Part shown: piece after piece, positions 1 to 64,000 of the stretch
How the letters are laid out: each line of letters starts with the position of its first letter
Numbering within the stretch: the first letter of the stretch is position 1
From: Candidatus Termititenax sp.
GTDB lineage: Bacteria; Margulisbacteria; Riflemargulisbacteria; GWF2-35-9; DYQY01
Length of the DNA stretch: 64,000 nucleotides
NCBI GenBank assembly: GCA_020719045.1
Contig: DYQY01000001.1
Span: forward strand, 53,683 to 117,682
Reading direction: 5' to 3'
The notes under the pieces: generated by a model
The model's database searches: none
What the model was told of the DNA's origin: nothing
What the model saw: only the letters and a program-made list of their open reading frames with translations
Made by a program: the position numbers and the translations under genes

Positions 1-130
1 TGCTGTTCCCATCTTTCTCGTTGAGCTGTAATATTAGTTAAGTCGGGAGCTTCAGTGTTTATGCCAGTAGTTTTATGCTGTTCCCATCTTTCTCGTTGAG
101 CTGTAATATTAGTTAAGTCGGGAGCTTCAG
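1..130. repeat. 75-bp tandem direct repeat (two copies visible)
   Basis: Bases 1-55 and 76-130 are identical, separated by a 20-bp spacer, giving a 75-bp period (25 codons in the minus-strand frame). Identity at the nucleotide level, not just the protein level, suggests recent duplication or unequal recombination. The array probably continues to the left of the window. Confidence 0.9.
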
Positions 131-680
131 CGGCAGTTAAATCAGCACTTGGAATTTTCATCCCATATCTACGAATCCAATTTGCAGGGTCTTCGTTTTC
201 AGAAAGCCTATGGTCAAATGCTCTAGCAAGTCTATCAGCAACTTTGTCGAGAAATGAAGGGATTCTAATAGGCTCAGCACTAATAAATGGAGCTTTAGTT
301 GACATTCTTTGTAAATCTGGTCTATTCAAAGGAGCTATGAACTTACCTCCTTGAGGGAATAATCCGCTGAATGGATTTAAAGCTTTAAGGAAACCTTTAA
401 ATGAAGCAAAAGTAGGATAAGCGTTATGGTTGTTGGCTTGTCCTGCAGAAGGGTTAAAAGGACCAGCACCTGTTTGATGTTTAAGCCCAGAGCTAGCAAA
501 TTCATTTCCAGCGTCACGAGGAAAAGAAGCTGAAGAAGCTTCACGCATTAATGTAGAGCCAAAAGCTTCAACTGATTGACCTAATGCATAGTCTATATCT
601 CCATGCAATCCGATTAGAGCATTAAATCTTGTTGTATTTCTTGCTGTATCATTTGGCATAGCTATTACTTTATTTTTCAT
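1..680 (-). CDS. Partial hypothetical protein with 25-residue tandem repeats
   Basis: An open frame starts at an ATG at 680-678 and runs without a stop off the left edge (226 codons visible). The start has a plausible ribosome site (AGTAGGTG) 6 nt upstream. There is no signal peptide and no family I recognise. The visible N-terminal 190 residues are rich in Ala, Ser, Pro and Phe. From about residue 183 a 25-residue unit begins (core APDLTNITAQRERWEQ), and a second copy follows with identical DNA before the window ends, so more copies may lie outside. The gene is divergent from the pyrK-pyrD group. It may be a repeat-containing structural or effector-like protein. The frame is well supported but the function is unknown. 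Confidence 0.75.
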   Translation of the reverse strand, partial: MKNKVIAMPNDTARNTTRFNALIGLHGDIDYALGQSVEAFGSTLMREASSASFPRDAGNEFASSGLKHQTGAGPFNPSAGQANNHNAYPTFASFKGFLKALNPFSGLFPQGGKFIAPLNRPDLQRMSTKAPFISAEPIRIPSFLDKVADRLARAFDHRLSENEDPANWIRRYGMKIPSADLTAAEAPDLTNITAQRERWEQHKTTGINTEAPDLTNITAQRERWEQ

Positions 681-872
681 TATTAGCACCTACTTTTTAG
701 ATTTTAAATATTCACCTTATACTTATTCCCAAGTTTATTAGTTTCTAAACATTTTTGCTGCTTCTTGGGTGGTAATAAGTAGCAAAAGACAGCTAGTAGA
801 TGCGTAGTGGCAAGGTATTGGTGGATGTATTGTTTTTTTGTGTTGCATTTATGAGGCTTTTCGTTTTACTGG

Positions 873-895
873 ATCCTCTGGTCAAGCCAGAGGAT
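873..895. repeat. REP-like palindrome in intergenic region
   Basis: A perfect 9-bp inverted repeat (ATCCTCTGG / CCAGAGGAT) encloses TCAAG. It resembles the widespread REP/palindromic elements known from many bacterial genomes. A frame reading through it gives the familiar artefact peptide LDPLVKPEDD, so the 64-codon frame at 800-994 is not taken as a gene. The rest of the 681-1011 gap holds the start region of the minus-strand repeat protein and no other gene that I can see. Confidence 0.7.
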
Positions 896-1011
896 GACAA
901 TTATGACACAGTCTGGTTGGTCGGGATGACCTTCACTCATTTTATGAATATTCCAACAAAACACGCTATTGAACTTTATAAAGATAGCCATTGAGTGTTA
1001 GAATATATTTA

Positions 1012-1944
1012 ATGATGAATCCAAACCAGATTAATGAAAACACATCGAAATTTGATCAAAAAGTTTTTTTAAAAGACACAGACTTTTCCTCTCTTTCAAT
1101 TATTCGTAAAAATATAGTAGATTCTTATGTTATTTTTCTTAAAAAAGGAGAGCAATTTGAGCTAATACGGTCTAACGGTATAGAGAAAGATATAATAGAT
1201 TCCTTTGCCGTAGATACTTCATCGATGGTTTATAGTTTATTGCGTTCTACTGATATTAAGCTTGGTCAGCAAGAAGTTCTAAGCGTGTGCAAAGAGAGTA
1301 TCTTCTTTCAAAGAGAATCAACTCAAAAATTAAGACTAGAAATAGAGTATTGGGAAAAGTTAGCATTAGAGTTTTTTTATCCAGTTAGGTATGAATCCCA
1401 TGGATTAATCGGGTTTGTGGTCTTTTCAACTAGGGGCAAATCAATAGGAAAAGGTCATGAGAAGAGATTCAAGGTAGCTATAGAAGAAAGTGTTATTGAA
1501 AGCTTTAAGGCCTTGTATAGCATTACCATAGAAAAAGATATTTTTATGTATAAAGGTTTATTTGAGCTTCAACGTGAGCTACTTAGCTTGAAGGAAGAAG
1601 AGAAGTACTTGAAGGTTTATTATTATTTTCAAGATATCTTAAATCATAAAGCTTCTATAATGTACCTTTTTCAGGATAAGTATTTTTCGCCAGTGCAGTT
1701 TGATAAGATTACGTTTATGAAGCCCTTGTCAAAAAGTGTGTTTAGCGAATTGGGCAAAGTAACCATGCTGAAAATGTCCAAAGATGATTTTTTGTATAAT
1801 GAGTTTGGATTTGGGGATGTAATTATTTTAAAACTAACACATAAGGCAGTTTTTGCTTATAAGGTTGATAGCAACAGTGGTATGCGAGACAGAGAGTTTT
1901 TGACTGTTTTGTTAGATATTTTGGGGAAATTTATTGATGACTAA
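1012..1944 (+). CDS. Hypothetical protein upstream of pyrK
   Basis: A soluble protein of about 310 residues. Start codons are possible at TTG 991, ATG 1012 or ATG 1015. I chose ATG 1012, although no clear ribosome site precedes any of them, so the mRNA may be leaderless. There are no membrane segments. The alternating pattern of hydrophobic strands and amphipathic helices is compatible with two GAF-like sensory domains (about residues 30-150 and 180-310), but no diagnostic motif is visible. Its 3' end overlaps pyrK by 8 nt, so it is almost certainly co-transcribed with the dihydroorotate dehydrogenase genes. Whether it has a role in pyrimidine synthesis cannot be said. Confidence 0.75.
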   Translation: MMNPNQINENTSKFDQKVFLKDTDFSSLSIIRKNIVDSYVIFLKKGEQFELIRSNGIEKDIIDSFAVDTSSMVYSLLRSTDIKLGQQEVLSVCKESIFFQRESTQKLRLEIEYWEKLALEFFYPVRYESHGLIGFVVFSTRGKSIGKGHEKRFKVAIEESVIESFKALYSITIEKDIFMYKGLFELQRELLSLKEEEKYLKVYYYFQDILNHKASIMYLFQDKYFSPVQFDKITFMKPLSKSVFSELGKVTMLKMSKDDFLYNEFGFGDVIILKLTHKAVFAYKVDSNSGMRDREFLTVLLDILGKFIDD

Positions 1945-2677
1945 GTTGTTAGAGAAGGCTCAAGTAGTTGAGAATAAAGAAGTAGCTTCTGGTATATATA
2001 AGTGCAGGCTTAGAACTAGCAAAATAGCAAAAGAATGTAAGCCAGGTAACTTTATAAACATTTCAGTTGGTAGCAACTCACAGTTTTTATTGAAACGACC
2101 GTTTGGTGTTCATAATGTAATTGGTAATGAGCTAGAAATATTGTACCGTGTTCGTGGTAAGGGGACAGATGTTATGACTAGCTTAGTTGCTGGCGATAGT
2201 TTGGACTTACTTGGTCCTCTTGGTAACGGGTTTTCTTTGTTTGAAGGCAAGAAAATCCTTCTTTTAGGTGGTGGGATGGGGATAGCTCCTTTGTATTATT
2301 TAGAAAAGGAATTAAGCAAAGATAATGAAGTAATAACAATGTATGCTGTTAAGACAAGAGAAGAGTTAGTTGATATTAAAGTATCTAACCTTGTTGTGCA
2401 TATAGATAAAGAAGAGGGTTGTTTTGCTTGTGATAAGTTAGAGGATGTTCTAATAAAGAATAATATAGAAATGTTATATATTTGTGGTCCTGACGCATTA
2501 ATGAAATTATCATATCAGATAGCAAAGAAGCATGGTGTTTATACTGAGGTTTCTTTGGAAGCAAGAATGGCTTGTGGCTTTGGCGCTTGTGTTGGTTGTG
2601 TCGTGGAAACAGTTAGTGGATTGAAGAAGGTTTGCAACGAAGGACCGGTTTTTAAGGCAGAGGAAATATGGGGATAA
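1937..2677 (+). CDS. pyrK: Dihydroorotate dehydrogenase electron-transfer subunit
   Basis: PyrK-type FAD/[2Fe-2S] subunit that passes electrons from PyrDB to NAD+ in pyrimidine biosynthesis. The N-terminal ferredoxin-reductase-like FAD domain includes RPFGVHN. The nucleotide-binding middle part contains LLLGGGMGIAPL. The C-terminal iron-sulfur loop ACGFGACVGCVV with a further Cys (KVCNEGP) supplies four cysteines. Length (246 aa) is normal. The start is ATG 1937, which overlaps the end of the upstream gene; a TTG one codon earlier is less likely. The paired pyrD lies 77 nt downstream, beyond a palindromic element. Confidence 0.95.
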   Translation: MTKLLEKAQVVENKEVASGIYKCRLRTSKIAKECKPGNFINISVGSNSQFLLKRPFGVHNVIGNELEILYRVRGKGTDVMTSLVAGDSLDLLGPLGNGFSLFEGKKILLLGGGMGIAPLYYLEKELSKDNEVITMYAVKTREELVDIKVSNLVVHIDKEEGCFACDKLEDVLIKNNIEMLYICGPDALMKLSYQIAKKHGVYTEVSLEARMACGFGACVGCVVETVSGLKKVCNEGPVFKAEEIWG

Positions 2678-2680
2678 TAC

Positions 2681-2728
2681 CCTTCCGTCTCAGCTAAAGC
2701 TGAGCCACCTTCCCTTGAAAAGGGAAGG
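2681..2728. repeat. Double-hairpin palindromic element between pyrK and pyrD
   Basis: Two adjacent inverted repeats: CTCAGCT-AA-AGCTGAG (2689-2704) and CCTTCCCTT with AAGGGAAGG (2708-2727), framed by CCTTCC. This Y-shaped layout matches a class of small palindromic elements scattered through many unrelated bacterial genomes. Here it sits inside an operon, just before the pyrD ribosome site. Confidence 0.7.
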
Positions 2729-2754
2729 ATTAAAAAGAAAAAGAGGTTGAAGAG

Positions 2755-3657
2755 TTGAAGAGTTTAGAAGTTAATCTTGGCAAACTAGTTTTACAGAATC
2801 CAATCACGACTGCTTCAGGTTGCTTTGGGTATGGAACAGAGTATAGTGATTTTGTTGATTTAGACTCACTCGGGGCTATTACTCTTAAGAGCATAACATT
2901 AAATCAAAGAGAAGGAAATCCTACGCCGAGGATAGCCGAAACGCCTTCTGGTATGATGAACTCAATAGGATTAGCGAATTGTGGTATTAAGGAATTTATT
3001 CAAGAGAAGTTGCCTGCACTTGAGCATTTAAAGAAAGTAAAAGTAATTGCTAACATCGCTGGTCATTCCACAGAAGAGAATGTTGAGTTAGCCGAGATAT
3101 TGGACGGGCAGAAGAGAGTAGATGCAATCGAGCTAAATATTTCTTGTCCGAACGTAGATGCTGGCGGGTTAGCCTTTTGTCAGGACATGGCGCAACTTAA
3201 GGTGCTTCTTAATAAGGTAAGAGCAAAGACTGACAAGCCACTTATTGTGAAACTTGCAGCGAATGTTCATGATATAGTCAACTTAGCACAGGTTTGTGAA
3301 GGAGAGGGCGCTGATATGCTTTCTTTGATTAATACTGTTACTGGATTAGAAGTAGACATTGAGAATCGCAAACTATTTTTTAGTAGAGGATATGCTGGAC
3401 TTAGCGGACCGGCAATAAGGCCAATAGCCCTTAAGGCAGTATATGATGTATCTAGAGTTGTTAAACTTCCGATTATTGGGATGGGTGGTATTGCTAATAT
3501 CGATGACGTAGTGAAGTTTCTAATGGTAGGCGCGGATGCTGTATCTGTAGGTATGATGAACTTTGTAGAACCTGACATTTCTCAAAGATTAGTTGGCGGA
3601 CTTCAAGGATATATAAGAGCGAAGAATATTGGATTAAAAGACCTTACTCTTAATTAG
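2755..3657 (+). CDS. pyrD: Dihydroorotate dehydrogenase, class 1B catalytic subunit
   Basis: FMN enzyme oxidising dihydroorotate to orotate, the fourth step of de novo pyrimidine synthesis. Conserved parts include the N-terminal NPITTASGCFGYGTEY, the active-site loop NISCPNVDAGG with Cys as catalytic base (class 1B), the Lys in PLIVKLAANV, and the phosphate-binding GMGGI plus GADAVSVG near the C-terminus. Length (300 aa) is usual. It starts with TTG, preceded by AAGAGG at 8 nt spacing. Pairing with PyrK means the enzyme uses NAD+ as electron acceptor. Confidence 0.96.
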   Translation: MKSLEVNLGKLVLQNPITTASGCFGYGTEYSDFVDLDSLGAITLKSITLNQREGNPTPRIAETPSGMMNSIGLANCGIKEFIQEKLPALEHLKKVKVIANIAGHSTEENVELAEILDGQKRVDAIELNISCPNVDAGGLAFCQDMAQLKVLLNKVRAKTDKPLIVKLAANVHDIVNLAQVCEGEGADMLSLINTVTGLEVDIENRKLFFSRGYAGLSGPAIRPIALKAVYDVSRVVKLPIIGMGGIANIDDVVKFLMVGADAVSVGMMNFVEPDISQRLVGGLQGYIRAKNIGLKDLTLN

Positions 3658-3692
3658 TTGCAATAAAACATATTTCACTTCGAAATATTAAT

Positions 3693-4727
3693 ATGAGAAC
3701 AAAAATTATTTCAAATAGTGATACTTATAAAGACACCGGCAGGACAGTTGATGCTGAAACATATACTTTTTTGACTGGTGGCAATGACGTTGGTGAACGA
3801 AAAGTATATGCCTCTCCATATGCTATAGAGATGGATGGTATAACTATACAAAAAGATGCTCGTTTTATATTTTTAAACAAATCAGATGTTATTTTTTATT
3901 GTTTAAATGATCAACCAATAGGGTCTGGTGTTGTCCCTGCTGGATCTCTTTTATGGTTTCATGACGGACAGTTAGTCTCTTCAATTTTTAATGCAGATAC
4001 ATCTTTTACAGATATTAATTTTAAAAAAGGAAGCGCGTTGTATTTTTATCTAGGCAAGCAGATTTCTTCAGGAGTTTTAGCTAAAGATACTAACGTTCAA
4101 GGGTTTATGCTCAAGGAAAATACAACAGTCAATTTATATGAAAATGGGCAGCTTTGTGAAGGCAGGTTGGCAGTTAGCACCACCTTAAATGGAGCATTTT
4201 TTATCAAAGGAACATTGGTTGTATTGGATAATAGTGTTTTGGAGCATGTTGAACTAGAAGAGGATGTTTTAGCGAAAAGTTATTTGTTCCGAAAGAATTC
4301 TACTCTACATTTTCATCCCAACGGCCAAGTTTCTGTTGGAATGTTAGCAAGGGAAGAAGAGATTCGGGGCATAAGTTTCTCAAAACTGTCTGATTTGTTT
4401 TTTGATGATAAAGGTAATATTATAAAAGCTGAGGTTGAAGAATTTGTTTTCAGACACGAAAGCAAGGAATACCCATTATTTTTGAAAGATGCTGAAATAA
4501 ATGGAGTCACAATTAAGTTATCTCCAAAAGAGAGTTGGTTAATAACGAAAACTGCGTTTTCATATAAAGGAGTAACCTATCCAGCCGGTTCTGTTTTGTA
4601 TTTTGATGGCAATAATCATGCAGAAAGCATCTTAGTCAAAGAGCCTATCAGCATAAACAGAAAATCATACCCCGCTAATACTCATTTTTGGTTTAGACCT
4701 GGTGGTACTCCCTATGTTCCTAAATAA
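3693..4727 (+). CDS. Hypothetical beta-repeat protein (MORN/YwqK-like repeats)
   Basis: 344 residues without signal peptide or membrane segment. It is built of degenerate repeats of about 37-40 residues. Each repeat carries a Ser-x-Leu-hydrophobic run, a turn such as HDGQLVS, ENGQLCEG or HPNGQVSVG, and then a Leu-Ala plus acidic stretch. At least six units can be followed. The pattern resembles MORN and YwqK-type antitoxin repeats, though the sequence match is loose. A short palindrome (ATATTTC / GAAATAT, 3670-3688) precedes the ATG and no ribosome site is visible. It stands alone between pyrD and the ArsR operon. Function unknown. Confidence 0.75.
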   Translation: MRTKIISNSDTYKDTGRTVDAETYTFLTGGNDVGERKVYASPYAIEMDGITIQKDARFIFLNKSDVIFYCLNDQPIGSGVVPAGSLLWFHDGQLVSSIFNADTSFTDINFKKGSALYFYLGKQISSGVLAKDTNVQGFMLKENTTVNLYENGQLCEGRLAVSTTLNGAFFIKGTLVVLDNSVLEHVELEEDVLAKSYLFRKNSTLHFHPNGQVSVGMLAREEEIRGISFSKLSDLFFDDKGNIIKAEVEEFVFRHESKEYPLFLKDAEINGVTIKLSPKESWLITKTAFSYKGVTYPAGSVLYFDGNNHAESILVKEPISINRKSYPANTHFWFRPGGTPYVPK

Positions 4728-4800
4728 CAGATTGTGATTAAGTCGTTCAAATAATTTAACCAGTAATTAGCATTTGAGTTTAGTTAGAAGAAAATACCCT

Positions 4801-4845
4801 TTGATTCTTTTTATGTTATATCGTATTATTGCGATATTGCGATAT
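4801..4845 (+). promoter_or_regulatory. Promoter with ArsR-type operator over the -10 element
   Basis: A -35 TTGATT (4801-4806) and a -10 TATTAT (4824-4829) are 17 bp apart. The -10 lies exactly between the arms of an inverted repeat, ATATCG (4818-4823) and CGATAT (4832-4837), with a further direct copy of the right arm at 4840-4845. An interrupted dyad covering the -10 of an arsR-family gene is the usual autorepression layout. Repression by the downstream ArsR product is inferred. Confidence 0.75.
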
Positions 4846-4866
4846 TGCTTTATGAAAGGAGTTTAA

Positions 4867-5151
4867 ATGTTGGATATAAATCATGAAAAGATGGGCCATA
4901 TTTTGAAGGCACTTGCTCATCCTGTGAGGTTACAAATGGTACAATTATTGCTTGATAATGAATGTTGTGTGAATAATTTATGTAATATTTTGGATATACC
5001 ACAGTCAACATCTTCACAACATTTAGGAGTTTTAAGAAACAGTGGTATTGTTTACCCAACTAAGAAAGGTAATAGAACTTGTTATGTTGTTAAGAATAAG
5101 GAGGCTATCCAAGTATTAGCTATTTTAAAGAATATGCAAAGTAAGTCATAA
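4867..5151 (+). CDS. ArsR/SmtB-family transcriptional repressor
   Basis: 94-residue winged helix-turn-helix protein with LKALAHPVRLQMVQLL, recognition helix region QSTSSQHLGVLRNSGIV and the beta-wing KKGNRTCYVV. Cysteines cluster in ECCVNNLC, at the alpha3 position where ArsR proteins bind As(III), Sb(III) or other thiophilic ligands, so a thiol- or metalloid-based signal is likely. Strong ribosome site AAAGGAG 5 nt before the ATG. As first gene of the following operon, with an operator over its own promoter, it probably represses the cluster. The ligand could also be a redox or sulfur species. Confidence 0.92.
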   Translation: MLDINHEKMGHILKALAHPVRLQMVQLLLDNECCVNNLCNILDIPQSTSSQHLGVLRNSGIVYPTKKGNRTCYVVKNKEAIQVLAILKNMQSKS

Positions 5152-5174
5152 AATATTTAAAAAAGGAGAAATAA

Positions 5175-6161
5175 ATGAAAAATGAGCAAAAAAATAACAG
5201 GGAAGATGTTTATGAATTGAATAGATTAAAGAATTTTCCTATTTCTTTTTTTTCAATATCCTTAGGGCTTATTGGTTTTACACTTGCCTGGCAAAAAGCT
5301 GAGCAAATTTTAGAAATTAATTTAAAGTTTAGTAGTTACTTGTTGTATTTATCTCTTTTGATTATTGTGATTACTGCTTTAATCTATATATCAAAATTAG
5401 TAAAATATCCAAGCTTAATAGGAGAAGAGTTACGTCATCCTATTAAAATAAACTTTTTTCCAATAATTGCCAAAATTTTTCTTATTACCAGTATAATTTA
5501 CCTTCCATTAGATATTGTTATTTCTAAGTATCTTTGGTGGATTGGTGTTGTTGCACAGTTTATTTTTTCAATTACAACTATGTCATCTTGGATTAGGCAT
5601 ACTAGTTTTGAAATACCACACCTTAATCCTTCATGGTTTATTCCTGTTGTTGGCTCTATTATTGTGCCAATTGCAGGCGTTACACATTTTTCGCCTGAGC
5701 TATCATGGTTCTTTTTTAGTATAGGTTTTTTTTGGTGGCTAATTTTGACAGTAATAGTTGTAAATAGGATTATTTTTTTCCATCCTATTCCAGATAAATT
5801 ATTGCCAACAATGTTTATTTTATTCGCCCCTCCTATCATAGGATTTATATCTTTAACAAAGCTAGTTGGAGTAACATATTTTGGCAATATGCTTTACTAT
5901 TTTGGATTGTTTATGTTTATTCTTGTTATCGCTCAACTGAAAACATTTTTAAAGATAAAGTTTTATTTGTCTTGGTGGGCTTATTCTTTTCCGTTAGACG
6001 CCTTGGTTATAGGCACATTACTTATGTACCATGAGACTGGTTCAGTTTTTTTCAGAGTAATATCATGGGGATTGTTGCTGTTATTAAATTTTGTTATCTT
6101 ATTATTGGGGTTTAAAACAATAATTGCCATTAAAAACAAGCAAATTTGTATTGAAGAGTAA
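5175..6161 (+). CDS. SLAC1/TehA (TDT family) anion channel
   Basis: 328-residue membrane protein with about ten hydrophobic segments. It opens with LKNFPISFFSISLGLIGFTL, typical of the tellurite-resistance/dicarboxylate (TDT, SLAC1-like) family of anion channels. The ribosome site AAAAGGAG stands before the ATG. The gene follows arsR by 23 nt and precedes the reductase gene by 7 nt, so it is the membrane component of this cluster. Relatives conduct small anions or take part in oxyanion resistance. The anion here is unknown, and export of a toxic or sulfur-containing anion is only a guess. Confidence 0.88.
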   Translation: MKNEQKNNREDVYELNRLKNFPISFFSISLGLIGFTLAWQKAEQILEINLKFSSYLLYLSLLIIVITALIYISKLVKYPSLIGEELRHPIKINFFPIIAKIFLITSIIYLPLDIVISKYLWWIGVVAQFIFSITTMSSWIRHTSFEIPHLNPSWFIPVVGSIIVPIAGVTHFSPELSWFFFSIGFFWWLILTVIVVNRIIFFHPIPDKLLPTMFILFAPPIIGFISLTKLVGVTYFGNMLYYFGLFMFILVIAQLKTFLKIKFYLSWWAYSFPLDALVIGTLLMYHETGSVFFRVISWGLLLLLNFVILLLGFKTIIAIKNKQICIEE

Positions 6162-6168
6162 GAAAATA

Positions 6169-7077
6169 ATGAGAGATATTAATGTTGATGTTTTAATAAT
6201 TGGAGCTGGTCCAGCCGGTTTATCTGCAGCGATTTATACAGCAAGGGCGGGAAAGAAGACGGTTGTATTAAAAGGAAAAACAAAGTCCCATTTGGAACTT
6301 GCACATAAGGTTGAGAACTATCCAGGGATTGATTCAATTTCAGGGCATGAGTTATTAAAGAGATTCGAAGACCAGGCAACTAAGTTTGGAGCTGAAATAA
6401 TAGTAGCAGATGTATTAGAAATGTCACTTGAGTTTGAACCTAAAATGGCAACTACTCGCTCAGAGTTTATTCAGGCTAAGGTTGTTATTATTGCCATGGG
6501 TAAAGGTGAACATAAAAAGGATATTATTGGTGAGTCTGATTTTCTTGGTGCAGGAGTGTCTTATTGTGCTACTTGTGATGGAGATTTTTATAAAGGTAAG
6601 AAGGTTGTTGTTTATGGTAACGACTTTGAGGCAGTTCATGATGCACAGATGTTGATTCAATTAGGTTGTGACGTGACGCTTGTCTCATATTGCAAAGATC
6701 AAACGTGTCCAGAAAGTTTATTGAAGCTTGCACAGGAAAAAGGAGTTCATCTGATAAATAATACTGAGATTATTGAGGTAATGGGTTCTGGAACAGTTGA
6801 AAAGATACGCATTAAGAATAGTGATGGAGAAATAGAGCTAGAGACTTCAGGTTTATTTATTATTCAGGCTATTCCATCTTCAGCGTTGTTGTCTAAGATG
6901 GGCGTGACTCTTTCAACTAAAGACTGTATCGCAGTTGATCGTGAGATGAAAACAAATTTCCCAGGGGTGTATGCAGCTGGCGATATTACTTGTGGTGGTT
7001 GGCAGATTGCTATAGCTAATGGAGAAGGTTCTGTTGCTGCACTGAGTGCTCTTAAGTATTTAAGAGACCATAAATGA
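6169..7077 (+). CDS. Thioredoxin-reductase-like flavoprotein
   Basis: 302 residues from ATG 6169; a TTG at 6124 would lie inside the previous gene. The FAD motif IIGAGPAGLSAAIYTARAG is intact, the redox-active CATC is at residues 133-136, and the C-terminal AAGDI motif is present. In contrast, the second dinucleotide site is degenerate: where thioredoxin reductases have GGGNSAxEEA, this reads YGNDFEAVHDA, and the HRR NADPH-phosphate motif is absent. It may therefore take electrons from another donor, or act as a dithiol oxidoreductase with an unusual partner. A second, fused reductase is encoded later in the same operon. Confidence 0.88.
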   Translation: MRDINVDVLIIGAGPAGLSAAIYTARAGKKTVVLKGKTKSHLELAHKVENYPGIDSISGHELLKRFEDQATKFGAEIIVADVLEMSLEFEPKMATTRSEFIQAKVVIIAMGKGEHKKDIIGESDFLGAGVSYCATCDGDFYKGKKVVVYGNDFEAVHDAQMLIQLGCDVTLVSYCKDQTCPESLLKLAQEKGVHLINNTEIIEVMGSGTVEKIRIKNSDGEIELETSGLFIIQAIPSSALLSKMGVTLSTKDCIAVDREMKTNFPGVYAAGDITCGGWQIAIANGEGSVAALSALKYLRDHK

Positions 7078-7090
7078 ATAGGAGTAAGTT

Positions 7091-7642
7091 GTGGATTGTT
7101 TAGCTTGTTCAAGTAAAAACTGTAAATCAAATGCACAAGATTGTAATGGTCAACGAGAGTCTGTTTTAAGTAATTATTCTATTGAATCACTAAAACAAAG
7201 CTACCTAAATTCCGATAAGTTGGTGGCAAATGGTCGAGCAGGACAGCTGTCTAGGATACAGGAAATAGTTGAGTATGCAAAATTGCAGAATTATAAAAAT
7301 ATAGCGATTGCGTATTGCTTTTGCATGGAAAATTTAGCAAAAGAAGTGATGGAAATTTTCTCTAATGAAGGATTTAAAACAAGCTCAGTGCGTTGCACCA
7401 TTAATGGTATTCGTGAAAAGCAAATCGATAGTTCGTTGGGAGAGAGTGTTAATTGTAACCCAATTGGACAAGCATTAGAAATAAATAATAGTGAGGCAGA
7501 GTTTGCTATAGATATGGGGCTTTGTATGGGTCATGATGTGCTTTATCGTCAGCATTTAACAAAACCAGGAACAACGTTAATCGTTAAAGATCGTGTATAC
7601 AATCATAATCCAGCGAAAGCATTAAAAAGTTATAAGGAGTAG
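7091..7642 (+). CDS. DUF1847 Cys-rich metal-binding protein
   Basis: 183 residues beginning with a GTG preceded by GGAG at 6 nt spacing. The N-terminus is a Cys cluster (CLACSSKNCKSNAQDC) and further conserved cysteines occur in YCFCMEN, VRCTING, VNCNP and LCMGHD. The pattern fits DUF1847, a family of predicted metal- or Fe-S-binding proteins that often accompanies redox and selenium/arsenic-type genes in anaerobes. It is 2 nt from the next gene. Biochemical role is not established. Confidence 0.85.
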   Translation: MDCLACSSKNCKSNAQDCNGQRESVLSNYSIESLKQSYLNSDKLVANGRAGQLSRIQEIVEYAKLQNYKNIAIAYCFCMENLAKEVMEIFSNEGFKTSSVRCTINGIREKQIDSSLGESVNCNPIGQALEINNSEAEFAIDMGLCMGHDVLYRQHLTKPGTTLIVKDRVYNHNPAKALKSYKE

Positions 7643-7644
7643 CT

Positions 7645-8346
7645 ATGACTACGAAAACAGGTTGTTTAGTATGTGCAAAGGAATTGAAATATGGCGAGAT
7701 AAGAGAATTGTCTTGTCATTATTGCGGAGAAAAAACAGACACGCAGGTAGCTTGTGTTGATGGTCATTATGTTTGTGATAACTGTCATCAAGCAGATAGT
7801 TTAGAATTTCTGGAAACTTATATAAAAAATAGCAAGAAAACAGACCCGATTGCCATGCTTGAAGAAATCATGAAGCATCCTTCTTATAATATGCATGGAC
7901 CAGAGCATCATTATATTATTCCTGCTATATTTTTAACTGCTATGAAAAATTCAGGCATAAAAATAATAGATAATTATTGGCAATTAGTTTTAGCTCGTTG
8001 TTCTGATTTGCCTGGGGGCACTTGTGGTTATTGGGGAGCTTGTGCAGCAGCTCTTGGAAGCGGGATTACTTTAAGCATTTTAAAGGAGTGCACACCTTTA
8101 AAGAAAAGTTTCTATGGTGAGATACATGGAGCTACTGCAAATGTATTAAATTCTATTGCCAAAGTAGGTGGTCCTCGTTGTTGTAAGCGAAATGTTACAT
8201 TAACCGCAGAATCACTGCTATTAACATTAAAGAATGAATTTGGGATTGACCTTAAGGCAACCAATTATGTTTGTTCTTTTATGAGGTATAATAAAGAATG
8301 TTTGTATCAAGATTGTCCATATTTTCCTAAGAAGGCTGTGGGGTAA
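7645..8346 (+). CDS. DUF5714-domain Cys-rich protein
   Basis: 233 residues with an N-terminal zinc-ribbon-like section (CLVCAKEL, CHYCG, CDNCH) and a larger domain containing GPEHHYIIPA, GGTCGYWGACAAALGSG, GGPRCCKRN and a C-terminal CLYQDCPYF. These match the DUF5714 family as I remember it. The many conserved Cys and His residues suggest a metal or Fe-S site. The stop codon overlaps the start of the methyltransferase gene (TAATG), so the two are translationally coupled. Such a protein regularly sits with DUF1847 and an ArsM-like methyltransferase, but its activity is unknown. Confidence 0.82.
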   Translation: MTTKTGCLVCAKELKYGEIRELSCHYCGEKTDTQVACVDGHYVCDNCHQADSLEFLETYIKNSKKTDPIAMLEEIMKHPSYNMHGPEHHYIIPAIFLTAMKNSGIKIIDNYWQLVLARCSDLPGGTCGYWGACAAALGSGITLSILKECTPLKKSFYGEIHGATANVLNSIAKVGGPRCCKRNVTLTAESLLLTLKNEFGIDLKATNYVCSFMRYNKECLYQDCPYFPKKAVG

Positions 8347-8957
8347 TGACTAATACTTTAGTTGAAGAACGTTATGCAAAAATTGTAGACGAGTCTAACT
8401 TGGGATGTGCCAATGTCTCTGGTTTTATTGTTTTACTGGGTGGCGAAAAAGTGTTGGACTTGGGCTGTGGGAATGGCTCGCAGGTTCATCGATTTGCTAG
8501 GCTTGTAGGTAAAGAGGGTATGGCATGCGGGTTAGACACAACAGAAAAAATGATTGAGCGTGCAAAGGCTAATTATTTCCTACCAAACACCGACTACCTG
8601 GTCGGAGATATTCATAGCCTTCCATATGAGCCAGGCTTTTTTGATGTTATTACAAGTAATTGCGTTATCAACCATTCACTAAACAAGAGAAGGGTGTTTG
8701 AGGAAATTTACCGTGTAATAAAGCAAGGGGGGTTTTTTGTTATAGGAGACGTTATGGCTGTAAATAAGCTACCAGATTCAGTTGTAAATAATCCTCAAAA
8801 TATCGCAGATTGTTGGGGTGGAGCAATTCCAAAAAAAGATTATTTGGACATTGTTAGTGAAGTTGGGTTTACAAGTATTGAGGTTTTAAGTTCTCGCAAG
8901 TATATTAAGAATGGGTATGGGTTGGAGAGTATAATATTAAAGGGGGTGAAGAAATGA
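8346..8957 (+). CDS. ArsM-like SAM-dependent methyltransferase
   Basis: 203-residue class I methyltransferase. The SAM site is VLDLGCGNGSQV, followed by the acidic residue in GLDTTEKMI. It shares with arsenite methyltransferase ArsM the segments SNCVINHSLNKRRVFEE and DCWGGAIPKKDYLDIV; in ArsM the Cys residues of these two segments bind As(III). Here they are Cys106 and Cys156, and Cys21 (LGCANV) may be the third ligand. It is shorter than typical ArsM and lacks the C-terminal domain. Substrate could be arsenite, another metalloid or a thiol. The 3' end overlaps the next small gene as ATGA. Confidence 0.8.
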   Translation: MTNTLVEERYAKIVDESNLGCANVSGFIVLLGGEKVLDLGCGNGSQVHRFARLVGKEGMACGLDTTEKMIERAKANYFLPNTDYLVGDIHSLPYEPGFFDVITSNCVINHSLNKRRVFEEIYRVIKQGGFFVIGDVMAVNKLPDSVVNNPQNIADCWGGAIPKKDYLDIVSEVGFTSIEVLSSRKYIKNGYGLESIILKGVKK

Positions 8958-9073
8958 AGAAAGTAACAGAAGTGAATGTACATAAAGCAGAATCTTGTTG
9001 TGGTAATGCAGATAGTTCAGTTGCACAGTGTTGTGCAAAGTCAACAAAACTTGTGATGGGGTGTCATGATTAA
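8954..9073 (+). CDS. 39-residue Cys-rich peptide, candidate RiPP precursor
   Basis: A short gene with a strong ribosome site (AGGGGGTG, 6-7 nt before the ATG). It overlaps the methyltransferase stop (ATGA) and the start of the radical SAM gene (TAATG), so it is coupled on both sides and unlikely to be a chance frame. The peptide has five Cys at residues 15, 16, 26, 27 and 37: two vicinal pairs and a single Cys with a regular 11-residue step (CC-x9-CC-x9-C), near the C-terminal end MGCHD. The N-terminal part (MKKVTEVNVHKAE) could be a leader. A small precursor beside a SPASM maturase is the classic RiPP arrangement. It could instead be a metallothionein-like thiol carrier. Confidence 0.8.
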   Translation: MKKVTEVNVHKAESCCGNADSSVAQCCAKSTKLVMGCHD

Positions 9074-10425
9074 TGGATAAATTATTTAAATCTAGGTATA
9101 ACCAAATAACCAAGATGAATGAGGACCATTATGCAGTTTTTAATCCACTCTCTGGAGCTTTTGATGTAGCAGATGCTGATAGCGTTAAATCTTTTGAGAG
9201 TGGTATTCCGCGCAATGAAGAAGAGAAGAAATACTGGCTTCTGCGTGGTTATTATTTTGCTGATAAAGCAAGCGAGAAAATATACATTGCTAAGAGGTAT
9301 CAGGACTTCTTAGAGGTTTCTGAGGAAAACGAGATTCAGTTCTTATTAGTTCCAACTTATGGTTGTAATTTTAATTGTCCTTACTGTTATCAGAAAGGGA
9401 TTGATATAAATAAAAATATAATGTCACAAGAGATGCTAGATGCTTTTGTCGATTATGTAGTTAATTATCGTAATAAAAACAATAAAAAGGTTACTGTAAC
9501 TCTTTTTGGTGGTGAGCCACTATTGTTAAATGAACATCAAAAGACACTTGTGTCTTCTTTGGTTGATAAGTTGGTAGAACATAGTATAACTTTAGCTGTT
9601 GTTACCAATGGTTATAATTTGGAAGAGTATATTCCTATATTACAAAAAGCCATGATTAAAGAAATACATGTCTCTTTAGATGGTGCAGAGACAGAACACA
9701 ATAGGCGACGTAGCACAAAAGATGGCAAAGATAGCTATCAAAAGATAATGCGAGGTCTGGAAGTAGCTAAAGAGATTGGTCTTCCCTTAAATGCTAGGTT
9801 AATAACAGATAAACAAACACTTAAGACCTTCCTTGAGTTAGCTAAGGACTTGGAGAAACGAGGGTTTTTGGATTTACCAAAAGGTATGTTTAAAACGTCA
9901 TTGGGTCGTAATTATGAGCTGATAGACGAGTCTATGACACAAGCTGATTTGCTATCTTTAGATGAAATGCATAGAGAGTATACAGAGTTGATGTTGCTTA
10001 ATCCAGTTTTAAGAAAACTACATATTCCTAACTATTTTGGTGTTAAGAAAATGGTGGATTCTGGAGAGATGTATGTTCCCTCTTTTGACACTTGTCCGGC
10101 AGGCAAATCGGAATTTGTCTTTGATGCTTCTGGGAATATTTTTGGTTGTACTGCAAGCTGTGGTCGTGAGGGGTACGAGCTTGGTAGTTATTTCCCAGTA
10201 CTAAAGTTTAATGAGCAAGTCTTAAAAGATTGGCAAACACGTAATATCTTAAATATTGCTGAGTGCGTAGATTGTTCTGTTGGGGTGGTGTGTGGCGGAG
10301 GCTGTGGTGTTATAGCCAAGGACCGTAATGGTGAAATCCATTCGCCAAATTGTAAGCCTATCAAAGAGGTTATGGATATAGGAATAAATTACTATAGGAA
10401 AGAGATTTTAGATAAAGCAAAGTAA
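9073..10425 (+). CDS. Radical SAM/SPASM peptide-maturase-like enzyme
   Basis: 450 residues. The radical SAM cluster is C98-x3-C102-x2-C105 (YGCNFNCPYC), followed by the SAM-binding FGGEP and the strand motif HVSLDG. The C-terminal SPASM region has Cys at 341, 359, 363, 398, 401, 407, 411 and 427 (CPAGK, GCTASC, CVDCSVG, CGGGC), enough for two auxiliary 4Fe-4S clusters, as in sactipeptide, ranthipeptide and related maturases. The first 85 residues form a separate domain that may hold a peptide-recognition fold. The start codon overlaps the stop of the Cys-rich peptide gene, making that peptide the obvious substrate candidate. Confidence 0.9.
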   Translation: MDKLFKSRYNQITKMNEDHYAVFNPLSGAFDVADADSVKSFESGIPRNEEEKKYWLLRGYYFADKASEKIYIAKRYQDFLEVSEENEIQFLLVPTYGCNFNCPYCYQKGIDINKNIMSQEMLDAFVDYVVNYRNKNNKKVTVTLFGGEPLLLNEHQKTLVSSLVDKLVEHSITLAVVTNGYNLEEYIPILQKAMIKEIHVSLDGAETEHNRRRSTKDGKDSYQKIMRGLEVAKEIGLPLNARLITDKQTLKTFLELAKDLEKRGFLDLPKGMFKTSLGRNYELIDESMTQADLLSLDEMHREYTELMLLNPVLRKLHIPNYFGVKKMVDSGEMYVPSFDTCPAGKSEFVFDASGNIFGCTASCGREGYELGSYFPVLKFNEQVLKDWQTRNILNIAECVDCSVGVVCGGGCGVIAKDRNGEIHSPNCKPIKEVMDIGINYYRKEILDKAK

Positions 10426-10451
10426 AAATATAATAAATATGGAGGCAAATA

Positions 10452-11741
10452 ATGGTTAAAGATATTTCAGCAGTAGAATACGAAGAGTTAGTATTAAAGA
10501 GCAAGGGTCCAGTAATTGTAGATTTTTACTCTACAGAATGTCCTCCTTGTGAAGCTTTAGCCTCAAAGTATAATTATTTTGCTGGTCTGTATGACAAAGA
10601 GATTTCATTTTATAAAATATTTAGGCAAGGTAATAAAGAGCTATCTTCAGGACTAAACGTCAAAGGTTCTCCAACAGTATTATTCTATAAAGATGGCAAA
10701 GAAATAGGCAAAAGATTGTCAGGCGCTGTTTTGAAAAGCGAGTTAAAGAATTCTATTTTGGGAAATTTTGATGTTGAAGAGAAAGATAAAGTAGATAAGC
10801 GTGAAGTTATTGATTGCGATGTAGCAATTATTGGTGGAGGTCCAGCTGGGCTAGCAGCTGCAATTTACACGGCTCGTGCAAAACTGAAAACAGTTGTGGT
10901 GGATAAAGGACAACCTGGAGGATTAGTTAACCTAACCCATCTTGTATCAAATTATCCTGGTACTGGCGAAGATATTAAGGGATTTATGTTAATGCATCAT
11001 ACAACAGAGCAAGCAAAGGCTTCTGGTGCAGAGATAATTATGGCAGCAGATGTGACTAGTATAAATCTATCCGAGAAGACTATGGACATTGATGATGATA
11101 AGACAATTAATGCTAAAACTATTATTCTTGCTACTGGTTCAAAGCCAAGGGAATTGGGTATTCCAGGTGAGAAGGAGTTGTTTGGTAAAGGAGTTTCTTA
11201 TTGTGCTACTTGTGATGGTGCTTTTTATGAAGGAAAGGAAGTTTATGTTATTGGTGGTGGAAACTCTGCTGTTGAAGAATCTTTGTTTTTAACAAAGTTT
11301 GTTAATAAACTTACGATAATTCATCAGTTTGATTCATTTCAAGCAAATGCAGTTGCAATTGATGAGGCTTTAAGTAATCCAAAGATTGAAGTTTTGTGGT
11401 CACATGAGCCAAGAGCCTTTTTGGGTAATGAGGGGTTTAAAGCAATAGAGGTAGAGGACTTGAAAACAGGAGAGAGAAAGATTCTAGATAAAGCAGATGG
11501 GCTATTTGTTTTTGTTGGGTATCAGCCACAAAATGCTTTATTTAAAAACGATTTAACTTTAGACAAATGGGGAACAGTTGTTGCAACAGAAGATATGGAA
11601 ACAAATATTCCAGGTGTTTTCGTGGCTGGAGATGTTCGTAGCAAAAAATACAGACAAATAACAACTGCTGTAAGCGATGGGACAATAGCTGCATTACAAG
11701 CAGAAAAATATATTAAGGAAAAAGCTCAGCAAAATAAATAA
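10452..11741 (+). CDS. Thioredoxin-thioredoxin reductase fusion
   Basis: 429 residues. Residues 1-105 form a thioredoxin domain with an unusual CPPC active site (Cys30, Cys33; ECPPCEAL) and a cis-Pro region GSPTVLFYKDG. From residue 120 a full thioredoxin reductase follows: FAD motif IIGGGPAGLAAAIYTARA, CATC at 251-254, NAD(P) motif VIGGGNSAVEESL and the C-terminal AGDVRSK. The usual HRR motif that grips the NADPH phosphate is replaced by HQFDSF, so NADH or another donor may be used. Ribosome site GGAGG. The thioredoxin is at the N-terminus, opposite to the well-known mycobacterial fusion. It probably supplies dithiol electrons to other products of the operon. Confidence 0.92.
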   Translation: MVKDISAVEYEELVLKSKGPVIVDFYSTECPPCEALASKYNYFAGLYDKEISFYKIFRQGNKELSSGLNVKGSPTVLFYKDGKEIGKRLSGAVLKSELKNSILGNFDVEEKDKVDKREVIDCDVAIIGGGPAGLAAAIYTARAKLKTVVVDKGQPGGLVNLTHLVSNYPGTGEDIKGFMLMHHTTEQAKASGAEIIMAADVTSINLSEKTMDIDDDKTINAKTIILATGSKPRELGIPGEKELFGKGVSYCATCDGAFYEGKEVYVIGGGNSAVEESLFLTKFVNKLTIIHQFDSFQANAVAIDEALSNPKIEVLWSHEPRAFLGNEGFKAIEVEDLKTGERKILDKADGLFVFVGYQPQNALFKNDLTLDKWGTVVATEDMETNIPGVFVAGDVRSKKYRQITTAVSDGTIAALQAEKYIKEKAQQNK

Positions 11742-11776
11742 TTGTTATTAATCTTTTTCTATAAGAAAATAGTAGT

Positions 11777-12577
11777 ATGAGCTTACAACTAACTTTGCTT
11801 GGAACAGGGACATCGGACGGCGTTCCACTTATTGGTTGTAGTTGTCCTGTCTGTGTAAGCACAAATCCAAGAAATAAACGGTTAAGAACATCCGCGTGGA
11901 TTCATAATGAAGACCAATCAATAAGCATTCTTATAGATTGTGGACCAGATTTTAGAGAGCAAGCATTAGTTTATGGTATTAAGCGAGTTGATGCTGTTCT
12001 TATTACTCATACCCATTGGGACCATATAGCTGGTATAGATGACCTTAGGCCATTGGCGTTAAAAAATGGGAAAGAAATCCGCCGAGGTAATAAAATTGAT
12101 ATTTACGTTTTCAGCGAACTTGCTGAGAGTCTAAAACGACCATTCCCATACATCTTTGGTGAGCCAGAACAGATAGGTGGAGGTGTTCCTGCTGTTGAGA
12201 TAAAGGAACTTATAGAAGGACAGGTTTTTTATATAAAGGGTATCCGTTTTGAGCCACTAGTTGGGTTTCACGGTAAGATGAAAGTTTTTGGCTTCTCTTT
12301 TAAAGATACTGTATTTATTACAGATGTAAACGAGCTTCCACATAATACTGTAGACTTAATTAAGAATAAGAAAACAGTTATTTTGAACGCATTAAGGTAT
12401 AGTGAACACTCAACTCATTTTAATGTTAATCAAAGCATAGAAATGTTAGTTAAAGTAGCTCCAGCTCAGGCATATTTAGTACATACTACTCACGATTTAG
12501 AATATGATAAATTAAACAGTGAATTGCCTGATGGTATTGAAATGGGATACGATGGATTAAGTATTAATCTTAAATAG
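11777..12577 (+). CDS. MBL-fold phosphodiesterase-like hydrolase (PhnP-like)
   Basis: 266-residue metallo-beta-lactamase-fold protein: LLGTGTSDGVPLIGCSCPVC at the N-terminus, metal site THTHWDHIAGIDDLRPL, DCGPDFR, a downstream Asp in FITDVN and a final HTTHD. This combination is typical of PhnP-like cyclic phosphodiesterases, with a zinc-binding Cys pair (CSCPVC) near the start. It follows the redox cluster by 35 nt on the same strand and may be co-transcribed, but no phosphonate genes are near. The substrate is unknown. Confidence 0.85.
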   Translation: MSLQLTLLGTGTSDGVPLIGCSCPVCVSTNPRNKRLRTSAWIHNEDQSISILIDCGPDFREQALVYGIKRVDAVLITHTHWDHIAGIDDLRPLALKNGKEIRRGNKIDIYVFSELAESLKRPFPYIFGEPEQIGGGVPAVEIKELIEGQVFYIKGIRFEPLVGFHGKMKVFGFSFKDTVFITDVNELPHNTVDLIKNKKTVILNALRYSEHSTHFNVNQSIEMLVKVAPAQAYLVHTTHDLEYDKLNSELPDGIEMGYDGLSINLK

Positions 12578-12587
12578 AAGGCATTTT

Positions 12588-12776
12588 ATGAAATATGTTT
12601 GTAGCATATGTGGCTTAGAGAAGTATTCAGATAATAAAACGGAAATCCCTATGTGTTGCAGTGAGAAGATGTTGCCTTGTACAAAAGTTCAGGATGCTGA
12701 GATGGCTAAATTTACTGATGAAGATGGTCCTTGTGATGATAGTAGGGGGACACAAAGAATAATCGTTAAAGAGTAA
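12588..12776 (+). CDS. Small Cys-rich zinc-ribbon-like protein
   Basis: 62 residues with Cys in CSIC, MCCSEKMLPC and GPCDD, consistent with a rubredoxin- or zinc-ribbon-like knuckle at the N-terminus and an acidic C-terminal half. It follows the MBL gene by 10 nt and overlaps the convergent pyruvate kinase gene by 11 nt. It is not assigned to a named family. The unbroken Cys-rich pattern and tight spacing make it a likely real gene. Confidence 0.7.
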   Translation: MKYVCSICGLEKYSDNKTEIPMCCSEKMLPCTKVQDAEMAKFTDEDGPCDDSRGTQRIIVKE

Positions 12777-14208
12777 ATATTCTAATCTTAGTTGTTTTTT
12801 CACTGTTAAGGTAAGGAAGACCTGCTACAAAAAGAACCTTATCCCCTTTGTTAAGGAAAGTTTCAGTTGTTATTTTGTTTGAAATATCCTGTAGCGACTT
12901 GTCGTCAAATTCTACCGAATATATGTCATGATAAACTGGGAGTATTCCCCAAAACAGATTTAGCTCCTTACAGAGCTTAGCCTGATTGCTTAGTGCAATT
13001 ATTGGAAACTTAATCCTAGCTTTGGAAAGAACTGTAGCCGTGTATCCGCTAGTTGTGATAGCAACAACAGCCTTAATATCTAAATCATTACAAAGGTTGG
13101 AGATTGCTATGTCGTGATTCATGTCTATGCTTCTGTCCGTGTGATGCTCCATAAGAAATTTTAAAGAATCTTTGTAGTATTCGCTTTTTTCTATTTCTTC
13201 TGCAATGCGTTCCATTATATTAACTGCTTGTATTGGAAATTTACCTACAGATGTTTCTGCTGACAGCATGATGGCATCAGTTCCATCTAAGATAGAGTTT
13301 GCAACATCATTTGCTTCAGCTCTTGTAGGGATTGGATCATTAATCATTGATTCCAACATTTGGGTGGCAATAATAACTGGTTTTCCCGCTATGTTAGATT
13401 TTTCTACTATCATTTTTTGAACAAGAGGAACTTTTTCTGGAGAGAGCTCAATTCCTAAGTCGCCTCTGGCAACCATTATTCCGTCAGCCTCTCGTATTAT
13501 TTCATCGATTCTTTCAACTGCTTGAGGCTTTTCTATCTTCGCAATTACTGGAATATTTTTCCCGTAAGATTGTATTATTTGTTTTGCTTGAATAATATCT
13601 TTTTCAGAACGAACAAATGATAATGCGATATAGGATATGTCGTTTTGTGCGGCAAAATGGATGAACTCTTTGTCTCTTTCTGTAATTGCTGGGGTGCTTA
13701 CTTCTGTTCCTGGTAGATTAATTCCTTTTCTGGATGATAGTATTCCTCCATTAATTACTGTACAGCCTATTCTTTTGTTATTTACCCAATCTGCTTTAAG
13801 TCTTATTTTGCCGTCATTTATAAAGATATCATCTCTAGGTTTAACATCTTTAACAATATTCTTATAGTCAACAGGAATGTCTTGGTTTTCTATTTTATCT
13901 GCAGTAGTCAGAACAATCTCTTGTCCATCTTCAAGTAGGATATCTTCCTTTAACTGTCCCATTCTTATTTTGGGGCCTTGTAGGTCTATTAGAATAGCAA
14001 TGTTGCATTTCTTTTCATTCGAGATAGCTTTTATGAGCTTAATGGTTTCTTGATGCTTCTCTGGGCTACCGTGTGAACTGTTAATGCGGAAAACATCAAC
14101 GCCAGCATCTATTAGAGAGCTTATCATTTGATGGTTGTCGCTGGCAGGACCAACAGTTATAACTATTTTAGTGTTATTTGGTTTTTTAATAGTTTGCATG
14201 TCGAACAT
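12766..14208 (-). CDS. pyk: Pyruvate kinase
   Basis: Glycolytic enzyme making pyruvate and ATP from phosphoenolpyruvate and ADP. Visible motifs: TKIVITVGPAS at the N-terminus, RINSSHGS, the metal-binding MVARGDLGIELS, KPVIIATQMLESM and LSAETSVGKFP. The C-terminal domain of about 120 residues gives a 480-aa total, normal for a bacterial enzyme without the extra phosphohistidine domain. Start is ATG 14208 or the in-frame ATG at 14199. No ribosome site is seen for either. A 14-bp palindrome lies just upstream. Confidence 0.96.
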   Translation of the reverse strand: MFDMQTIKKPNNTKIVITVGPASDNHQMISSLIDAGVDVFRINSSHGSPEKHQETIKLIKAISNEKKCNIAILIDLQGPKIRMGQLKEDILLEDGQEIVLTTADKIENQDIPVDYKNIVKDVKPRDDIFINDGKIRLKADWVNNKRIGCTVINGGILSSRKGINLPGTEVSTPAITERDKEFIHFAAQNDISYIALSFVRSEKDIIQAKQIIQSYGKNIPVIAKIEKPQAVERIDEIIREADGIMVARGDLGIELSPEKVPLVQKMIVEKSNIAGKPVIIATQMLESMINDPIPTRAEANDVANSILDGTDAIMLSAETSVGKFPIQAVNIMERIAEEIEKSEYYKDSLKFLMEHHTDRSIDMNHDIAISNLCNDLDIKAVVAITTSGYTATVLSKARIKFPIIALSNQAKLCKELNLFWGILPVYHDIYSVEFDDKSLQDISNKITTETFLNKGDKVLFVAGLPYLNSEKTTKIRIFTL

Positions 14209-14224
14209 ATATAATAGCAGACAA

Positions 14225-14238
14225 TATCTTACAAGATA
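14225..14238. promoter_or_regulatory. 14-bp palindrome upstream of pyk
   Basis: TATCTT-AC-AAGATA is a perfect dyad 17-30 bp before the pyk start. It could be a repressor site for a glycolytic regulator, but no second copy was seen at other glycolytic genes in this window, so a regulatory role is only a possibility. Confidence 0.35.
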
Positions 14239-14380
14239 AGTTATATTTTTGTGAATATTTAATGGGTTTTGAATAATGACGAGCTAATTTTAGTAACGGC
14301 ATATTTATCTTTGTTTCTTCCATTTTTTATCCTCCTTTTTGTTAAGTATACACCTCTAGTTTTCAAATTCAATTAAGATA

Positions 14381-14410
14381 TAAAAAAAGCCCCCTTTCGG
14401 GGGCTTTTAA
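14381..14410 (-). terminator. Intrinsic terminator after pstS
   Basis: A perfect stem GCCCCC / GGGGGC (14389-14394 and 14399-14404) with a 4-base loop. On the minus strand it is followed by a run of T (AAAAAAA on the plus strand). It lies 27 nt past the pstS stop and probably ends the MCP-pstS transcript. Confidence 0.9.
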
Positions 14411-14436
14411 ATTTACATTATTGTCTCATCAAAAAA

Positions 14437-15288
14437 CTATTTCAATAAACCTTCGTTCTTATTCATAATGTCTTTACCTATAAGGAAAAAACCATGTTTC
14501 TTAAATAGGCTTTGACCAGCTGATGAAAGCTCATACTTAATGAACGCTTTACCTTCTGGAGTAGCCTTATTCGAAATATACTGATACAAGAACCTTGAAA
14601 GTGGGTATTTACCTGCATTAACAGCAGCAACATCAGTAGCAGAATATGCTGTTCCGCCAGTCTTTTCAGAAACTGACAACTTTGTTATACCTGGAATTAC
14701 CTTACCGTCTACGATAACAGCAGATGCACCAACGTATCCAATCGCTCCTGGGTCCTTCTTAACTGCTTCAACAATAGCAGAATTGTCTACCATACTAATC
14801 ATTGTATCTGCATAGTTTCCTTTAATGATATCTTCTTTCACAAATGCGTAAGTTCCTGAATTGCTGAATCTTCCATAAAGCACTATTGGTTGATTAGCTC
14901 CACCAACATCACTCCAATTCTTATATTCTCCAGTATAAATCTTAGTTATCTGCTCTACAGATAAGCTCTTAACTTTATTGCTTGGATTAACAATCATAGA
15001 AAGAGCATCAATAGCAAGAATTATTTCCTTAATCTCTAGACCACTTTCTTTACCTTTGGCTATTTCTTTATCCTTAATCTGTCTTGAAGCATTAGCTATC
15101 TCTGTTGAACCTTTAAGTAAAGCTGTAATCCCAGCACCTGATCCTCCACCAGAAACATTAATTCCCTCTGCCTTATACCCTTTAGCAATCTCTTCTACAG
15201 AATCAAGTAAAGTATCTGAACCTTTAACGGTAACAGGCGCCGCAAAAGCCATTGATAACAAAACTAACATTACTAATAATTTTTTCAT
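14437..15288 (-). CDS. pstS: Phosphate-binding periplasmic protein (PstS family)
   Basis: 283 residues with a clear signal peptide (MKKLLVMLVLLSMAFA then cleavage). The mature protein begins PVTVKGSDTL and continues with SGGGSGAGITALLKG and IANASRQIKDKE, the phosphate-loop segments of PstS-type solute-binding proteins. Ribosome site AAGGAGAG. No pstC, pstA or pstB is adjacent. Instead the gene is 39 nt downstream of a chemoreceptor and probably shares its transcript. It could feed a distant Pst transporter or act as a binding protein for chemosensing. Confidence 0.92.
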   Translation of the reverse strand: MKKLLVMLVLLSMAFAAPVTVKGSDTLLDSVEEIAKGYKAEGINVSGGGSGAGITALLKGSTEIANASRQIKDKEIAKGKESGLEIKEIILAIDALSMIVNPSNKVKSLSVEQITKIYTGEYKNWSDVGGANQPIVLYGRFSNSGTYAFVKEDIIKGNYADTMISMVDNSAIVEAVKKDPGAIGYVGASAVIVDGKVIPGITKLSVSEKTGGTAYSATDVAAVNAGKYPLSRFLYQYISNKATPEGKAFIKYELSSAGQSLFKKHGFFLIGKDIMNKNEGLLK

Positions 15289-15327
15289 TTCTCTCTCCTT
15301 AATTAATTTAATCTAAACACGGTTTTC

Positions 15328-16773
15328 TTACTTATCACCTCCGTTAACAATTACTGATAAATTATCAACGATATCCTTAACATTGACTGCTTGCGCTTTA
15401 AACTGGACGCTAGTTGCTGATAGCTCTGTTGAAACAGCATTAATATCATTAGCTGAATCAAACAAGGCATGCATGTTCTGCCCTATCTGAACAATAGCTT
15501 GATTTTGGCTGTTATTTAAGGTTGAAGCACTATCCATAATTTCAGAAATACTCTGGACTCCTTCCATAATATTTGTCAAAACGCTTGATGTGTTATCAAC
15601 AATAGAAACTCCTTCCTCAGTCATCAGTATTGAATTTGCTATTAACTCGCTAGTTTCCTTTGCTGCTTCTGAACTTTTTTCTGCAAGACTTCTTACTTCT
15701 TTTGCTACAACAGCAAATCCCTTACCTGCATCTCCTGCCCTACTAGCTTCTACTGCGGCATTTAACGAAAGAAGATTTGTCTGAGTAGCTATATCGTTTA
15801 TTGTTTTAATAATAGTCTCCATTTTTTCAGTTGATTCTTTTATATTTGTCATACTTTTCTGCATCAACGTCATACACCTATATCCGTCTTGAACCTTACC
15901 ACTTATATGTCTCGAAGAATCTGTTGCTTCTTGCATCTTTACTAAGTTGGTTTGCGAAATAGCCTTTATATCCTCTACTTCTTTTGTGGTTGAAGAAATG
16001 CTACTAACTTGCCTATTAGAAGTAGCACTGGTATGGTCACTAACTTTATTAATTTCCCCTGATGCTTGGTAAAGATTACTGGCTGATGTTGATAATAATA
16101 CCATAATACTATTTATTGGATTAGAAATCCCTTTAGCTACAAGAACTGCTAGAGTAACTGCTATTATAATAATTATGCTTACTCCAAAAACAAACAAAAA
16201 AATTGTTCGTTTATGGCTTTTTAAAGAATCTGTATACTTTTTCTGACTTAAATCATTTTCTAAAACCAACAATTCTTTGATTGTCGTATTTAAACTATCA
16301 AATTGCTTTGTTGCAGACATCAGGTAAAGAGTTGCAGTTGACGTGTCGTCTATAATAACATCCATTATTTGAGAATGAACACTTAGATACTGACTTAACA
16401 CAGTATCAAATTTCGTAAGATAACCCTCTTCTTCAGTGCCAGTCTTTACGTTATCCCTGAACTCTTTTTGAGTTTCAGTCAATTTTGACTTATACTCATT
16501 AATACCCTTAACCACTGCATCTAGCTGATCCTCATCAAAACCTTGGTCAACTAAATTAATTAAAGAACTTGTTGATAAATGAATTGAGGTAAGATAATTC
16601 ATTAGGTCAGAGCTAAATTTATAATTCTGAAACCTAACTGTGTGAATCTCTTTAACAATCTTTATCTGCTTATTGATTGCTACTGTTGCGACAACAGCAA
16701 TTAATATACAAAACAGTATTACCGTTACTTGAGAACCTATAATTTTTTTAAATAAACTGAGTTTTTCTAACAA
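15328..16773 (-). CDS. Methyl-accepting chemotaxis protein
   Basis: 481 residues: TM1 about 13-33, a periplasmic four-helix-bundle-type domain (about 34-192), TM2 about 193-215 ([20 protein letters not shown]), a short HAMP-like stretch, and a cytoplasmic coiled coil whose hairpin tip reads [20 protein letters not shown] then [20 protein letters not shown]. The start is TTG with AGGGGG 7 nt upstream. No C-terminal CheR/CheB pentapeptide is visible. Its partner may be the PstS encoded next to it. Output would be CheA/CheW-dependent behaviour, of interest because the window also holds a MotAB/FliG-type motor. Confidence 0.93.
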
Positions 16774-16927
16774 AATATTTCCCCCTCAAAAACCAATTAT
16801 AGTTATAACAAATTTACAGATATTTAACAATAAATAGTGATAAATATTATATTAACGATTCCCTTTCTACTAATTTTAAACAAAAATGTCCATTAGCCTT
16901 AGTCTTTCATCTTTCATCTTTAATCTA

Positions 16928-16933
16928 TATAAT
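16928..16933 (+). promoter_or_regulatory. -10 element of the RNase P RNA promoter
   Basis: A consensus TATAAT lies 6 nt before the first base of the P1 helix of rnpB. The -35 region is poor (TTTCAT-like, within a CTTTCATCTTTCATCTTTAATC direct-repeat stretch). Confidence 0.6.
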
Positions 16934-16939
16934 ACAATC

Positions 16940-17223
16940 GGCCAGTCGAGTCATCGTCTGTATTTATTTACGGGAGGAAAGTCCGGACTCCATAGAGCAC
17001 TGTAGCGGGTAACGCCCGTCCGGCGCAAGCCGAGGACTAGTGGAACAGAAACGATCCTATTAAGTTAGGCTGAAACGGCTAAACTCTACAGGGAGCAAGA
17101 CCAAATAGGCAAAGAGGAGTTGCTCGCTCCATTTGGATTTGCGGGTAGGTTGCTAGAGATAAACAGCAATGTTTGTCCAAGATAAATGATGACATAGAAC
17201 AGGATCCGGCTTATGGACTGGCC
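16940..17223 (+). ncRNA. rnpB: RNase P RNA
   Basis: Catalytic RNA of RNase P, which matures tRNA 5' ends. The 5' GGCCAGTC pairs with 3' GACTGGCC to form P1. The conserved P4-side sequence GGAGGAAAGTCCGGACTCC is present near the 5' end, the CAGGGAGCAAGACCAAATAGG region in the middle, and AGAACAGGATCCGGCTTATG near the 3' end, the last resembling but not identical to the usual consensus. At about 284 nt it is short for a bacterial type A RNA. It converges with the SulP gene. Ends are set by the P1 helix and may be off by a few bases. Confidence 0.93.
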
Positions 17224-17231
17224 ACTTATTT

Positions 17232-19457
17232 TTATTCGTCCTCAAGAGCTACAAGCTCCGCAGAAACACTGCGTAGGCGACTTGAAAGACGCTTTGCGAA
17301 ATTCCTCGTGAGTGTGAGGAAAATTGCCTGATGGTCCTTCAATAATTTCTTATAAGACTCTACTGTCAAAACGAAAAGACTACCTTCCTCTGTTGCTGTA
17401 ACAGATGATGAACGCGGCTCTTCAGAAAACAATGCAATTTCTCCAAAATGTTCGCCTGCGCCATAAGTAATTAGCCTTCTTTGATCGTCAATATTATTCG
17501 AAGGACAGTACAGAACACTGAACTCCCCTCTCCTAATAAAATACACCTCACATGCCACATCGCCTGCCGAGTAAACCAAATCACCTACCATGAAATCACG
17601 ACTTACAAGATACCCTGATAAGATTTCTAGCTGAGTATCTGAAAGTCCCTGACATGACGTTAGTTCAGACAAGGGAAGCAACGTATCTTTTTTGGATACG
17701 GTTGCTTTATGTCCATGACGAATAAGTAAACTATCTTCACAGGCTTCCGTTGCCAAATCTATATCTATAAAAAGATGCTCTTCGCCCACGCTTCTAAGAA
17801 TCTCTAACTCATCCAGCATATTCTTAAATTTGCTTTTCTTCATTAACCCTGACAGACAAATAGTCTTACCTGTCTTAAGTATATGGTCTACCAATTCCTT
17901 TAACATCTGACCGCCAGTTAGGTCGATGGATTGAACATGACGCATATCTAAAATAATCTCTTGTACTACCTTGATTTCTTTTTCAATAATTTCTGAAAAC
18001 CGATCTACTGTACCAAAAAAAACACTTCCCTCTAGTTCTACTACTATAATCTCTCTTCCATGACGATTTAAGATTTTATTGGCGACATCGCTTCTAAGCT
18101 TACGTGAGCGCATTACATTCCCATAACGAATACTTCTAACAACACGAGATGCTATCTGACTCTTTATAAAAACTATAAAAGCCAAAAGCAAACCTATTCC
18201 TACTGCTATAATTAAATCCACTAAAACCGTAATTATTGTTACTGCCAACATAATAAGCACATCTTCTTTTACCGATTTCTTTGAAATCAACTTAAAGCTC
18301 CAAATATCAATCATTTTTACTGCTGTTACCAACAAAATTCCAGCAAGGACTGACATTGGAATCCACTGTGCAAAAACACCTAAAAAGATTAGCACAAACA
18401 ACAGAATTATACTGTGCACCATTCCAGCTATCTTTGTTTTCCCTCCTGCGTCAATATTGCATACAGTGCGAACTGTTGCTCCTGCCCCTGGTAGACCACC
18501 AAATAAGCCTGAAAGCACGTTACCGATACCCTGACCAATTAATTCACGATTACTGTTATGCTTTTCTTTAGTTTTAAGATCAGCAATAACAGAAGTAAGC
18601 AAAGTATCTATTGCGCCCAGCAACCCTATGATAATTGCTTGCTGAATCATAAGTTTCCAAATATCTAAATCAAACAAAGCAAAAAATGATAAATGCAAGA
18701 AAAAAACAGGCTTAGGAAGAACATTAGGAATTGGCCCGATTATTAGTGAATTATTTTGTAGGCTAAGAAAGGATGGTTCAATAAAATACCCAACTGCTAA
18801 ATAAGCGACCACTCCACTTATTAATGCAAACAATGAAGATGGGATTCTTTTCGTTATTATTGGTAACAATACCATGCTCAAGACTGTTACTACTCCAACT
18901 CCAATTATTAGAATATTCTTAGTGTGAAATATTGTTAAGATTTCAGACCATCTTGTCTGGCTAGTAACCCCCAAAAAAGGCTTAATCTGGCTAATAAAAA
19001 TTATCACAGCAATACCATTCATAAATCCAGCCAAAACGGAATAAGGAATAAACTTAATAAGCTTCCCCGTACGGGTAATGCCCAAAATAATTTCCACCAG
19101 TCCTCCCATAATAATGGTAATGGAAAAGATAAGTATAACTGCTGCAATCTGATCCTGCTGAGGTATCTTATGCAAAAAACCAGTTGCAATTACCGTTGCT
19201 ATCGTGGATTTTGTAACCACAGACATCGGACCAGTTGGGCCTGTTACCTGTGAGGGGCAACCACCAAAAAGCGATGCAAAAAAACCAGTAAAAATAGCGC
19301 CTGTTAAACCAGCCACTGCTCCTATTGGAATAAAGGCAGGACCTAGTGGGGAAAAAGCGGCTACGCCAAATGCAATTGCCAATGGCAATGCAATGACCGA
19401 AACAACCATTCCACTCAGAACATCTTTCTTCCAGTTAGAAAAGTCTATACTTATAAT
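17232..19457 (-). CDS. SulP transporter with STAS and cyclic-nucleotide-binding domains
   Basis: An inner-membrane anion transporter (sulfate or bicarbonate type). About 11 transmembrane segments are followed by a STAS domain (VVELEGSVFFGTVDRFSE ... DMRHVQSIDLTGGQMLKEL) and a C-terminal CRP-like cNMP-binding domain (VGDLVYSAGDVACEVYFIRR ... GEHFGEIALFSEEPRSSS). The first ATG in frame (19409) falls inside the first conserved helix. Upstream the frame continues with SIDFSNWKKDVLSG, as expected for SulP N-termini, and the only good ribosome site (AAGGTGG) is 6 nt before an ATT at 19457. I therefore propose an AUU start (741 aa). Transport is probably gated by cAMP or a similar nucleotide. Confidence 0.88.
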   Translation of the reverse strand: MISIDFSNWKKDVLSGMVVSVIALPLAIAFGVAAFSPLGPAFIPIGAVAGLTGAIFTGFFASLFGGCPSQVTGPTGPMSVVTKSTIATVIATGFLHKIPQQDQIAAVILIFSITIIMGGLVEIILGITRTGKLIKFIPYSVLAGFMNGIAVIIFISQIKPFLGVTSQTRWSEILTIFHTKNILIIGVGVVTVLSMVLLPIITKRIPSSLFALISGVVAYLAVGYFIEPSFLSLQNNSLIIGPIPNVLPKPVFFLHLSFFALFDLDIWKLMIQQAIIIGLLGAIDTLLTSVIADLKTKEKHNSNRELIGQGIGNVLSGLFGGLPGAGATVRTVCNIDAGGKTKIAGMVHSIILLFVLIFLGVFAQWIPMSVLAGILLVTAVKMIDIWSFKLISKKSVKEDVLIMLAVTIITVLVDLIIAVGIGLLLAFIVFIKSQIASRVVRSIRYGNVMRSRKLRSDVANKILNRHGREIIVVELEGSVFFGTVDRFSEIIEKEIKVVQEIILDMRHVQSIDLTGGQMLKELVDHILKTGKTICLSGLMKKSKFKNMLDELEILRSVGEEHLFIDIDLATEACEDSLLIRHGHKATVSKKDTLLPLSELTSCQGLSDTQLEILSGYLVSRDFMVGDLVYSAGDVACEVYFIRRGEFSVLYCPSNNIDDQRRLITYGAGEHFGEIALFSEEPRSSSVTATEEGSLFVLTVESYKKLLKDHQAIFLTLTRNFAKRLSSRLRSVSAELVALEDE

Positions 19458-19596
19458 CTTGTGCCACCTTTTATTTGTATTTTACTCTAATCCATTTTAC
19501 TTCGGTTAATAGAAACAATCCAACTTAAATTATCTATTTTGCTTATGTCCGCAAGCAAAATAGGTAATAATACTATTTGCCAACTTTATTATTCCT

Positions 19597-20944
<1,348 letters not shown>

Positions 20945-20961
20945 AAAGGCTTTTTGATTTA

Positions 20962-21252
20962 GTGTTAGATACGTTTATAAGAAGTCGGTTCTTTACGTTT
21001 CTTTTAGTTCTGATGGTTGGTAGTATGTTATACCAGAATCTTAGAATTCTGTATTACAATATTAGCTACAGTCAAAAGATTAAGTCAACGAACCGACTTA
21101 TTATTTTGGAAGAAGAAAAGAACAAGATGCTAAATGAGCAGCTTGTATATGCTGGGTCGATAGGTAATGTAGAGCAAAAAGCTCGAACTATCTTAGGTCT
21201 AGTAAAACAAAATGAGGTAGCGTACAAGATAGTACGCAAAAAAGGTGATTAA
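20962..21252 (+). CDS. FtsB/DivIC-family septum protein
   Basis: 96 residues: a short cytoplasmic N-terminus, one membrane helix (FFTFLLVLMVGSMLYQNLRIL), a coiled-coil stretch (LIILEEEKNKMLNEQL) and a C-terminal segment with ARTILGLVKQNEVAYKIV, resembling the conserved region after the coil in FtsB/DivIC proteins. It starts with GTG 17 nt after eno; enolase followed by a small FtsB-type gene is a common bacterial neighbourhood. It acts in the divisome at the septum. The 3' end overlaps the S1-domain gene by 8 nt. Confidence 0.85.
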   Translation: MLDTFIRSRFFTFLLVLMVGSMLYQNLRILYYNISYSQKIKSTNRLIILEEEKNKMLNEQLVYAGSIGNVEQKARTILGLVKQNEVAYKIVRKKGD

Positions 21253-21718
21253 CATAGAAAACGAAGAAAATATACTAGAAAAAGACTCCATTGTAGACGG
21301 CGTAGTAACGGGCGTTACTAGTTTCGGAGCCTTTGTCAAACTCCCAGGAAATAACGAAGGTCTTGTTCATATTTCAGAAGTTGCAAACGAATATGTTACA
21401 GACATTAACAAACACGTTGCCTTAAACGATAACGTAAAAGTTAAGGTGCTAGGCAAAAACCCAAAAGGTAAATATGACCTTTCTATGAAAAAAGCAGCTC
21501 CTCCAAAAGAAGTTGAAGAATCTGATAATTCCGAAGAAAACAGAATCGCGACAATGGACAGAAGGAAAGCTAAAAAACTTGCAGAAACTGGAGAACTTAA
21601 TCCATTTGAATCTAAAATGCTTAACTTCCTAAAGAAAAGCGAAGAAAAACAAATAGATTTAAAGCGTAATATTCAGTTAAAACAGGGTTTCAAGAAAAAG
21701 AAAAAGCTTAAAAAATAG
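21245..21718 (+). CDS. S1 RNA-binding domain protein (YabR/GSP13-like)
   Basis: 157 residues with one S1 domain at about residues 13-85 (GVVTGVTSFGAFVKLPGNNE, GLVHISEVANEYV, GKNPKGKYDLSMK). The tail is Lys-rich and probably binds RNA. The family includes YabR and general stress protein 13, linked to ribosomes and translation. The best start available is a GTG that overlaps the end of the previous gene, where a DivIC-type gene and an S1 gene stand side by side as in Bacillus. Exact role is unknown. Confidence 0.85.
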   Translation: MINIENEENILEKDSIVDGVVTGVTSFGAFVKLPGNNEGLVHISEVANEYVTDINKHVALNDNVKVKVLGKNPKGKYDLSMKKAAPPKEVEESDNSEENRIATMDRRKAKKLAETGELNPFESKMLNFLKKSEEKQIDLKRNIQLKQGFKKKKKLKK

Positions 21719-21724
21719 CGCTTG

Positions 21725-22468
21725 TTAGCTACGAATTTCTACTAACATTTCTTTCATTATAACTTCAAGTTTCATGGCACTTTCAATAGAATAATCTCTA
21801 CTATCATTGTCCCAGTCATATACTTGTGGCTTACCAACGATAGTTTTAATTTCAAGTAACGTAATATTTTTCTCAGCTTTATTAAAAATCTTAAATAAAG
21901 GATCATTCACCACGGGAATGATCGGTGTCTGCGTCTGAAAGGCTACCTGCAGGCTTCCCCTCTTTATCTTTTGAATCTCACCATCAACTGACCTAGTTCC
22001 TTCTGGAAACACCAAAACAGAGTGTCCACTAAGTAATTCGTCTTTGATTTTATCCAATGTTTCTGCCGAACGCCTTACGTTCTTTCTATCTATTGTTAAA
22101 TAGTCTGCCATTTTAATCAGTGAACCAATAATCGGTGCTTTTAATAACTCTTCCTTAGCTACAAACAAAAAGCCAGGCGGAAGTATTGCTAAAGAAAGGA
22201 TTATATCTAAATCGCTTTGATGGTTCATACAGTAAACAAAAGTTCCTTTTGTTGGGAACTCACCCTTAACCTTAGGACTAACCCCCTGAAGCAAAAGAAT
22301 AAAATTAGAGTTAAGCTTATACAATCTTCTTAAATAATAGATAGCCTTCTTACCAAAAATTAATTTAATAATAATTGATTGAAGATAAGTGCCCAGAACA
22401 ACAACAAACCCTACTAACACAAAATAAATAGAATATAGTTTTTTAAAAATACTTTTCATAAAAATCAT
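21725..22468 (-). CDS. plsC: 1-acylglycerol-3-phosphate acyltransferase
   Basis: Membrane enzyme that adds the second acyl chain in phosphatidic acid synthesis. 247 residues with an N-terminal membrane helix, the catalytic NHQSDLD (HX4D), the acceptor-binding FPEGTRS, and IPV after it. Start is ATG 22468 or the in-frame ATG 22459. A TATAAT overlaps the first ATG, so if that is the -10 the mRNA would start near the second ATG and be almost leaderless. It converges with the S1 gene (6 nt apart). Confidence 0.93.
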   Translation of the reverse strand: MIFMKSIFKKLYSIYFVLVGFVVVLGTYLQSIIIKLIFGKKAIYYLRRLYKLNSNFILLLQGVSPKVKGEFPTKGTFVYCMNHQSDLDIILSLAILPPGFLFVAKEELLKAPIIGSLIKMADYLTIDRKNVRRSAETLDKIKDELLSGHSVLVFPEGTRSVDGEIQKIKRGSLQVAFQTQTPIIPVVNDPLFKIFNKAEKNITLLEIKTIVGKPQVYDWDNDSRDYSIESAMKLEVIMKEMLVEIRS

Positions 22469-22492
22469 TATAGTACTTATGCTCTTTCCTTA

Positions 22493-22697
22493 AAAGAAAG
22501 TAAAACTAACACGACAACATTACATAATTGTAAAAACAGGTCTAATAGTTGCCAGAGATCCCATTAAAAAACAAATGCTTTATTGGAATCAAATTAAACA
22601 AGAAACACGTGCCGAATACCAAACAATAAAGGATATTCTAGAAGCTCAAGGATTTGAGATATTAGGCGTAGTTATTGCTGAAATATTCTCTAAATAG
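22493..22697 (+). pseudogene. Transposase relic
   Basis: An open frame without a proper start encodes IVARDPIKKQMLYWNQIKQE and DILEAQGFEILGVVI before ending at TAG 22697. The wording is like the catalytic-core entry of an ISNCY/IS1249-type transposase from memory, but only about 55 residues remain and the downstream part is missing. No terminal inverted repeats were found. This is the only gene-like content of the 22469-22795 gap besides the hairpin at 22741. Confidence 0.45.
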
Positions 22698-22740
22698 ACC
22701 CCCGTTTTGTCCATTAGACCTAAATTTCATTTTTGTTTTA

Positions 22741-22766
22741 GGGGGTAGTGTAGCTTCACTACCCCC
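22741..22766. terminator. Strong hairpin after glnB
   Basis: A perfect 10-bp stem, GGGGGTAGTG with CACTACCCCC, and a 6-base loop, 29 nt past the glnB stop. On the minus strand it is followed by TAAAACAAAAATG, not by a clear T run, so termination may be weak or factor-dependent. The stem may also stabilise the mRNA end. Confidence 0.6.
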
Positions 22767-22795
22767 AGTCAACAAATGAGAGAGAGAGAGAAATG

Positions 22796-23140
22796 TTAAC
22801 CGATAGCTTTACTACCTTTTTCGCCTGTCCTGATACGAATTGTTGCTTCAAGATCAAGAACGAAAATCTTACCGTCACCAACTTCACCAGTCTGAGCTCC
22901 AGAAACAATAGCTTTTACAGTTGCTTCAACAAAAGCATCGTTAACAGCAATTTCTAATTTAATTTTTCTTAGAAGATTACCACTTTCCTTATTGCCTCTA
23001 TAATACTCTGCAATTCCCATCTGACGTCCGTGCCCTAATACTTCACTAACTGTCATTAAGTTTACTTCTGCATCGTATAGCGCCTGTTTAACTTCTTCTA
23101 ATCGATGTGGCTGAATAATAGCAATTATGTATTTCATCAT
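22796..23140 (-). CDS. glnB: Nitrogen regulatory PII protein
   Basis: 114-residue PII signal protein that binds ATP/ADP and 2-oxoglutarate and controls AmtB and nitrogen enzymes. B-loop [11 protein letters not shown] and C-loop [12 protein letters not shown] are canonical. The T-loop reads [16 protein letters not shown], so the position of the uridylylated Tyr51 (RGAEY in E. coli) is not Tyr; regulation by uridylylation is unlikely. The start is one of two tandem ATGs behind AAAGGGG. It follows amtB by 10 nt, the standard amtB-glnK pairing, so it most likely gates the ammonium channel. Confidence 0.95.
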
Positions 23141-23150
23141 TAACCCCTTT

Positions 23151-24428
23151 CTATTCTAAGAGTGTGTAAGCACGCTCATTATGCTGACTAACATCAAGAC
23201 CAATAGCTTCTTCTTTTTCACTTACACGCATTCCAATTACTAAATCAACTACTTTATAAATAACTGCAGTTAGAATAAATGAATATACAATTGTAAATCC
23301 TACAGCAATCAACTGAACCTTAAGCTGGTCAGGATTACCGAAAAAGAAACCTTTGTATGCACTCTGGATAACTGGTGTAGCAAATAAACCGGTAGCAATG
23401 GCTCCCCAAATACCACCAATACCATGAACTCCAAAAGCGTCTAACGCATCATCATATTTGAAAAAACCTTTAACAAATACTACGAACACATAACAAACTA
23501 AACTTACTACGGCGCCTATTATAAGTGCACCAGTAACGTCTACAAACCCAGCTGCAGGAGTAATAGCAACTAACCCAGCAACTGCACCTGTAGCAACACC
23601 AAACATAGTAGGCTTACGATGGAATAACCAATCTAATGCTCCCCAAGCCAAAGCAGCCATTGCTGCTGCAATGTGTGTAACAACAAAAGCACTTGCAGCA
23701 AGTCCATCAGCAGCAAGTCCACTGCCTGCATTAAATCCAAACCAACCAAACCATAGTAAAGCTGCACCAACCATTGTAAAAACTAGATTGTGTGGTGGAG
23801 CAATCTTTGAATCCTTGCGACGTCCTATCATAATTGCTACAACTAATGCAGCAATACCAGCATTAACGTGAACAACTGTTCCTCCTGCGAAGTCTAATGC
23901 ACCTAACTTGAATAACCATCCATCTGCTGACCATACCATATGTGCAATTGGTGCATATACAAGTAGTGACCAAGCAATAGTAAATAGCACAAATGCTGAG
24001 AATTTCATTCTTTCAGCAAAAGCACCAATAATAAGAGCTGGTGTTATAACAGCAAACATACACTGAAAAATCATAAATACCAAATGTGGAATTCGTGCAT
24101 TTGCTTGTGAAATATAGTATGGACTAACATCCATTCCAACATTCTTTAAAAATGCCCAATCCAATCCACCAATAAATCCAGCCAAGGCACCATGTCCAGG
24201 ACCAAAAGCTAAACTATATCCTACGGTCACCCAAATTACGCTAACAAGAGCTAGAGTAACCATTGATTGCATTAAAATACTTAAAATATTTTTACGCTTT
24301 ACTAAGCCTCCATAAAAAAGTCCAAGACCTGGGGCAGTCATTAACAAAACCAGAGCAGCACACATTAACATCCAAGCTGTATTTCCAAAGTCTACATAAG
24401 GAGTAACAGCAGCAACAACCGTTTCCAT
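23151..24428 (-). CDS. amtB: Ammonium transporter
   Basis: 425-residue Amt/Rh channel with eleven predicted membrane segments. It includes the [16 protein letters not shown] segment, the [12 protein letters not shown] pore region with its His, [11 protein letters not shown], and [20 protein letters not shown] with the second pore His. The start is ATG 24428, placed 8 nt after AGGAAGG; a GTG three codons earlier overlaps that ribosome site and is less likely. Cotranscribed with glnB. Confidence 0.96.
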
Positions 24429-24550
24429 AAAAATCACCTTCCTATTTTAAAACTTATAAACCTAACCTTTTAACTTACATTTTCTTATTTCCTAAAAACA
24501 ACCAAAGACTCTCTCGTTAAATTGCTGACCTCCTTCCATCATTAATAGCT

Positions 24551-24579
24551 ATTCTAGCAAAACTATTTTATTACTTCAA
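24551..24579 (-). promoter_or_regulatory. Promoter of amtB-glnB
   Basis: On the minus strand, -35 TTGAAG (plus 24574-24579) and -10 TAGAAT (24551-24556) with a 17-bp spacer. The implied leader to the amtB ATG is about 115 nt. It contains AAGGAGGT followed by no normal start codon, so a leader-based control is possible. The 24429-24783 gap otherwise contains only the divergent pgk promoter. Confidence 0.7.
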
Positions 24580-24720
24580 AACATAATGTCAAGCACATTT
24601 GTTACAATTATCGTATTATTTTTATATTTGTCCAAACAATCTATTAAAAAATGTACTTTTGTTTTGCAAAAAAATAAAATTATACGTAAAAGTAATTATT
24701 TTTATTTGATAACTTGTGTT

Positions 24721-24749
24721 TTTACAAAACTCTGGGTCTGTCTTATAAT
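24721..24749 (+). promoter_or_regulatory. Promoter of pgk
   Basis: -35 TTTACA (24721-24726) and -10 TATAAT (24744-24749) with a 17-bp spacer, followed by a leader of about 28 nt with CAGGAGGAC before the ATG at 24784. Confidence 0.85.
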
Positions 24750-24783
24750 GATTCAAGCTTTATATTTACTCAGGAGGACTATT

Positions 24784-25965
24784 ATGCAGAAACAAACAAT
24801 TAAAGACATTAAATCGCTAAACGGAAAGAGAGTCCTGGTTAGATGTGACTTCAATGTTCCAGTAGATGGCGACAAAATTACAGACGATATTAGAATTGTT
24901 GAAGCATTACCTACCATTAAATTCCTTAAGGATGCTGGCGCAAAAGTTATTCTATGCAGCCACTTCGGTAGACCAAAAGATGGTCCTGACCCTGTATTTT
25001 CTTTAGCGCCTGTTGCAAAGAATCTTACTAAGCACCTTGGCCAAGAAGTTTCGTTAGCTCCTGATTGTATTGGTGAAGCTGTCGCTTCGTTAGTATCTAA
25101 AATGAACAATGGTGACGTTCTTTTACTTGAAAATGTTCGTTTCTATAAAGAAGAAACCAAAAATGATCCTGAGTTCTCTAAAAAACTTGCTTCTGTTGCT
25201 GATATCTACGTAAACGATGCGTTTGGTTCTGCACACAGAGCACATTCGTCCACAGAAGGTGTTACAAGGTACTTACCAGCATACGCAGGTTTCCTAATCG
25301 AAAAAGAATTAGAATATTTTGGCAAGGCTTTAACAAATCCTAAAAGACCTTTTGTTGCAATTATCGGTGGAGCAAAGGTTTCTTCTAAGATTACAGTTCT
25401 AAAGCACCTACTAGATAAGGTAGACATGCTACTTATTGGTGGCGGGATGAGCTATACTTTCTTTAAAGCTCAAGGACACAGTGTTGGAAAATCAATCTGT
25501 GAACCAGACTTCATAGATACTGCTAAAGAAATTGTTGAATACGCTAAACAAAAGAAAGTAGCAATTCATTTTGCTGATGACATTGTGGTTGGTGATGACT
25601 ATAGCGCCGATGCTAACTCACAAATCGTTCCCTTTGATGCAATACCTGATGGTTGGGAAGGTCTAGACATCGGACCAAAAACCATTAAAAAGTTTGAAGA
25701 AATAATCAAAACTGCAGGAACCGTTATTTGGAACGGTCCTGTCGGCGTTTTTGAAATGGACAAATTCGCTGGTGGTACTAATGCAATTGCTAAAGCACTC
25801 GCGGCATCTCCTGCAATAACAATTATTGGCGGTGGCGACAGTGCTGCGGCTATCAAAAAGGTTGGCCTTGAAGACAAAATGGACCACATATCAACTGGTG
25901 GAGGGGCTTCTTTAGAACTACTTGAAGGCAAGGTTCTTCCTGGAATTGCAGCTCTTCTAGACTAA
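24784..25965 (+). CDS. pgk: Phosphoglycerate kinase
   Basis: 393 residues from the ATG at 24784, which has AGGAGG 6 nt upstream. The frame stays open further back but that part contains the promoter. Motifs include [48 protein letters not shown], and the nucleotide-binding GGGDSAAA and [11 protein letters not shown]. It converts 1,3-bisphosphoglycerate to 3-phosphoglycerate with ATP formation. lspA follows after 2 nt, so pgk probably leads a long transcript running through to yggU. Confidence 0.98.
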
Positions 25966-25967
25966 TA

Positions 25968-26378
25968 ATGCCTTATTTATTCATTATACTATTAATGGCC
26001 GATCAGCTAACTAAGCTATCGGTCATTTTATTTGGTGCTAAAATCAACCTAACAATAATTCATAATACTGGCGTTGCATTTGGAATGCTCAGCCACAAAT
26101 CTGCTCTTGTTATAATTCTGACAGCAACTATGCTAATAACCCTATATATTATGAAAAAAACTTTCTTTCTAAATAACGTTTGGCACGAAAAAGCAATATA
26201 CTTCATCTTGGCTGGTGGAGCCGGTAACCTAATTGATAGGCTTGTTTATGGACATGTAGTTGATTTTATTAAGGTTCCACTAATCCCGTATTTTAACCTT
26301 GCAGATCTTTTTATAAATATCGGTATGTTTTTATATATTTTAGGTTTATTCAAGAAAAAATATGAACCTCGTTTATAA
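25968..26378 (+). CDS. lspA: Signal peptidase II (lipoprotein signal peptidase)
   Basis: 136-residue inner-membrane aspartic protease that cleaves prolipoproteins. Four hydrophobic segments and the family motifs DQLTKL, NTGVAFG, GGAGNLIDRLVYGHVVDFI and FNLADLFINIG are present; the catalytic pair is Asp99 and Asp113. Overlaps rluD by 17 nt. Its presence supports a lipoprotein-bearing envelope. Confidence 0.96.
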   Translation: MPYLFIILLMADQLTKLSVILFGAKINLTIIHNTGVAFGMLSHKSALVIILTATMLITLYIMKKTFFLNNVWHEKAIYFILAGGAGNLIDRLVYGHVVDFIKVPLIPYFNLADLFINIGMFLYILGLFKKKYEPRL

Positions 26379-27225
26379 CAATACAGAGCCTGCTCGTCTT
26401 GATGTTTGGTTAAGCGAACAAACTGGCAGAAGTCGCTCTTTTATAAAAACTTGTCACCAAAACGACCCAATAACTATTAATAACAAACCAATTAAACTTA
26501 GCCATTTGCTAAAAAATGGTGATTCTATTACGCTCTCTTTAGATGAAAAGCCTTTGGAGTACCAGCCGACAGAAATAAAGCTAGATATTATTTTCGAAGA
26601 TGAACATTTGATAGTTATAAATAAACCTGTTGGCCTGACTGTTCACCCAGGCGCTGGCAACAAGGATAACACGCTTGTTAATGCCCTTCTGCACTATGGA
26701 AAAGAACTTTCAACTATTGGTGGTCTTGAAAGACCAGGCATTGTACACAGACTAGATAAAGACACTTCTGGACTTATGGTTGTAGCTAAAACTAACCTAG
26801 CTCACGAAAAAATGGCTAAACTCTTTGAAACAAGAAACATAGAGAAAAAGTATCTTGCTCTCGTTCATGGCTATTTGCCACATGACAACGGCTCTATTGA
26901 TGCACCCATCGGAAGAATGCCAAATAACTATAAAAAAATGCAAGTTAATTATGAAAATGGCAAACAATCATTAACAGATTATGTAGTAATTAAAGCCTCC
27001 AACGAAAAGTCTCTAGTAGAGCTAACTCTTCACACTGGCAGAACACATCAAATCAGGGTACATTTGGCGCATCTAGGCCATCCTGTTGTTGGAGATTCTG
27101 TTTATGGAAAAGCTGGAAAAGGCAAAACTCAGCTACTTCACTCCTATTCACTTAAGTTCAACCATCCTATTACTTCTGAGCCTCTTTTTTTCAAAACCGA
27201 GCTGCCAACCTGGGGCAAGTTCTAA
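26362..27225 (+). CDS. rluD: 23S rRNA pseudouridine synthase, RluD family
   Basis: 287 residues: an N-terminal S4 RNA-binding domain (ARLDVWLSEQTGRSRSFIK) and a pseudouridine synthase domain with catalytic Asp in HRLDKDTSGLMVVAKT. Further conserved are NKPVGLTVHPG and the C-terminal GRTHQIRVHL and HPVVGDSVYG. RluD modifies the helix 69 loop of 23S rRNA. The lspA-rluD pair is common in many bacteria. Confidence 0.95.
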   Translation: MNLVYNNTEPARLDVWLSEQTGRSRSFIKTCHQNDPITINNKPIKLSHLLKNGDSITLSLDEKPLEYQPTEIKLDIIFEDEHLIVINKPVGLTVHPGAGNKDNTLVNALLHYGKELSTIGGLERPGIVHRLDKDTSGLMVVAKTNLAHEKMAKLFETRNIEKKYLALVHGYLPHDNGSIDAPIGRMPNNYKKMQVNYENGKQSLTDYVVIKASNEKSLVELTLHTGRTHQIRVHLAHLGHPVVGDSVYGKAGKGKTQLLHSYSLKFNHPITSEPLFFKTELPTWGKF

Positions 27226-27293
27226 AAAACATCGAAAGAACTATTGAAACTGTTGTATTTTTCCGTATAATATAAGCATTGCAGGGGGAATGC

Positions 27294-27977
27294 ATGAAAT
27301 TTTCAGAAAAAATCCGTGAAACTCGACGTGTTGTCGAGGACACGAAAACTGTTGACTCAATTCGCTTAATTGGCGTAACTAAATACCTTGACCTTAAAGG
27401 AACAGAAGAAGCTATACTTTCTGGCCTTACAGATATTGGTGAAAACAGACTTCAATCTGCTGAAGAAAAGATAATAACCCTAAAACCAAAATACCCAAAC
27501 ATTTCTTGGCATTTCCTAGGAAGACTACAAACAAACAAAGCCAAAAAAATTATTCAACTATTCAACTACATCCACTCTATTGATTCCTTTGAAAAACTTG
27601 AACTTATTGATAACCTTTGTTTACAAGAAAACAAAGACATTAACCTGCTAATCCAATTGGATATCTCCGGTGAAGAAACCAAACAAGGAATGACAGAAGA
27701 AGAACTATTTGCAAACCTTGAGGCTATTAAGAATTTGAAGAAAGCAAAATTTGTTGGATTAATGACAATGGCACCACTTATTCAAGACGAAAATATCTTA
27801 AGGGGGATATTTAAAAAAACAAAAGAAATAAAAAAGGAGTTGATAAAAAAAGGAATCAAGTGTCAAGAACTATCAATGGGAATGAGCAATGACTACATCA
27901 TAGCGCTTCAGGAAGAAGCTACTATGCTACGGTTAGGAACCGTATTATTTTTACAGGAGGGAACCAATGAACGTTAA
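27294..27977 (+). CDS. yggS: PLP homeostasis protein, YggS family
   Basis: 227 residues from ATG 27294, preceded by AGGGGGA; a TTG five codons earlier overlaps that ribosome site. The PLP-binding Lys is in IGVTKYL, followed by GENRLQSAEEK, WHFLGRLQTNKAK, the family LSMGMSNDY motif and an LRLGTVLF end. It is a single-domain alanine-racemase-fold protein that balances vitamin B6 pools. It overlaps sepF by 11 nt, as in the ylmE-sepF cell-division cluster. Confidence 0.95.
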   Translation: MKFSEKIRETRRVVEDTKTVDSIRLIGVTKYLDLKGTEEAILSGLTDIGENRLQSAEEKIITLKPKYPNISWHFLGRLQTNKAKKIIQLFNYIHSIDSFEKLELIDNLCLQENKDINLLIQLDISGEETKQGMTEEELFANLEAIKNLKKAKFVGLMTMAPLIQDENILRGIFKKTKEIKKELIKKGIKCQELSMGMSNDYIIALQEEATMLRLGTVLFLQEGTNER

Positions 27978-28416
27978 GCAAAATACAAAATTCTTTGAAC
28001 AATGTAAACTTTTTTTAGGACTTGAGGATATGACTGAAGTAAAGAAAAAGCAAACAGGAGGAAGTACAAAATCAACCAACGCACTAAGCTTAGCTTACTT
28101 TAAAAAATCATCATCAGAAATAAAAATTGTTTCACCAAAATCATTTGCTGATGGAGCTCCTATTGTTGAATTTATAAAACAAGATATTCCAGTTATTATC
28201 AATCTTCAAAGCCTTAATACAATGCAAGTTGGTAGATTTATGGATTTTATTTCTGGCACAATTTGTTCACTAAATGGAACCTGCGTTAAGTTATCAGAAA
28301 CTTTACTAATGATTTGCTCTGAAAGAACATCTATTACTGAGGAAGATCTTAGAAAACCAATAGTTACAAACAATGCTAATGAAGAAATTATAATGAATAT
28401 GATGACTGTAAACTAA
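27967..28416 (+). CDS. sepF: Cell division protein SepF
   Basis: 149 residues. The N-terminus contains FLGLED, and the C-terminal SepF domain (about 45-135) shows PKSFADGAPIVEFIKQDIPV then INLQSLNTMQVGRFMDFISG. SepF bundles FtsZ at the membrane. The linker is short and charged, and a membrane-binding amphipathic N-terminus is possible. SepF occurs in Firmicutes, Actinobacteria, Cyanobacteria and relatives, which helps place this diderm genome. Confidence 0.94.
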   Translation: MNVKQNTKFFEQCKLFLGLEDMTEVKKKQTGGSTKSTNALSLAYFKKSSSEIKIVSPKSFADGAPIVEFIKQDIPVIINLQSLNTMQVGRFMDFISGTICSLNGTCVKLSETLLMICSERTSITEEDLRKPIVTNNANEEIIMNMMTVN

Positions 28417-28438
28417 TAAAGGATTTATAATAAGAATC

Positions 28439-29239
28439 ATGAAAAAATCTATTTGTTTTTTAGGTGCAGGCAACATGGGAGAAGCCTTAATTAAAGGTTG
28501 CTTATCATCTATGAATAAAAACGAGATTGGTTTTATAGAAACTAATGAACAAAAAACAAAATATATTTGTGATACTTATAAAATAAATAAACTAACGTCT
28601 TTTCAGGAAATAAATGACTACAAAACACTAATAATAGCCATAAAACCACAAAGCGTACCTTCTGTAATTACGGAGCTAAGCTCTACAGTATCAACTGACA
28701 TTATTATTGTATCTATTGCTGCTGGTATCACTATTGGATACTATCAGAAACATTTTCCTTCCAATAAAATAATAAGAGTAATGCCAAACACGCCATGCTT
28801 AATAAATAAAGGAATCAGCGTAATCAGCCTAGACGAAAATTGTTCCAAGTACGACGAATCATTAGTTGAAAAAATATTTCTTTCAACAGGAAAAGTTCTC
28901 TTCATGCCAGAAAGCAAAATTAATGCTGTTACTGCTATAAGTGGAAGCGGTCCAGCCTATTTCTACCATCTAGCAGATACCTATGCAAAAGAAGCCAGCA
29001 GTATCGGACTAGACTACGACGATGCACTGCAACTAATAACAAATACAATGCTTGGTTCTGCTGAAATGATCTTACAATCAAATAAAAAAACTGACGAATT
29101 AATTGCACAAGTTCGCTCTCCAGGCGGCACTACAGAAGAAGCGCTAAAGAAGCTTCAAATTAACGAACTATCTCAAATAATCAAAGAAAGCATAACTGCT
29201 GCCAATAATCGTGCTTCAGAATTAAGCTTAAAGGAGTAA
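28439..29239 (+). CDS. proC: Pyrroline-5-carboxylate reductase
   Basis: 266 residues. N-terminal Rossmann motif FLGAGNMGEALIKG, the strand AIKPQSVPSV, RVMPNTPCLINKG and the family signature VTAISGSGPAYFYHLAD with the C-terminal VRSPGGTTEEALKKL. It makes proline from pyrroline-5-carboxylate using NAD(P)H. Located inside the sepF-yggT cluster, as in many Gram-positive and cyanobacterial genomes. Confidence 0.96.
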   Translation: MKKSICFLGAGNMGEALIKGCLSSMNKNEIGFIETNEQKTKYICDTYKINKLTSFQEINDYKTLIIAIKPQSVPSVITELSSTVSTDIIIVSIAAGITIGYYQKHFPSNKIIRVMPNTPCLINKGISVISLDENCSKYDESLVEKIFLSTGKVLFMPESKINAVTAISGSGPAYFYHLADTYAKEASSIGLDYDDALQLITNTMLGSAEMILQSNKKTDELIAQVRSPGGTTEEALKKLQINELSQIIKESITAANNRASELSLKE

Positions 29240-29241
29240 AA

Positions 29242-29499
29242 ATGCCAACCATAATCGAACTTATATCTTTCCTATTTGAAGCATACAAAATTCTACTAAT
29301 TGTAAGGATTATGCTCTCTTGGGTGCCACATGACAGCTCTCATTTTCTAGTAAATAAAATACACGAATTAACAGACCCATACTTAAACCTTTTCCGTTCC
29401 CTAAATCTAAATTTTGGTGGAATTGATCTCTCTCCAATTGTTGCTTTTTTTGTATTAAGTTTTGTTCAGAAAATACTAATTCACATTCTCTACTTTTAA
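29242..29499 (+). CDS. yggT: YggT/YlmG family membrane protein
   Basis: 85 residues with two hydrophobic helices and the family pattern RIMLSWVPHD ... HELTDPYLNLFRSL ... IDLSPIVAFFVLSFVQKIL. YggT/YlmG proteins are small membrane proteins linked to division or osmotic adaptation. It is 2 nt from proC and is followed by a divergent second copy. Confidence 0.9.
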   Translation: MPTIIELISFLFEAYKILLIVRIMLSWVPHDSSHFLVNKIHELTDPYLNLFRSLNLNFGGIDLSPIVAFFVLSFVQKILIHILYF

Positions 29500-29500
29500 A

Positions 29501-29785
29501 ATGATTAACCTCTATCTTATTTTTAAAATTATCTATGTGTTACTGATTATTAGAGCTATTACTAACTATCTCAGACATAAACAACCAAGAAGAAATAGCC
29601 ATATAAATATACTTACTATTGTTGAAGTAATTACTAATCCACTATGTAAGCCATTTCAGCATATATTTTATTTTCAATATGACACATCTCCCATTATTGC
29701 CATTGCCTTTGTCCGTTACTTGGGTGAACCTTTTACGCACATGATTTATAATTTATGCATGAAACTAATACTACTCATACTATAG
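29501..29785 (+). CDS. Second YggT-like membrane protein
   Basis: 94 residues with the same two-helix layout (IIYVLLIIRAITNYLRH ... VEVITNPLCKPFQHIF ... SPIIAIAFVRYLG). Sequence is only weakly like the first copy, so either an old tandem duplication or a split version of the two-domain YggT seen in some proteobacteria. Starts 1 nt after the first copy ends and overlaps yggU by 31 nt. Confidence 0.8.
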   Translation: MINLYLIFKIIYVLLIIRAITNYLRHKQPRRNSHINILTIVEVITNPLCKPFQHIFYFQYDTSPIIAIAFVRYLGEPFTHMIYNLCMKLILLIL

Positions 29786-30024
29786 CCATAACTGTTATAA
29801 CTAATGCTCAAAAGGAGTCTATCTCCGAATTTGGTGATAGATATAAAGTTAAAATTAATGCCATTCCAGAAAAAGGAAAAGCCAATGAAAGTATTATTAA
29901 ATTATTAGCCAAAAGATTGAAAATTTCACAAAAAAATATCAAAATTATTAAAGGGGAGCTATCTAATAAAAAAACTATTGTAATCAGTAAATTTGCTGGT
30001 TCTATTTCTGAAATTTTGGACTAA
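29755..30024 (+). CDS. yggU: DUF167 (YggU/YlmG-cluster) protein
   Basis: 89 residues with the compact DUF167 pattern: ITVITNAQKES at the start, then the highly conserved VKINAIPEKGKANESIIKLL, and IKIIKGELSNKKTIVI. Function unknown, but yggT-yggU adjacency is widespread. The ATG lies inside the preceding gene. Confidence 0.92.
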   Translation: MHETNTTHTIAITVITNAQKESISEFGDRYKVKINAIPEKGKANESIIKLLAKRLKISQKNIKIIKGELSNKKTIVISKFAGSISEILD

Positions 30025-30057
30025 TATTAATAGAGATGACTTAGTCATGAGGGGATA

Positions 30058-33000
30058 ATGTTTCAAAGGTATATTGCCTATCTATTATTAATCTTTTCTT
30101 GTTTGCTTTTTGGAGTATCAGATTCGTTTGTTGTCAGCCAAAATGATGACTTGAGTTCTGATGAACTACAAAATATTATATCGCTTATCCCAACCGAAAA
30201 TCTGCAAGAAATATCCTTTCTCATTCCTTCAGAAAACCCTAATACAGACACTACAAACTTAAATATCTCAACCGAAAGTATCCCAACGCAAAACATTGAA
30301 CCTCTTCTGCCACCACTACCACCGCCCAAAGTAATCTTTACCAATGAACTATTCAAACCAAAAGAAATACAAAAAACTAATAGATTACTAGTCATTACTG
30401 ATAATCGCTCATACCTTGAATCCAAAAAGAAAAAAGAGCCTAGTCCGGATGTAGACGATGAATGGAAAGACTTTAAATGGGAACAATGGGAAGAAGCTAA
30501 AGACCCGCTTGCTGCCTTCAAGTCTCCACCATATGTTGACGGTTTCGGAGAAATAAAAGTTTACTCCTTACAAGTAAATGCAGACAACAAGAATAGAGCC
30601 TACGCGCTTAATGACGAAGTCTATAAGTTCTTAACTTCAAAAGTTAAGGAGGTAGCATTCCAAATAGATTACAGATTTAATTTACTTATTCAAGCAAAAA
30701 TAAGCGAAGAAGCAGAAGTCTACTATAATGTCTCGCAAGAACCAGACCTGCCTCAAAAAACAGATGTTTCCCTTAAAGTAAGACAAACCTGGGTAAGATT
30801 TGGATACACAGAAAAAAGATTTGTTGTCGGCTCTTTTACCGATGTAAGCAAAAAGATTGACGGTGTATCTGTTGAAGGTACAGAAGGTCCATTTACCTAT
30901 AACTTTGCGTTTGGTTCTGAAAAAAGCAAGTCAGATGTTTTTACCAGACAAGGTAATGGTGGGGATGAGTACGAACTAAGAAATAAACCTGTATTAGAAA
31001 AATCTGTTCAGGTTTGGGTGAACGATAGACTTCAAACAATTAACAAAGACTATACTGTAAACTATTTTGAAGGAAAAGTAATTTTTGCTACCATTAAAAC
31101 CTCTGCTGAAACCTTAAAATTCTCTTACCAATACACCAACCCAATAGAAGAATTCATTCCCATTGCAAGTAACGTAAATTTAATAGGTATTAATGCAAAA
31201 TATGATAACAAAAACAAACAAACTATAATAAAAAAACTAGGCTCATATACTGAAACTTTCGCTTCTTTACCAGCTGAAAACGAGATAAGGGTTTTTAGCT
31301 ACCCTATAGAGCTTAACTCAGAAAAAATATATGCCAACAATACTGAGCTCCAAAAGAATGTTGATTATTATATCCAATATTCGTCCGGAGAAATTTTCTT
31401 CCATAACAAAAATATATCGAATATTAAAATCAGTTATATGTCCCCTGAAACAAAACTCCATCAAGAAAAACTACAAGGTAACGGAGAAAAAATAGCCTTC
31501 AACATAAAAAACACCCCTATCTTAAACAACAGTGAAGTTGTATCTCTTCAAGGAAATATCTTAGAAAAAAACAAAGATTACAAAATAGAAAACGAAAAAG
31601 GAATGCTTATTTTAAAGTACCCAATTGCCTCAAACGAAACAGTTTCAATATCGTATCGCCAACTGCAATTCGAAACAAAAACCTTTAGCAGCGCAACTGA
31701 CGCTGACTTTAACATAAACTTTGCCTACATAAGACAATTTGCAAAGTCTCAAGACGATATTAACTCCAAGCTCACATCTGAAAGGATTACATCATCAACC
31801 AACTTTTCTTCAACTGTAACAATTAATCTCAAAAACTGGCCTATTGTAAATTCTTCAGTGTCTTTATTACTAAACAATTCTACAATTACAGCTGATTCGA
31901 TTAGCCTTGACTACTACACTGGATTTATGACGATAAATGCTTCTGCCCTAAACACTGCAACTGGCACCCTACAAATAAATTATTCATACTATAAAGAGTT
32001 TGGCCCACAACAATGGAACTTCTCTGGTTCTAGCAGGGAACTAGAAAACTATATTTTCTATAATAATAAAATTGGATATAGAATCAAATCAAACCTGCCT
32101 CACCCTATGAAATATGACCCAAACAGCCAATATATTAAAGTTGAACATAAAAACAACGCAAACATTTATAAAACGCTTAAAAGAGGCTATGACTATGATA
32201 TTCTTTTTAATGTAGATTCCGTAAAAGAAGGCCAAGTCTACTTAATACTCTATCATAGCCACGGAGTTACGGTAGACTCTAGTTCAGAGCTTGTAAGTTA
32301 TGGGCTACCTTCATCACTAGGCAATGATGACCTATTTAAAATAACTTACTACTATACTAATTCTAATATTCCTGACTCAGGTGAAATAATCAACGAACAG
32401 TTTGCTGTTGTTTACAATCAACAATTTGATCAAAACTTTGGATATTCTGTTGAAGTTGCTCGTTCCCATAAAGAATACTCGAAATCCACCAAAACAACCA
32501 CAGATGTTCTCGCTGGAACAGGTGAATTCAACAAAGCATACACTCTCTCAGCAACCAATATTGTTGAAAACTCAGAAGTAGTCTACTTAAATGAAAATGT
32601 GGCTATTAGAGATATTAACTACTATATAAACTATAACACTGGTCAAATAACCTTTATCAATCTTAATCCAAGTGCAACAGACTATATTAGAATTGAATTT
32701 AGCTATTTTACCAAGAGTTCTGGCGGACAAGTCACCAAATATGATGAAGCTGGTTCTGCTATTGGAATTAAGGCAAATTTGAAAAATACATTCCACGACA
32801 CAAGTACCCAATTATTTTTTGTTGATGACAACTTCTCTCCAGTAGGAACATCACAGTACAGAAAAGGCTCTAATGTATTTATATTAGGCTCAAAAATGAG
32901 ACCTTCAAAAGAATTAAACATTAATACAGAGCTCTTTACCAACAATCAAAAATCAACTTTTCAATCAATCTCCGCTGGAAGATATTTAGGCTATAGTGAA

Positions 33001-35136
33001 AATAAATATAAACTCGGTGCATCCTACGCACCACTTGATATTTTTAACGTTCAAGGCGAAGCTGATATTCAAAACTATGCAACAGAAAAAAATCCAGATA
33101 ACGGACTAAAACCCATTGATAAATCGCTTAACGCCTATAAATTCTCAGTAGCCTCAGGTCCATCAGTTTTCAAAACCTCCTTTTTCCTGAATAAATACAA
33201 TAACATTGATAAATCAAACAGAACCACAAACCTTGAAACCATTGGGCAATCTCTTGAGCTAAATAATGACCTTATTCTTTTTGAAAACAACTTAAGGCTG
33301 ATTTCTGCATTTAAAGAAACAACTGAATTCCAAACATCAAGCAACCAAAACACAAACAACTTAAATAACAGAAAATATGGCTTCGATCTTGGAGTAAGAC
33401 CAATATCTTTCTTAAGACTAAACGGTAATTACTCGCAAGAAAACTTGGAAAAAAATAATTATGTAAGCACAACACTTAGTGCGACTAAAGAAGAAGCTCG
33501 AAATTATGGAACCAATCTTTCACTTACCCCACCCATAGAATTTCCCCTCTTTCAAAAACCAAACTATGGATTTGCATTACTAAATTCTGAAAAAAGGTCA
33601 TTACTGTCAACCTATAAACCAGAAGCAAATAAATCTATTGGAAACAACTTATCTTTTGGAATCTTTGACCTAAGCAACATTGCACTAAGAAACTCACTTG
33701 CTAACTCACTTCAAAGTGACGAAAAAATACTCAAAGACTCTTATCTGGAAGAATACTCCATAAGTGGGTTTACGGTATTAGGAAACATTTTACCAATCAC
33801 CCTTAAACCTTTTTCAAGAAGATTTACTCGTTCTTCAGCATCAGATGGCATAGGCAACTCCTCTACCATAAGTAGCTCTGGAAGAAATTGGGGTGACTCA
33901 ACCAAATATGGAATTAGCTGGTCTCCATTAAAAGAGTACAATGGCGGATTTGATTATACTCTCAACGAAAACTATTACTTATCTACTGAAAATAAAGCTA
34001 TTGAAGTAATCCACTCATATCAAACCAAACCTAACAGTTCCTTAGTATTATTTAATAATATTAACGCAGCCGACCTTCTTAAAACAAATCACACCTATCA
34101 GAACAATGAAGATAAAGAACAAAAATTTACCTACTATAAAGCAACCTCTGATTTATCTATCACGAACATCACCACCTACAACAAAACAAGTCACCTATAT
34201 TCTAATATCTTTAAAAACGTTTTACTTGAGAAGATTCATCCTGTCTACTTTAACAACAGCTACGTTGATGATGACTTCATAGATACTGCAAAGGGTATAA
34301 AACTTAGAAAACAGGAAGATTACGAACTATATTCTGATTTTAAAGTTTTAAGCTCTCTCACACTTAAACCAAAAATTAATTATAGCCAAATAGATCAACA
34401 TACTAGCATCTCAGATAACTATTCACTTGAGTCCATTAAATCATTGTATGATCAAAGAATTTATAATAACAAACTTATTTCTTCCTTAGGAGCAGCATAT
34501 CCTGTTATTGAAAAAACCAATGTTCTTGCTAATATTGGCTACGACAATATTAAAGAAAATGTATATACAAAAAACTCGGGTGGCATATCTGAAAACCTAA
34601 AAGAGTTTGATGTTTACAGCCTCGGGGTAGGTGTAGATACAACCATTATTGATGGATTATTTTTAAAAGGAACTTATACTCTAAAAAACAGTTTAGACAA
34701 AAATGCTACTCAAAAAGCATTTAATGGTAGCCAAACAATCAGGATTGAAGGAACCTATAAACCTTCTACTCATTTTAATGTTTCTAACGTAGAAACTATT
34801 GGTGATATGTTAGTTGTTGTCTTAAACAAATCAACAGTCGGGTTCTTTTTAGAACACAATAAAGGAACTGGTATCAATTCCTATACTGTTGAAGAAACCG
34901 AAAACTTAGTAGGAAAAACTGTTGAAACAAAAATTGAAGAAATCGACAACCTAAGAATTAAAGGCTCCTTTGTTTCACAAGTTGAAGTTCCGCTAAAAGA
35001 GCAAAGTAGCGGGATGATAGAAAAGTTTGTCTTTTCATCTGACGCACATATTGTTATAAAAAATGACTACGCATCCACCTCTGGAATAAACTACTCAGTG
35101 CTTGGACTTATCTTTAGCGGAAAACTTATCTTCTAA
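30058..35136 (+). CDS. Giant outer-membrane repeat/beta-barrel protein
   Basis: 1692 residues with a signal peptide (YIAYLLLIFSCLLFGVSDS) and ribosome site GAGGGG. A Ser/Pro/Asn-rich segment follows to about residue 150. Then at least six related units of about 90-100 residues repeat a DY-x-[IV]-x-Y-x2-G-x-[IV]-x-F core (KDYTVNYFEGKVIF, VDYYIQYSSGEIFF, INYYINYNTGQITF). From about residue 850 to the end there are alternating amphipathic strands, as in outer-membrane beta-barrels, and the final residue is Phe (SGKLIF), a typical BAM signal. I do not recognise a named family. It could be a large export or adhesion barrel. Converges with the GspF-like gene. Confidence 0.8.
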   Translation: MFQRYIAYLLLIFSCLLFGVSDSFVVSQNDDLSSDELQNIISLIPTENLQEISFLIPSENPNTDTTNLNISTESIPTQNIEPLLPPLPPPKVIFTNELFKPKEIQKTNRLLVITDNRSYLESKKKKEPSPDVDDEWKDFKWEQWEEAKDPLAAFKSPPYVDGFGEIKVYSLQVNADNKNRAYALNDEVYKFLTSKVKEVAFQIDYRFNLLIQAKISEEAEVYYNVSQEPDLPQKTDVSLKVRQTWVRFGYTEKRFVVGSFTDVSKKIDGVSVEGTEGPFTYNFAFGSEKSKSDVFTRQGNGGDEYELRNKPVLEKSVQVWVNDRLQTINKDYTVNYFEGKVIFATIKTSAETLKFSYQYTNPIEEFIPIASNVNLIGINAKYDNKNKQTIIKKLGSYTETFASLPAENEIRVFSYPIELNSEKIYANNTELQKNVDYYIQYSSGEIFFHNKNISNIKISYMSPETKLHQEKLQGNGEKIAFNIKNTPILNNSEVVSLQGNILEKNKDYKIENEKGMLILKYPIASNETVSISYRQLQFETKTFSSATDADFNINFAYIRQFAKSQDDINSKLTSERITSSTNFSSTVTINLKNWPIVNSSVSLLLNNSTITADSISLDYYTGFMTINASALNTATGTLQINYSYYKEFGPQQWNFSGSSRELENYIFYNNKIGYRIKSNLPHPMKYDPNSQYIKVEHKNNANIYKTLKRGYDYDILFNVDSVKEGQVYLILYHSHGVTVDSSSELVSYGLPSSLGNDDLFKITYYYTNSNIPDSGEIINEQFAVVYNQQFDQNFGYSVEVARSHKEYSKSTKTTTDVLAGTGEFNKAYTLSATNIVENSEVVYLNENVAIRDINYYINYNTGQITFINLNPSATDYIRIEFSYFTKSSGGQVTKYDEAGSAIGIKANLKNTFHDTSTQLFFVDDNFSPVGTSQYRKGSNVFILGSKMRPSKELNINTELFTNNQKSTFQSISAGRYLGYSENKYKLGASYAPLDIFNVQGEADIQNYATEKNPDNGLKPIDKSLNAYKFSVASGPSVFKTSFFLNKYNNIDKSNRTTNLETIGQSLELNNDLILFENNLRLISAFKETTEFQTSSNQNTNNLNNRKYGFDLGVRPISFLRLNGNYSQENLEKNNYVSTTLSATKEEARNYGTNLSLTPPIEFPLFQKPNYGFALLNSEKRSLLSTYKPEANKSIGNNLSFGIFDLSNIALRNSLANSLQSDEKILKDSYLEEYSISGFTVLGNILPITLKPFSRRFTRSSASDGIGNSSTISSSGRNWGDSTKYGISWSPLKEYNGGFDYTLNENYYLSTENKAIEVIHSYQTKPNSSLVLFNNINAADLLKTNHTYQNNEDKEQKFTYYKATSDLSITNITTYNKTSHLYSNIFKNVLLEKIHPVYFNNSYVDDDFIDTAKGIKLRKQEDYELYSDFKVLSSLTLKPKINYSQIDQHTSISDNYSLESIKSLYDQRIYNNKLISSLGAAYPVIEKTNVLANIGYDNIKENVYTKNSGGISENLKEFDVYSLGVGVDTTIIDGLFLKGTYTLKNSLDKNATQKAFNGSQTIRIEGTYKPSTHFNVSNVETIGDMLVVVLNKSTVGFFLEHNKGTGINSYTVEETENLVGKTVETKIEEIDNLRIKGSFVSQVEVPLKEQSSGMIEKFVFSSDAHIVIKNDYASTSGINYSVLGLIFSGKLIF

Positions 35137-36254
35137 ATAGTTTCGCTAATCTGACTAAGCGGAATAATCATTACATAACCCAAAACAATTATTACTAGTG
35201 CTATTACAGCTATCGAAAAACTACTTATCAGATTAGCCAATAATCCTTGTGTCTCTCTTTGTTTCTCCTCAGCTTCAATAATAAAGTTTTTATACAGACT
35301 CATCTTTCTCTCATTATCAGTTGCTAATACTGATAGCACTCTTTGCTTATTTGGTATTACCTTAATCTCAAGTGCCTTTTCTAAAGATAGTCCCATTGTT
35401 AGTCTAGAAAAAATTGTTGATAAATAATAGACATTTATCCCCTTCTTCTCCTGTTTTATGTATTCACTTATAAGCTCCTCCAGAGGCACACCAGTTTCTA
35501 TAGCCATTAACGCAATCTGCCAAAAGTATGTCTGGAATTTTGCTTTATATAAATAATTTATTAACCTCGTTTCTGCCTTTACCTTCACCGGAACTAACTT
35601 GTAGGCAAAATAAACCATCAAGACCAATATTGCTAAAAAGGAAACTACTATCCACAAGTACTCTCTACTGATTATCCTTAACAAGAACGGTACTGCTTGT
35701 CCACTATCTTGAAAAAACAGCATAAAATTAGGAAGAATATTATATGAAACAAAAACTATCATTCCAAAACATGCCATCAATAAAACTGTCGGATAAGTTA
35801 GTCTGTTAACCAAATCTTTTGTATTTTTTACTCTTGCTCTTAGTATAACCACCATCTTTTCAAATAACTTCTGATTAATTGCTAATCTGTTCACTGTTAA
35901 AGAAGAAACTATCTCCTCACAAAACAAGTTTGATTCTCTTAAAATCGTAGTAAAATCTTGTCCTCTTCTAAGTTCTGCCAAAACAAATTTACAAACATCC
36001 TTTATCTCTCTACTAGCAAACTTTTGATACTGCAAAAGTAGACTATAAATATTTTGTCCGTCTGAATAATAGAGTGCCAAAAACTCAAAAATCTCTAGCT
36101 GCTTAATAAGAGACAACTTACTTTTTAACTTTATAAAGAAAACTTTCTTTATTATAAAACGCTCAATCTGATTCTGCGTAACCAGACTAAATCGCAATCC
36201 ATTACGAGATAAATACAAAGCTCTAAATAGCACCAAAATAAAACCTTTCTGCAT
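35133..36254 (-). CDS. GspF/PilC-like inner-membrane protein
   Basis: 373 residues. Two T2SSF-type cytoplasmic helical domains (about 55-155 and 245-335) and three long hydrophobic segments (TVLLMACFGMIVFVSYNILP, YLWIVVSFLAILVLMVYFAY, and the C-terminal SFSIAVIALVIIVLGYVMII) reproduce the GspF/PilC architecture of type II secretion and type IV pili. No GspE, GspG or PilT gene is near. The ATG at 36254 lies inside tatD; a TTG a few codons later, after AGAAAGG, is an alternative start. Confidence 0.85.
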   Translation of the reverse strand: MQKGFILVLFRALYLSRNGLRFSLVTQNQIERFIIKKVFFIKLKSKLSLIKQLEIFEFLALYYSDGQNIYSLLLQYQKFASREIKDVCKFVLAELRRGQDFTTILRESNLFCEEIVSSLTVNRLAINQKLFEKMVVILRARVKNTKDLVNRLTYPTVLLMACFGMIVFVSYNILPNFMLFFQDSGQAVPFLLRIISREYLWIVVSFLAILVLMVYFAYKLVPVKVKAETRLINYLYKAKFQTYFWQIALMAIETGVPLEELISEYIKQEKKGINVYYLSTIFSRLTMGLSLEKALEIKVIPNKQRVLSVLATDNERKMSLYKNFIIEAEEKQRETQGLLANLISSFSIAVIALVIIVLGYVMIIPLSQISETI

Positions 36255-36987
36255 TGTTAGTTGTTATGGTAACAACTTCAGTATAACTCATACCAAGCAG
36301 CTCTGACAAAAATTCAACCGTTGTCTTAAGATATTCTGGCAAATTAGTTTTCCCTCTATATGGAACCGGAGCCAAGTATGGCCCATCAGACTCAACAAAA
36401 ATCCTCTCCAGTGGGACCTTTTTTGCGATATCTCTTACGTTTTGTGCTCCCTTAAAGCTCATCATGCCATTAAATGAGAAAAAAGCCCCTAGTCTCAAAT
36501 AATCATCAACCAAACCTACATCGCCAGTATAGGAGTGACAATGATACTTCCCTGGAAACTCTTTGATGATTTCTAAAACTTCTTTCTCTGCTGCTCTGGT
36601 ATGTAAAACAACTGGTTTCTTACCATTTGCAAGCTCAAGCATCTTCGAAAATACTTTTCTCTGCTCATCTGGCTTACTAAACTCATAATAAAAATCCAGA
36701 CCAACTTCTCCTACAGCAACACACTTAGGGTGCTGAAGTAACTTTGCCAGCTCTGCAGTATCATTAGTTTTGGCCTTATCTGCTTCATGAGGATGAATTC
36801 CAGCGCAAAAAAACACATCTTCATATTTCTCTGCAAGCTCTAAAGCAGCAAGACTATCCTTAAGGTCTACACCTAAAGTAATAAGCTTTTTAACACCTTC
36901 TTCTTTAGCTTTAAATAATAGGGATTCCAAACTTAATTCACGATACTTGCTGTCAGTAAGGTGAATGTGTGTGTCTACTAGATACAT
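36223..36987 (-). CDS. tatD: TatD-family metal-dependent deoxyribonuclease
   Basis: 254 residues. The metal-binding VDTHIHLTD at the N-terminus, CAGIHPHEAD, VGEVGLDFYYE, VLHTRAAEKE, HCHSYTG and VESDGPYLAPVP match TatD. It acts as 3'-5' exonuclease or general hydrolase, proposed in DNA repair and quality control. Overlaps metG by 10 nt, the usual metG-tatD arrangement. Confidence 0.96.
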   Translation of the reverse strand: MYLVDTHIHLTDSKYRELSLESLLFKAKEEGVKKLITLGVDLKDSLAALELAEKYEDVFFCAGIHPHEADKAKTNDTAELAKLLQHPKCVAVGEVGLDFYYEFSKPDEQRKVFSKMLELANGKKPVVLHTRAAEKEVLEIIKEFPGKYHCHSYTGDVGLVDDYLRLGAFFSFNGMMSFKGAQNVRDIAKKVPLERIFVESDGPYLAPVPYRGKTNLPEYLKTTVEFLSELLGMSYTEVVTITTNNAERFYFGAI

Positions 36988-38522
36988 TGCTTTCTTGGAA
37001 AAATCGGCTCTGGTTGATTTAGCATTCTGTCTTTAGTAAAGAATCCCCAAGTAAATGGATTTTGAAGCCTCTCTTCTTCTGATATATTTAATTGTTTGTA
37101 AAATAACGCTGTAACTGTAGGCATAAAAGGACTCAACCATGCTGTCACAATTCTTAGCGTTTCAATTAAATGAACCATCACTGTTGCTAGTTTCTCCATA
37201 TTACCCTCTTTTTGCAATGTCCAAGGAGCCATCTCCTCAACAAACTTGTTAGCCCTTCTTATGACTGTAAAAATCTCCTCAAGCGCTATAGATAACTTAA
37301 AGGCATCGATCTTTGCAGGAATGCTGGATTCTAAGGCAATTACCATTTTCTTTAAACCCAACTCTTCCTCTGAAAATAAAGCATCGTTCGCTGATGGAAC
37401 CTTAAGATCAAAGTACTTCTTTGTCATATTTAAAGTTCTATTTAGTAAGTTTCCATAATCATTAGCAAGGTCGCTATTGAATCTTTGCTTCATTGTTTCG
37501 TCTGTATAAGAACCATCTAACCCAAAAACCATTTCTCTTGATATATAGTATCTAAAAGGGTCTACACCGTATTCGTCAATAATAGCAAAAGGGTCTAATA
37601 CATTACCCTTGGACTTTGACATCTTTTCTCCGCCTTGATAAATAAAGCCATGACCAAATACATGTTCTGGTACCTCTACTCCCATAGCCATTAACATTGC
37701 AGGCCATATTACCGCATGAAACTTGAGAATATCCTTACCTATTAAATGTACACTTGCTGGCCAATATCTTTCAAAAAAAGCATTATCTTTTTTATACTTA
37801 ATGCCTGTTAAATAATTTAATAACGCATCAAACCAAACATAAACGTAGTGTTTTTTTTCAGTATTCTCTAACTGTGGGAACTCTATTCCCCAGCTTATTG
37901 TTGTCCGACTAATACAAAGGTCTGTTAAGCCACTTTCAACAAAACTAATAACTTCATTTTTTCTGCTTTCTGGTAATACAAAGTCTGGAACTTTCTTAAT
38001 GTGGTCCAAAATCTTTTGTTGAAACTCAGATAATCTAAAGAAATATGCTTCTTCTTGAAGCATTATTACTTCTCTTCCACAATCAGGGCATTTGCCATCC
38101 ACTAATTGAGTTTCTGTAAAATATGCTTCACAAGGTCTACAATAAAGACCTTCATAGGAACCTAAATATATATAACCATTATCATATACTTGCTTTATTG
38201 TATCCTTAACAATTTCTTGATGCTCAATGTCTGTTGTTCTTATGAAACGATCATTAGAGATGTTTAGCTTTACCCAGAGTTCTTTAAACCTTAAGACAAC
38301 ACTATCAACTAATTCTTTTGGTGTTATTCCTTTTGCTTCAGCTGCTTTTTCTATTTTCTGACCATGCTCGTCTGTACCTGTTAGGAAAAAAACATCTTTA
38401 CCTCTAAGCCTGTAGAACCTTGCTAAAATATCTGCAATTATTGTTGTGTAACAGTGGCCAATGTGGGGAATATCGTTAACATAATAAATAGGGGTCGTGA
38501 TATAAACTGAATCCTTTACCAC
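36978..38522 (-). CDS. metG: Methionyl-tRNA synthetase
   Basis: 514 residues: HIGH signature HIGHCYTTIIADILARFYRL, a Cys-rich zinc knuckle (CRPCEAYF ... CPDCG), WFDALLNYLTG, and KMSKSKGN. The protein ends after the anticodon-binding helical domain, so the C-terminal EMAP/OB tRNA-binding domain found in many MetG proteins is absent. It starts with GTG, sharing a base with the stop of the giant surface protein gene (TAGTG), and so may be translated from the long motor operon. Confidence 0.96.
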   Translation of the reverse strand: MVKDSVYITTPIYYVNDIPHIGHCYTTIIADILARFYRLRGKDVFFLTGTDEHGQKIEKAAEAKGITPKELVDSVVLRFKELWVKLNISNDRFIRTTDIEHQEIVKDTIKQVYDNGYIYLGSYEGLYCRPCEAYFTETQLVDGKCPDCGREVIMLQEEAYFFRLSEFQQKILDHIKKVPDFVLPESRKNEVISFVESGLTDLCISRTTISWGIEFPQLENTEKKHYVYVWFDALLNYLTGIKYKKDNAFFERYWPASVHLIGKDILKFHAVIWPAMLMAMGVEVPEHVFGHGFIYQGGEKMSKSKGNVLDPFAIIDEYGVDPFRYYISREMVFGLDGSYTDETMKQRFNSDLANDYGNLLNRTLNMTKKYFDLKVPSANDALFSEEELGLKKMVIALESSIPAKIDAFKLSIALEEIFTVIRRANKFVEEMAPWTLQKEGNMEKLATVMVHLIETLRIVTAWLSPFMPTVTALFYKQLNISEEERLQNPFTWGFFTKDRMLNQPEPIFPRKQCI

Positions 38523-41500
38523 TAATGGACAACTCCTATCATTCTTACAATTTTAGTTGGCTTACCACTTGAGGCAAATGGTGCCGCCTCTATAACTGCA
38601 AAGTATCCACCTTTTGAAACAAATTGTCCAGACTCATTCCTTCCGTCCCAATCAACTGAACAAAAGAATCCAGAGCCACTTGTTGCACCCTCTTTAGTAA
38701 TTGCAGTGCTATCAAATCTTCTTACAAAATGCCCTAATGAATCATATATTGTTATACTTGCATCAATGTTTTGATTTAAAGAGAAAACTATTTTTGTAGT
38801 TTGAAATGCTGAATAAAAAGGATTTGGATAATTAGATACATTAAAAATAACTTCACTAGTATTAGTAGTCATAATCCTGTCACCTGAATCAAGATACTCG
38901 CTTGATGCTTTCGCTCCATTAACCGCCTTTACTCTATAGGCATACGGTGTATCATACAACACGCTCACATTGCTCCACTCACGATCATTTGCGTTTTTCG
39001 TTGCCACCTTCTGCCACACTAGTGACTGCCCTGCAAGCATCTCTACAATATAATAATCAATGACAGACTCTGCCTCAATAAACGGAGACCAAATCAAATC
39101 ATGTCTATTTTCATCCCATTTAGCAATAACATGTAAACGATTATCATTTCCTACCCATGGAGGAGTAACGTCAGTATGAAATGCAAAGTCTCCTGTTATT
39201 GACCAATACTCTGTACCAGTTAATGTAGACTTAACCTTTGCAGAAATATTGTAAGTTGTGTTATCAGCTAAAAACTTTAATGAATCAGTTATTGTAATAC
39301 TTACTGTTGCTAACTGAATATCTTTACTGTTGGTTACATTATTTACTGAAACATACCCACTATAAATATCAGAACCACCAGATGTTGAACCTATTTTAAC
39401 CAAGATAGTATCAACACCATTATTCTGAACATTAACTGATGTAGAATATCTAAAACTTATATTCCTGTGACTATTGATGTATGCATCCCCTGAAATAATA
39501 GGTCTAGTTGGTTGATAGTAACTCACAACCTGAATCTTATTTGTTGTTACCTCTATCTCATTTAAAATTGTAGCATAAGCTTTCTCACCAGGAATTTGAA
39601 AACTAATGTTTCCTGATGCTGTTTCAGTGTTCACAAACTTAATTTTATATGAAGCTTCTTTTCCAACATTACTTCCAATATATGGCCGAATAACTAATGC
39701 AAAATAATTTTCTGTTGCTAATATTCTTGGATTAGTTTGTGGATTTGAGCTATCTGCAAGCGTTATTCTTATTCTTTCTCCTGAAGGGGCTCTATCAATC
39801 TGAGTAACAGATACTTCCTCTGTATATGCGTAATCATCATTCGCTTGAGAACCAGAATATCTATAAAGCTTAACCTCTACGTCACTATTAGCATTTGAAT
39901 TTAATCTTAAGGTTCCTTGGTCTCTATATAAATCTAAATAGTATAGTTTTGGATATTCTGCTGACCCTTTATAATCTAAGGATAATTTAAATTTAAGTAA
40001 ATTTATGCTCTGATCTTGATAAACGTAACTCTCCGGATTTTTAAAGGTCTCAATCGAAACTTTTGAAACATAATAATCAGAATCAAAAGTAATTGTTCTA
40101 ACTGGAAATTCTCCAGTATTTACCATCTTATCTCCACTCCTAAACTGAAAAGAGTCAGCGCTGACAATCTCAAATGAAAATTTCTTACCAGCACCTAATG
40201 TCTTATCTGTTTCAACCACAACATAAAACTCAGGATCTGTTGACCCAACATTAACTGGATAAGGAAATACAACATTAATTGTTGTTTGACTAATATTTAA
40301 AAACTTATCTGTTCCTGAACTCACAAGTAAATCATCCACATCATACAGTTGATTTCCATTATCTTTATAAATAGCCACTCTTGTAATCTTAGTTGGATTA
40401 ATATCTATTGAATAATTAAACTTCAATGTCAAACCTGTCCAAAGAGCACCTTCAGCAGCTACTCCACCTGAACCAGCAGTTTCAGCAAGCCATGAACGCA
40501 ACGCAAATTTCTTAGCAACAAAACTAACACCAGAATGAATTTCTCTGGTAACAATTAAAGACTCATCCTGTTCCTTTGGAATATAGGAAATATTTAACCT
40601 GGTTTTAGAAATATTAAAACTTGCAACAATCCCATCCAGTGGTTGATTAGCCGGAGGAATAACAGACTCATAGTATAAAACATTAAACGCATCAACTGTC
40701 GCAAATCCAAAACCAATATACTCATTTTTTATATCAGCACCAGAATACACATCTACAACCAAAAAGACCGTTGTGGTTGTCTGTGTGTCTACTATTTTCT
40801 CAGTAAACGATATATTCATAGTGTCTCCTACTCCTTGATAAGGCTTAGAAGCCATTAATAAATCTGTACTTTCACTAAATAATCCATCCTTGTCTTGATC
40901 ATAGTATATATGAAACTTTTCAATTTTAGTTACATGCATATTATCAAGCTGTAAATTAACACCAGAAACATGAACATCTCTGCTGGATGCTTTTAGTTCA
41001 GCGTATATAACTGGTATTTTCTGCTTACCTACTTCTAAATTGTTAAAACTATATGCAGACACATGCTCACTTCTGCCTCTCGCAAAATAATCACCATAAC
41101 TAAGAACCCTTAGTGGTCTTGCAAAAGGAGACCTTCCTATTAGCTGATTTCCTGCTAAATCCATAACATTAATACTAATATTCTTACCAATAGCCTGCTC
41201 TCTTGTATCAATAATACTTCTATCAACAGTTACTCTATATAAATAATCATTACCCATTGTTCCAAGATAAGTCATATCTAGACTTCCCACGATGCTCCCA
41301 TTCTCTGAAACTAACCAACAATTATGAGTTGTTGACAAATCTATTTGTTCGTTAAAAAACATTGTAACAACTATTGGATTTACTAAGTCTATATTGGTAG
41401 GTTGAATTACTGTCTCATAGGTAGGAGACTGGGAGTCATAAGTGATAAACCATCTAGCTGGCTCATCACATCTTGTTTGTGCATCAGCAACCCAAGCAAT

Positions 41501-44500
41501 TATTTCTTTACGTCCTTGAGATGTGTCAGTAAGTATATGTTGTGCACTAAAACTTGCTACATATTCACCAGCAACGTCTGGCCATATATTATACTGATCC
41601 CATCTAGGGTTACCATAGTAATTATCAAATATATAATATTTTCGATAGTCGTCACTGATAATGTTTCTACTTAATACATAGTTTATTGTTAAACTATTAG
41701 TATAATTACCATTTCCCCTATTAGAATAAACCTCAAACCTTGGAGTTGCTGGTATTGTTGAGTCAATAACAAAAGAACCACCAAGCGCTACAGATGTCGT
41801 TATATTCTTTGCTTCGTCTGTAACAATTACTTCAAAAATAGCATTATAGGTGGATTTTTCCTCTCCCAATAAATTAAACAAATTGTAAGTTGCCATCCAG
41901 TACGCTTTATATGCTGAACTATTCTCATTTGTGGCATCCCACCTATCTGAACTAATTAAAAATGGCACTAATATACTAACTGTTATAGGAGTAATAAAAT
42001 CGTTTGCTGGATAAATCACAAGTCTCCAACTTGGTGTTACTGCTGCTCTTTCATAATAATTAATATCTTCTCCACTAAACGTCGTATTATGAGTAATTTC
42101 CATCTGTGCTCGATACAATATCTTTGATAGCTTCAGCCCTTCATATTGAACCTTTGTATCATCTGGTCTAATCATAACTTTTGGCTCAGACTGATCTAAA
42201 ACAATACTACAAGTAACAGCCTCCATTGTATTGATGCCTTTATCATTTATTACCCACAAATGTAACGTTCTTAAACCGTTAATAGAATATACATCTCCTT
42301 TTGGGAAAATATAGAGAATTAAATATTTTCTAGCACCATTAACAACTACATAGCTTTCAGTTGCAAGTGATTGCCAAGTTCTTCCAGCAGCTATTGCATA
42401 ATTTACAGAAGAAGCATCTTCTCCCTCAAGAATTAAATACTGATTTATACTAGTTCCAACAATAAAAGAAATACTTACAACATCAGCATTTGTTAAATCA
42501 TTTCTTCCAGTTTCAATATCTTGCACATTAAAAGACTGAGGAAAAGGTACTTGCTCTGCTCCTAATTTAAAGAAATTACTATAACCATTGAACGTTGTTG
42601 CAATATTACCTGCGTCATCAACGAGTAGCACGCTGAAATGATGAACCCCATCATTCAAAACACCATTCATTGTTACAGAATACTCCCACGACCTTCCAAG
42701 CCCTCCAGTACAATTAATTGTAACAAGCTCACTTGCCCCGCCACTTATTGTATATCTCACAAACGGCGTAACAACTATTTCCTCTGAAACATCTAATGTA
42801 ATATATAGAATATCCTGACTATTTATAAAAGGCATAACATCATTACCAGACTGAGATCTCATTATTATATCTACAACTGGCCTAACTATATCAACTTTAA
42901 TACCTCTTGTTGCCACGGTGCTGTTCCCAGCATTATCCCAAACCTTAACATAACAATCAATTGTTGAATGGTTATTAGCCGAAACCAGTACCTGTGTAGC
43001 CACTAATACCATATCCAAGGTTGCGCTATACTCCGTTTGACCTGTCGATGCTTTTACTCGAACACTCTTAGATGGAAAACCACCAGCATCCACTGCAGTC
43101 CAAGTTAAAACAACATTTTCTGTGTTTAGCCATCCACTTAACGGAAATGTTTTACTATATTCTTGGTTAAAAACTGAATAAATTGTCCCCTCAAGTTCAA
43201 TCTGAGGTGATACAAATAATGAAGCCACAGGAGTTTCAACATCCACTTTTAATGGTACTGACTTAGTCGCTAAGTTACCTGCTCTATCTCTCACCTGAAT
43301 ATAAACATTCTGTGTTGCAAAATTATTTGGACTTACATATATTCCAGAATAACTTAATTCATATTGGAAGCTACTCCACACATCAACACCATCTGAACGA
43401 ACCCTGTAAGGATTGTTGTGTAAGCTTCCTGCTCCATCATTTGTCTGATCCCAATTAAGATTAATTGTTGGGGTTGCATGCCAACCAGATTGTGGCCATA
43501 TACCATCCTCCCCTGAATCAGAATCTGCTAGTATTCTTGCTTCAAAATTAATTGCTGGAGCATCTGTATCAACATAAACATTTGTATTACTTAAAATAAT
43601 ATTACCAGCTCTATCAGAAATTGCTCCCACGATACTTCGTTGAAGTGCACCCGCATTTGCTATAAATAAAGTGGCATTTTGTGAGTTAATTGTACCGTTG
43701 GTAAAATACGTATCTGCTTCTCCCTTTAAAAAATATCCATCAGTTCTAACATCAAATGTGTCAGCAACGGTTAATCCTGGTGCTACATAAAAAGAAAATG
43801 AAACAATATTCCTATTATACCAACCTGCATCAGGCGTCACCTGAAGACCAGCAACATAATTACATGTTATCAGCCTCAAAGTGAAAGAACCTAAAGGAGG
43901 CACCGAGTCAACGGTTACAAGCATACTCTTTGTTAATATGTTTCCTGCTCTATCTATATATCTAGTCTGGATAACATTTACTGTGTTAGAGCTAACTGGT
44001 AAATTTGTTATATATAGGTTAGATGTTGGTTCACCCCAAGGATTATCATTTACCTTGAACTGAAACGGCCTGTTCCTTGCTGTTGGATCAGCCTGACTAA
44101 ACATAATCATAAAAGTAATTTCAGGATTATCATAATATCCCAATTCAGGATCTAATCCATCATTATTTGAGTCTGAGTCATACGACAAGTCAACCTGAAA
44201 ATCATTTGGTGCAACTATATCAGAATATACGCTGTCATTAATTTCAGTAAAATTACCGGCTTTATCTACTAATAGCGCCTTAAAATTAATTGGTGTAGCA
44301 TCGTTAGCGATTAAACTGACATTATTGAAACTAATATTTTGTTCCAAAACGGATTGTATCGTTGGAACCACCGATTGGCCAATATACAACATTACCCTAT
44401 GAAGTAAACCATTCTCTACCACAGAATCCCAAGTAATACTTAGATCTAGGGTTGCCTGATTGTACCATTTTGCTTCTGGAGTAACCCCCTCTGGTTTAGT

Positions 44501-46375
44501 TTCACACGCATCAAACGATATTTTAAAGTTTGTTGGCACAGGATCTTGCAAATCAACAAAAACTTGAGCAGTAACCGATGACATATTCCCTGCTTTATCT
44601 ACAGCCATTAATAAAAATACATTATTAGTAATATCAGCATCAGGAGTAACAACTACATCACTTACAATCTTTACCCAATCTGAAGTTGTAGCATTACTTG
44701 TGCCGACAAGATATCTATATTGAAAAGCCTTATCTCTAAGTTGACCAGCATCTTCAGCATCACAACCCCATTTAACGTTTACATCGTTATACCAACCAAT
44801 TTGCGGTAAAATATTTACTAGTACATTTTCTTTTCCGGTATAGTCTGGTACTAGTTGTAAACTTATGGTTGGCGCTATTGTATCAACTTTGATAGTTCCA
44901 TATGATGTCTTAATATTCCCTGCTCGGTCTATTGCTCTAACCCATATACTACTTGCATTATTTCCCTTTGCATCAACTGTTACCCATGCCTGACTTGCAG
45001 ACTGAGAAACCCCTAACATCACGTCGTCAGCCACTAACGCTGACCAAGTACTCCAACCTTCACTCTTAAACTGATAAGCTAATATACCAGAACTATCAAC
45101 TGGTTCAGCCCAGCTAAAACTCACTGTTTGATCGTTATACCATCCTTCCTCTGGTGCTATTTGGTCAGCTTCATTAATTAAGTCTGGCTGAACAGTAACA
45201 ACAAATTCATTTGGTTCTGTAACATCAATTGTCACTTTCACGCTCCTTGTCACAAAGTTATAGACATTATCAAAAACATGAACCACCAAATCTATATTTC
45301 CTTGAAGAGGAACATCATTATAGCTAAAAGTTACTAAAAATGGTGCTGTTCTTGAAGTGAAAAATCCTGTTGAAGAATTAAATGGGTCAACCACCCAAAT
45401 ATTACTACTGATACCACTTTGCACTGTACCACTTGAGTCATTAGGGACTCCTTGTAAATTAAAACTAACTGTTATTCTGTTAAAGTAGCCTGCTAATGGC
45501 TTAATTATTGTTCCTTCACTATCAAACTCTGTTGCAGCAACATACTCAAGTGCCGCAAAAGCTACATTTGGATTAGTGTTATCTACCTCAATTAAAAAAT
45601 ATGACTTAGATGCTTCATCATCAAGAAGAGGTGCTCCATCAATATCTACAGATATCCACACTAAACTAGCTGCACTAGTAGGTATCGAAAAGTTAGTATA
45701 AATAAACTTGCCCCTATCACCTATACTTGCTACTCCCTTTAAGTCACCAGAAACAAATAATTCTAAACTAAGTGGGATATGAGATGAAGGGAACACTTCT
45801 GGATCACCATAATAGTGAATTGTACCTGTTATGCTTAGCCCAGCATCAGGATAGCTACTATTATTAAGCCCTCCTTTAAATAAATGCCTATTACTTATTT
45901 TTGTACTATATTTTGAATTTGCATTAATTGTTATTGTTTCTACTACATACTGGTCGTTAAAAACCACAGGTATTACCCATGGTAAGGGGTCTGCATCACC
46001 TACATCAACGGATATTGTATATTGAATGCCTCGCTGGAAGCTTCTATCGCTCCTTGGAACAAACCTAACGCGCCATAAATCTGTCGCATACTCCACGTTT
46101 GTTGTCAAAAACTGATTGCTTCCTTTAACGAAGCCCCACTTACCAGAAGCATTTGCTGTAATAACAACAACCTCAACACCATTATTATCTCTTATATCTA
46201 CTGTAATATTATCGTCATAAGCATCTGTAACGTTTACCGAAATATACATATCTTGATATGCATGTATGTATTGGCTATCTGCTTTATCATGCGCCCAAAG
46301 CTTTAAATCATTTGACTGCAATGCGAAAGACATTGCACTAAAAATAAAAAGAACAAACAAAATTAATTTTTTCAT
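38522..46375 (-). CDS. Giant secreted Ig-repeat protein with FN3 and FlgD-like C-terminus
   Basis: 2617 residues with signal peptide (KKLILFVLFIFSAMSFA) and ribosome site GGGGGAAG. Most of it is Ig-like repeats of about 100-110 residues. Each ends in a variant of DRAGN or DKAGN followed by a VDxxxP boundary; eight to eleven copies are seen between about residues 100 and 1400, as in bacterial surface Ig proteins. Later parts hold further beta domains, an FN3-like domain (about 2420-2510), and a C-terminal FlgD-like Ig domain starting SNYPNPFYS, a region that serves as a sorting or assembly end in several phyla. It begins 14 nt after motB on the same strand, so it is probably an adhesin coupled to the motor. 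Confidence 0.82.
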   Translation of the reverse strand: MKKLILFVLFIFSAMSFALQSNDLKLWAHDKADSQYIHAYQDMYISVNVTDAYDDNITVDIRDNNGVEVVVITANASGKWGFVKGSNQFLTTNVEYATDLWRVRFVPRSDRSFQRGIQYTISVDVGDADPLPWVIPVVFNDQYVVETITINANSKYSTKISNRHLFKGGLNNSSYPDAGLSITGTIHYYGDPEVFPSSHIPLSLELFVSGDLKGVASIGDRGKFIYTNFSIPTSAASLVWISVDIDGAPLLDDEASKSYFLIEVDNTNPNVAFAALEYVAATEFDSEGTIIKPLAGYFNRITVSFNLQGVPNDSSGTVQSGISSNIWVVDPFNSSTGFFTSRTAPFLVTFSYNDVPLQGNIDLVVHVFDNVYNFVTRSVKVTIDVTEPNEFVVTVQPDLINEADQIAPEEGWYNDQTVSFSWAEPVDSSGILAYQFKSEGWSTWSALVADDVMLGVSQSASQAWVTVDAKGNNASSIWVRAIDRAGNIKTSYGTIKVDTIAPTISLQLVPDYTGKENVLVNILPQIGWYNDVNVKWGCDAEDAGQLRDKAFQYRYLVGTSNATTSDWVKIVSDVVVTPDADITNNVFLLMAVDKAGNMSSVTAQVFVDLQDPVPTNFKISFDACETKPEGVTPEAKWYNQATLDLSITWDSVVENGLLHRVMLYIGQSVVPTIQSVLEQNISFNNVSLIANDATPINFKALLVDKAGNFTEINDSVYSDIVAPNDFQVDLSYDSDSNNDGLDPELGYYDNPEITFMIMFSQADPTARNRPFQFKVNDNPWGEPTSNLYITNLPVSSNTVNVIQTRYIDRAGNILTKSMLVTVDSVPPLGSFTLRLITCNYVAGLQVTPDAGWYNRNIVSFSFYVAPGLTVADTFDVRTDGYFLKGEADTYFTNGTINSQNATLFIANAGALQRSIVGAISDRAGNIILSNTNVYVDTDAPAINFEARILADSDSGEDGIWPQSGWHATPTINLNWDQTNDGAGSLHNNPYRVRSDGVDVWSSFQYELSYSGIYVSPNNFATQNVYIQVRDRAGNLATKSVPLKVDVETPVASLFVSPQIELEGTIYSVFNQEYSKTFPLSGWLNTENVVLTWTAVDAGGFPSKSVRVKASTGQTEYSATLDMVLVATQVLVSANNHSTIDCYVKVWDNAGNSTVATRGIKVDIVRPVVDIIMRSQSGNDVMPFINSQDILYITLDVSEEIVVTPFVRYTISGGASELVTINCTGGLGRSWEYSVTMNGVLNDGVHHFSVLLVDDAGNIATTFNGYSNFFKLGAEQVPFPQSFNVQDIETGRNDLTNADVVSISFIVGTSINQYLILEGEDASSVNYAIAAGRTWQSLATESYVVVNGARKYLILYIFPKGDVYSINGLRTLHLWVINDKGINTMEAVTCSIVLDQSEPKVMIRPDDTKVQYEGLKLSKILYRAQMEITHNTTFSGEDINYYERAAVTPSWRLVIYPANDFITPITVSILVPFLISSDRWDATNENSSAYKAYWMATYNLFNLLGEEKSTYNAIFEVIVTDEAKNITTSVALGGSFVIDSTIPATPRFEVYSNRGNGNYTNSLTINYVLSRNIISDDYRKYYIFDNYYGNPRWDQYNIWPDVAGEYVASFSAQHILTDTSQGRKEIIAWVADAQTRCDEPARWFITYDSQSPTYETVIQPTNIDLVNPIVVTMFFNEQIDLSTTHNCWLVSENGSIVGSLDMTYLGTMGNDYLYRVTVDRSIIDTREQAIGKNISINVMDLAGNQLIGRSPFARPLRVLSYGDYFARGRSEHVSAYSFNNLEVGKQKIPVIYAELKASSRDVHVSGVNLQLDNMHVTKIEKFHIYYDQDKDGLFSESTDLLMASKPYQGVGDTMNISFTEKIVDTQTTTTVFLVVDVYSGADIKNEYIGFGFATVDAFNVLYYESVIPPANQPLDGIVASFNISKTRLNISYIPKEQDESLIVTREIHSGVSFVAKKFALRSWLAETAGSGGVAAEGALWTGLTLKFNYSIDINPTKITRVAIYKDNGNQLYDVDDLLVSSGTDKFLNISQTTINVVFPYPVNVGSTDPEFYVVVETDKTLGAGKKFSFEIVSADSFQFRSGDKMVNTGEFPVRTITFDSDYYVSKVSIETFKNPESYVYQDQSINLLKFKLSLDYKGSAEYPKLYYLDLYRDQGTLRLNSNANSDVEVKLYRYSGSQANDDYAYTEEVSVTQIDRAPSGERIRITLADSSNPQTNPRILATENYFALVIRPYIGSNVGKEASYKIKFVNTETASGNISFQIPGEKAYATILNEIEVTTNKIQVVSYYQPTRPIISGDAYINSHRNISFRYSTSVNVQNNGVDTILVKIGSTSGGSDIYSGYVSVNNVTNSKDIQLATVSITITDSLKFLADNTTYNISAKVKSTLTGTEYWSITGDFAFHTDVTPPWVGNDNRLHVIAKWDENRHDLIWSPFIEAESVIDYYIVEMLAGQSLVWQKVATKNANDREWSNVSVLYDTPYAYRVKAVNGAKASSEYLDSGDRIMTTNTSEVIFNVSNYPNPFYSAFQTTKIVFSLNQNIDASITIYDSLGHFVRRFDSTAITKEGATSGSGFFCSVDWDGRNESGQFVSKGGYFAVIEAAPFASSGKPTKIVRMIGVVH

Positions 46376-46388
46376 TCTTCCCCCATAC

Positions 46389-47087
46389 TTAACTTATTAC
46401 ATTATTCACAAAAACTTCTTGCAACATTATATTTATTTCAATTCTACGATTCTTAGCTCTATTCTCTTCCGTATCATTAGGCATCATAGGACGATACTCT
46501 CCATATCCTACTGCCTGTATTCTCATGGGCGATATATCAACCTTCTCCACAAAAAACTTTATAACAGAATATGCTCTATCAAAAGAGAGGTCCCAATTAG
46601 AGTCGTACTTCTCTGTTTTAATAGGTATATTATCAGTATGCCCTTCTATCACAATTTTATTATCGGTTTTTTTTAATATTTCTCCAATGTCTTTTAAAAT
46701 CTCAAGTGCCTCTTCTTTTAACTCTGCTTTCCCTGTTTCATAAAGAATCGGGGAGGCTAATACAACTCTAATTTTACTCTCTTCCACCATTACATTTAAA
46801 AAATCACTCAATTTTTGTTCTTGAATGTATTGCTTAACTTTATCAACAACATTAATTCGCTCTTCATCTGGATTCTTCTCAGCTATCTTTGGCTGTAAAT
46901 ACTGTCCCTGCAACGAAACCCTAATTGACTCAAACACCTGCTGTTGCTCACTCTCAGAAACATTGTTCATGATAAATGTGTACAACAACAAAAACAAAAT
47001 CATTAAAAAGGAATTTAAGTCTGCCCATATAGTAAAGAAACTACCACCTTCACCGCCTCCTGATTTTTTTCTCTTTATTTTGAGCAT
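46389..47087 (-). CDS. motB: MotB-type stator protein with OmpA domain
   Basis: 232 residues. A single membrane helix with the proton-carrying Asp in IWADLNSFLMILFLLLYTF (MotB equivalent of YADLMT), followed by a plug/linker region and a peptidoglycan-binding OmpA domain with IVIEGHTDNIP, SNWDLSFDRAYSV and the final RRIEIN. Length is near that of a compact MotB. The start lies 5 nt after the motA stop. It couples ion flow through MotA to force on the rotor while anchored to the wall. Confidence 0.95.
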   Translation of the reverse strand: MLKIKRKKSGGGEGGSFFTIWADLNSFLMILFLLLYTFIMNNVSESEQQQVFESIRVSLQGQYLQPKIAEKNPDEERINVVDKVKQYIQEQKLSDFLNVMVEESKIRVVLASPILYETGKAELKEEALEILKDIGEILKKTDNKIVIEGHTDNIPIKTEKYDSNWDLSFDRAYSVIKFFVEKVDISPMRIQAVGYGEYRPMMPNDTEENRAKNRRIEINIMLQEVFVNNVIS

Positions 47088-47092
47088 TCTGT

Positions 47093-47878
47093 TTACTCTT
47101 TTCCACTCTCTTGTTTTTTCTCTTTCTTTGCGTTATTTGATAAAAATCCTTTCAAGTAGGTCTCAACCTTAATTGGTATTTCACCTTTTGCAATCATTAT
47201 TATTCCTTCAATCATTATTGTTTTACCCATTAACTCCACATCGTTTCTCTTTTCTAACTTCTTTGCCATTGGAGACATCATAAATCCAGAAATAAAGACA
47301 CCATAAAGAGTAGTTAATAGTGCTAATGCCATGGATGGACCCACCGTCTTAGGATCTGTCATGTTCTGTAGCACCTGGAGTATCCCAACAATGGTTCCAA
47401 ACATACCAGTCAAAGGAGCAATTGTTCCCATAAAATTCATGCCTTCAGTATTTTTTGTATGTCTTGCATCTGTTTCCTGAAGTTCATTTTCTAAAACAAC
47501 CCTTATAAAATCGGGGTGTAATTTGTTTACTATCATTAGAAGACCATTATTTAAAAATCCATCACCAAAACCTTTGCCGGCATCTTCTAGTGCTAATCTA
47601 CCTTCTTTCTGAGATAAAATTGATAGCTCAACAAGCTTATCAACTATTTCCGAGTTCGAAGGAAATTTATGTTTACCTAATAGTGCTCTAAAAGATGATA
47701 GAACACCTTTTAACTCAGATGCTGATGATGACACAATAAATAATGTTATTGTTCCACCTATTACCATTATTGCTGACTCTAACTGCATATAAGTTGCAGG
47801 ATGTACAAATATATCTGGCACAGAAAGCACCAAAACCAAAAACGTTCCTATCATACCAATAAAAAAGAAAATATCCAT
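47093..47878 (-). CDS. motA: MotA-type stator proton channel
   Basis: 261 residues with four membrane helices. It has the family segments IMVIGGTITLFIV, the cytoplasmic charged stretch ILSQKEGRLALED (counterpart of the MotA Arg/Glu torque face), and PLTGMFGTIVGILQVL and ALALLTTLYGVFISGFMMSP in helices 3-4. Ribosome site GGGGGG 4 nt before the ATG. It forms the 5:2 stator with MotB and drives FliG-like rotors. The nearest rotor candidates are encoded immediately upstream. Confidence 0.95.
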   Translation of the reverse strand: MDIFFFIGMIGTFLVLVLSVPDIFVHPATYMQLESAIMVIGGTITLFIVSSSASELKGVLSSFRALLGKHKFPSNSEIVDKLVELSILSQKEGRLALEDAGKGFGDGFLNNGLLMIVNKLHPDFIRVVLENELQETDARHTKNTEGMNFMGTIAPLTGMFGTIVGILQVLQNMTDPKTVGPSMALALLTTLYGVFISGFMMSPMAKKLEKRNDVELMGKTIMIEGIIMIAKGEIPIKVETYLKGFLSNNAKKEKKQESGKE

Positions 47879-47900
47879 GTTGTCCCCCCTAGACTACAAA

Positions 47901-48677
47901 TTACTTTTTAGCTTTTGCTACATCATCTCCTAGTATTGGCTCTATGAAACCATCTACTTCTAGGTTCTTTGAGTACTCAATAATGTACTGCTGTGATTTC
48001 TTGATTTCAGTCTTTGAATATTTATTTTTCCCGAATTCAATACCTTGTTGAACCATATTCTTTATACCTTTTGGCATAACCCCATACAATTTTTCTATCT
48101 TATCTTCTGGCATTTGGCAAAAAGCTATCGATAAAACATCTGAAGGTATATCTGAAAAAATCCTTGCAAAGTCTTTATCTGATACATTAAATAAATCTTC
48201 AAAAAACAACATAATTTTTCTAAATGAAGAAGCTGTTTCTGGATATCGAGAGGCTACTGTATCATTTAACAATGTCTTTTGATCAATATCTAAAAACTCA
48301 ACTATTTTAGCAAGAACGTATCTTCCACCAAACTGCTCTGTTAATAGTTTTCTCAATATTTTATCAAATTGCTCTATTTCTTTCTTTGTAAACTGAATAA
48401 GCGAAAGCATCTCGGCTATTATCTGAGCTCTCATTTCATCATCAAACTCTTCCATAATTCTCTGTGCAACATCTGGCTCAACAGAAGATATAACTAAATA
48501 TAAATATTTCATATTCTCTTCTTTTGATTTAATAATCTTTTTTAAAACGTGTGCTGTATGATAGGCATTCTCTTTGTTTATATATGCAAAGTGTTCTTTC
48601 TTGACTTGGTCAATATTAACAGTTTCATTTCCAACTAAATTTATTATATCTTGTTTATCTACCATTTTATAATTCAA
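47901..48677 (-). CDS. Second FliG-like rotor protein
   Basis: 258 residues, no signal peptide. The middle part (about 60-135) has the FliG_M pattern VEPDVAQRIMEEFDDEMRAQ. The C-terminal part (about 140-230) carries FliG_C features: FFEDLFNVSDKDFARIFSDI, a helix ending in CQMPEDKIEKLYGVMPKGIK. It is therefore an independent FliG homologue. TTG 48677 overlaps the previous gene; ATG 48665 is the alternative start. It is 22 nt before motA, so expressed with the stator. It may form a second ring or replace FliM-type parts. Confidence 0.85.
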   Translation of the reverse strand: MNYKMVDKQDIINLVGNETVNIDQVKKEHFAYINKENAYHTAHVLKKIIKSKEENMKYLYLVISSVEPDVAQRIMEEFDDEMRAQIIAEMLSLIQFTKKEIEQFDKILRKLLTEQFGGRYVLAKIVEFLDIDQKTLLNDTVASRYPETASSFRKIMLFFEDLFNVSDKDFARIFSDIPSDVLSIAFCQMPEDKIEKLYGVMPKGIKNMVQQGIEFGKNKYSKTEIKKSQQYIIEYSKNLEVDGFIEPILGDDVAKAKK

Positions 48678-50274
48678 TAAACCCTTCTCGCTCTAAGTGC
48701 TGAGCGTAACTCAATACCTTCTGCCTTGCTTCCTCAACATCAAACTTAGATGCTGTGTTAGACTTTAGCGCTAACCATTGATCAACCATTGCTTGAATGC
48801 CTCTTGCCAATGTGTTGATAACTTTTCTTTGTCTCTCTGGATCAACATGTACTAATGACGTTGCAATTACCTCGGTATCCATATCGCTAAATACCCTCGC
48901 AATAACATTTGTATCAAGTTTTAATAAATCATCAAATAAGAAAATTAGAGCATTAACTTCATCTGCAATACCTGGATATTTAGATGAAATAATGTCCAAT
49001 ATCTTTTTCTTATCTTCTCCCGGTATTCTTTCAATAATTAACTTGAGCCTATTTCTTCCCCCGAATAAATATTCTATATTTTCTTTTATCTCGTTTTCCA
49101 ACACTTGCATCTCACTATCAGGATAATGCTGTAATGACATAATATTATTTACAATTTCTGCCTGTATTTTAGCTGGATACTCAACCAAAATAGAAGACGC
49201 TATCTTAAATGGCAAGCAAGACATTACAACAGCTATTGTCCTTGGAGAGGCTTGCTGAAGCGCTATCTTAACTTGTAATAAAAATTTTAACTTAAATACA
49301 TTTTCCTCATCAATAAAATTAAAATATCTTTCACCATTACCTAAAATACCTTTCTGCATTTCAAGTAACTTTTCTTCTTCTTCTTGTTTTTTAGCTTCTT
49401 CTTCTTTTTTCTTTTTCTGCTCTGCATCTCTTTTCTGTTTTTCAGCTGCGCTCATTGGCACTCCTGCCTCACCAGCATCTGAACCTTTGCCCTCACCTGC
49501 TCCAGCACCCTCACCAGCGCCAGCTCCAGAACCTGAACCACTTCCTGCTCCAGCAGCACCTTTTCCGGATCCTGCTGATTCTTTTTCTGCACCTGCTCCA
49601 TCTTCACCTGCTCCAGACTTATCTTTCTTGCCTCTATTTGGTAGTATTTTTAGTAACACAATGCCAATAATTAATAACAACAATACAATAACTGATATAA
49701 CGATTATTGGAGTCCAGTCGTTTTTCTTTTTAGAAGTTACGCTTGATGCTGATTTATCAGACTTCTGCATTGTGGAAAAATTTTCTCTTAATATTGTGAA
49801 TTTATCGCCTGCATTTTCATCTAACTCTAAAAACTTTGTAACAAAAGTTTTTGCCGCTCTCAAGTCACCCATTTTAATTTTATTATCTAAAATTAGTACA
49901 ACATCTTTATTATTAACAATAGGTGGTCTCTGAACTATTTCATAGTTAAGTGGAACGCCTTCTCCGCCACCACCCTGGGTAAGAAACTTGAGTGATGGAA
50001 TACCTGGAACAACTGTCTGTTGTGAGCCACCAGATCCCCTTGAGTCCATTCCATCAATTTGAGGTAAAGATGTATACCTTATCTCGAACTTTTCTGATTC
50101 GCCTAATAGTGAAATATAAACAATAGAGTTATCTGGACCAAGGATCCTATCTAACGCTGATTGAACTGTATCTTCTAAGTGCTTTTGGTTATCCAATAAT
50201 GATTGTGCACTAACTGGCACATAAAAAAATAAGACGAATAACCCCAAAAGCAATATTTGTTTTGCTTTTACCAC
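48667..50274 (-). CDS. FliF-like/FliG fusion membrane protein
   Basis: 535 residues, GTG start after GAGGG. Signal peptide 1-24. The periplasmic part has LEDTVQSALDRILGPDNSIV (31-52) and VVLILDNKIKMGDLRAAKTF then ENAGDKFTIL (125-162), which read like the RBM3 region of FliF. A membrane helix spans 188-211, followed by a Gly/Ala/Ser/Glu linker (218-272) and a Lys/Glu coil (275-305). From about 325 to the end come FliG middle and C-terminal domains (SPRTIAVVMSCLPFKIASSI, LFDDLLKLDTNVIARVFSDM, HVDPERQRKVINTLARGIQA). FliF and FliG are thus joined in one chain. No flagellar genes lie nearby. Probably the rotor base of an unusual motor. Confidence 0.88.
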   Translation of the reverse strand: MVKAKQILLLGLFVLFFYVPVSAQSLLDNQKHLEDTVQSALDRILGPDNSIVYISLLGESEKFEIRYTSLPQIDGMDSRGSGGSQQTVVPGIPSLKFLTQGGGGEGVPLNYEIVQRPPIVNNKDVVLILDNKIKMGDLRAAKTFVTKFLELDENAGDKFTILRENFSTMQKSDKSASSVTSKKKNDWTPIIVISVIVLLLLIIGIVLLKILPNRGKKDKSGAGEDGAGAEKESAGSGKGAAGAGSGSGSGAGAGEGAGAGEGKGSDAGEAGVPMSAAEKQKRDAEQKKKKEEEAKKQEEEEKLLEMQKGILGNGERYFNFIDEENVFKLKFLLQVKIALQQASPRTIAVVMSCLPFKIASSILVEYPAKIQAEIVNNIMSLQHYPDSEMQVLENEIKENIEYLFGGRNRLKLIIERIPGEDKKKILDIISSKYPGIADEVNALIFLFDDLLKLDTNVIARVFSDMDTEVIATSLVHVDPERQRKVINTLARGIQAMVDQWLALKSNTASKFDVEEARQKVLSYAQHLEREGFIEL

Positions 50275-50310
50275 TTTAACCCTCTGTCTCTATGCTCTTA
50301 ATTATTACTG

Positions 50311-50340
50311 AGTATAACATGCAAATCTGTCATAAAACAA
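50311..50340 (-). promoter_or_regulatory. Promoter of the FliF-FliG/MotAB operon
   Basis: On the minus strand, an extended -10 TGTTATACT (hexamer at plus 50311-50316) with -35 TTGTTT (50335-50340), 18 bp apart, and a leader of about 30 nt to the GTG start. It is a sigma-70-like promoter, without flagellar sigma-28 features. Confidence 0.65.
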
Positions 50341-50355
50341 TAAAATGAGCATTAA

Positions 50356-50402
50356 AATATGTAAGCAAAAAAGCAGATAATCTGCCCTCTTGCTTACATA
50401 TT
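50356..50402 (-). terminator. ssb terminator within a long inverted repeat
   Basis: Outer arms AATATGTAAGCAA and TTGCTTACATATT (13 bp, perfect) enclose an inner hairpin GCAGA-TAA-TCTGC followed on the minus strand by six T. The inner hairpin with T run acts as the ssb terminator. The long outer stem may also protect the downstream motor operon from read-through. Confidence 0.75.
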
Positions 50403-50412
50403 AGCATATATA

Positions 50413-50754
50413 TTAATCGCCAACAGTAGCTAGCGATTGTTTTACTGAAAGAAACTTCAAGTTTTCAGCAATGACCTCTGTAATCCAGCGTCTTTGCTTA
50501 TCTACCTCGTAAGAACGCACTTGAATTCTTCCATCTACCAGAACCTTCTTACCCTTTTTTAAATATTCACCACCTATTTCAGCTAACTTTCCCCACGTTA
50601 CAACATTAAAGAAATCAACCTCAGCCTCCTTTTCCTTTCCTGCAAACCGCTCTACTGCAAGAGTAAAGTCTGTTTTACTTCTTTTTCCTACCTTTTTTGT
50701 CTCAGGATCTTTTACTAAATTTCCAACCAATGTTACATGATTATAAGCACTCAT
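50413..50754 (-). CDS. ssb: Single-stranded DNA-binding protein
   Basis: 113 residues from ATG 50754, which follows AAAGGAG; the frame is open further back but without a ribosome site. OB-fold segments YNHVTLVGNLVKDPE, DFFNVVTWGKLAE, KKVLVDGRIQVRSYEVD and VIAENLKFL. It lacks the long Gly-rich tail and acidic tip of E. coli SSB, so it is a short form. An additional SSB elsewhere in the genome is possible. Confidence 0.93.
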   Translation of the reverse strand: MSAYNHVTLVGNLVKDPETKKVGKRSKTDFTLAVERFAGKEKEAEVDFFNVVTWGKLAEIGGEYLKKGKKVLVDGRIQVRSYEVDKQRRWITEVIAENLKFLSVKQSLATVGD

Positions 50755-50869
50755 CTGATTCTCCTTTCGTATTTTTATATCTTGCCGGCTATACATATAG
50801 TACTTCATGCGTTTATTTTCGTCAACTTTATTTTAAATATATTTGAGTACGTAATTTATAGGGCAATAA

Positions 50870-50894
50870 AATACCCCTCTTGTGGAGGGGTATT
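50870..50894 (-). terminator. Intrinsic terminator after hup
   Basis: Stem ATACCCCTC / GAGGGGTAT with a 5-base loop, followed on the minus strand by TTTATTG. It lies 15 nt past the HU stop. Confidence 0.8.
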
Positions 50895-50909
50895 CATTAG
50901 GTTCAATTA

Positions 50910-51182
50910 TTAGTTAACTGATTCCTTTAACTGTTTACCTGCACTGAAAGAAACTGTGTTCTTCGCAGGGATTTTTATTGTTTGGCCTGTTTGTGGATTT
51001 CTTCCTGATCTGGCTGCTCTTTGTTTTTTCTTCCAAGTACCAAATCCTACTAAAGATACATCACTTCCGCTCTTTAATGCACCTTGTACATTATCAAGTA
51101 TGGAGTCCAGTGCCTTTGAAATATCTGATTTTTTCAAACCAGTATCTGAAGATACTGCATCAATTAATTGCCCTTTGTTCAT
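50910..51182 (-). CDS. hup: DNA-binding protein HU
   Basis: 90 residues from ATG 51182, just after AAGGAGGTGAAC. MNKGQLIDAVSSDTGLKKSD at the start, VGFGTWKKKQRAARSGRNPQ and the PQTGQTIKIPAKN arm tip are classical HU. It compacts and bends DNA. Its own strong promoter and terminator make it a single-gene unit. Confidence 0.96.
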   Translation of the reverse strand: MNKGQLIDAVSSDTGLKKSDISKALDSILDNVQGALKSGSDVSLVGFGTWKKKQRAARSGRNPQTGQTIKIPAKNTVSFSAGKQLKESVN

Positions 51183-51217
51183 AATGTTCACCTCCTTATT
51201 TTTCAAACTATAATTGG

Positions 51218-51246
51218 ACTATACTCAATATAAATTCAAAAGTCAA
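51218..51246 (-). promoter_or_regulatory. Promoter of hup
   Basis: Minus strand: -35 TTGACT (plus 51241-51246) and -10 TATAGT (51218-51223), 17-bp spacer, close to consensus. Confidence 0.85.
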
Positions 51247-51368
51247 GAAAACGACCCCGACTTTTCTTTAAAATGTCAAAAATCAAGCTATCTTTGGATT
51301 TTCCTTGCATTTTAGAGGGTGTTTTTGTAATATTAAAAAAATTGATTTAAAGGTGGGATATCTTAACT

Positions 51369-53648
51369 ATGTTCTCAAAATTTACCCAAGAAGCCATACA
51401 AGTAATAATGTATGCTCAAGAAAAAGCAAAAAAACTACAAATACCATTTATTAATAATGAGTTAATATTTTATGGAATCTTAAAAGTAGAAGACTCTGTT
51501 GTTATCAAGGCACTAAATAATCTCAATATTGATATTAATATTATTAGAAGTGTTATTCAAAAAAACATTCAAGAATATAAGGGAAACTACAAAAATGATA
51601 CTATTCCCTTTTCTCCTCAAGTAAAAAGTCTTCTTTCACAAACTTGGGACGAAGCTCGTCAGCTTGGCCACAATAATGTTGCAATTGAACATTTATTTTT
51701 AGCAATCATTAAAGATTCTTCTACTGGGATTTCAACTATACTAGCAGAATCCAATATTGATTCTACTAAAATTAAAGAGGAGATTCTCTCTTTGCTTAGC
51801 GAAAACTATACTGAAGAAACTACAACAACAGAGAAAACACAAAAAAACCCAACGCCAACTCTCGATATCTATGGTCTAGATTTAACAAAACTTGCAAAAG
51901 AAAACAAGCTTGACCCTGTTATTGGTAGAACAAATGAAATAAAAAGAATTATGCAAATTCTAAGCAGAAGAACCAAAAATAATCCAGTACTAACAGGTGA
52001 GGCTGGAGTAGGTAAAACTGCTATCGTTGAAGGGCTTGCACAGCTAATAGTGAACGGCGAAGTTCCTCCAAATCTTCTCAATAAAAGAGTAATAACTCTA
52101 GACCTTGGTCTATTGGTTGCGGGAACAAGATTTAGAGGTGAATTTGAAGAAAGAATCAAAAAAATTATTGAAGAGGTAAAAAACGATAACACTACTATTC
52201 TATTTATTGATGAAATCCATACTATTATCGGAACTGGAAACTCAGAAGGTTCGCTGGATGCAGCCAATATGATGAAGCCATCCTTAGCAAGAGGTGAAAT
52301 ACAGTGTATTGGAGCAACAACTATTAACGAATACAGAAAGTCTATTGAGAACGACGCTGCGCTTGAAAGAAGATTTCAATCTATCTTTATAGACCCACCT
52401 TCTGAGGAAGACACTCTAAGTATTTTAAAAGGAATAAGAACAAAATACGAAGAATATCACAAAGTTAAAATAACAGACGAAGCACTTGAAAGTGCTGTGC
52501 ATTATTCCATAAGATACATAACCAACAGACAACTACCAGATAAGGCTGTTGACTTAATTGATGAAGCAGCTTCAACAGAGATGCTAGAGGCATCTAAAAC
52601 AACTCCTCCTGAAGGTAAGGATAGAATTATATCAGTAACTACCTCCTCCATTATTAATGTGGTTTCTACTTGGACCGGAATACCGCTTCAAGACTTATCT
52701 ACCTCAGAAGCAATTAGGCTAAAAAAAATGGCTGAAGAGCTAGCTGTTAAGGTAGTAGGTCAAACAGAAGCTATTCACTCGCTTGCCAAAGCAATTAAAA
52801 GATCAAAGGCTGGTCTCAAGGACCCTAAAAGACCTACTGGCTCATTTCTATTCCTTGGACCTAGTGGTGTAGGAAAAACTGAACTAGCTAAACAGTTAGC
52901 TATCTATTTATTTGGTAAAGAAGATTCGATTATTAGAATTGACATGAGCGAATACACAGAGAAGCACACTACTTCTAGGCTAATCGGTTCTCCTCCTGGC
53001 TATGTTGGCTATAATGAGGGCGGTTTATTAACTGAACCTGTTAGACAAAAACCTTTCTCTATTGTCTTATTTGATGAAATAGAAAAAGCCCATCCAGAGG
53101 TTCTTAATCTTCTACTGCAGGTAATGGAAGACGGTAGATTAACAGATTCTACAGGTAAGCTAATAGATTTTAAAAATACTATTATCCTAATGACTTCCAA
53201 TGTTGGAGCAAAAACTATTGAAAATAACACTAGTTTTGGTTTTAAAACCAACACCTCTGAAAAAGCTGATTATGAAAGAATGAAAGAAAAAATTATGGCT
53301 GACATTAAAGAAACATTCAGACCTGAATTTATAAATCGTGTTGATGATGTAATAGTTTTTACCTCTCTTACCAAAGAAAATCTTGAAGAAATTGGTCAAC
53401 TATTTATTGATGATATAAATAAAAGAGTTAAATCGAAAGAAATAACAATTAAAGTATCACCAAAAGCAAGAGCATGGATAATCGACAAATCTTTTGAAGC
53501 AAACAAAGGCGCCAGACCTATCAGAAAAGCCATTCAAGAATACATAGAAGACCCTATTTCTGATCTTTTAATTGATAGAGACCTAACACCTGGCTCAGCT
53601 ATTAGTGTGGGCTTAAAAGACGATAAACTAACTTATTCGAAAAAATAA
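51369..53648 (+). CDS. clpC: Clp-family AAA+ ATPase, ClpC/ClpA type
   Basis: 759 residues. N-terminal double Clp repeat (about 1-145), first AAA+ module with GEAGVGKT, and second with GPSGVGKT, plus [12 protein letters not shown] and the sensor region [13 protein letters not shown]. The SFGF tripeptide-like loop (about residue 622) is in the position of the ClpP docking loop. No middle coiled-coil domain stands between the ATPase modules, as it would in ClpC or ClpB, so architecture is closer to ClpA. The ribosome site AAAGGTGG is rather far (11 nt) from the ATG. It unfolds substrates for ClpP. Confidence 0.93.
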
Positions 53649-53652
53649 AAAG

Positions 53653-53729
53653 TGGTGCGCCTGGAGGAATTCGAATCCCCGGCCTTCTGTTCCGTAGACA
53701 GACGCTCTATCCAGCTGAGCTACAGGCGC
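53653..53729 (-). tRNA. tRNA-Arg (anticodon ACG)
   Basis: Minus-strand cloverleaf: acceptor GCGCCTG pairs with CAGGCGC, D-arm TAGCTCAGCTGGATAGAGC, anticodon loop CTACGGA (anticodon ACG, A34 presumably edited to inosine by TadA), T-arm GGGGATTCGAATTCC, discriminator A and a genome-encoded CCA (plus 53653-53655). Confidence 0.97.
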
Positions 53730-53732
53730 ATT

Positions 53733-53948
53733 TTAAATAAACCCTTGATCCTTCATGGCTTGAATTAAGTCCATTGATCTTTTAAACTTCAACATTACTT
53801 CCCTTTGCTCTTTTGACAAAGGTTCTTTGTTCTTAATCATTTCTTTTAACTTAAGAATCTTTGGCTTTGCTAGCGCTATATTTTCTTTTAGCTCAGCAAG
53901 TGCTTCTTGAAGTTCTCTTTTCTCTTCTTCAGTTAAAGATTGCCCCAT
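53733..53948 (-). CDS. Small coiled-coil hypothetical protein
   Basis: 71 residues, very rich in Lys and Glu, predicted as two amphipathic helices (EEEKRELQEALAELKENIAL and EQREVMLKFKRSMDLIQAMK). It overlaps the 3' end of lepB by 20 nt and ends 4 nt from tRNA-Arg. It looks like a translated small protein of the operon but has no known family. Confidence 0.65.
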   Translation of the reverse strand: MGQSLTEEEKRELQEALAELKENIALAKPKILKLKEMIKNKEPLSKEQREVMLKFKRSMDLIQAMKDQGFI

Positions 53949-54660
53949 AACTCTCTACCTTCTTTGCCCTATTAATTGGCCAAAAAACAAACAATGCTTT
54001 TCCTAACAAATTTTCTTCTGGTACTGGCCCCCAATAGCGACTATCACTACTTCTTGGTCTATTATCTCCTATCATAAAATAGCATTTATCAGGAACTATT
54101 ACAGGCCCAAACTCAAAATAATCTCTATTAACCGGAAATGGTTCTTGTAGTTTCTTTCCATTAATATAAATAAACCCATCCTTTATCTCTAACACTTCAC
54201 CCGGTAACCCAAGTATTCTTTTAACGTACTTCTCGCCCAATAGCTGCGGTGGCTCAAAATAACTTGTTCTTCGCTTATCACCTGCAAAAGAATATTCTCT
54301 ACCCCAAACAGGCTCCTCTGGTGGAAAAAACACTACTATATCATATCTGTTTAATTTATAGTCCCGTTTATAATAGTACTGATTGTCTGAAAAAGGCATG
54401 TTTGCCCTATATAAAGGGTTTGGCATTAAAAGCATTATACTCTTCTTCTTTTTCGCATTATAAAGTGGGTTTTGTACTCCAAAAGAAAGTCTATTTACTA
54501 CCAATCTATCTCCCACCTCAAAATAAGGTATCATTGATCCTGTTGGTATTAATTGAAACTCTAAAAAAAATTCCTTTATAAAAAAAGCAATAAGGACAGC
54601 TATAATAACTGTCCCTATAAAATGTAATGCTTTAAGAATGGCTTCTTTTAAGTAGCCCAT
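53929..54660 (-). CDS. lepB: Signal peptidase I
   Basis: 243 residues with a membrane helix near the N-terminus (IGTVIIAVLIAFFIKEFFLE). Catalytic Ser in IPTGSMIPYF, catalytic Lys in KYVKRILGLPGEVL, and the box GDNRPRSSDSRYWGPVP. It removes signal peptides from exported proteins, including those of the giant surface proteins in this window. 2 nt after rplS. Confidence 0.96.
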   Translation of the reverse strand: MGYLKEAILKALHFIGTVIIAVLIAFFIKEFFLEFQLIPTGSMIPYFEVGDRLVVNRLSFGVQNPLYNAKKKKSIMLLMPNPLYRANMPFSDNQYYYKRDYKLNRYDIVVFFPPEEPVWGREYSFAGDKRRTSYFEPPQLLGEKYVKRILGLPGEVLEIKDGFIYINGKKLQEPFPVNRDYFEFGPVIVPDKCYFMIGDNRPRSSDSRYWGPVPEENLLGKALFVFWPINRAKKVESYGAIFN

Positions 54661-54662
54661 TA

Positions 54663-55022
54663 TTAATTAAATCTTGGATCTCTGGCCTTTATCTTGTTAG
54701 CCTTGCTTCCTACTCTGTCTCTTAAATAGAACAACTTAGCTTTTCTGGCCTTACCTTCTCTTAATACTGTAATTTCAGTAATCTTTGGTGAATGAATTAG
54801 ATATGTTTTCTCAACACCTACGCCACCTACAACTTTTCTAACTGTAAATGCCTTTGTAATCCCTCCGCCTTGTATTCTTGTTACTACGCCCTCAAAAGGC
54901 TGTATTCTTTCTTTTTTACCTTCAATAATTTTGTAAAATACCTTTATAGTATCTCCAATATTGAAGTCTACAACGTTTTCTTTCATCTGTTCTTTTTCTA
55001 TTTCCTGTATTACATTACTCAC
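54663..55022 (-). CDS. rplS: 50S ribosomal protein L19
   Basis: 119 residues with the L19 features FNIGDTIKVFYKIIEGKKER, QPFEGVVTRIQGGGITKAFT, VRKVVGGVGVEKTYLIHSPK and KLFYLRDRVGSKANKIK. It starts with GTG overlapping the trmD stop (GTGA). Sits at the 30S-50S interface. Confidence 0.97.
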   Translation of the reverse strand: MSNVIQEIEKEQMKENVVDFNIGDTIKVFYKIIEGKKERIQPFEGVVTRIQGGGITKAFTVRKVVGGVGVEKTYLIHSPKITEITVLREGKARKAKLFYLRDRVGSKANKIKARDPRFN

Positions 55023-55756
55023 GCTATTCCATCCTCCTTTAAAAAATCCTTTAGGATTTTTGTTTCTTCATTATTAAATTTATATTGCGCTAAAACACTA
55101 GGTCTATGCACAAGGCTGTTCATTATAGCACTTTTTTTCTTCCAATGCTCTATTTTTTTATGATCGCCGGACAATAATACCTCAGGAACCTGTCTTTCGT
55201 CAAACTCTCTAGGCCTAGTATACACATCCCAATCCAGTAAACCACTTGAAAAAGAATCCTCAGTAGCAGAAAGATCATTTCCTAAAACACCTGGAATAAG
55301 CCTAACTAAAGCATCGGCAATTACCATCGCAGGAAGCTCTCCACCCGTTAAAATAAAGTCTCCTATTGATATTTCATCATCTATATAACCCTCTATTCTA
55401 CTATCTATTCCCTCATAATGACCTGAAATAATTATCACTTTATCTTTAGCTAATAACTGCTGCAATTTAGCATAATTTAAAGTTCTTCCCTTTGGAGAGG
55501 TCATAACAACATAGGTGTTTTCTGTTTTTAACTCATCTAAAAATAGTTTCACTGGCTCAACTCTTATTACCATGCCAGTAGCACCACCAAAAGGAATATC
55601 ATCTACTTTATTGTGTTTATTATTTGCTTTTTCTCTAATATTATAAACATTTAAAGACACCTTTTTCTCGCTCTGGGCTCTTCCAAGTATACTTTCTGAA
55701 AAATATGTTTTTACAACTTCTGGAAATAAAGTTAAAACTGATATTTCTTTTATCAT
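55019..55756 (-). CDS. trmD: tRNA (guanine37-N1)-methyltransferase
   Basis: 245 residues. Trefoil-knot SPOUT enzyme that methylates G37 and prevents frameshifting. FGGATGMVIRVEPV, YEGIDSRIEGYIDDEISIGD and LTGGELPAMVIADALVRLIP are diagnostic. The start overlaps rimM (ATGA). Confidence 0.97.
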   Translation of the reverse strand: MIKEISVLTLFPEVVKTYFSESILGRAQSEKKVSLNVYNIREKANNKHNKVDDIPFGGATGMVIRVEPVKLFLDELKTENTYVVMTSPKGRTLNYAKLQQLLAKDKVIIISGHYEGIDSRIEGYIDDEISIGDFILTGGELPAMVIADALVRLIPGVLGNDLSATEDSFSSGLLDWDVYTRPREFDERQVPEVLLSGDHKKIEHWKKKSAIMNSLVHRPSVLAQYKFNNEETKILKDFLKEDGIA

Positions 55757-56244
55757 TTATCGTATTCTGGCGTATTTATCTTAACAACTTTACTTTCTTC
55801 ATCAACATCAAGAATAAAATCCTCAACCACTGGAACTAATATCTCACTTGCTCCTTGAACAACTAACACATCATTGGCGCCTGTAAATAATATATCCTCT
55901 ATAACTCCTACAGGTTTATCGTTCTCATCAATTACTTGATAACCAATCCACTGTTCTGTAAAATATATTCCTTCTTCTTTGAAATAATCTAAAGCTATTT
56001 TTGAATCAACAGCTAGCTCCTCATCTCTTAATTCCTCAGCAACATCCATATCATTAATACCAACTAATTTTAGAATAAAACCTTGCTTATAGTCTTTAAT
56101 ATAGGAAACTTTGAGCTTATTTTCTTGAAGATAAAAAAAATTTTGAGTAACTAACAATGGAGCAAAAACTTCTTTAATCGGAAGTAGTTTAATTTCTCCT
56201 TTTACGCCATGTGGTTTTATTATTCTAGCAACAGGAAAAAACAA
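55753..56244 (-). CDS. rimM: 16S rRNA processing protein RimM
   Basis: 163 residues. N-terminal RimM domain (VARIIKPHGVKGEIKLLP) and C-terminal PRC-barrel (GVIEDILFTGANDVLVV, ILVPVVEDFILDVD). It assists maturation of the 30S head. It starts with TTG without a clear ribosome site, immediately after a strong hairpin, so translation may be weak or controlled. Confidence 0.95.
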   Translation of the reverse strand: MFFPVARIIKPHGVKGEIKLLPIKEVFAPLLVTQNFFYLQENKLKVSYIKDYKQGFILKLVGINDMDVAEELRDEELAVDSKIALDYFKEEGIYFTEQWIGYQVIDENDKPVGVIEDILFTGANDVLVVQGASEILVPVVEDFILDVDEESKVVKINTPEYDK

Positions 56245-56252
56245 GGTTTAAA

Positions 56253-56277
56253 AGAGCAGGATAATTAGTCCTGCTCT
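56253..56277 (-). terminator. Hairpin between ylqD and rimM (possible attenuator)
   Basis: A perfect 9-bp stem (AGAGCAGGA / TCCTGCTCT) with a 7-base loop overlaps the ylqD stop codon. On the minus strand it is followed by TTTTAAACC. It is placed before the poorly initiated rimM gene, which suggests partial termination or processing within the operon. Not a strong terminator by T-run length. Confidence 0.55.
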
Positions 56278-56690
56278 CCTTTAATGTCTTGAACAACACC
56301 GTCTTTTACAATTATTTCTAATGCTCCAAGTTTCTGATATAAGTTGTCGCCTGTTTTAACAGTCGTAAAACCATCAATTGTTCCTTGGATAAACTCAGTG
56401 TCTAATTGAAGGTTTTTAGCATCTCCAATTCTTTTTTGAAGGTCAGCAATTGTGTTTTCTTGCTGTTGTTTTTCGATTTGAAGTTGCTGGTTAATCATTT
56501 TAACTTGATCAGCTGCTCCGCTTTTTTCTAACGATGTAATAAGATCTTTAGCTTGCTTTTCAATATCTGTTAGCTTTCTTTGTAAGTCTTTAATTGATGT
56601 CTCTAACTCATATGTTAGATACTTCTTAAAATCTTCTGTAACAATTGCTTTTATAGTTACGGTTCTCTTTAAAGTAACAGATTTTGCCAT
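56265..56690 (-). CDS. ylqD: YlqD-family coiled-coil protein
   Basis: 141 residues: a short N-terminal beta part (SVTLKRTVTIKAIVTEDFKK), a long coiled coil with Gln and Glu repeats (about 30-95), and a C-terminal beta part ending VVQDIKGEQD. Its place between khpA and rimM and its layout match YlqD of Bacillus, whose function is unknown. Confidence 0.85.
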   Translation of the reverse strand: MAKSVTLKRTVTIKAIVTEDFKKYLTYELETSIKDLQRKLTDIEKQAKDLITSLEKSGAADQVKMINQQLQIEKQQQENTIADLQKRIGDAKNLQLDTEFIQGTIDGFTTVKTGDNLYQKLGALEIIVKDGVVQDIKGEQD

Positions 56691-56700
56691 TTTAAGCTCC

Positions 56701-56934
56701 TTACTTAGTTATAATCTCAACTGTTACTTTTTTGCCTTGCTTTGCAGCAGCAGCTTTTACAACAGTTCTTATAGCATTTGCTATTCTTCCTTCTTTACCA
56801 ATAACTTTGCCAACATCATCTTGACTTACTTTTATCTCAAGAATGATTATGCTTTCTCCAACAGTTTCTTTAATATCTACTTCTTCTGGATTATCGACAA
56901 GTGCCTTTGTTAGTAATTCTAATAAATCTTTCAT
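56701..56934 (-). CDS. khpA: KH-domain RNA-binding protein KhpA
   Basis: 77 residues forming one KH domain with the GxxG-type loop in VIGKEGRIANAIRTVVKAAA. KhpA (YlqC) works with KhpB in cell-size and RNA regulation. It is located between rpsP and ylqD as in Firmicutes. Confidence 0.95.
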   Translation of the reverse strand: MKDLLELLTKALVDNPEEVDIKETVGESIIILEIKVSQDDVGKVIGKEGRIANAIRTVVKAAAAKQGKKVTVEIITK

Positions 56935-56960
56935 CGTTCTTCCTCCTACGTTGTAATTAC

Positions 56961-57293
56961 TTAAGCTTCTTCTGCTGCTTTTTTAGTTGTTTTTTTTGCT
57001 GGCTCTTTTACTGCTTCTTTGCTTGCTGGAGCAACTTTTTGTTTTTTTGCTTGAATATAGCCCTTATTAATTAGTAGTCTTTCAACTGTTTCTGTTGGCT
57101 GAGCACCATTACCTAACCACTGCTTCACCTTTTCATCATCTAACTCAAGAACCATAGGTTCAGACAAAGGATTGTATTGACCAATAATATCAATAGTCTT
57201 TCCATCTCTTGCTGTTCTAGAATCTTGGATAACAACCCTGTAAACAGGTTTCTTCGCTCTTCCTCTTCTTTGTAACTTAATCTTTACTGTCAT
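56961..57293 (-). CDS. rpsP: 30S ribosomal protein S16
   Basis: 110 residues from ATG 57293, 8 nt after GGAGGTGA; a GTG four codons earlier overlaps that ribosome site. VKIKLQRRGRAKKPVYRVVI, DSRTARDGKTIDIIGQYNP and QWLGNGAQPTETVERLL are S16 hallmarks. A Lys/Ala-rich tail follows. First gene of the operon that runs to lepB. A TATAAT about 50 nt upstream may be its -10 but the -35 is weak. Confidence 0.97.
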   Translation of the reverse strand: MTVKIKLQRRGRAKKPVYRVVIQDSRTARDGKTIDIIGQYNPLSEPMVLELDDEKVKQWLGNGAQPTETVERLLINKGYIQAKKQKVAPASKEAVKEPAKKTTKKAAEEA

Positions 57294-57478
57294 CTGCTTC
57301 TTCACCTCCGTTTAAACTGTTACTGTGTTGTGTTTTGACACAAGGACATTAATTATAACTTAACATTCTACACTTAATTAATAAAAGGAGCAACAATATT
57401 TGACGCACCATAATTTTGTTGGGAATCCATAATTTTAGTTACGATAATACTATATATTTAAATATCAGGAGTCGTGTA

Positions 57479-58396
57479 ATGAACTTAAAAATAATCGCCA
57501 TTAATCCAGCTAAAAAAGCTATATTATTCATAAAACCTACTGTTACTGTTAATGAAAAAGCTATTACTAAAGCGTGGGCGCTATTAGACAAATATGGGAT
57601 AAAAAAAATTACAGAACCTAAAACTTTCATAGGAGCTGAAATTGATGCACAACAATTAATACAAAGACATTATGGTGCTCATTACCAAAATACTATTAAA
57701 AAACCTTCAGAATTCGCTTTAAATGATGCTGATAGGCTAAGGTTTCTTAAAACTTTTGGTTTATCTTTTGAGGAAGCTATTAAGCAAAATAAAATCAAAA
57801 GTGGCTATGGTTTTATGGAAGAATTCAGCTTATCGGCTATTGCTCTAAACGACCTTTGGACACAATCAAAGAATGTTACAAAGATTGCTGGCGTCAGATT
57901 TGGAACTATTAAGCACAATAACATAGATTATATTGTTACAAATGCCTTTATACCAAAACTACTAGAAGTATTTACAATGCCAAACGCATCTATCCTCCTG
58001 ACTGAAGTTTCCTTCTCTGGAACATGGCAATCCTTTAGAGCTAAGCTCATGGAAATACGTAACGAATTAAAAGCTTTGTCAAACGAATACGGGATAATTA
58101 TTGATGGTATGAATAATGGTCTACACGCTAGTGCTTCACCCTTTGAAGCAATGCTTGAGCGCTGGATTTGGAACGACCCTACAAAAAACACACACTTTCT
58201 TAAAACAGATGTTTTTGGAAAACAACTAATTGAAAAAGGTATCTCCCTTGAAACAATCCTTGCGTGGAGCAAATGCCCGTTTATCCAATATCAAGGTAAT
58301 CTAACCCCTTTGTTTGACACTATTGAAGATAAGGATCCTGATGAAGCTATTCGAATTCTATTAGAAATACAAGCCGAAAATAAAACTGTACGCTAG
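57479..58396 (+). CDS. NDK-like protein (putative nucleoside-diphosphate kinase)
   Basis: 305 residues from ATG 57479 with AGGAG 7 nt upstream; an earlier TTG in frame lies in the promoter region (TTGGGA-18-GATAAT). The N-terminal KKAILFIKPTVT resembles the KPD strand of nucleoside-diphosphate kinases. Near the C-terminus, NNGLHASASPFEAMLERWIW mirrors the NDK active-site HGSDSxESAxREI, with His216 as the phosphohistidine candidate. It is twice the normal NDK length because of an insertion of about 120 residues between these parts. No other ndk is in the window. A kinase that balances NTP pools is the best guess. Confidence 0.6.
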   Translation: MNLKIIAINPAKKAILFIKPTVTVNEKAITKAWALLDKYGIKKITEPKTFIGAEIDAQQLIQRHYGAHYQNTIKKPSEFALNDADRLRFLKTFGLSFEEAIKQNKIKSGYGFMEEFSLSAIALNDLWTQSKNVTKIAGVRFGTIKHNNIDYIVTNAFIPKLLEVFTMPNASILLTEVSFSGTWQSFRAKLMEIRNELKALSNEYGIIIDGMNNGLHASASPFEAMLERWIWNDPTKNTHFLKTDVFGKQLIEKGISLETILAWSKCPFIQYQGNLTPLFDTIEDKDPDEAIRILLEIQAENKTVR

Positions 58397-59496
58397 ACGT
58401 TAAACTTAAAAACAACAACGTCACCATCGTGCATAATATATTCTTTGCCTTCGAGCCTAACCGTACCATTCTCTTTGGCTTTTGCCATGCTTCCTGCTGA
58501 TTTTAGGTCCTCATAGGCTACTATTTCTGCCTTAATAAACCCTCTTTCAAAATCAGTGTGAATTACTCCGGCTGCTCCAGGAGCTTTTGTTCCTTTTCTA
58601 ATTGTCCAGGCTCTAGTTTCCTTCTCGCCAGTTGTTAAATAGGTTATTAATCCTAACAGCTTATAGCTTGAACCTACTAATTGAGACAATCCTGATTCTT
58701 TCATGCCCATCTCTTTTAGAAACTCTTTAGCTTCTGCTTCTTCTAACTGGGATATCTCTGATTCTATTTGAGCTGAAATTACAACAACTTCATTATTCTC
58801 GCTTTTCACAAATTCTTTTACTCGTTTAACAAAGTTATTATCCTCACCACTTATAATATCTTCTTCGCTAACATTGGCTGCATAAATTACTGGCTTAAAA
58901 GTAAGCAAGCTAATTTGCCTAATCATTTTCTCTTCATCTTCGTTTAGGTCCACTGCTCTTGCCGGTTTTCCTGCTGATAATGCCTCAAAAACCCTTGAAA
59001 AACAATTAAACTGTGCTATCGCCTCTTTGTCTTGGCCACCCTTAGCTTTCTTTTGAACTGCTTGAACTCTTTTTTCTACAGTTTGTAAGTCTGCCAAAAT
59101 AAGCTCTGTATTTATTACGTCTATATCCCTAATTGGATCGACTGAGCCATCTACGTGTATTACCTGAGAATTTTCAAAACACCTTACAACATGAACGATA
59201 GCACTAACTTCTCTAATGTTAGCTAAAAACTGGTTGCCTAAACCCTCGCCTTTAGATGCACCTTTAACAAGTCCAGCAATATCAACAAACTCTATAGCTG
59301 TAGGTAGTAATTGCTTTGAACCTGAAATCATAGAAAGTACTTCTAATCTTTCGTCTGGTACAGTTACAACTCCAACATTAGGATCAATTGTACAAAAAGG
59401 ATAGTTACTAGCCTCTGCTCCTGCCTTGGTTATTGCATTAAAAAGCGTTGACTTACCAACATTCGGAAGCCCTACTATCCCTAAAGAAAAACCCAC
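58393..59496 (-). CDS. ychF: Ribosome-binding ATPase YchF
   Basis: 367 residues. P-loop GLPNVGKSTLFNAIT, switch FVDIAGLVKGASKGEGLGNQ, and the YchF-type NxxE nucleotide-specificity region (YAANVSEEDI), followed by a TGS domain (GTKAPGAAGVIHTDFERGFI). This Obg-related enzyme prefers ATP and associates with ribosomes and stress responses. It starts with GTG directly after gyrA and its stop overlaps the convergent NDK-like gene (CTAG). Confidence 0.97.
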   Translation of the reverse strand: MGFSLGIVGLPNVGKSTLFNAITKAGAEASNYPFCTIDPNVGVVTVPDERLEVLSMISGSKQLLPTAIEFVDIAGLVKGASKGEGLGNQFLANIREVSAIVHVVRCFENSQVIHVDGSVDPIRDIDVINTELILADLQTVEKRVQAVQKKAKGGQDKEAIAQFNCFSRVFEALSAGKPARAVDLNEDEEKMIRQISLLTFKPVIYAANVSEEDIISGEDNNFVKRVKEFVKSENNEVVVISAQIESEISQLEEAEAKEFLKEMGMKESGLSQLVGSSYKLLGLITYLTTGEKETRAWTIRKGTKAPGAAGVIHTDFERGFIKAEIVAYEDLKSAGSMAKAKENGTVRLEGKEYIMHDGDVVVFKFNV

Positions 59497-61962
59497 TTAT
59501 TCTTGGCTCTCTTCCACGTCTTCTTCAAGAAGTTTTGCAAAAGCTACTACGCTGTCACCACCGTCTAACTTTTGAACCTTAACTCCTCTTGCAGCTCTAC
59601 CTTGAGAAGAGATTGACTTAACGGCTTGTCTGGAAACAGTACCTTTAGAAGAAACAATAATTACTTCGTCATCCGGTTGAACAACAAGACCACCAGCTAG
59701 CTTATCGTCTGCTTTTAGTTTAATACCAATAACACCGATACCAGCTCTATTCTGGACTCTAAAGTTATTAACCTGTGTTCTCTTACCAATACCTGTTGTA
59801 GCTATCATAAGCAAGCTTTCTTTTTCTTCATCAGGATTAATAATGCTGTTACCAACTATGATATCCTTTGCTCTAAGCTTCATTCCTCGCACGCCTCTTG
59901 CTGTACGACCTACAGAACGAACTTGTTCTTCGTCAAAACGAATTACCATACCGTTACTGCTAACCATTAATACATCCATTTTTCCATTAGTAATCTCAAT
60001 CCATCTTAGCTCATCACCCTCGTCTAGTGTTATTGCGATAATACCAGTTGTTCTAATATTCTTAAAATCTGATACTTTTGATCTCTTAACAACACCATGA
60101 ACTGTTGTCATTAATAAATATTGATCATCAACATCAAAATTCTCTATTACAACACCAGTTGTGACTTTCTCTTCTTCTTTGATGTTTAGAACATTTTTAA
60201 TGGAAGACCCCTTACTATAACGAGACTCTTCTGGTATGTTATAAACTTTTGTTTTATAAGCTTTACCTTCGGAAGTAAAACAAACCAGATAGCTATGTGT
60301 AGAAGTGATAACAACTTTTTCGATAATATCACCTTCTCTTGTAACCATACCGCCAATACCTCTTCCACCTCTTAGCTGTGTTCTAAAAGTATCAACTGCT
60401 AATCTCTTTACAAATCCAAACTTAGTAAAGAAAACAGCTACCTTTTCTTCTTGAATAAGGTCTTCCATGTTAATATCCTCAAGACCATCTGCAAGCTCAG
60501 TTTTTCTTTCATCACCAAACTTTTCCTTAAGGTAAAAACAATCTGCTTTAATAATATCTAATAGTCTACTTTTCTTAGAAAGAATGTCTAACATATCAGC
60601 TATCTTCTCTAGTAATTCATTGTATTCTATTTCAATTTTTTCTCTTTCAAGGCCTGTTAATCTTTGGAGCTTCATATCCAAAATAGCTTGAGCTTGTATT
60701 TCAGACAATGCAAACCTTGCAACAAGCGCGTCTCTTGCATCTGTAGCTGTTGCGCTAGCTCTAATAAGCTCAATAACCTCATCAAGATTCTGAAGTGCAA
60801 TCCTTAGACCTTCTAAAATATGTGCTCTTGCTTGTGCTTTGTTTAAATCAAACTCAACTGCTCTTTTTACAACAATAAATCTATGCTCTAAAAACTTTAC
60901 AAGCATTTCCTTTAAGTTAAGCTGTTTTGGCTGACCATTATCTAATGCAACTATGTTAATACCATAGCTCATGAACAAGCTTGTATGCTTCATTAGTAGG
61001 TTTAATACTATATCTTCATTAGCTTCCTTTTTAAGCTCAATATATATTCTCATACCTTTTCTGTCTGATTCATCTCTAAGGTCTGCGATACCGTTAAATA
61101 CTTTTTCTTTAACTAAATCTGCTATTTTAATAATCAACTGTGCTTTATTAACTGTGTATGGAAGCTCAGTTACGATTATTGCTTTTCTTTTCTTACTTTT
61201 TACTTCTTCAATATGGTATTTTGCTTGAAGTTTAATAATACCCTTGCCTGTAGTATATGCCTCAACAATACCGTTATATCCTCTAACGATACCACCTGTT
61301 GGAAAGTCTGGACCTTTGATAAAGCCCATTAATTGCATTGGTGTTATATCTGGATTATCTATTAAAGCAACTAATCCATCTAATACCTCAGAAAGATTAT
61401 GTGGAGGAATGTTTGTTGCCATACCAACTGCAATACCTGAACTACCATTTATTAGTAAGCTTGGTAGTTTAGAAGGTAATACTTCTGGCTCACCTAGTGA
61501 TTCATCAAAATTAGGTGTAAAAGCAACTGTATTCTTTTCAATATCAGCTAACATTTCAGCTGCTATTCTAGACATTCTTGCTTCTGTATACCTCATCGCA
61601 GCCGCATTATCTCCATCAACTGAACCAAAGTTACCTTGACCATCAATCATTGGGTAACGTAATGAAAAGTCTTGCGCCATTCTAACCATAGAATCATAAA
61701 CTGCAGTATCGCCGTGTGGATGATATTTACCTAAAACTTCCCCTACTACTCTGGCTGACTTTTTATAAGGTTTATCATGAGTGATTCCTTGTTCGTGCAT
61801 AGCATAAAGGATTCTTCTATGAACTGGCTTTAATCCATCTCTTACATCTGGTAACGCACGACCAACGATAACACTCATCGCATATTCGATATAAGAAGAC
61901 TTCATCTCGTCTTCTATGTTCACTGGTTTAATACTTATTGTTGAAAATAGATCTTCTTGCAT
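59497..61962 (-). CDS. gyrA: DNA gyrase subunit A
   Basis: 821 residues. DNA-binding and breakage domain with [20 protein letters not shown], quinolone-region [20 protein letters not shown], catalytic Tyr in MRYTEARMS. The C-terminal beta-propeller contains the GyrA box QLRGGRG, which separates it from ParC. It introduces negative supercoils with GyrB. Follows gyrB by 24 nt. Confidence 0.97.
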
Positions 61963-61986
61963 TTATTGTTTCTTCCTTTCTATGCC

Positions 61987-64000
<2,014 letters not shown>

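Follow-up and report, generated by a model that had tools for sequence, protein, structure and literature searches.

A FliF–FliG fusion encoded with MotAB and a giant exported protein in Margulisbacteria: a candidate flagellum-independent rotary motor

INTRODUCTION

Several ion-driven motors related to the flagellar stator MotAB work outside flagella. GldLM, ExbBD, TolQR and AglRQS are such non-flagellar relatives, and none is described as using FliG (PMC8986121); AglRQS, which serves gliding in Myxococcus, is named as a flagellar-stator-related motor used without a flagellum (PMC8986121). In the E. coli flagellar motor, MotA R90 contacts FliG D288-D289 and MotA E98 contacts FliG R281 (PMC12505986). 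Natural fusions of FliF and FliG have been described as well: the Chlamydiaceae fusion, of ~330 aa, has no RBM3/SpoIIIAG-like domain and, of FliG, contains the M region alone (PMC4768692). Our search of the literature on FliG in Margulisbacteria, on FliF–FliG fusions and on non-flagellar FliG found no account of a motor such as the one described here; as its coverage was partial, the novelty of a FliG motor is provisional.

Here, we analyzed a 64,000-nucleotide stretch of DNA (hereafter the window; G000:C17:53683-117682) from a 1.75-Mb assembly, 99% complete, of a member of Candidatus Margulisiibacteriota (Margulisbacteria). An earlier note, made from the letters of this DNA, had pointed to a stator–rotor operon without flagellar genes, coupled to a giant surface protein.

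RESULTS

Rotor, stator and giant protein genes lie on one strand

Five ORFs, encoding the FliF–FliG fusion (P0005), a second FliG-like protein (P0004, hereafter FliG2), MotA (P0003), MotB (P0002) and the giant protein (P0001), all lie on the minus strand (Table 1). The five-gene operon placed there by the earlier note is real, and its coordinates match ours. The fusion and FliG2 genes overlap by 11 nt, and the following junctions measure 22 nt (FliG2–motA), 5 nt (motA–motB) and 13 nt (motB–giant). The operon does not end at the giant gene as had been proposed, however: metG overlaps the end of that gene by 1 nt, and tatD and one further ORF overlap in turn (35133-38522), so that the transcription unit probably continues into metG. 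As for the single promoter claimed, an extended -10 can be read by eye, but a promoter scan of the operon's strand there listed no qualifying site, which leaves a consensus reading. The fusion, FliG2 and giant genes are collinear in a genome of the same genus and in a sister family, indicating that the arrangement is not due to chance. Convergent with the downstream genes is the gene of a 1692-aa outer-membrane-like protein, P0006 (window 30058-35136, plus strand).

Table 1. Features of the motor operon and its surroundings, in window coordinates
Feature	Position	Strand	Basis
Terminator-like hairpin between ssb and the operon	50358..50400	-	Sequence
Extended -10-like element TGTTATACT, putative promoter	50311..50319	-	By eye
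P0005, 535 aa: signal/anchor helix, FliF RBM3/collar, one TM helix, Gly/Ala-rich and charged linker, FliG_M, FliG_C	48667..50274	-	
RBM3/beta-collar module of P0005, residues 26-173	49756..50199	-	hhalign to FliF 238-397; VIA-align to FliF chains
Transmembrane helix of P0005, residues about 189-213	49636..49710	-	Hydropathy, predicted helix
FliG middle and C-terminal domains of P0005, residues 338-535	48670..49263	-	Pfam, profile search, predicted fold
P0004, 258 aa, second FliG-like protein (FliG2): FliG_M, FliG_C	47901..48677	-	Pfam, both above cutoff
P0003, MotA, flagellar-type stator A subunit (MotA_ExbB)	47093..47878	-	Pfam
P0002, MotB: plug/TM with ion-binding Asp, OmpA peptidoglycan-binding domain (MotB_plug, OmpA)	46389..47087	-	Pfam
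P0001, 2617-aa secreted giant; hydrophobic leader at the N-terminus only	38522..46375	-	ORF, hydropathy
FlgD_ig at the P0001 C-terminus, residues 2524-2597	38585..38806	-	Pfam, above cutoff; sole Pfam match in P0001
metG-like ORF overlapping the end of the giant gene	36978..38522	-	ORF overlap; metG after the giant also in L038, L041

The fusion joins a FliF RBM3/collar to the FliG torque module

In P0005, Pfam placed both FliG_M and FliG_C above cutoff and returned no match to FliF. YscJ-type RBM1-2 (PF01514) had no match in P0005 either, its only matches in the genome being the FliF proteins of two flagellar gene sets, A and B (see below). In profile–profile comparison, residues 26-173 aligned to FliF 238-397 (probability 96.5%, E 7e-10). 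A profile of 16 fusions, run against the PDB with hmmsearch, matched FliF chains at positions 133-212 (E 5.6e-4) and FliG chains at positions 271-485 (E 7.7e-41). Across about 92 residues, the AlphaFold model of P0005 resembled the FliF RBM3/collar with an rmsd of 1.6-1.9 and a Z of about 13. It also resembled FliG M-C (Z 14-16), and its FliG C domain superposed on MotAB-bound FliG at 1.5 Å; the model has a pLDDT of 69 and a pTM of 0.31, which makes its domain arrangement unreliable. From these profile, PDB and fold matches, P0005 therefore consists of the RBM3/collar, one TM helix, FliG_M and FliG_C, without RBM1-2 and FliG_N. The FliF–FliG fusion of the earlier note is thus genuine, its FliF part being recognized by three methods, but it is partial, as only the RBM3/collar of FliF is there. 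FliG_M-C was kept in every fusion aligned. Sequence and predicted fold together show P0005 to have a periplasmic RBM3/collar, the ring-forming part of FliF, then one membrane helix and a cytoplasmic FliG torque module.

FliG2 is a soluble FliG_M-C protein, with no membrane segment and no FliG_N match above cutoff. P0003 scored 172 bits against the flagellar MotA/PomA/MotP model versus 28 bits against TolQ. Both P0003 and P0002 matched flagellar MotA/MotB models, and GldL/GldM was absent from the matches listed for these two proteins. The MotB Asp was seen by eye in every copy except one with masked bases.

For the giant protein, the 2617-aa length and the leader stand; the Ig repeats read there earlier are plausible, with Pfam lending them weak support. 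Its C-terminus matched the T9SS type A sorting domain (TIGR04183) weakly, at 16.4 bits, below the cutoff of 23. The motor genes are followed by a giant in f1 and f2 genomes and by a different, large ORF in f3. The giant could be a read-through neighbor of the motor genes.

The same genome carries two flagellar gene sets

We drew the content of the rest of the genome from selected stretches and family searches. Pfam covers several genes of the two sets; those that had no family match were named by eye and from blastp comparisons within this group of proteins. Set A, the canonical flagellar set, comprises flgB, flgC, fliF, fliG, fliH, fliI and fliJ on L035, where fliF and fliG are adjacent (C17); fliK, flgD, flgE, motA, motB, fliL, fliN, fliO, fliP, fliR and flhB on L005 (C3), in the order flgE-motA-motB; a fliM on L006; and flagellins on C4. 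Set B, a second flagellar-type basal body, comprises flgF/G, flgA, flgH, flgI, a sigma gene, flgB, flgC, fliE, fliF, a short fliG, fliH and fliI on L036, and flgD, a flgE-like gene, fliM, fliN, fliO, fliP, fliR and flhB on L007. There are two copies of FlhA in the genome. The short FliG of set B had no Pfam match; an eleven-sequence profile of it aligned to FliG 9-161 only (probability 95.8%), that is, to the N and M domains without the torque domain. No motAB of its own was found in set B.

Hence, the absence of flagellar genes holds within the window and fails genome-wide. The earlier note had allowed that the operon might be displaced from a complete flagellar set lacking its own fliF, fliG and motAB. 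Set A has all of these as well as flagellins, and the operon is therefore not its displaced motor. Set B stands halfway: a fliF of its own is there, but its FliG lacks the torque domain and motAB is missing; the operon could be its displaced motor.

A type V-A CRISPR effector, Cas12a (PADLOC, 1477 bits; L005:13942-17961, G000:C3), adjoins the set A flagellar operon and is followed by ORFs resembling cas4 and cas1 by eye. Elsewhere, L034:4238-5230 (G000:C9) encodes another leader-TM protein, weakly similar to FliG, and a 780-aa ORF comes after it.

Rotor–stator contact residues are changed on both sides

At the contact positions, set A MotA keeps R and D, and set A FliG keeps R and E-E. We compared these positions in 21 fusion-type pairings. 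The MotA R90 position was never R, and the FliG R281 position was G, S or T. The FliG D288 position was occupied by Q in FUS, FliG2 and FG5 and by E in FG3, and the D289 position was not acidic in any pairing. In the window pair, the canonical set of FliG torque residues K264, R281 and D288/D289 with MotA R90 and E98 was not kept, only the MotA E98 position being acidic. This joint change of FliG and MotA contacts would fit a dedicated rotor–stator pair, or a weakened one; without the canonical charges, the generation of torque might be altered or lost.

Fusion and MotA co-occur across the phylum, with or without flagellin

We surveyed 55 genomes of the phylum Margulisiibacteriota/Margulisbacteria. 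FlhA and FliF were each found in 52 of them, FliM/N in 54 and flagellin in 8. FliG_C was present in 24 of the 55, one being a 27-bit partial match; the fusion was present in 23, exactly the genomes with MotA (E<1e-12), and 15 of these keep both without a flagellin match. The remaining genomes (32/55) have neither, and nearly all of these still have basal-body (set B) components, which also occur in every family bearing the fusion. As the genomes are related, these counts are not independent events. Since relatives without flagellin keep it, the motor probably has another mechanical job, on the cell surface.

The gene order recurs in related genomes, a point that the earlier note had left to be surveyed. 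In the window's class, the order is fusion, FliG2, motAB (sometimes beyond clpA), giant, metG; the fusion-FliG2-giant order is kept in families f1 and f2, with motAB adjacent or one gene away. Beyond this class, a protein with a leader and often with TPRs usually comes first, followed by fusion, motA and motB. In families f9 and f15 and in some f18 copies, motA lies away from the fusion or beside a different form of it. FliI-like matches adjoining the fusion in relatives were set aside, as they look like Rho by eye in one sequence.

In a FliG domain tree, set A FliG stood apart from a single group that took in every fusion, FliG2 and the FG3 paralogs; in this group, the Marinamargulis-type fusions were the sister of the class-specific paralogs. 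Several branches were long. The tree indicates one ancestral fusion family that expanded into three paralogs in the window's class. By hhalign, the N-terminus of the FG3 paralog matched that of P0005 (probability 97.4) and gave no usable match to FliF directly (probability 4.4). A scan of genome contigs with a six-sequence fusion profile yielded 16 loci; some were titled Margulisiibacteriota/Marinamargulisbacteria, most only "bacterium" and three carried other group labels, and restriction to the phylum is thus not claimed.

The survey also brought up a flagellar-type basal body with FliG truncated before the torque domain, found phylum-wide (L082, L084, L086, L088, L090, L094, L096, L098, L100, L101); many genomes have no FliG_C, MotA or flagellin match whatever. 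In several Marinamargulis-type genomes, a ParA/MinD-like ATPase gene was seen by eye between fliM and fliN of the set B operon (L083, L085, L089, L091).

Paralogous motor loci encode PorV/PorQ-like proteins

Some MotAB/FliG-fusion loci paralogous to the operon encode a PorV/PorQ family outer membrane protein (NF033709), above cutoff in L138 (the window's own genome), L147, L063 and L067 and below cutoff in L059, L060, L068, L069 and L072. The L138 protein adjoins a paralogous motAB locus, whereas the window's operon has no PorV. The paralogous loci also carry Ig-type giants and, in some, CheY-like regulators. L138 (G000:C11) and L147 (G001:C28) share a conserved cluster of motA, motB, a periplasmic TPR protein, a long protein without Pfam match, the PorV/PorQ protein and a giant Ig-type protein; L138 has two CheY-like regulators as well.

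The SprA translocon was above the 200-bit cutoff in 0 of the 55 genomes. The best match reached 51 bits and covered SprA region 584-717 only, a region matched in 45 of the 55 genomes, motorless ones included. A true T9SS was rejected in the phylum survey on these grounds. A phmmer search of P0006 against the PDB returned nothing; this protein has only SprA-like stretches, which resemble region 584-717, and similar proteins occur in motorless genomes.

DISCUSSION

We found a stator–rotor operon that lies apart from flagellar structural genes, is linked to a giant exported protein and is conserved in relatives, in a genome that does carry flagellar genes. Our main reading, to which we give a probability of about 0.5, is that it encodes a rotary motor derived from the flagellum but independent of it, with its load at the surface or in the envelope. 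P0005 would assemble an inner-membrane ring, as the RBM3 of FliF does, and peptidoglycan-anchored MotA5B2 would turn this ring by ion flow through a rotor–stator interface rewired relative to the flagellar one. The periplasmic RBM3 ring would then pass rotation to the envelope or surface load, which in the window's lineage would most likely be the giant surface protein encoded alongside, to be moved or exported. In principle, this would compare to the T9SS/gliding motor, the rotor here being FliG. The PorV/PorQ proteins beside paralogous FliG motors lean toward gliding or adhesin movement, and the load may differ between lineages (surface versus set B). Tentatively, and with more doubt than belief, one may go further and see a new class of rotary machine, in which a FliG rotor and MotAB stator on their own RBM3 ring, wholly outside the flagellum and with a rewired interface avoiding cross-talk with the flagellar motor, would move or export giant surface proteins via PorV-like outer-membrane partners.

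As the main alternative, the same genes could be the detached engine of set B, the fusion supplying the torque domain and MotAB the stator, so that set B would be a rotating apparatus without a flagellin filament. The truncated FliG_B (FliG 9-161 only) indeed complements the fusion, and set B has no motAB. In L113, from a flagellin-less lineage, fusion-motA-motB precedes the first set B gene by 141 bp in the same orientation; that gene is 80% identical to the one that opens a fliK/flhX/flgF-like set B run in L114, where the fusion likewise lies upstream of set B. Every family with the fusion has set B components. Yet the 32 genomes without fusion and MotA, nearly all with set B components, indicate that set B does not need them. 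Moreover, several FliG-motor paralogs face a single set B in the window's class, the operon of the window lineage lies away from set B, and the fusion brings its own RBM3 membrane ring although FliF_B exists. We hold this reading as possible, though for this lineage less likely than the surface load.

Whether the operon might simply serve set A as an auxiliary rotor/stator under other conditions was also considered. Flagella served by two stators are known from other bacteria, and set A sits in the same genome. But set A has its own FliG and MotAB, contact residues differ from it on both sides, P0005 has its own RBM3 and TM, and 15 genomes keep fusion and MotA without flagellin, all of which makes a service to set A very improbable. 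A non-rotary energizer of the Tol/Ton or T9SS kind, in which MotAB would move a periplasmic partner directly with the FliG parts as mere scaffolding, seems unlikely. It would accord with the loss of canonical FliG torque charges, with the PorV/PorQ and periplasmic TPR proteins near paralogous motors, and with GldLM, ExbBD, TolQR and AglRQS working without FliG; against it stand the flagellar character of P0003 by model score, the constant presence of FliG_M-C in the aligned fusions and the fit of the C domain on MotAB-bound FliG.

If the main reading, a flagellum-independent motor, is true, the flagellar rotor–stator pair can be detached and reused, with a FliG rotor on its own ring, MotAB and altered contacts, and kept without flagellin; it would also serve as a natural experiment on the residues that couple FliG with MotA. 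The flagellar-type basal bodies with torque-less FliG in the phylum would bear on the interconversion of motile and non-motile flagellar-type systems.

The AglRQS system is not known to have a FliG rotor. Set beside the window's operon by description alone, AglRQS resembles it as a flagellar-stator-related motor without a flagellum (PMC8986121). The T9SS/gliding motor GldLM shares an ion-driven 5:2-type motor, and PorV/PorQ proteins and FlgD_ig/CTD-like giants occur in related loci (PMC8986121); it differs in that MotAB and a FliG rotor are found here, with no SprA above cutoff in the phylum survey. Like P0005, the Chlamydiaceae protein is a natural one-chain fusion in a setting not known as a flagellum (PMC4768692). 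It is the nearest described fusion, with the opposite choice of domains (PMC4768692): P0005 keeps RBM3, lacks RBM1-2 and has the FliG_C torque domain, with MotAB alongside. With the bacterial flagellar motor, the operon shares a homologous RBM3/collar, FliG_M-C and flagellar-type MotA and MotB with ion-binding Asp and peptidoglycan-binding domain. In contrast to it, the window's fusion lacks FliF RBM1-2 and FliG_N, rotor ring and torque module form one polypeptide, and the fusion is not limited to flagellin-bearing genomes (15/23 without a flagellin match); the operon's contact residues are altered, and it stands apart from the cell's flagellar operons, tied to a giant exported protein.
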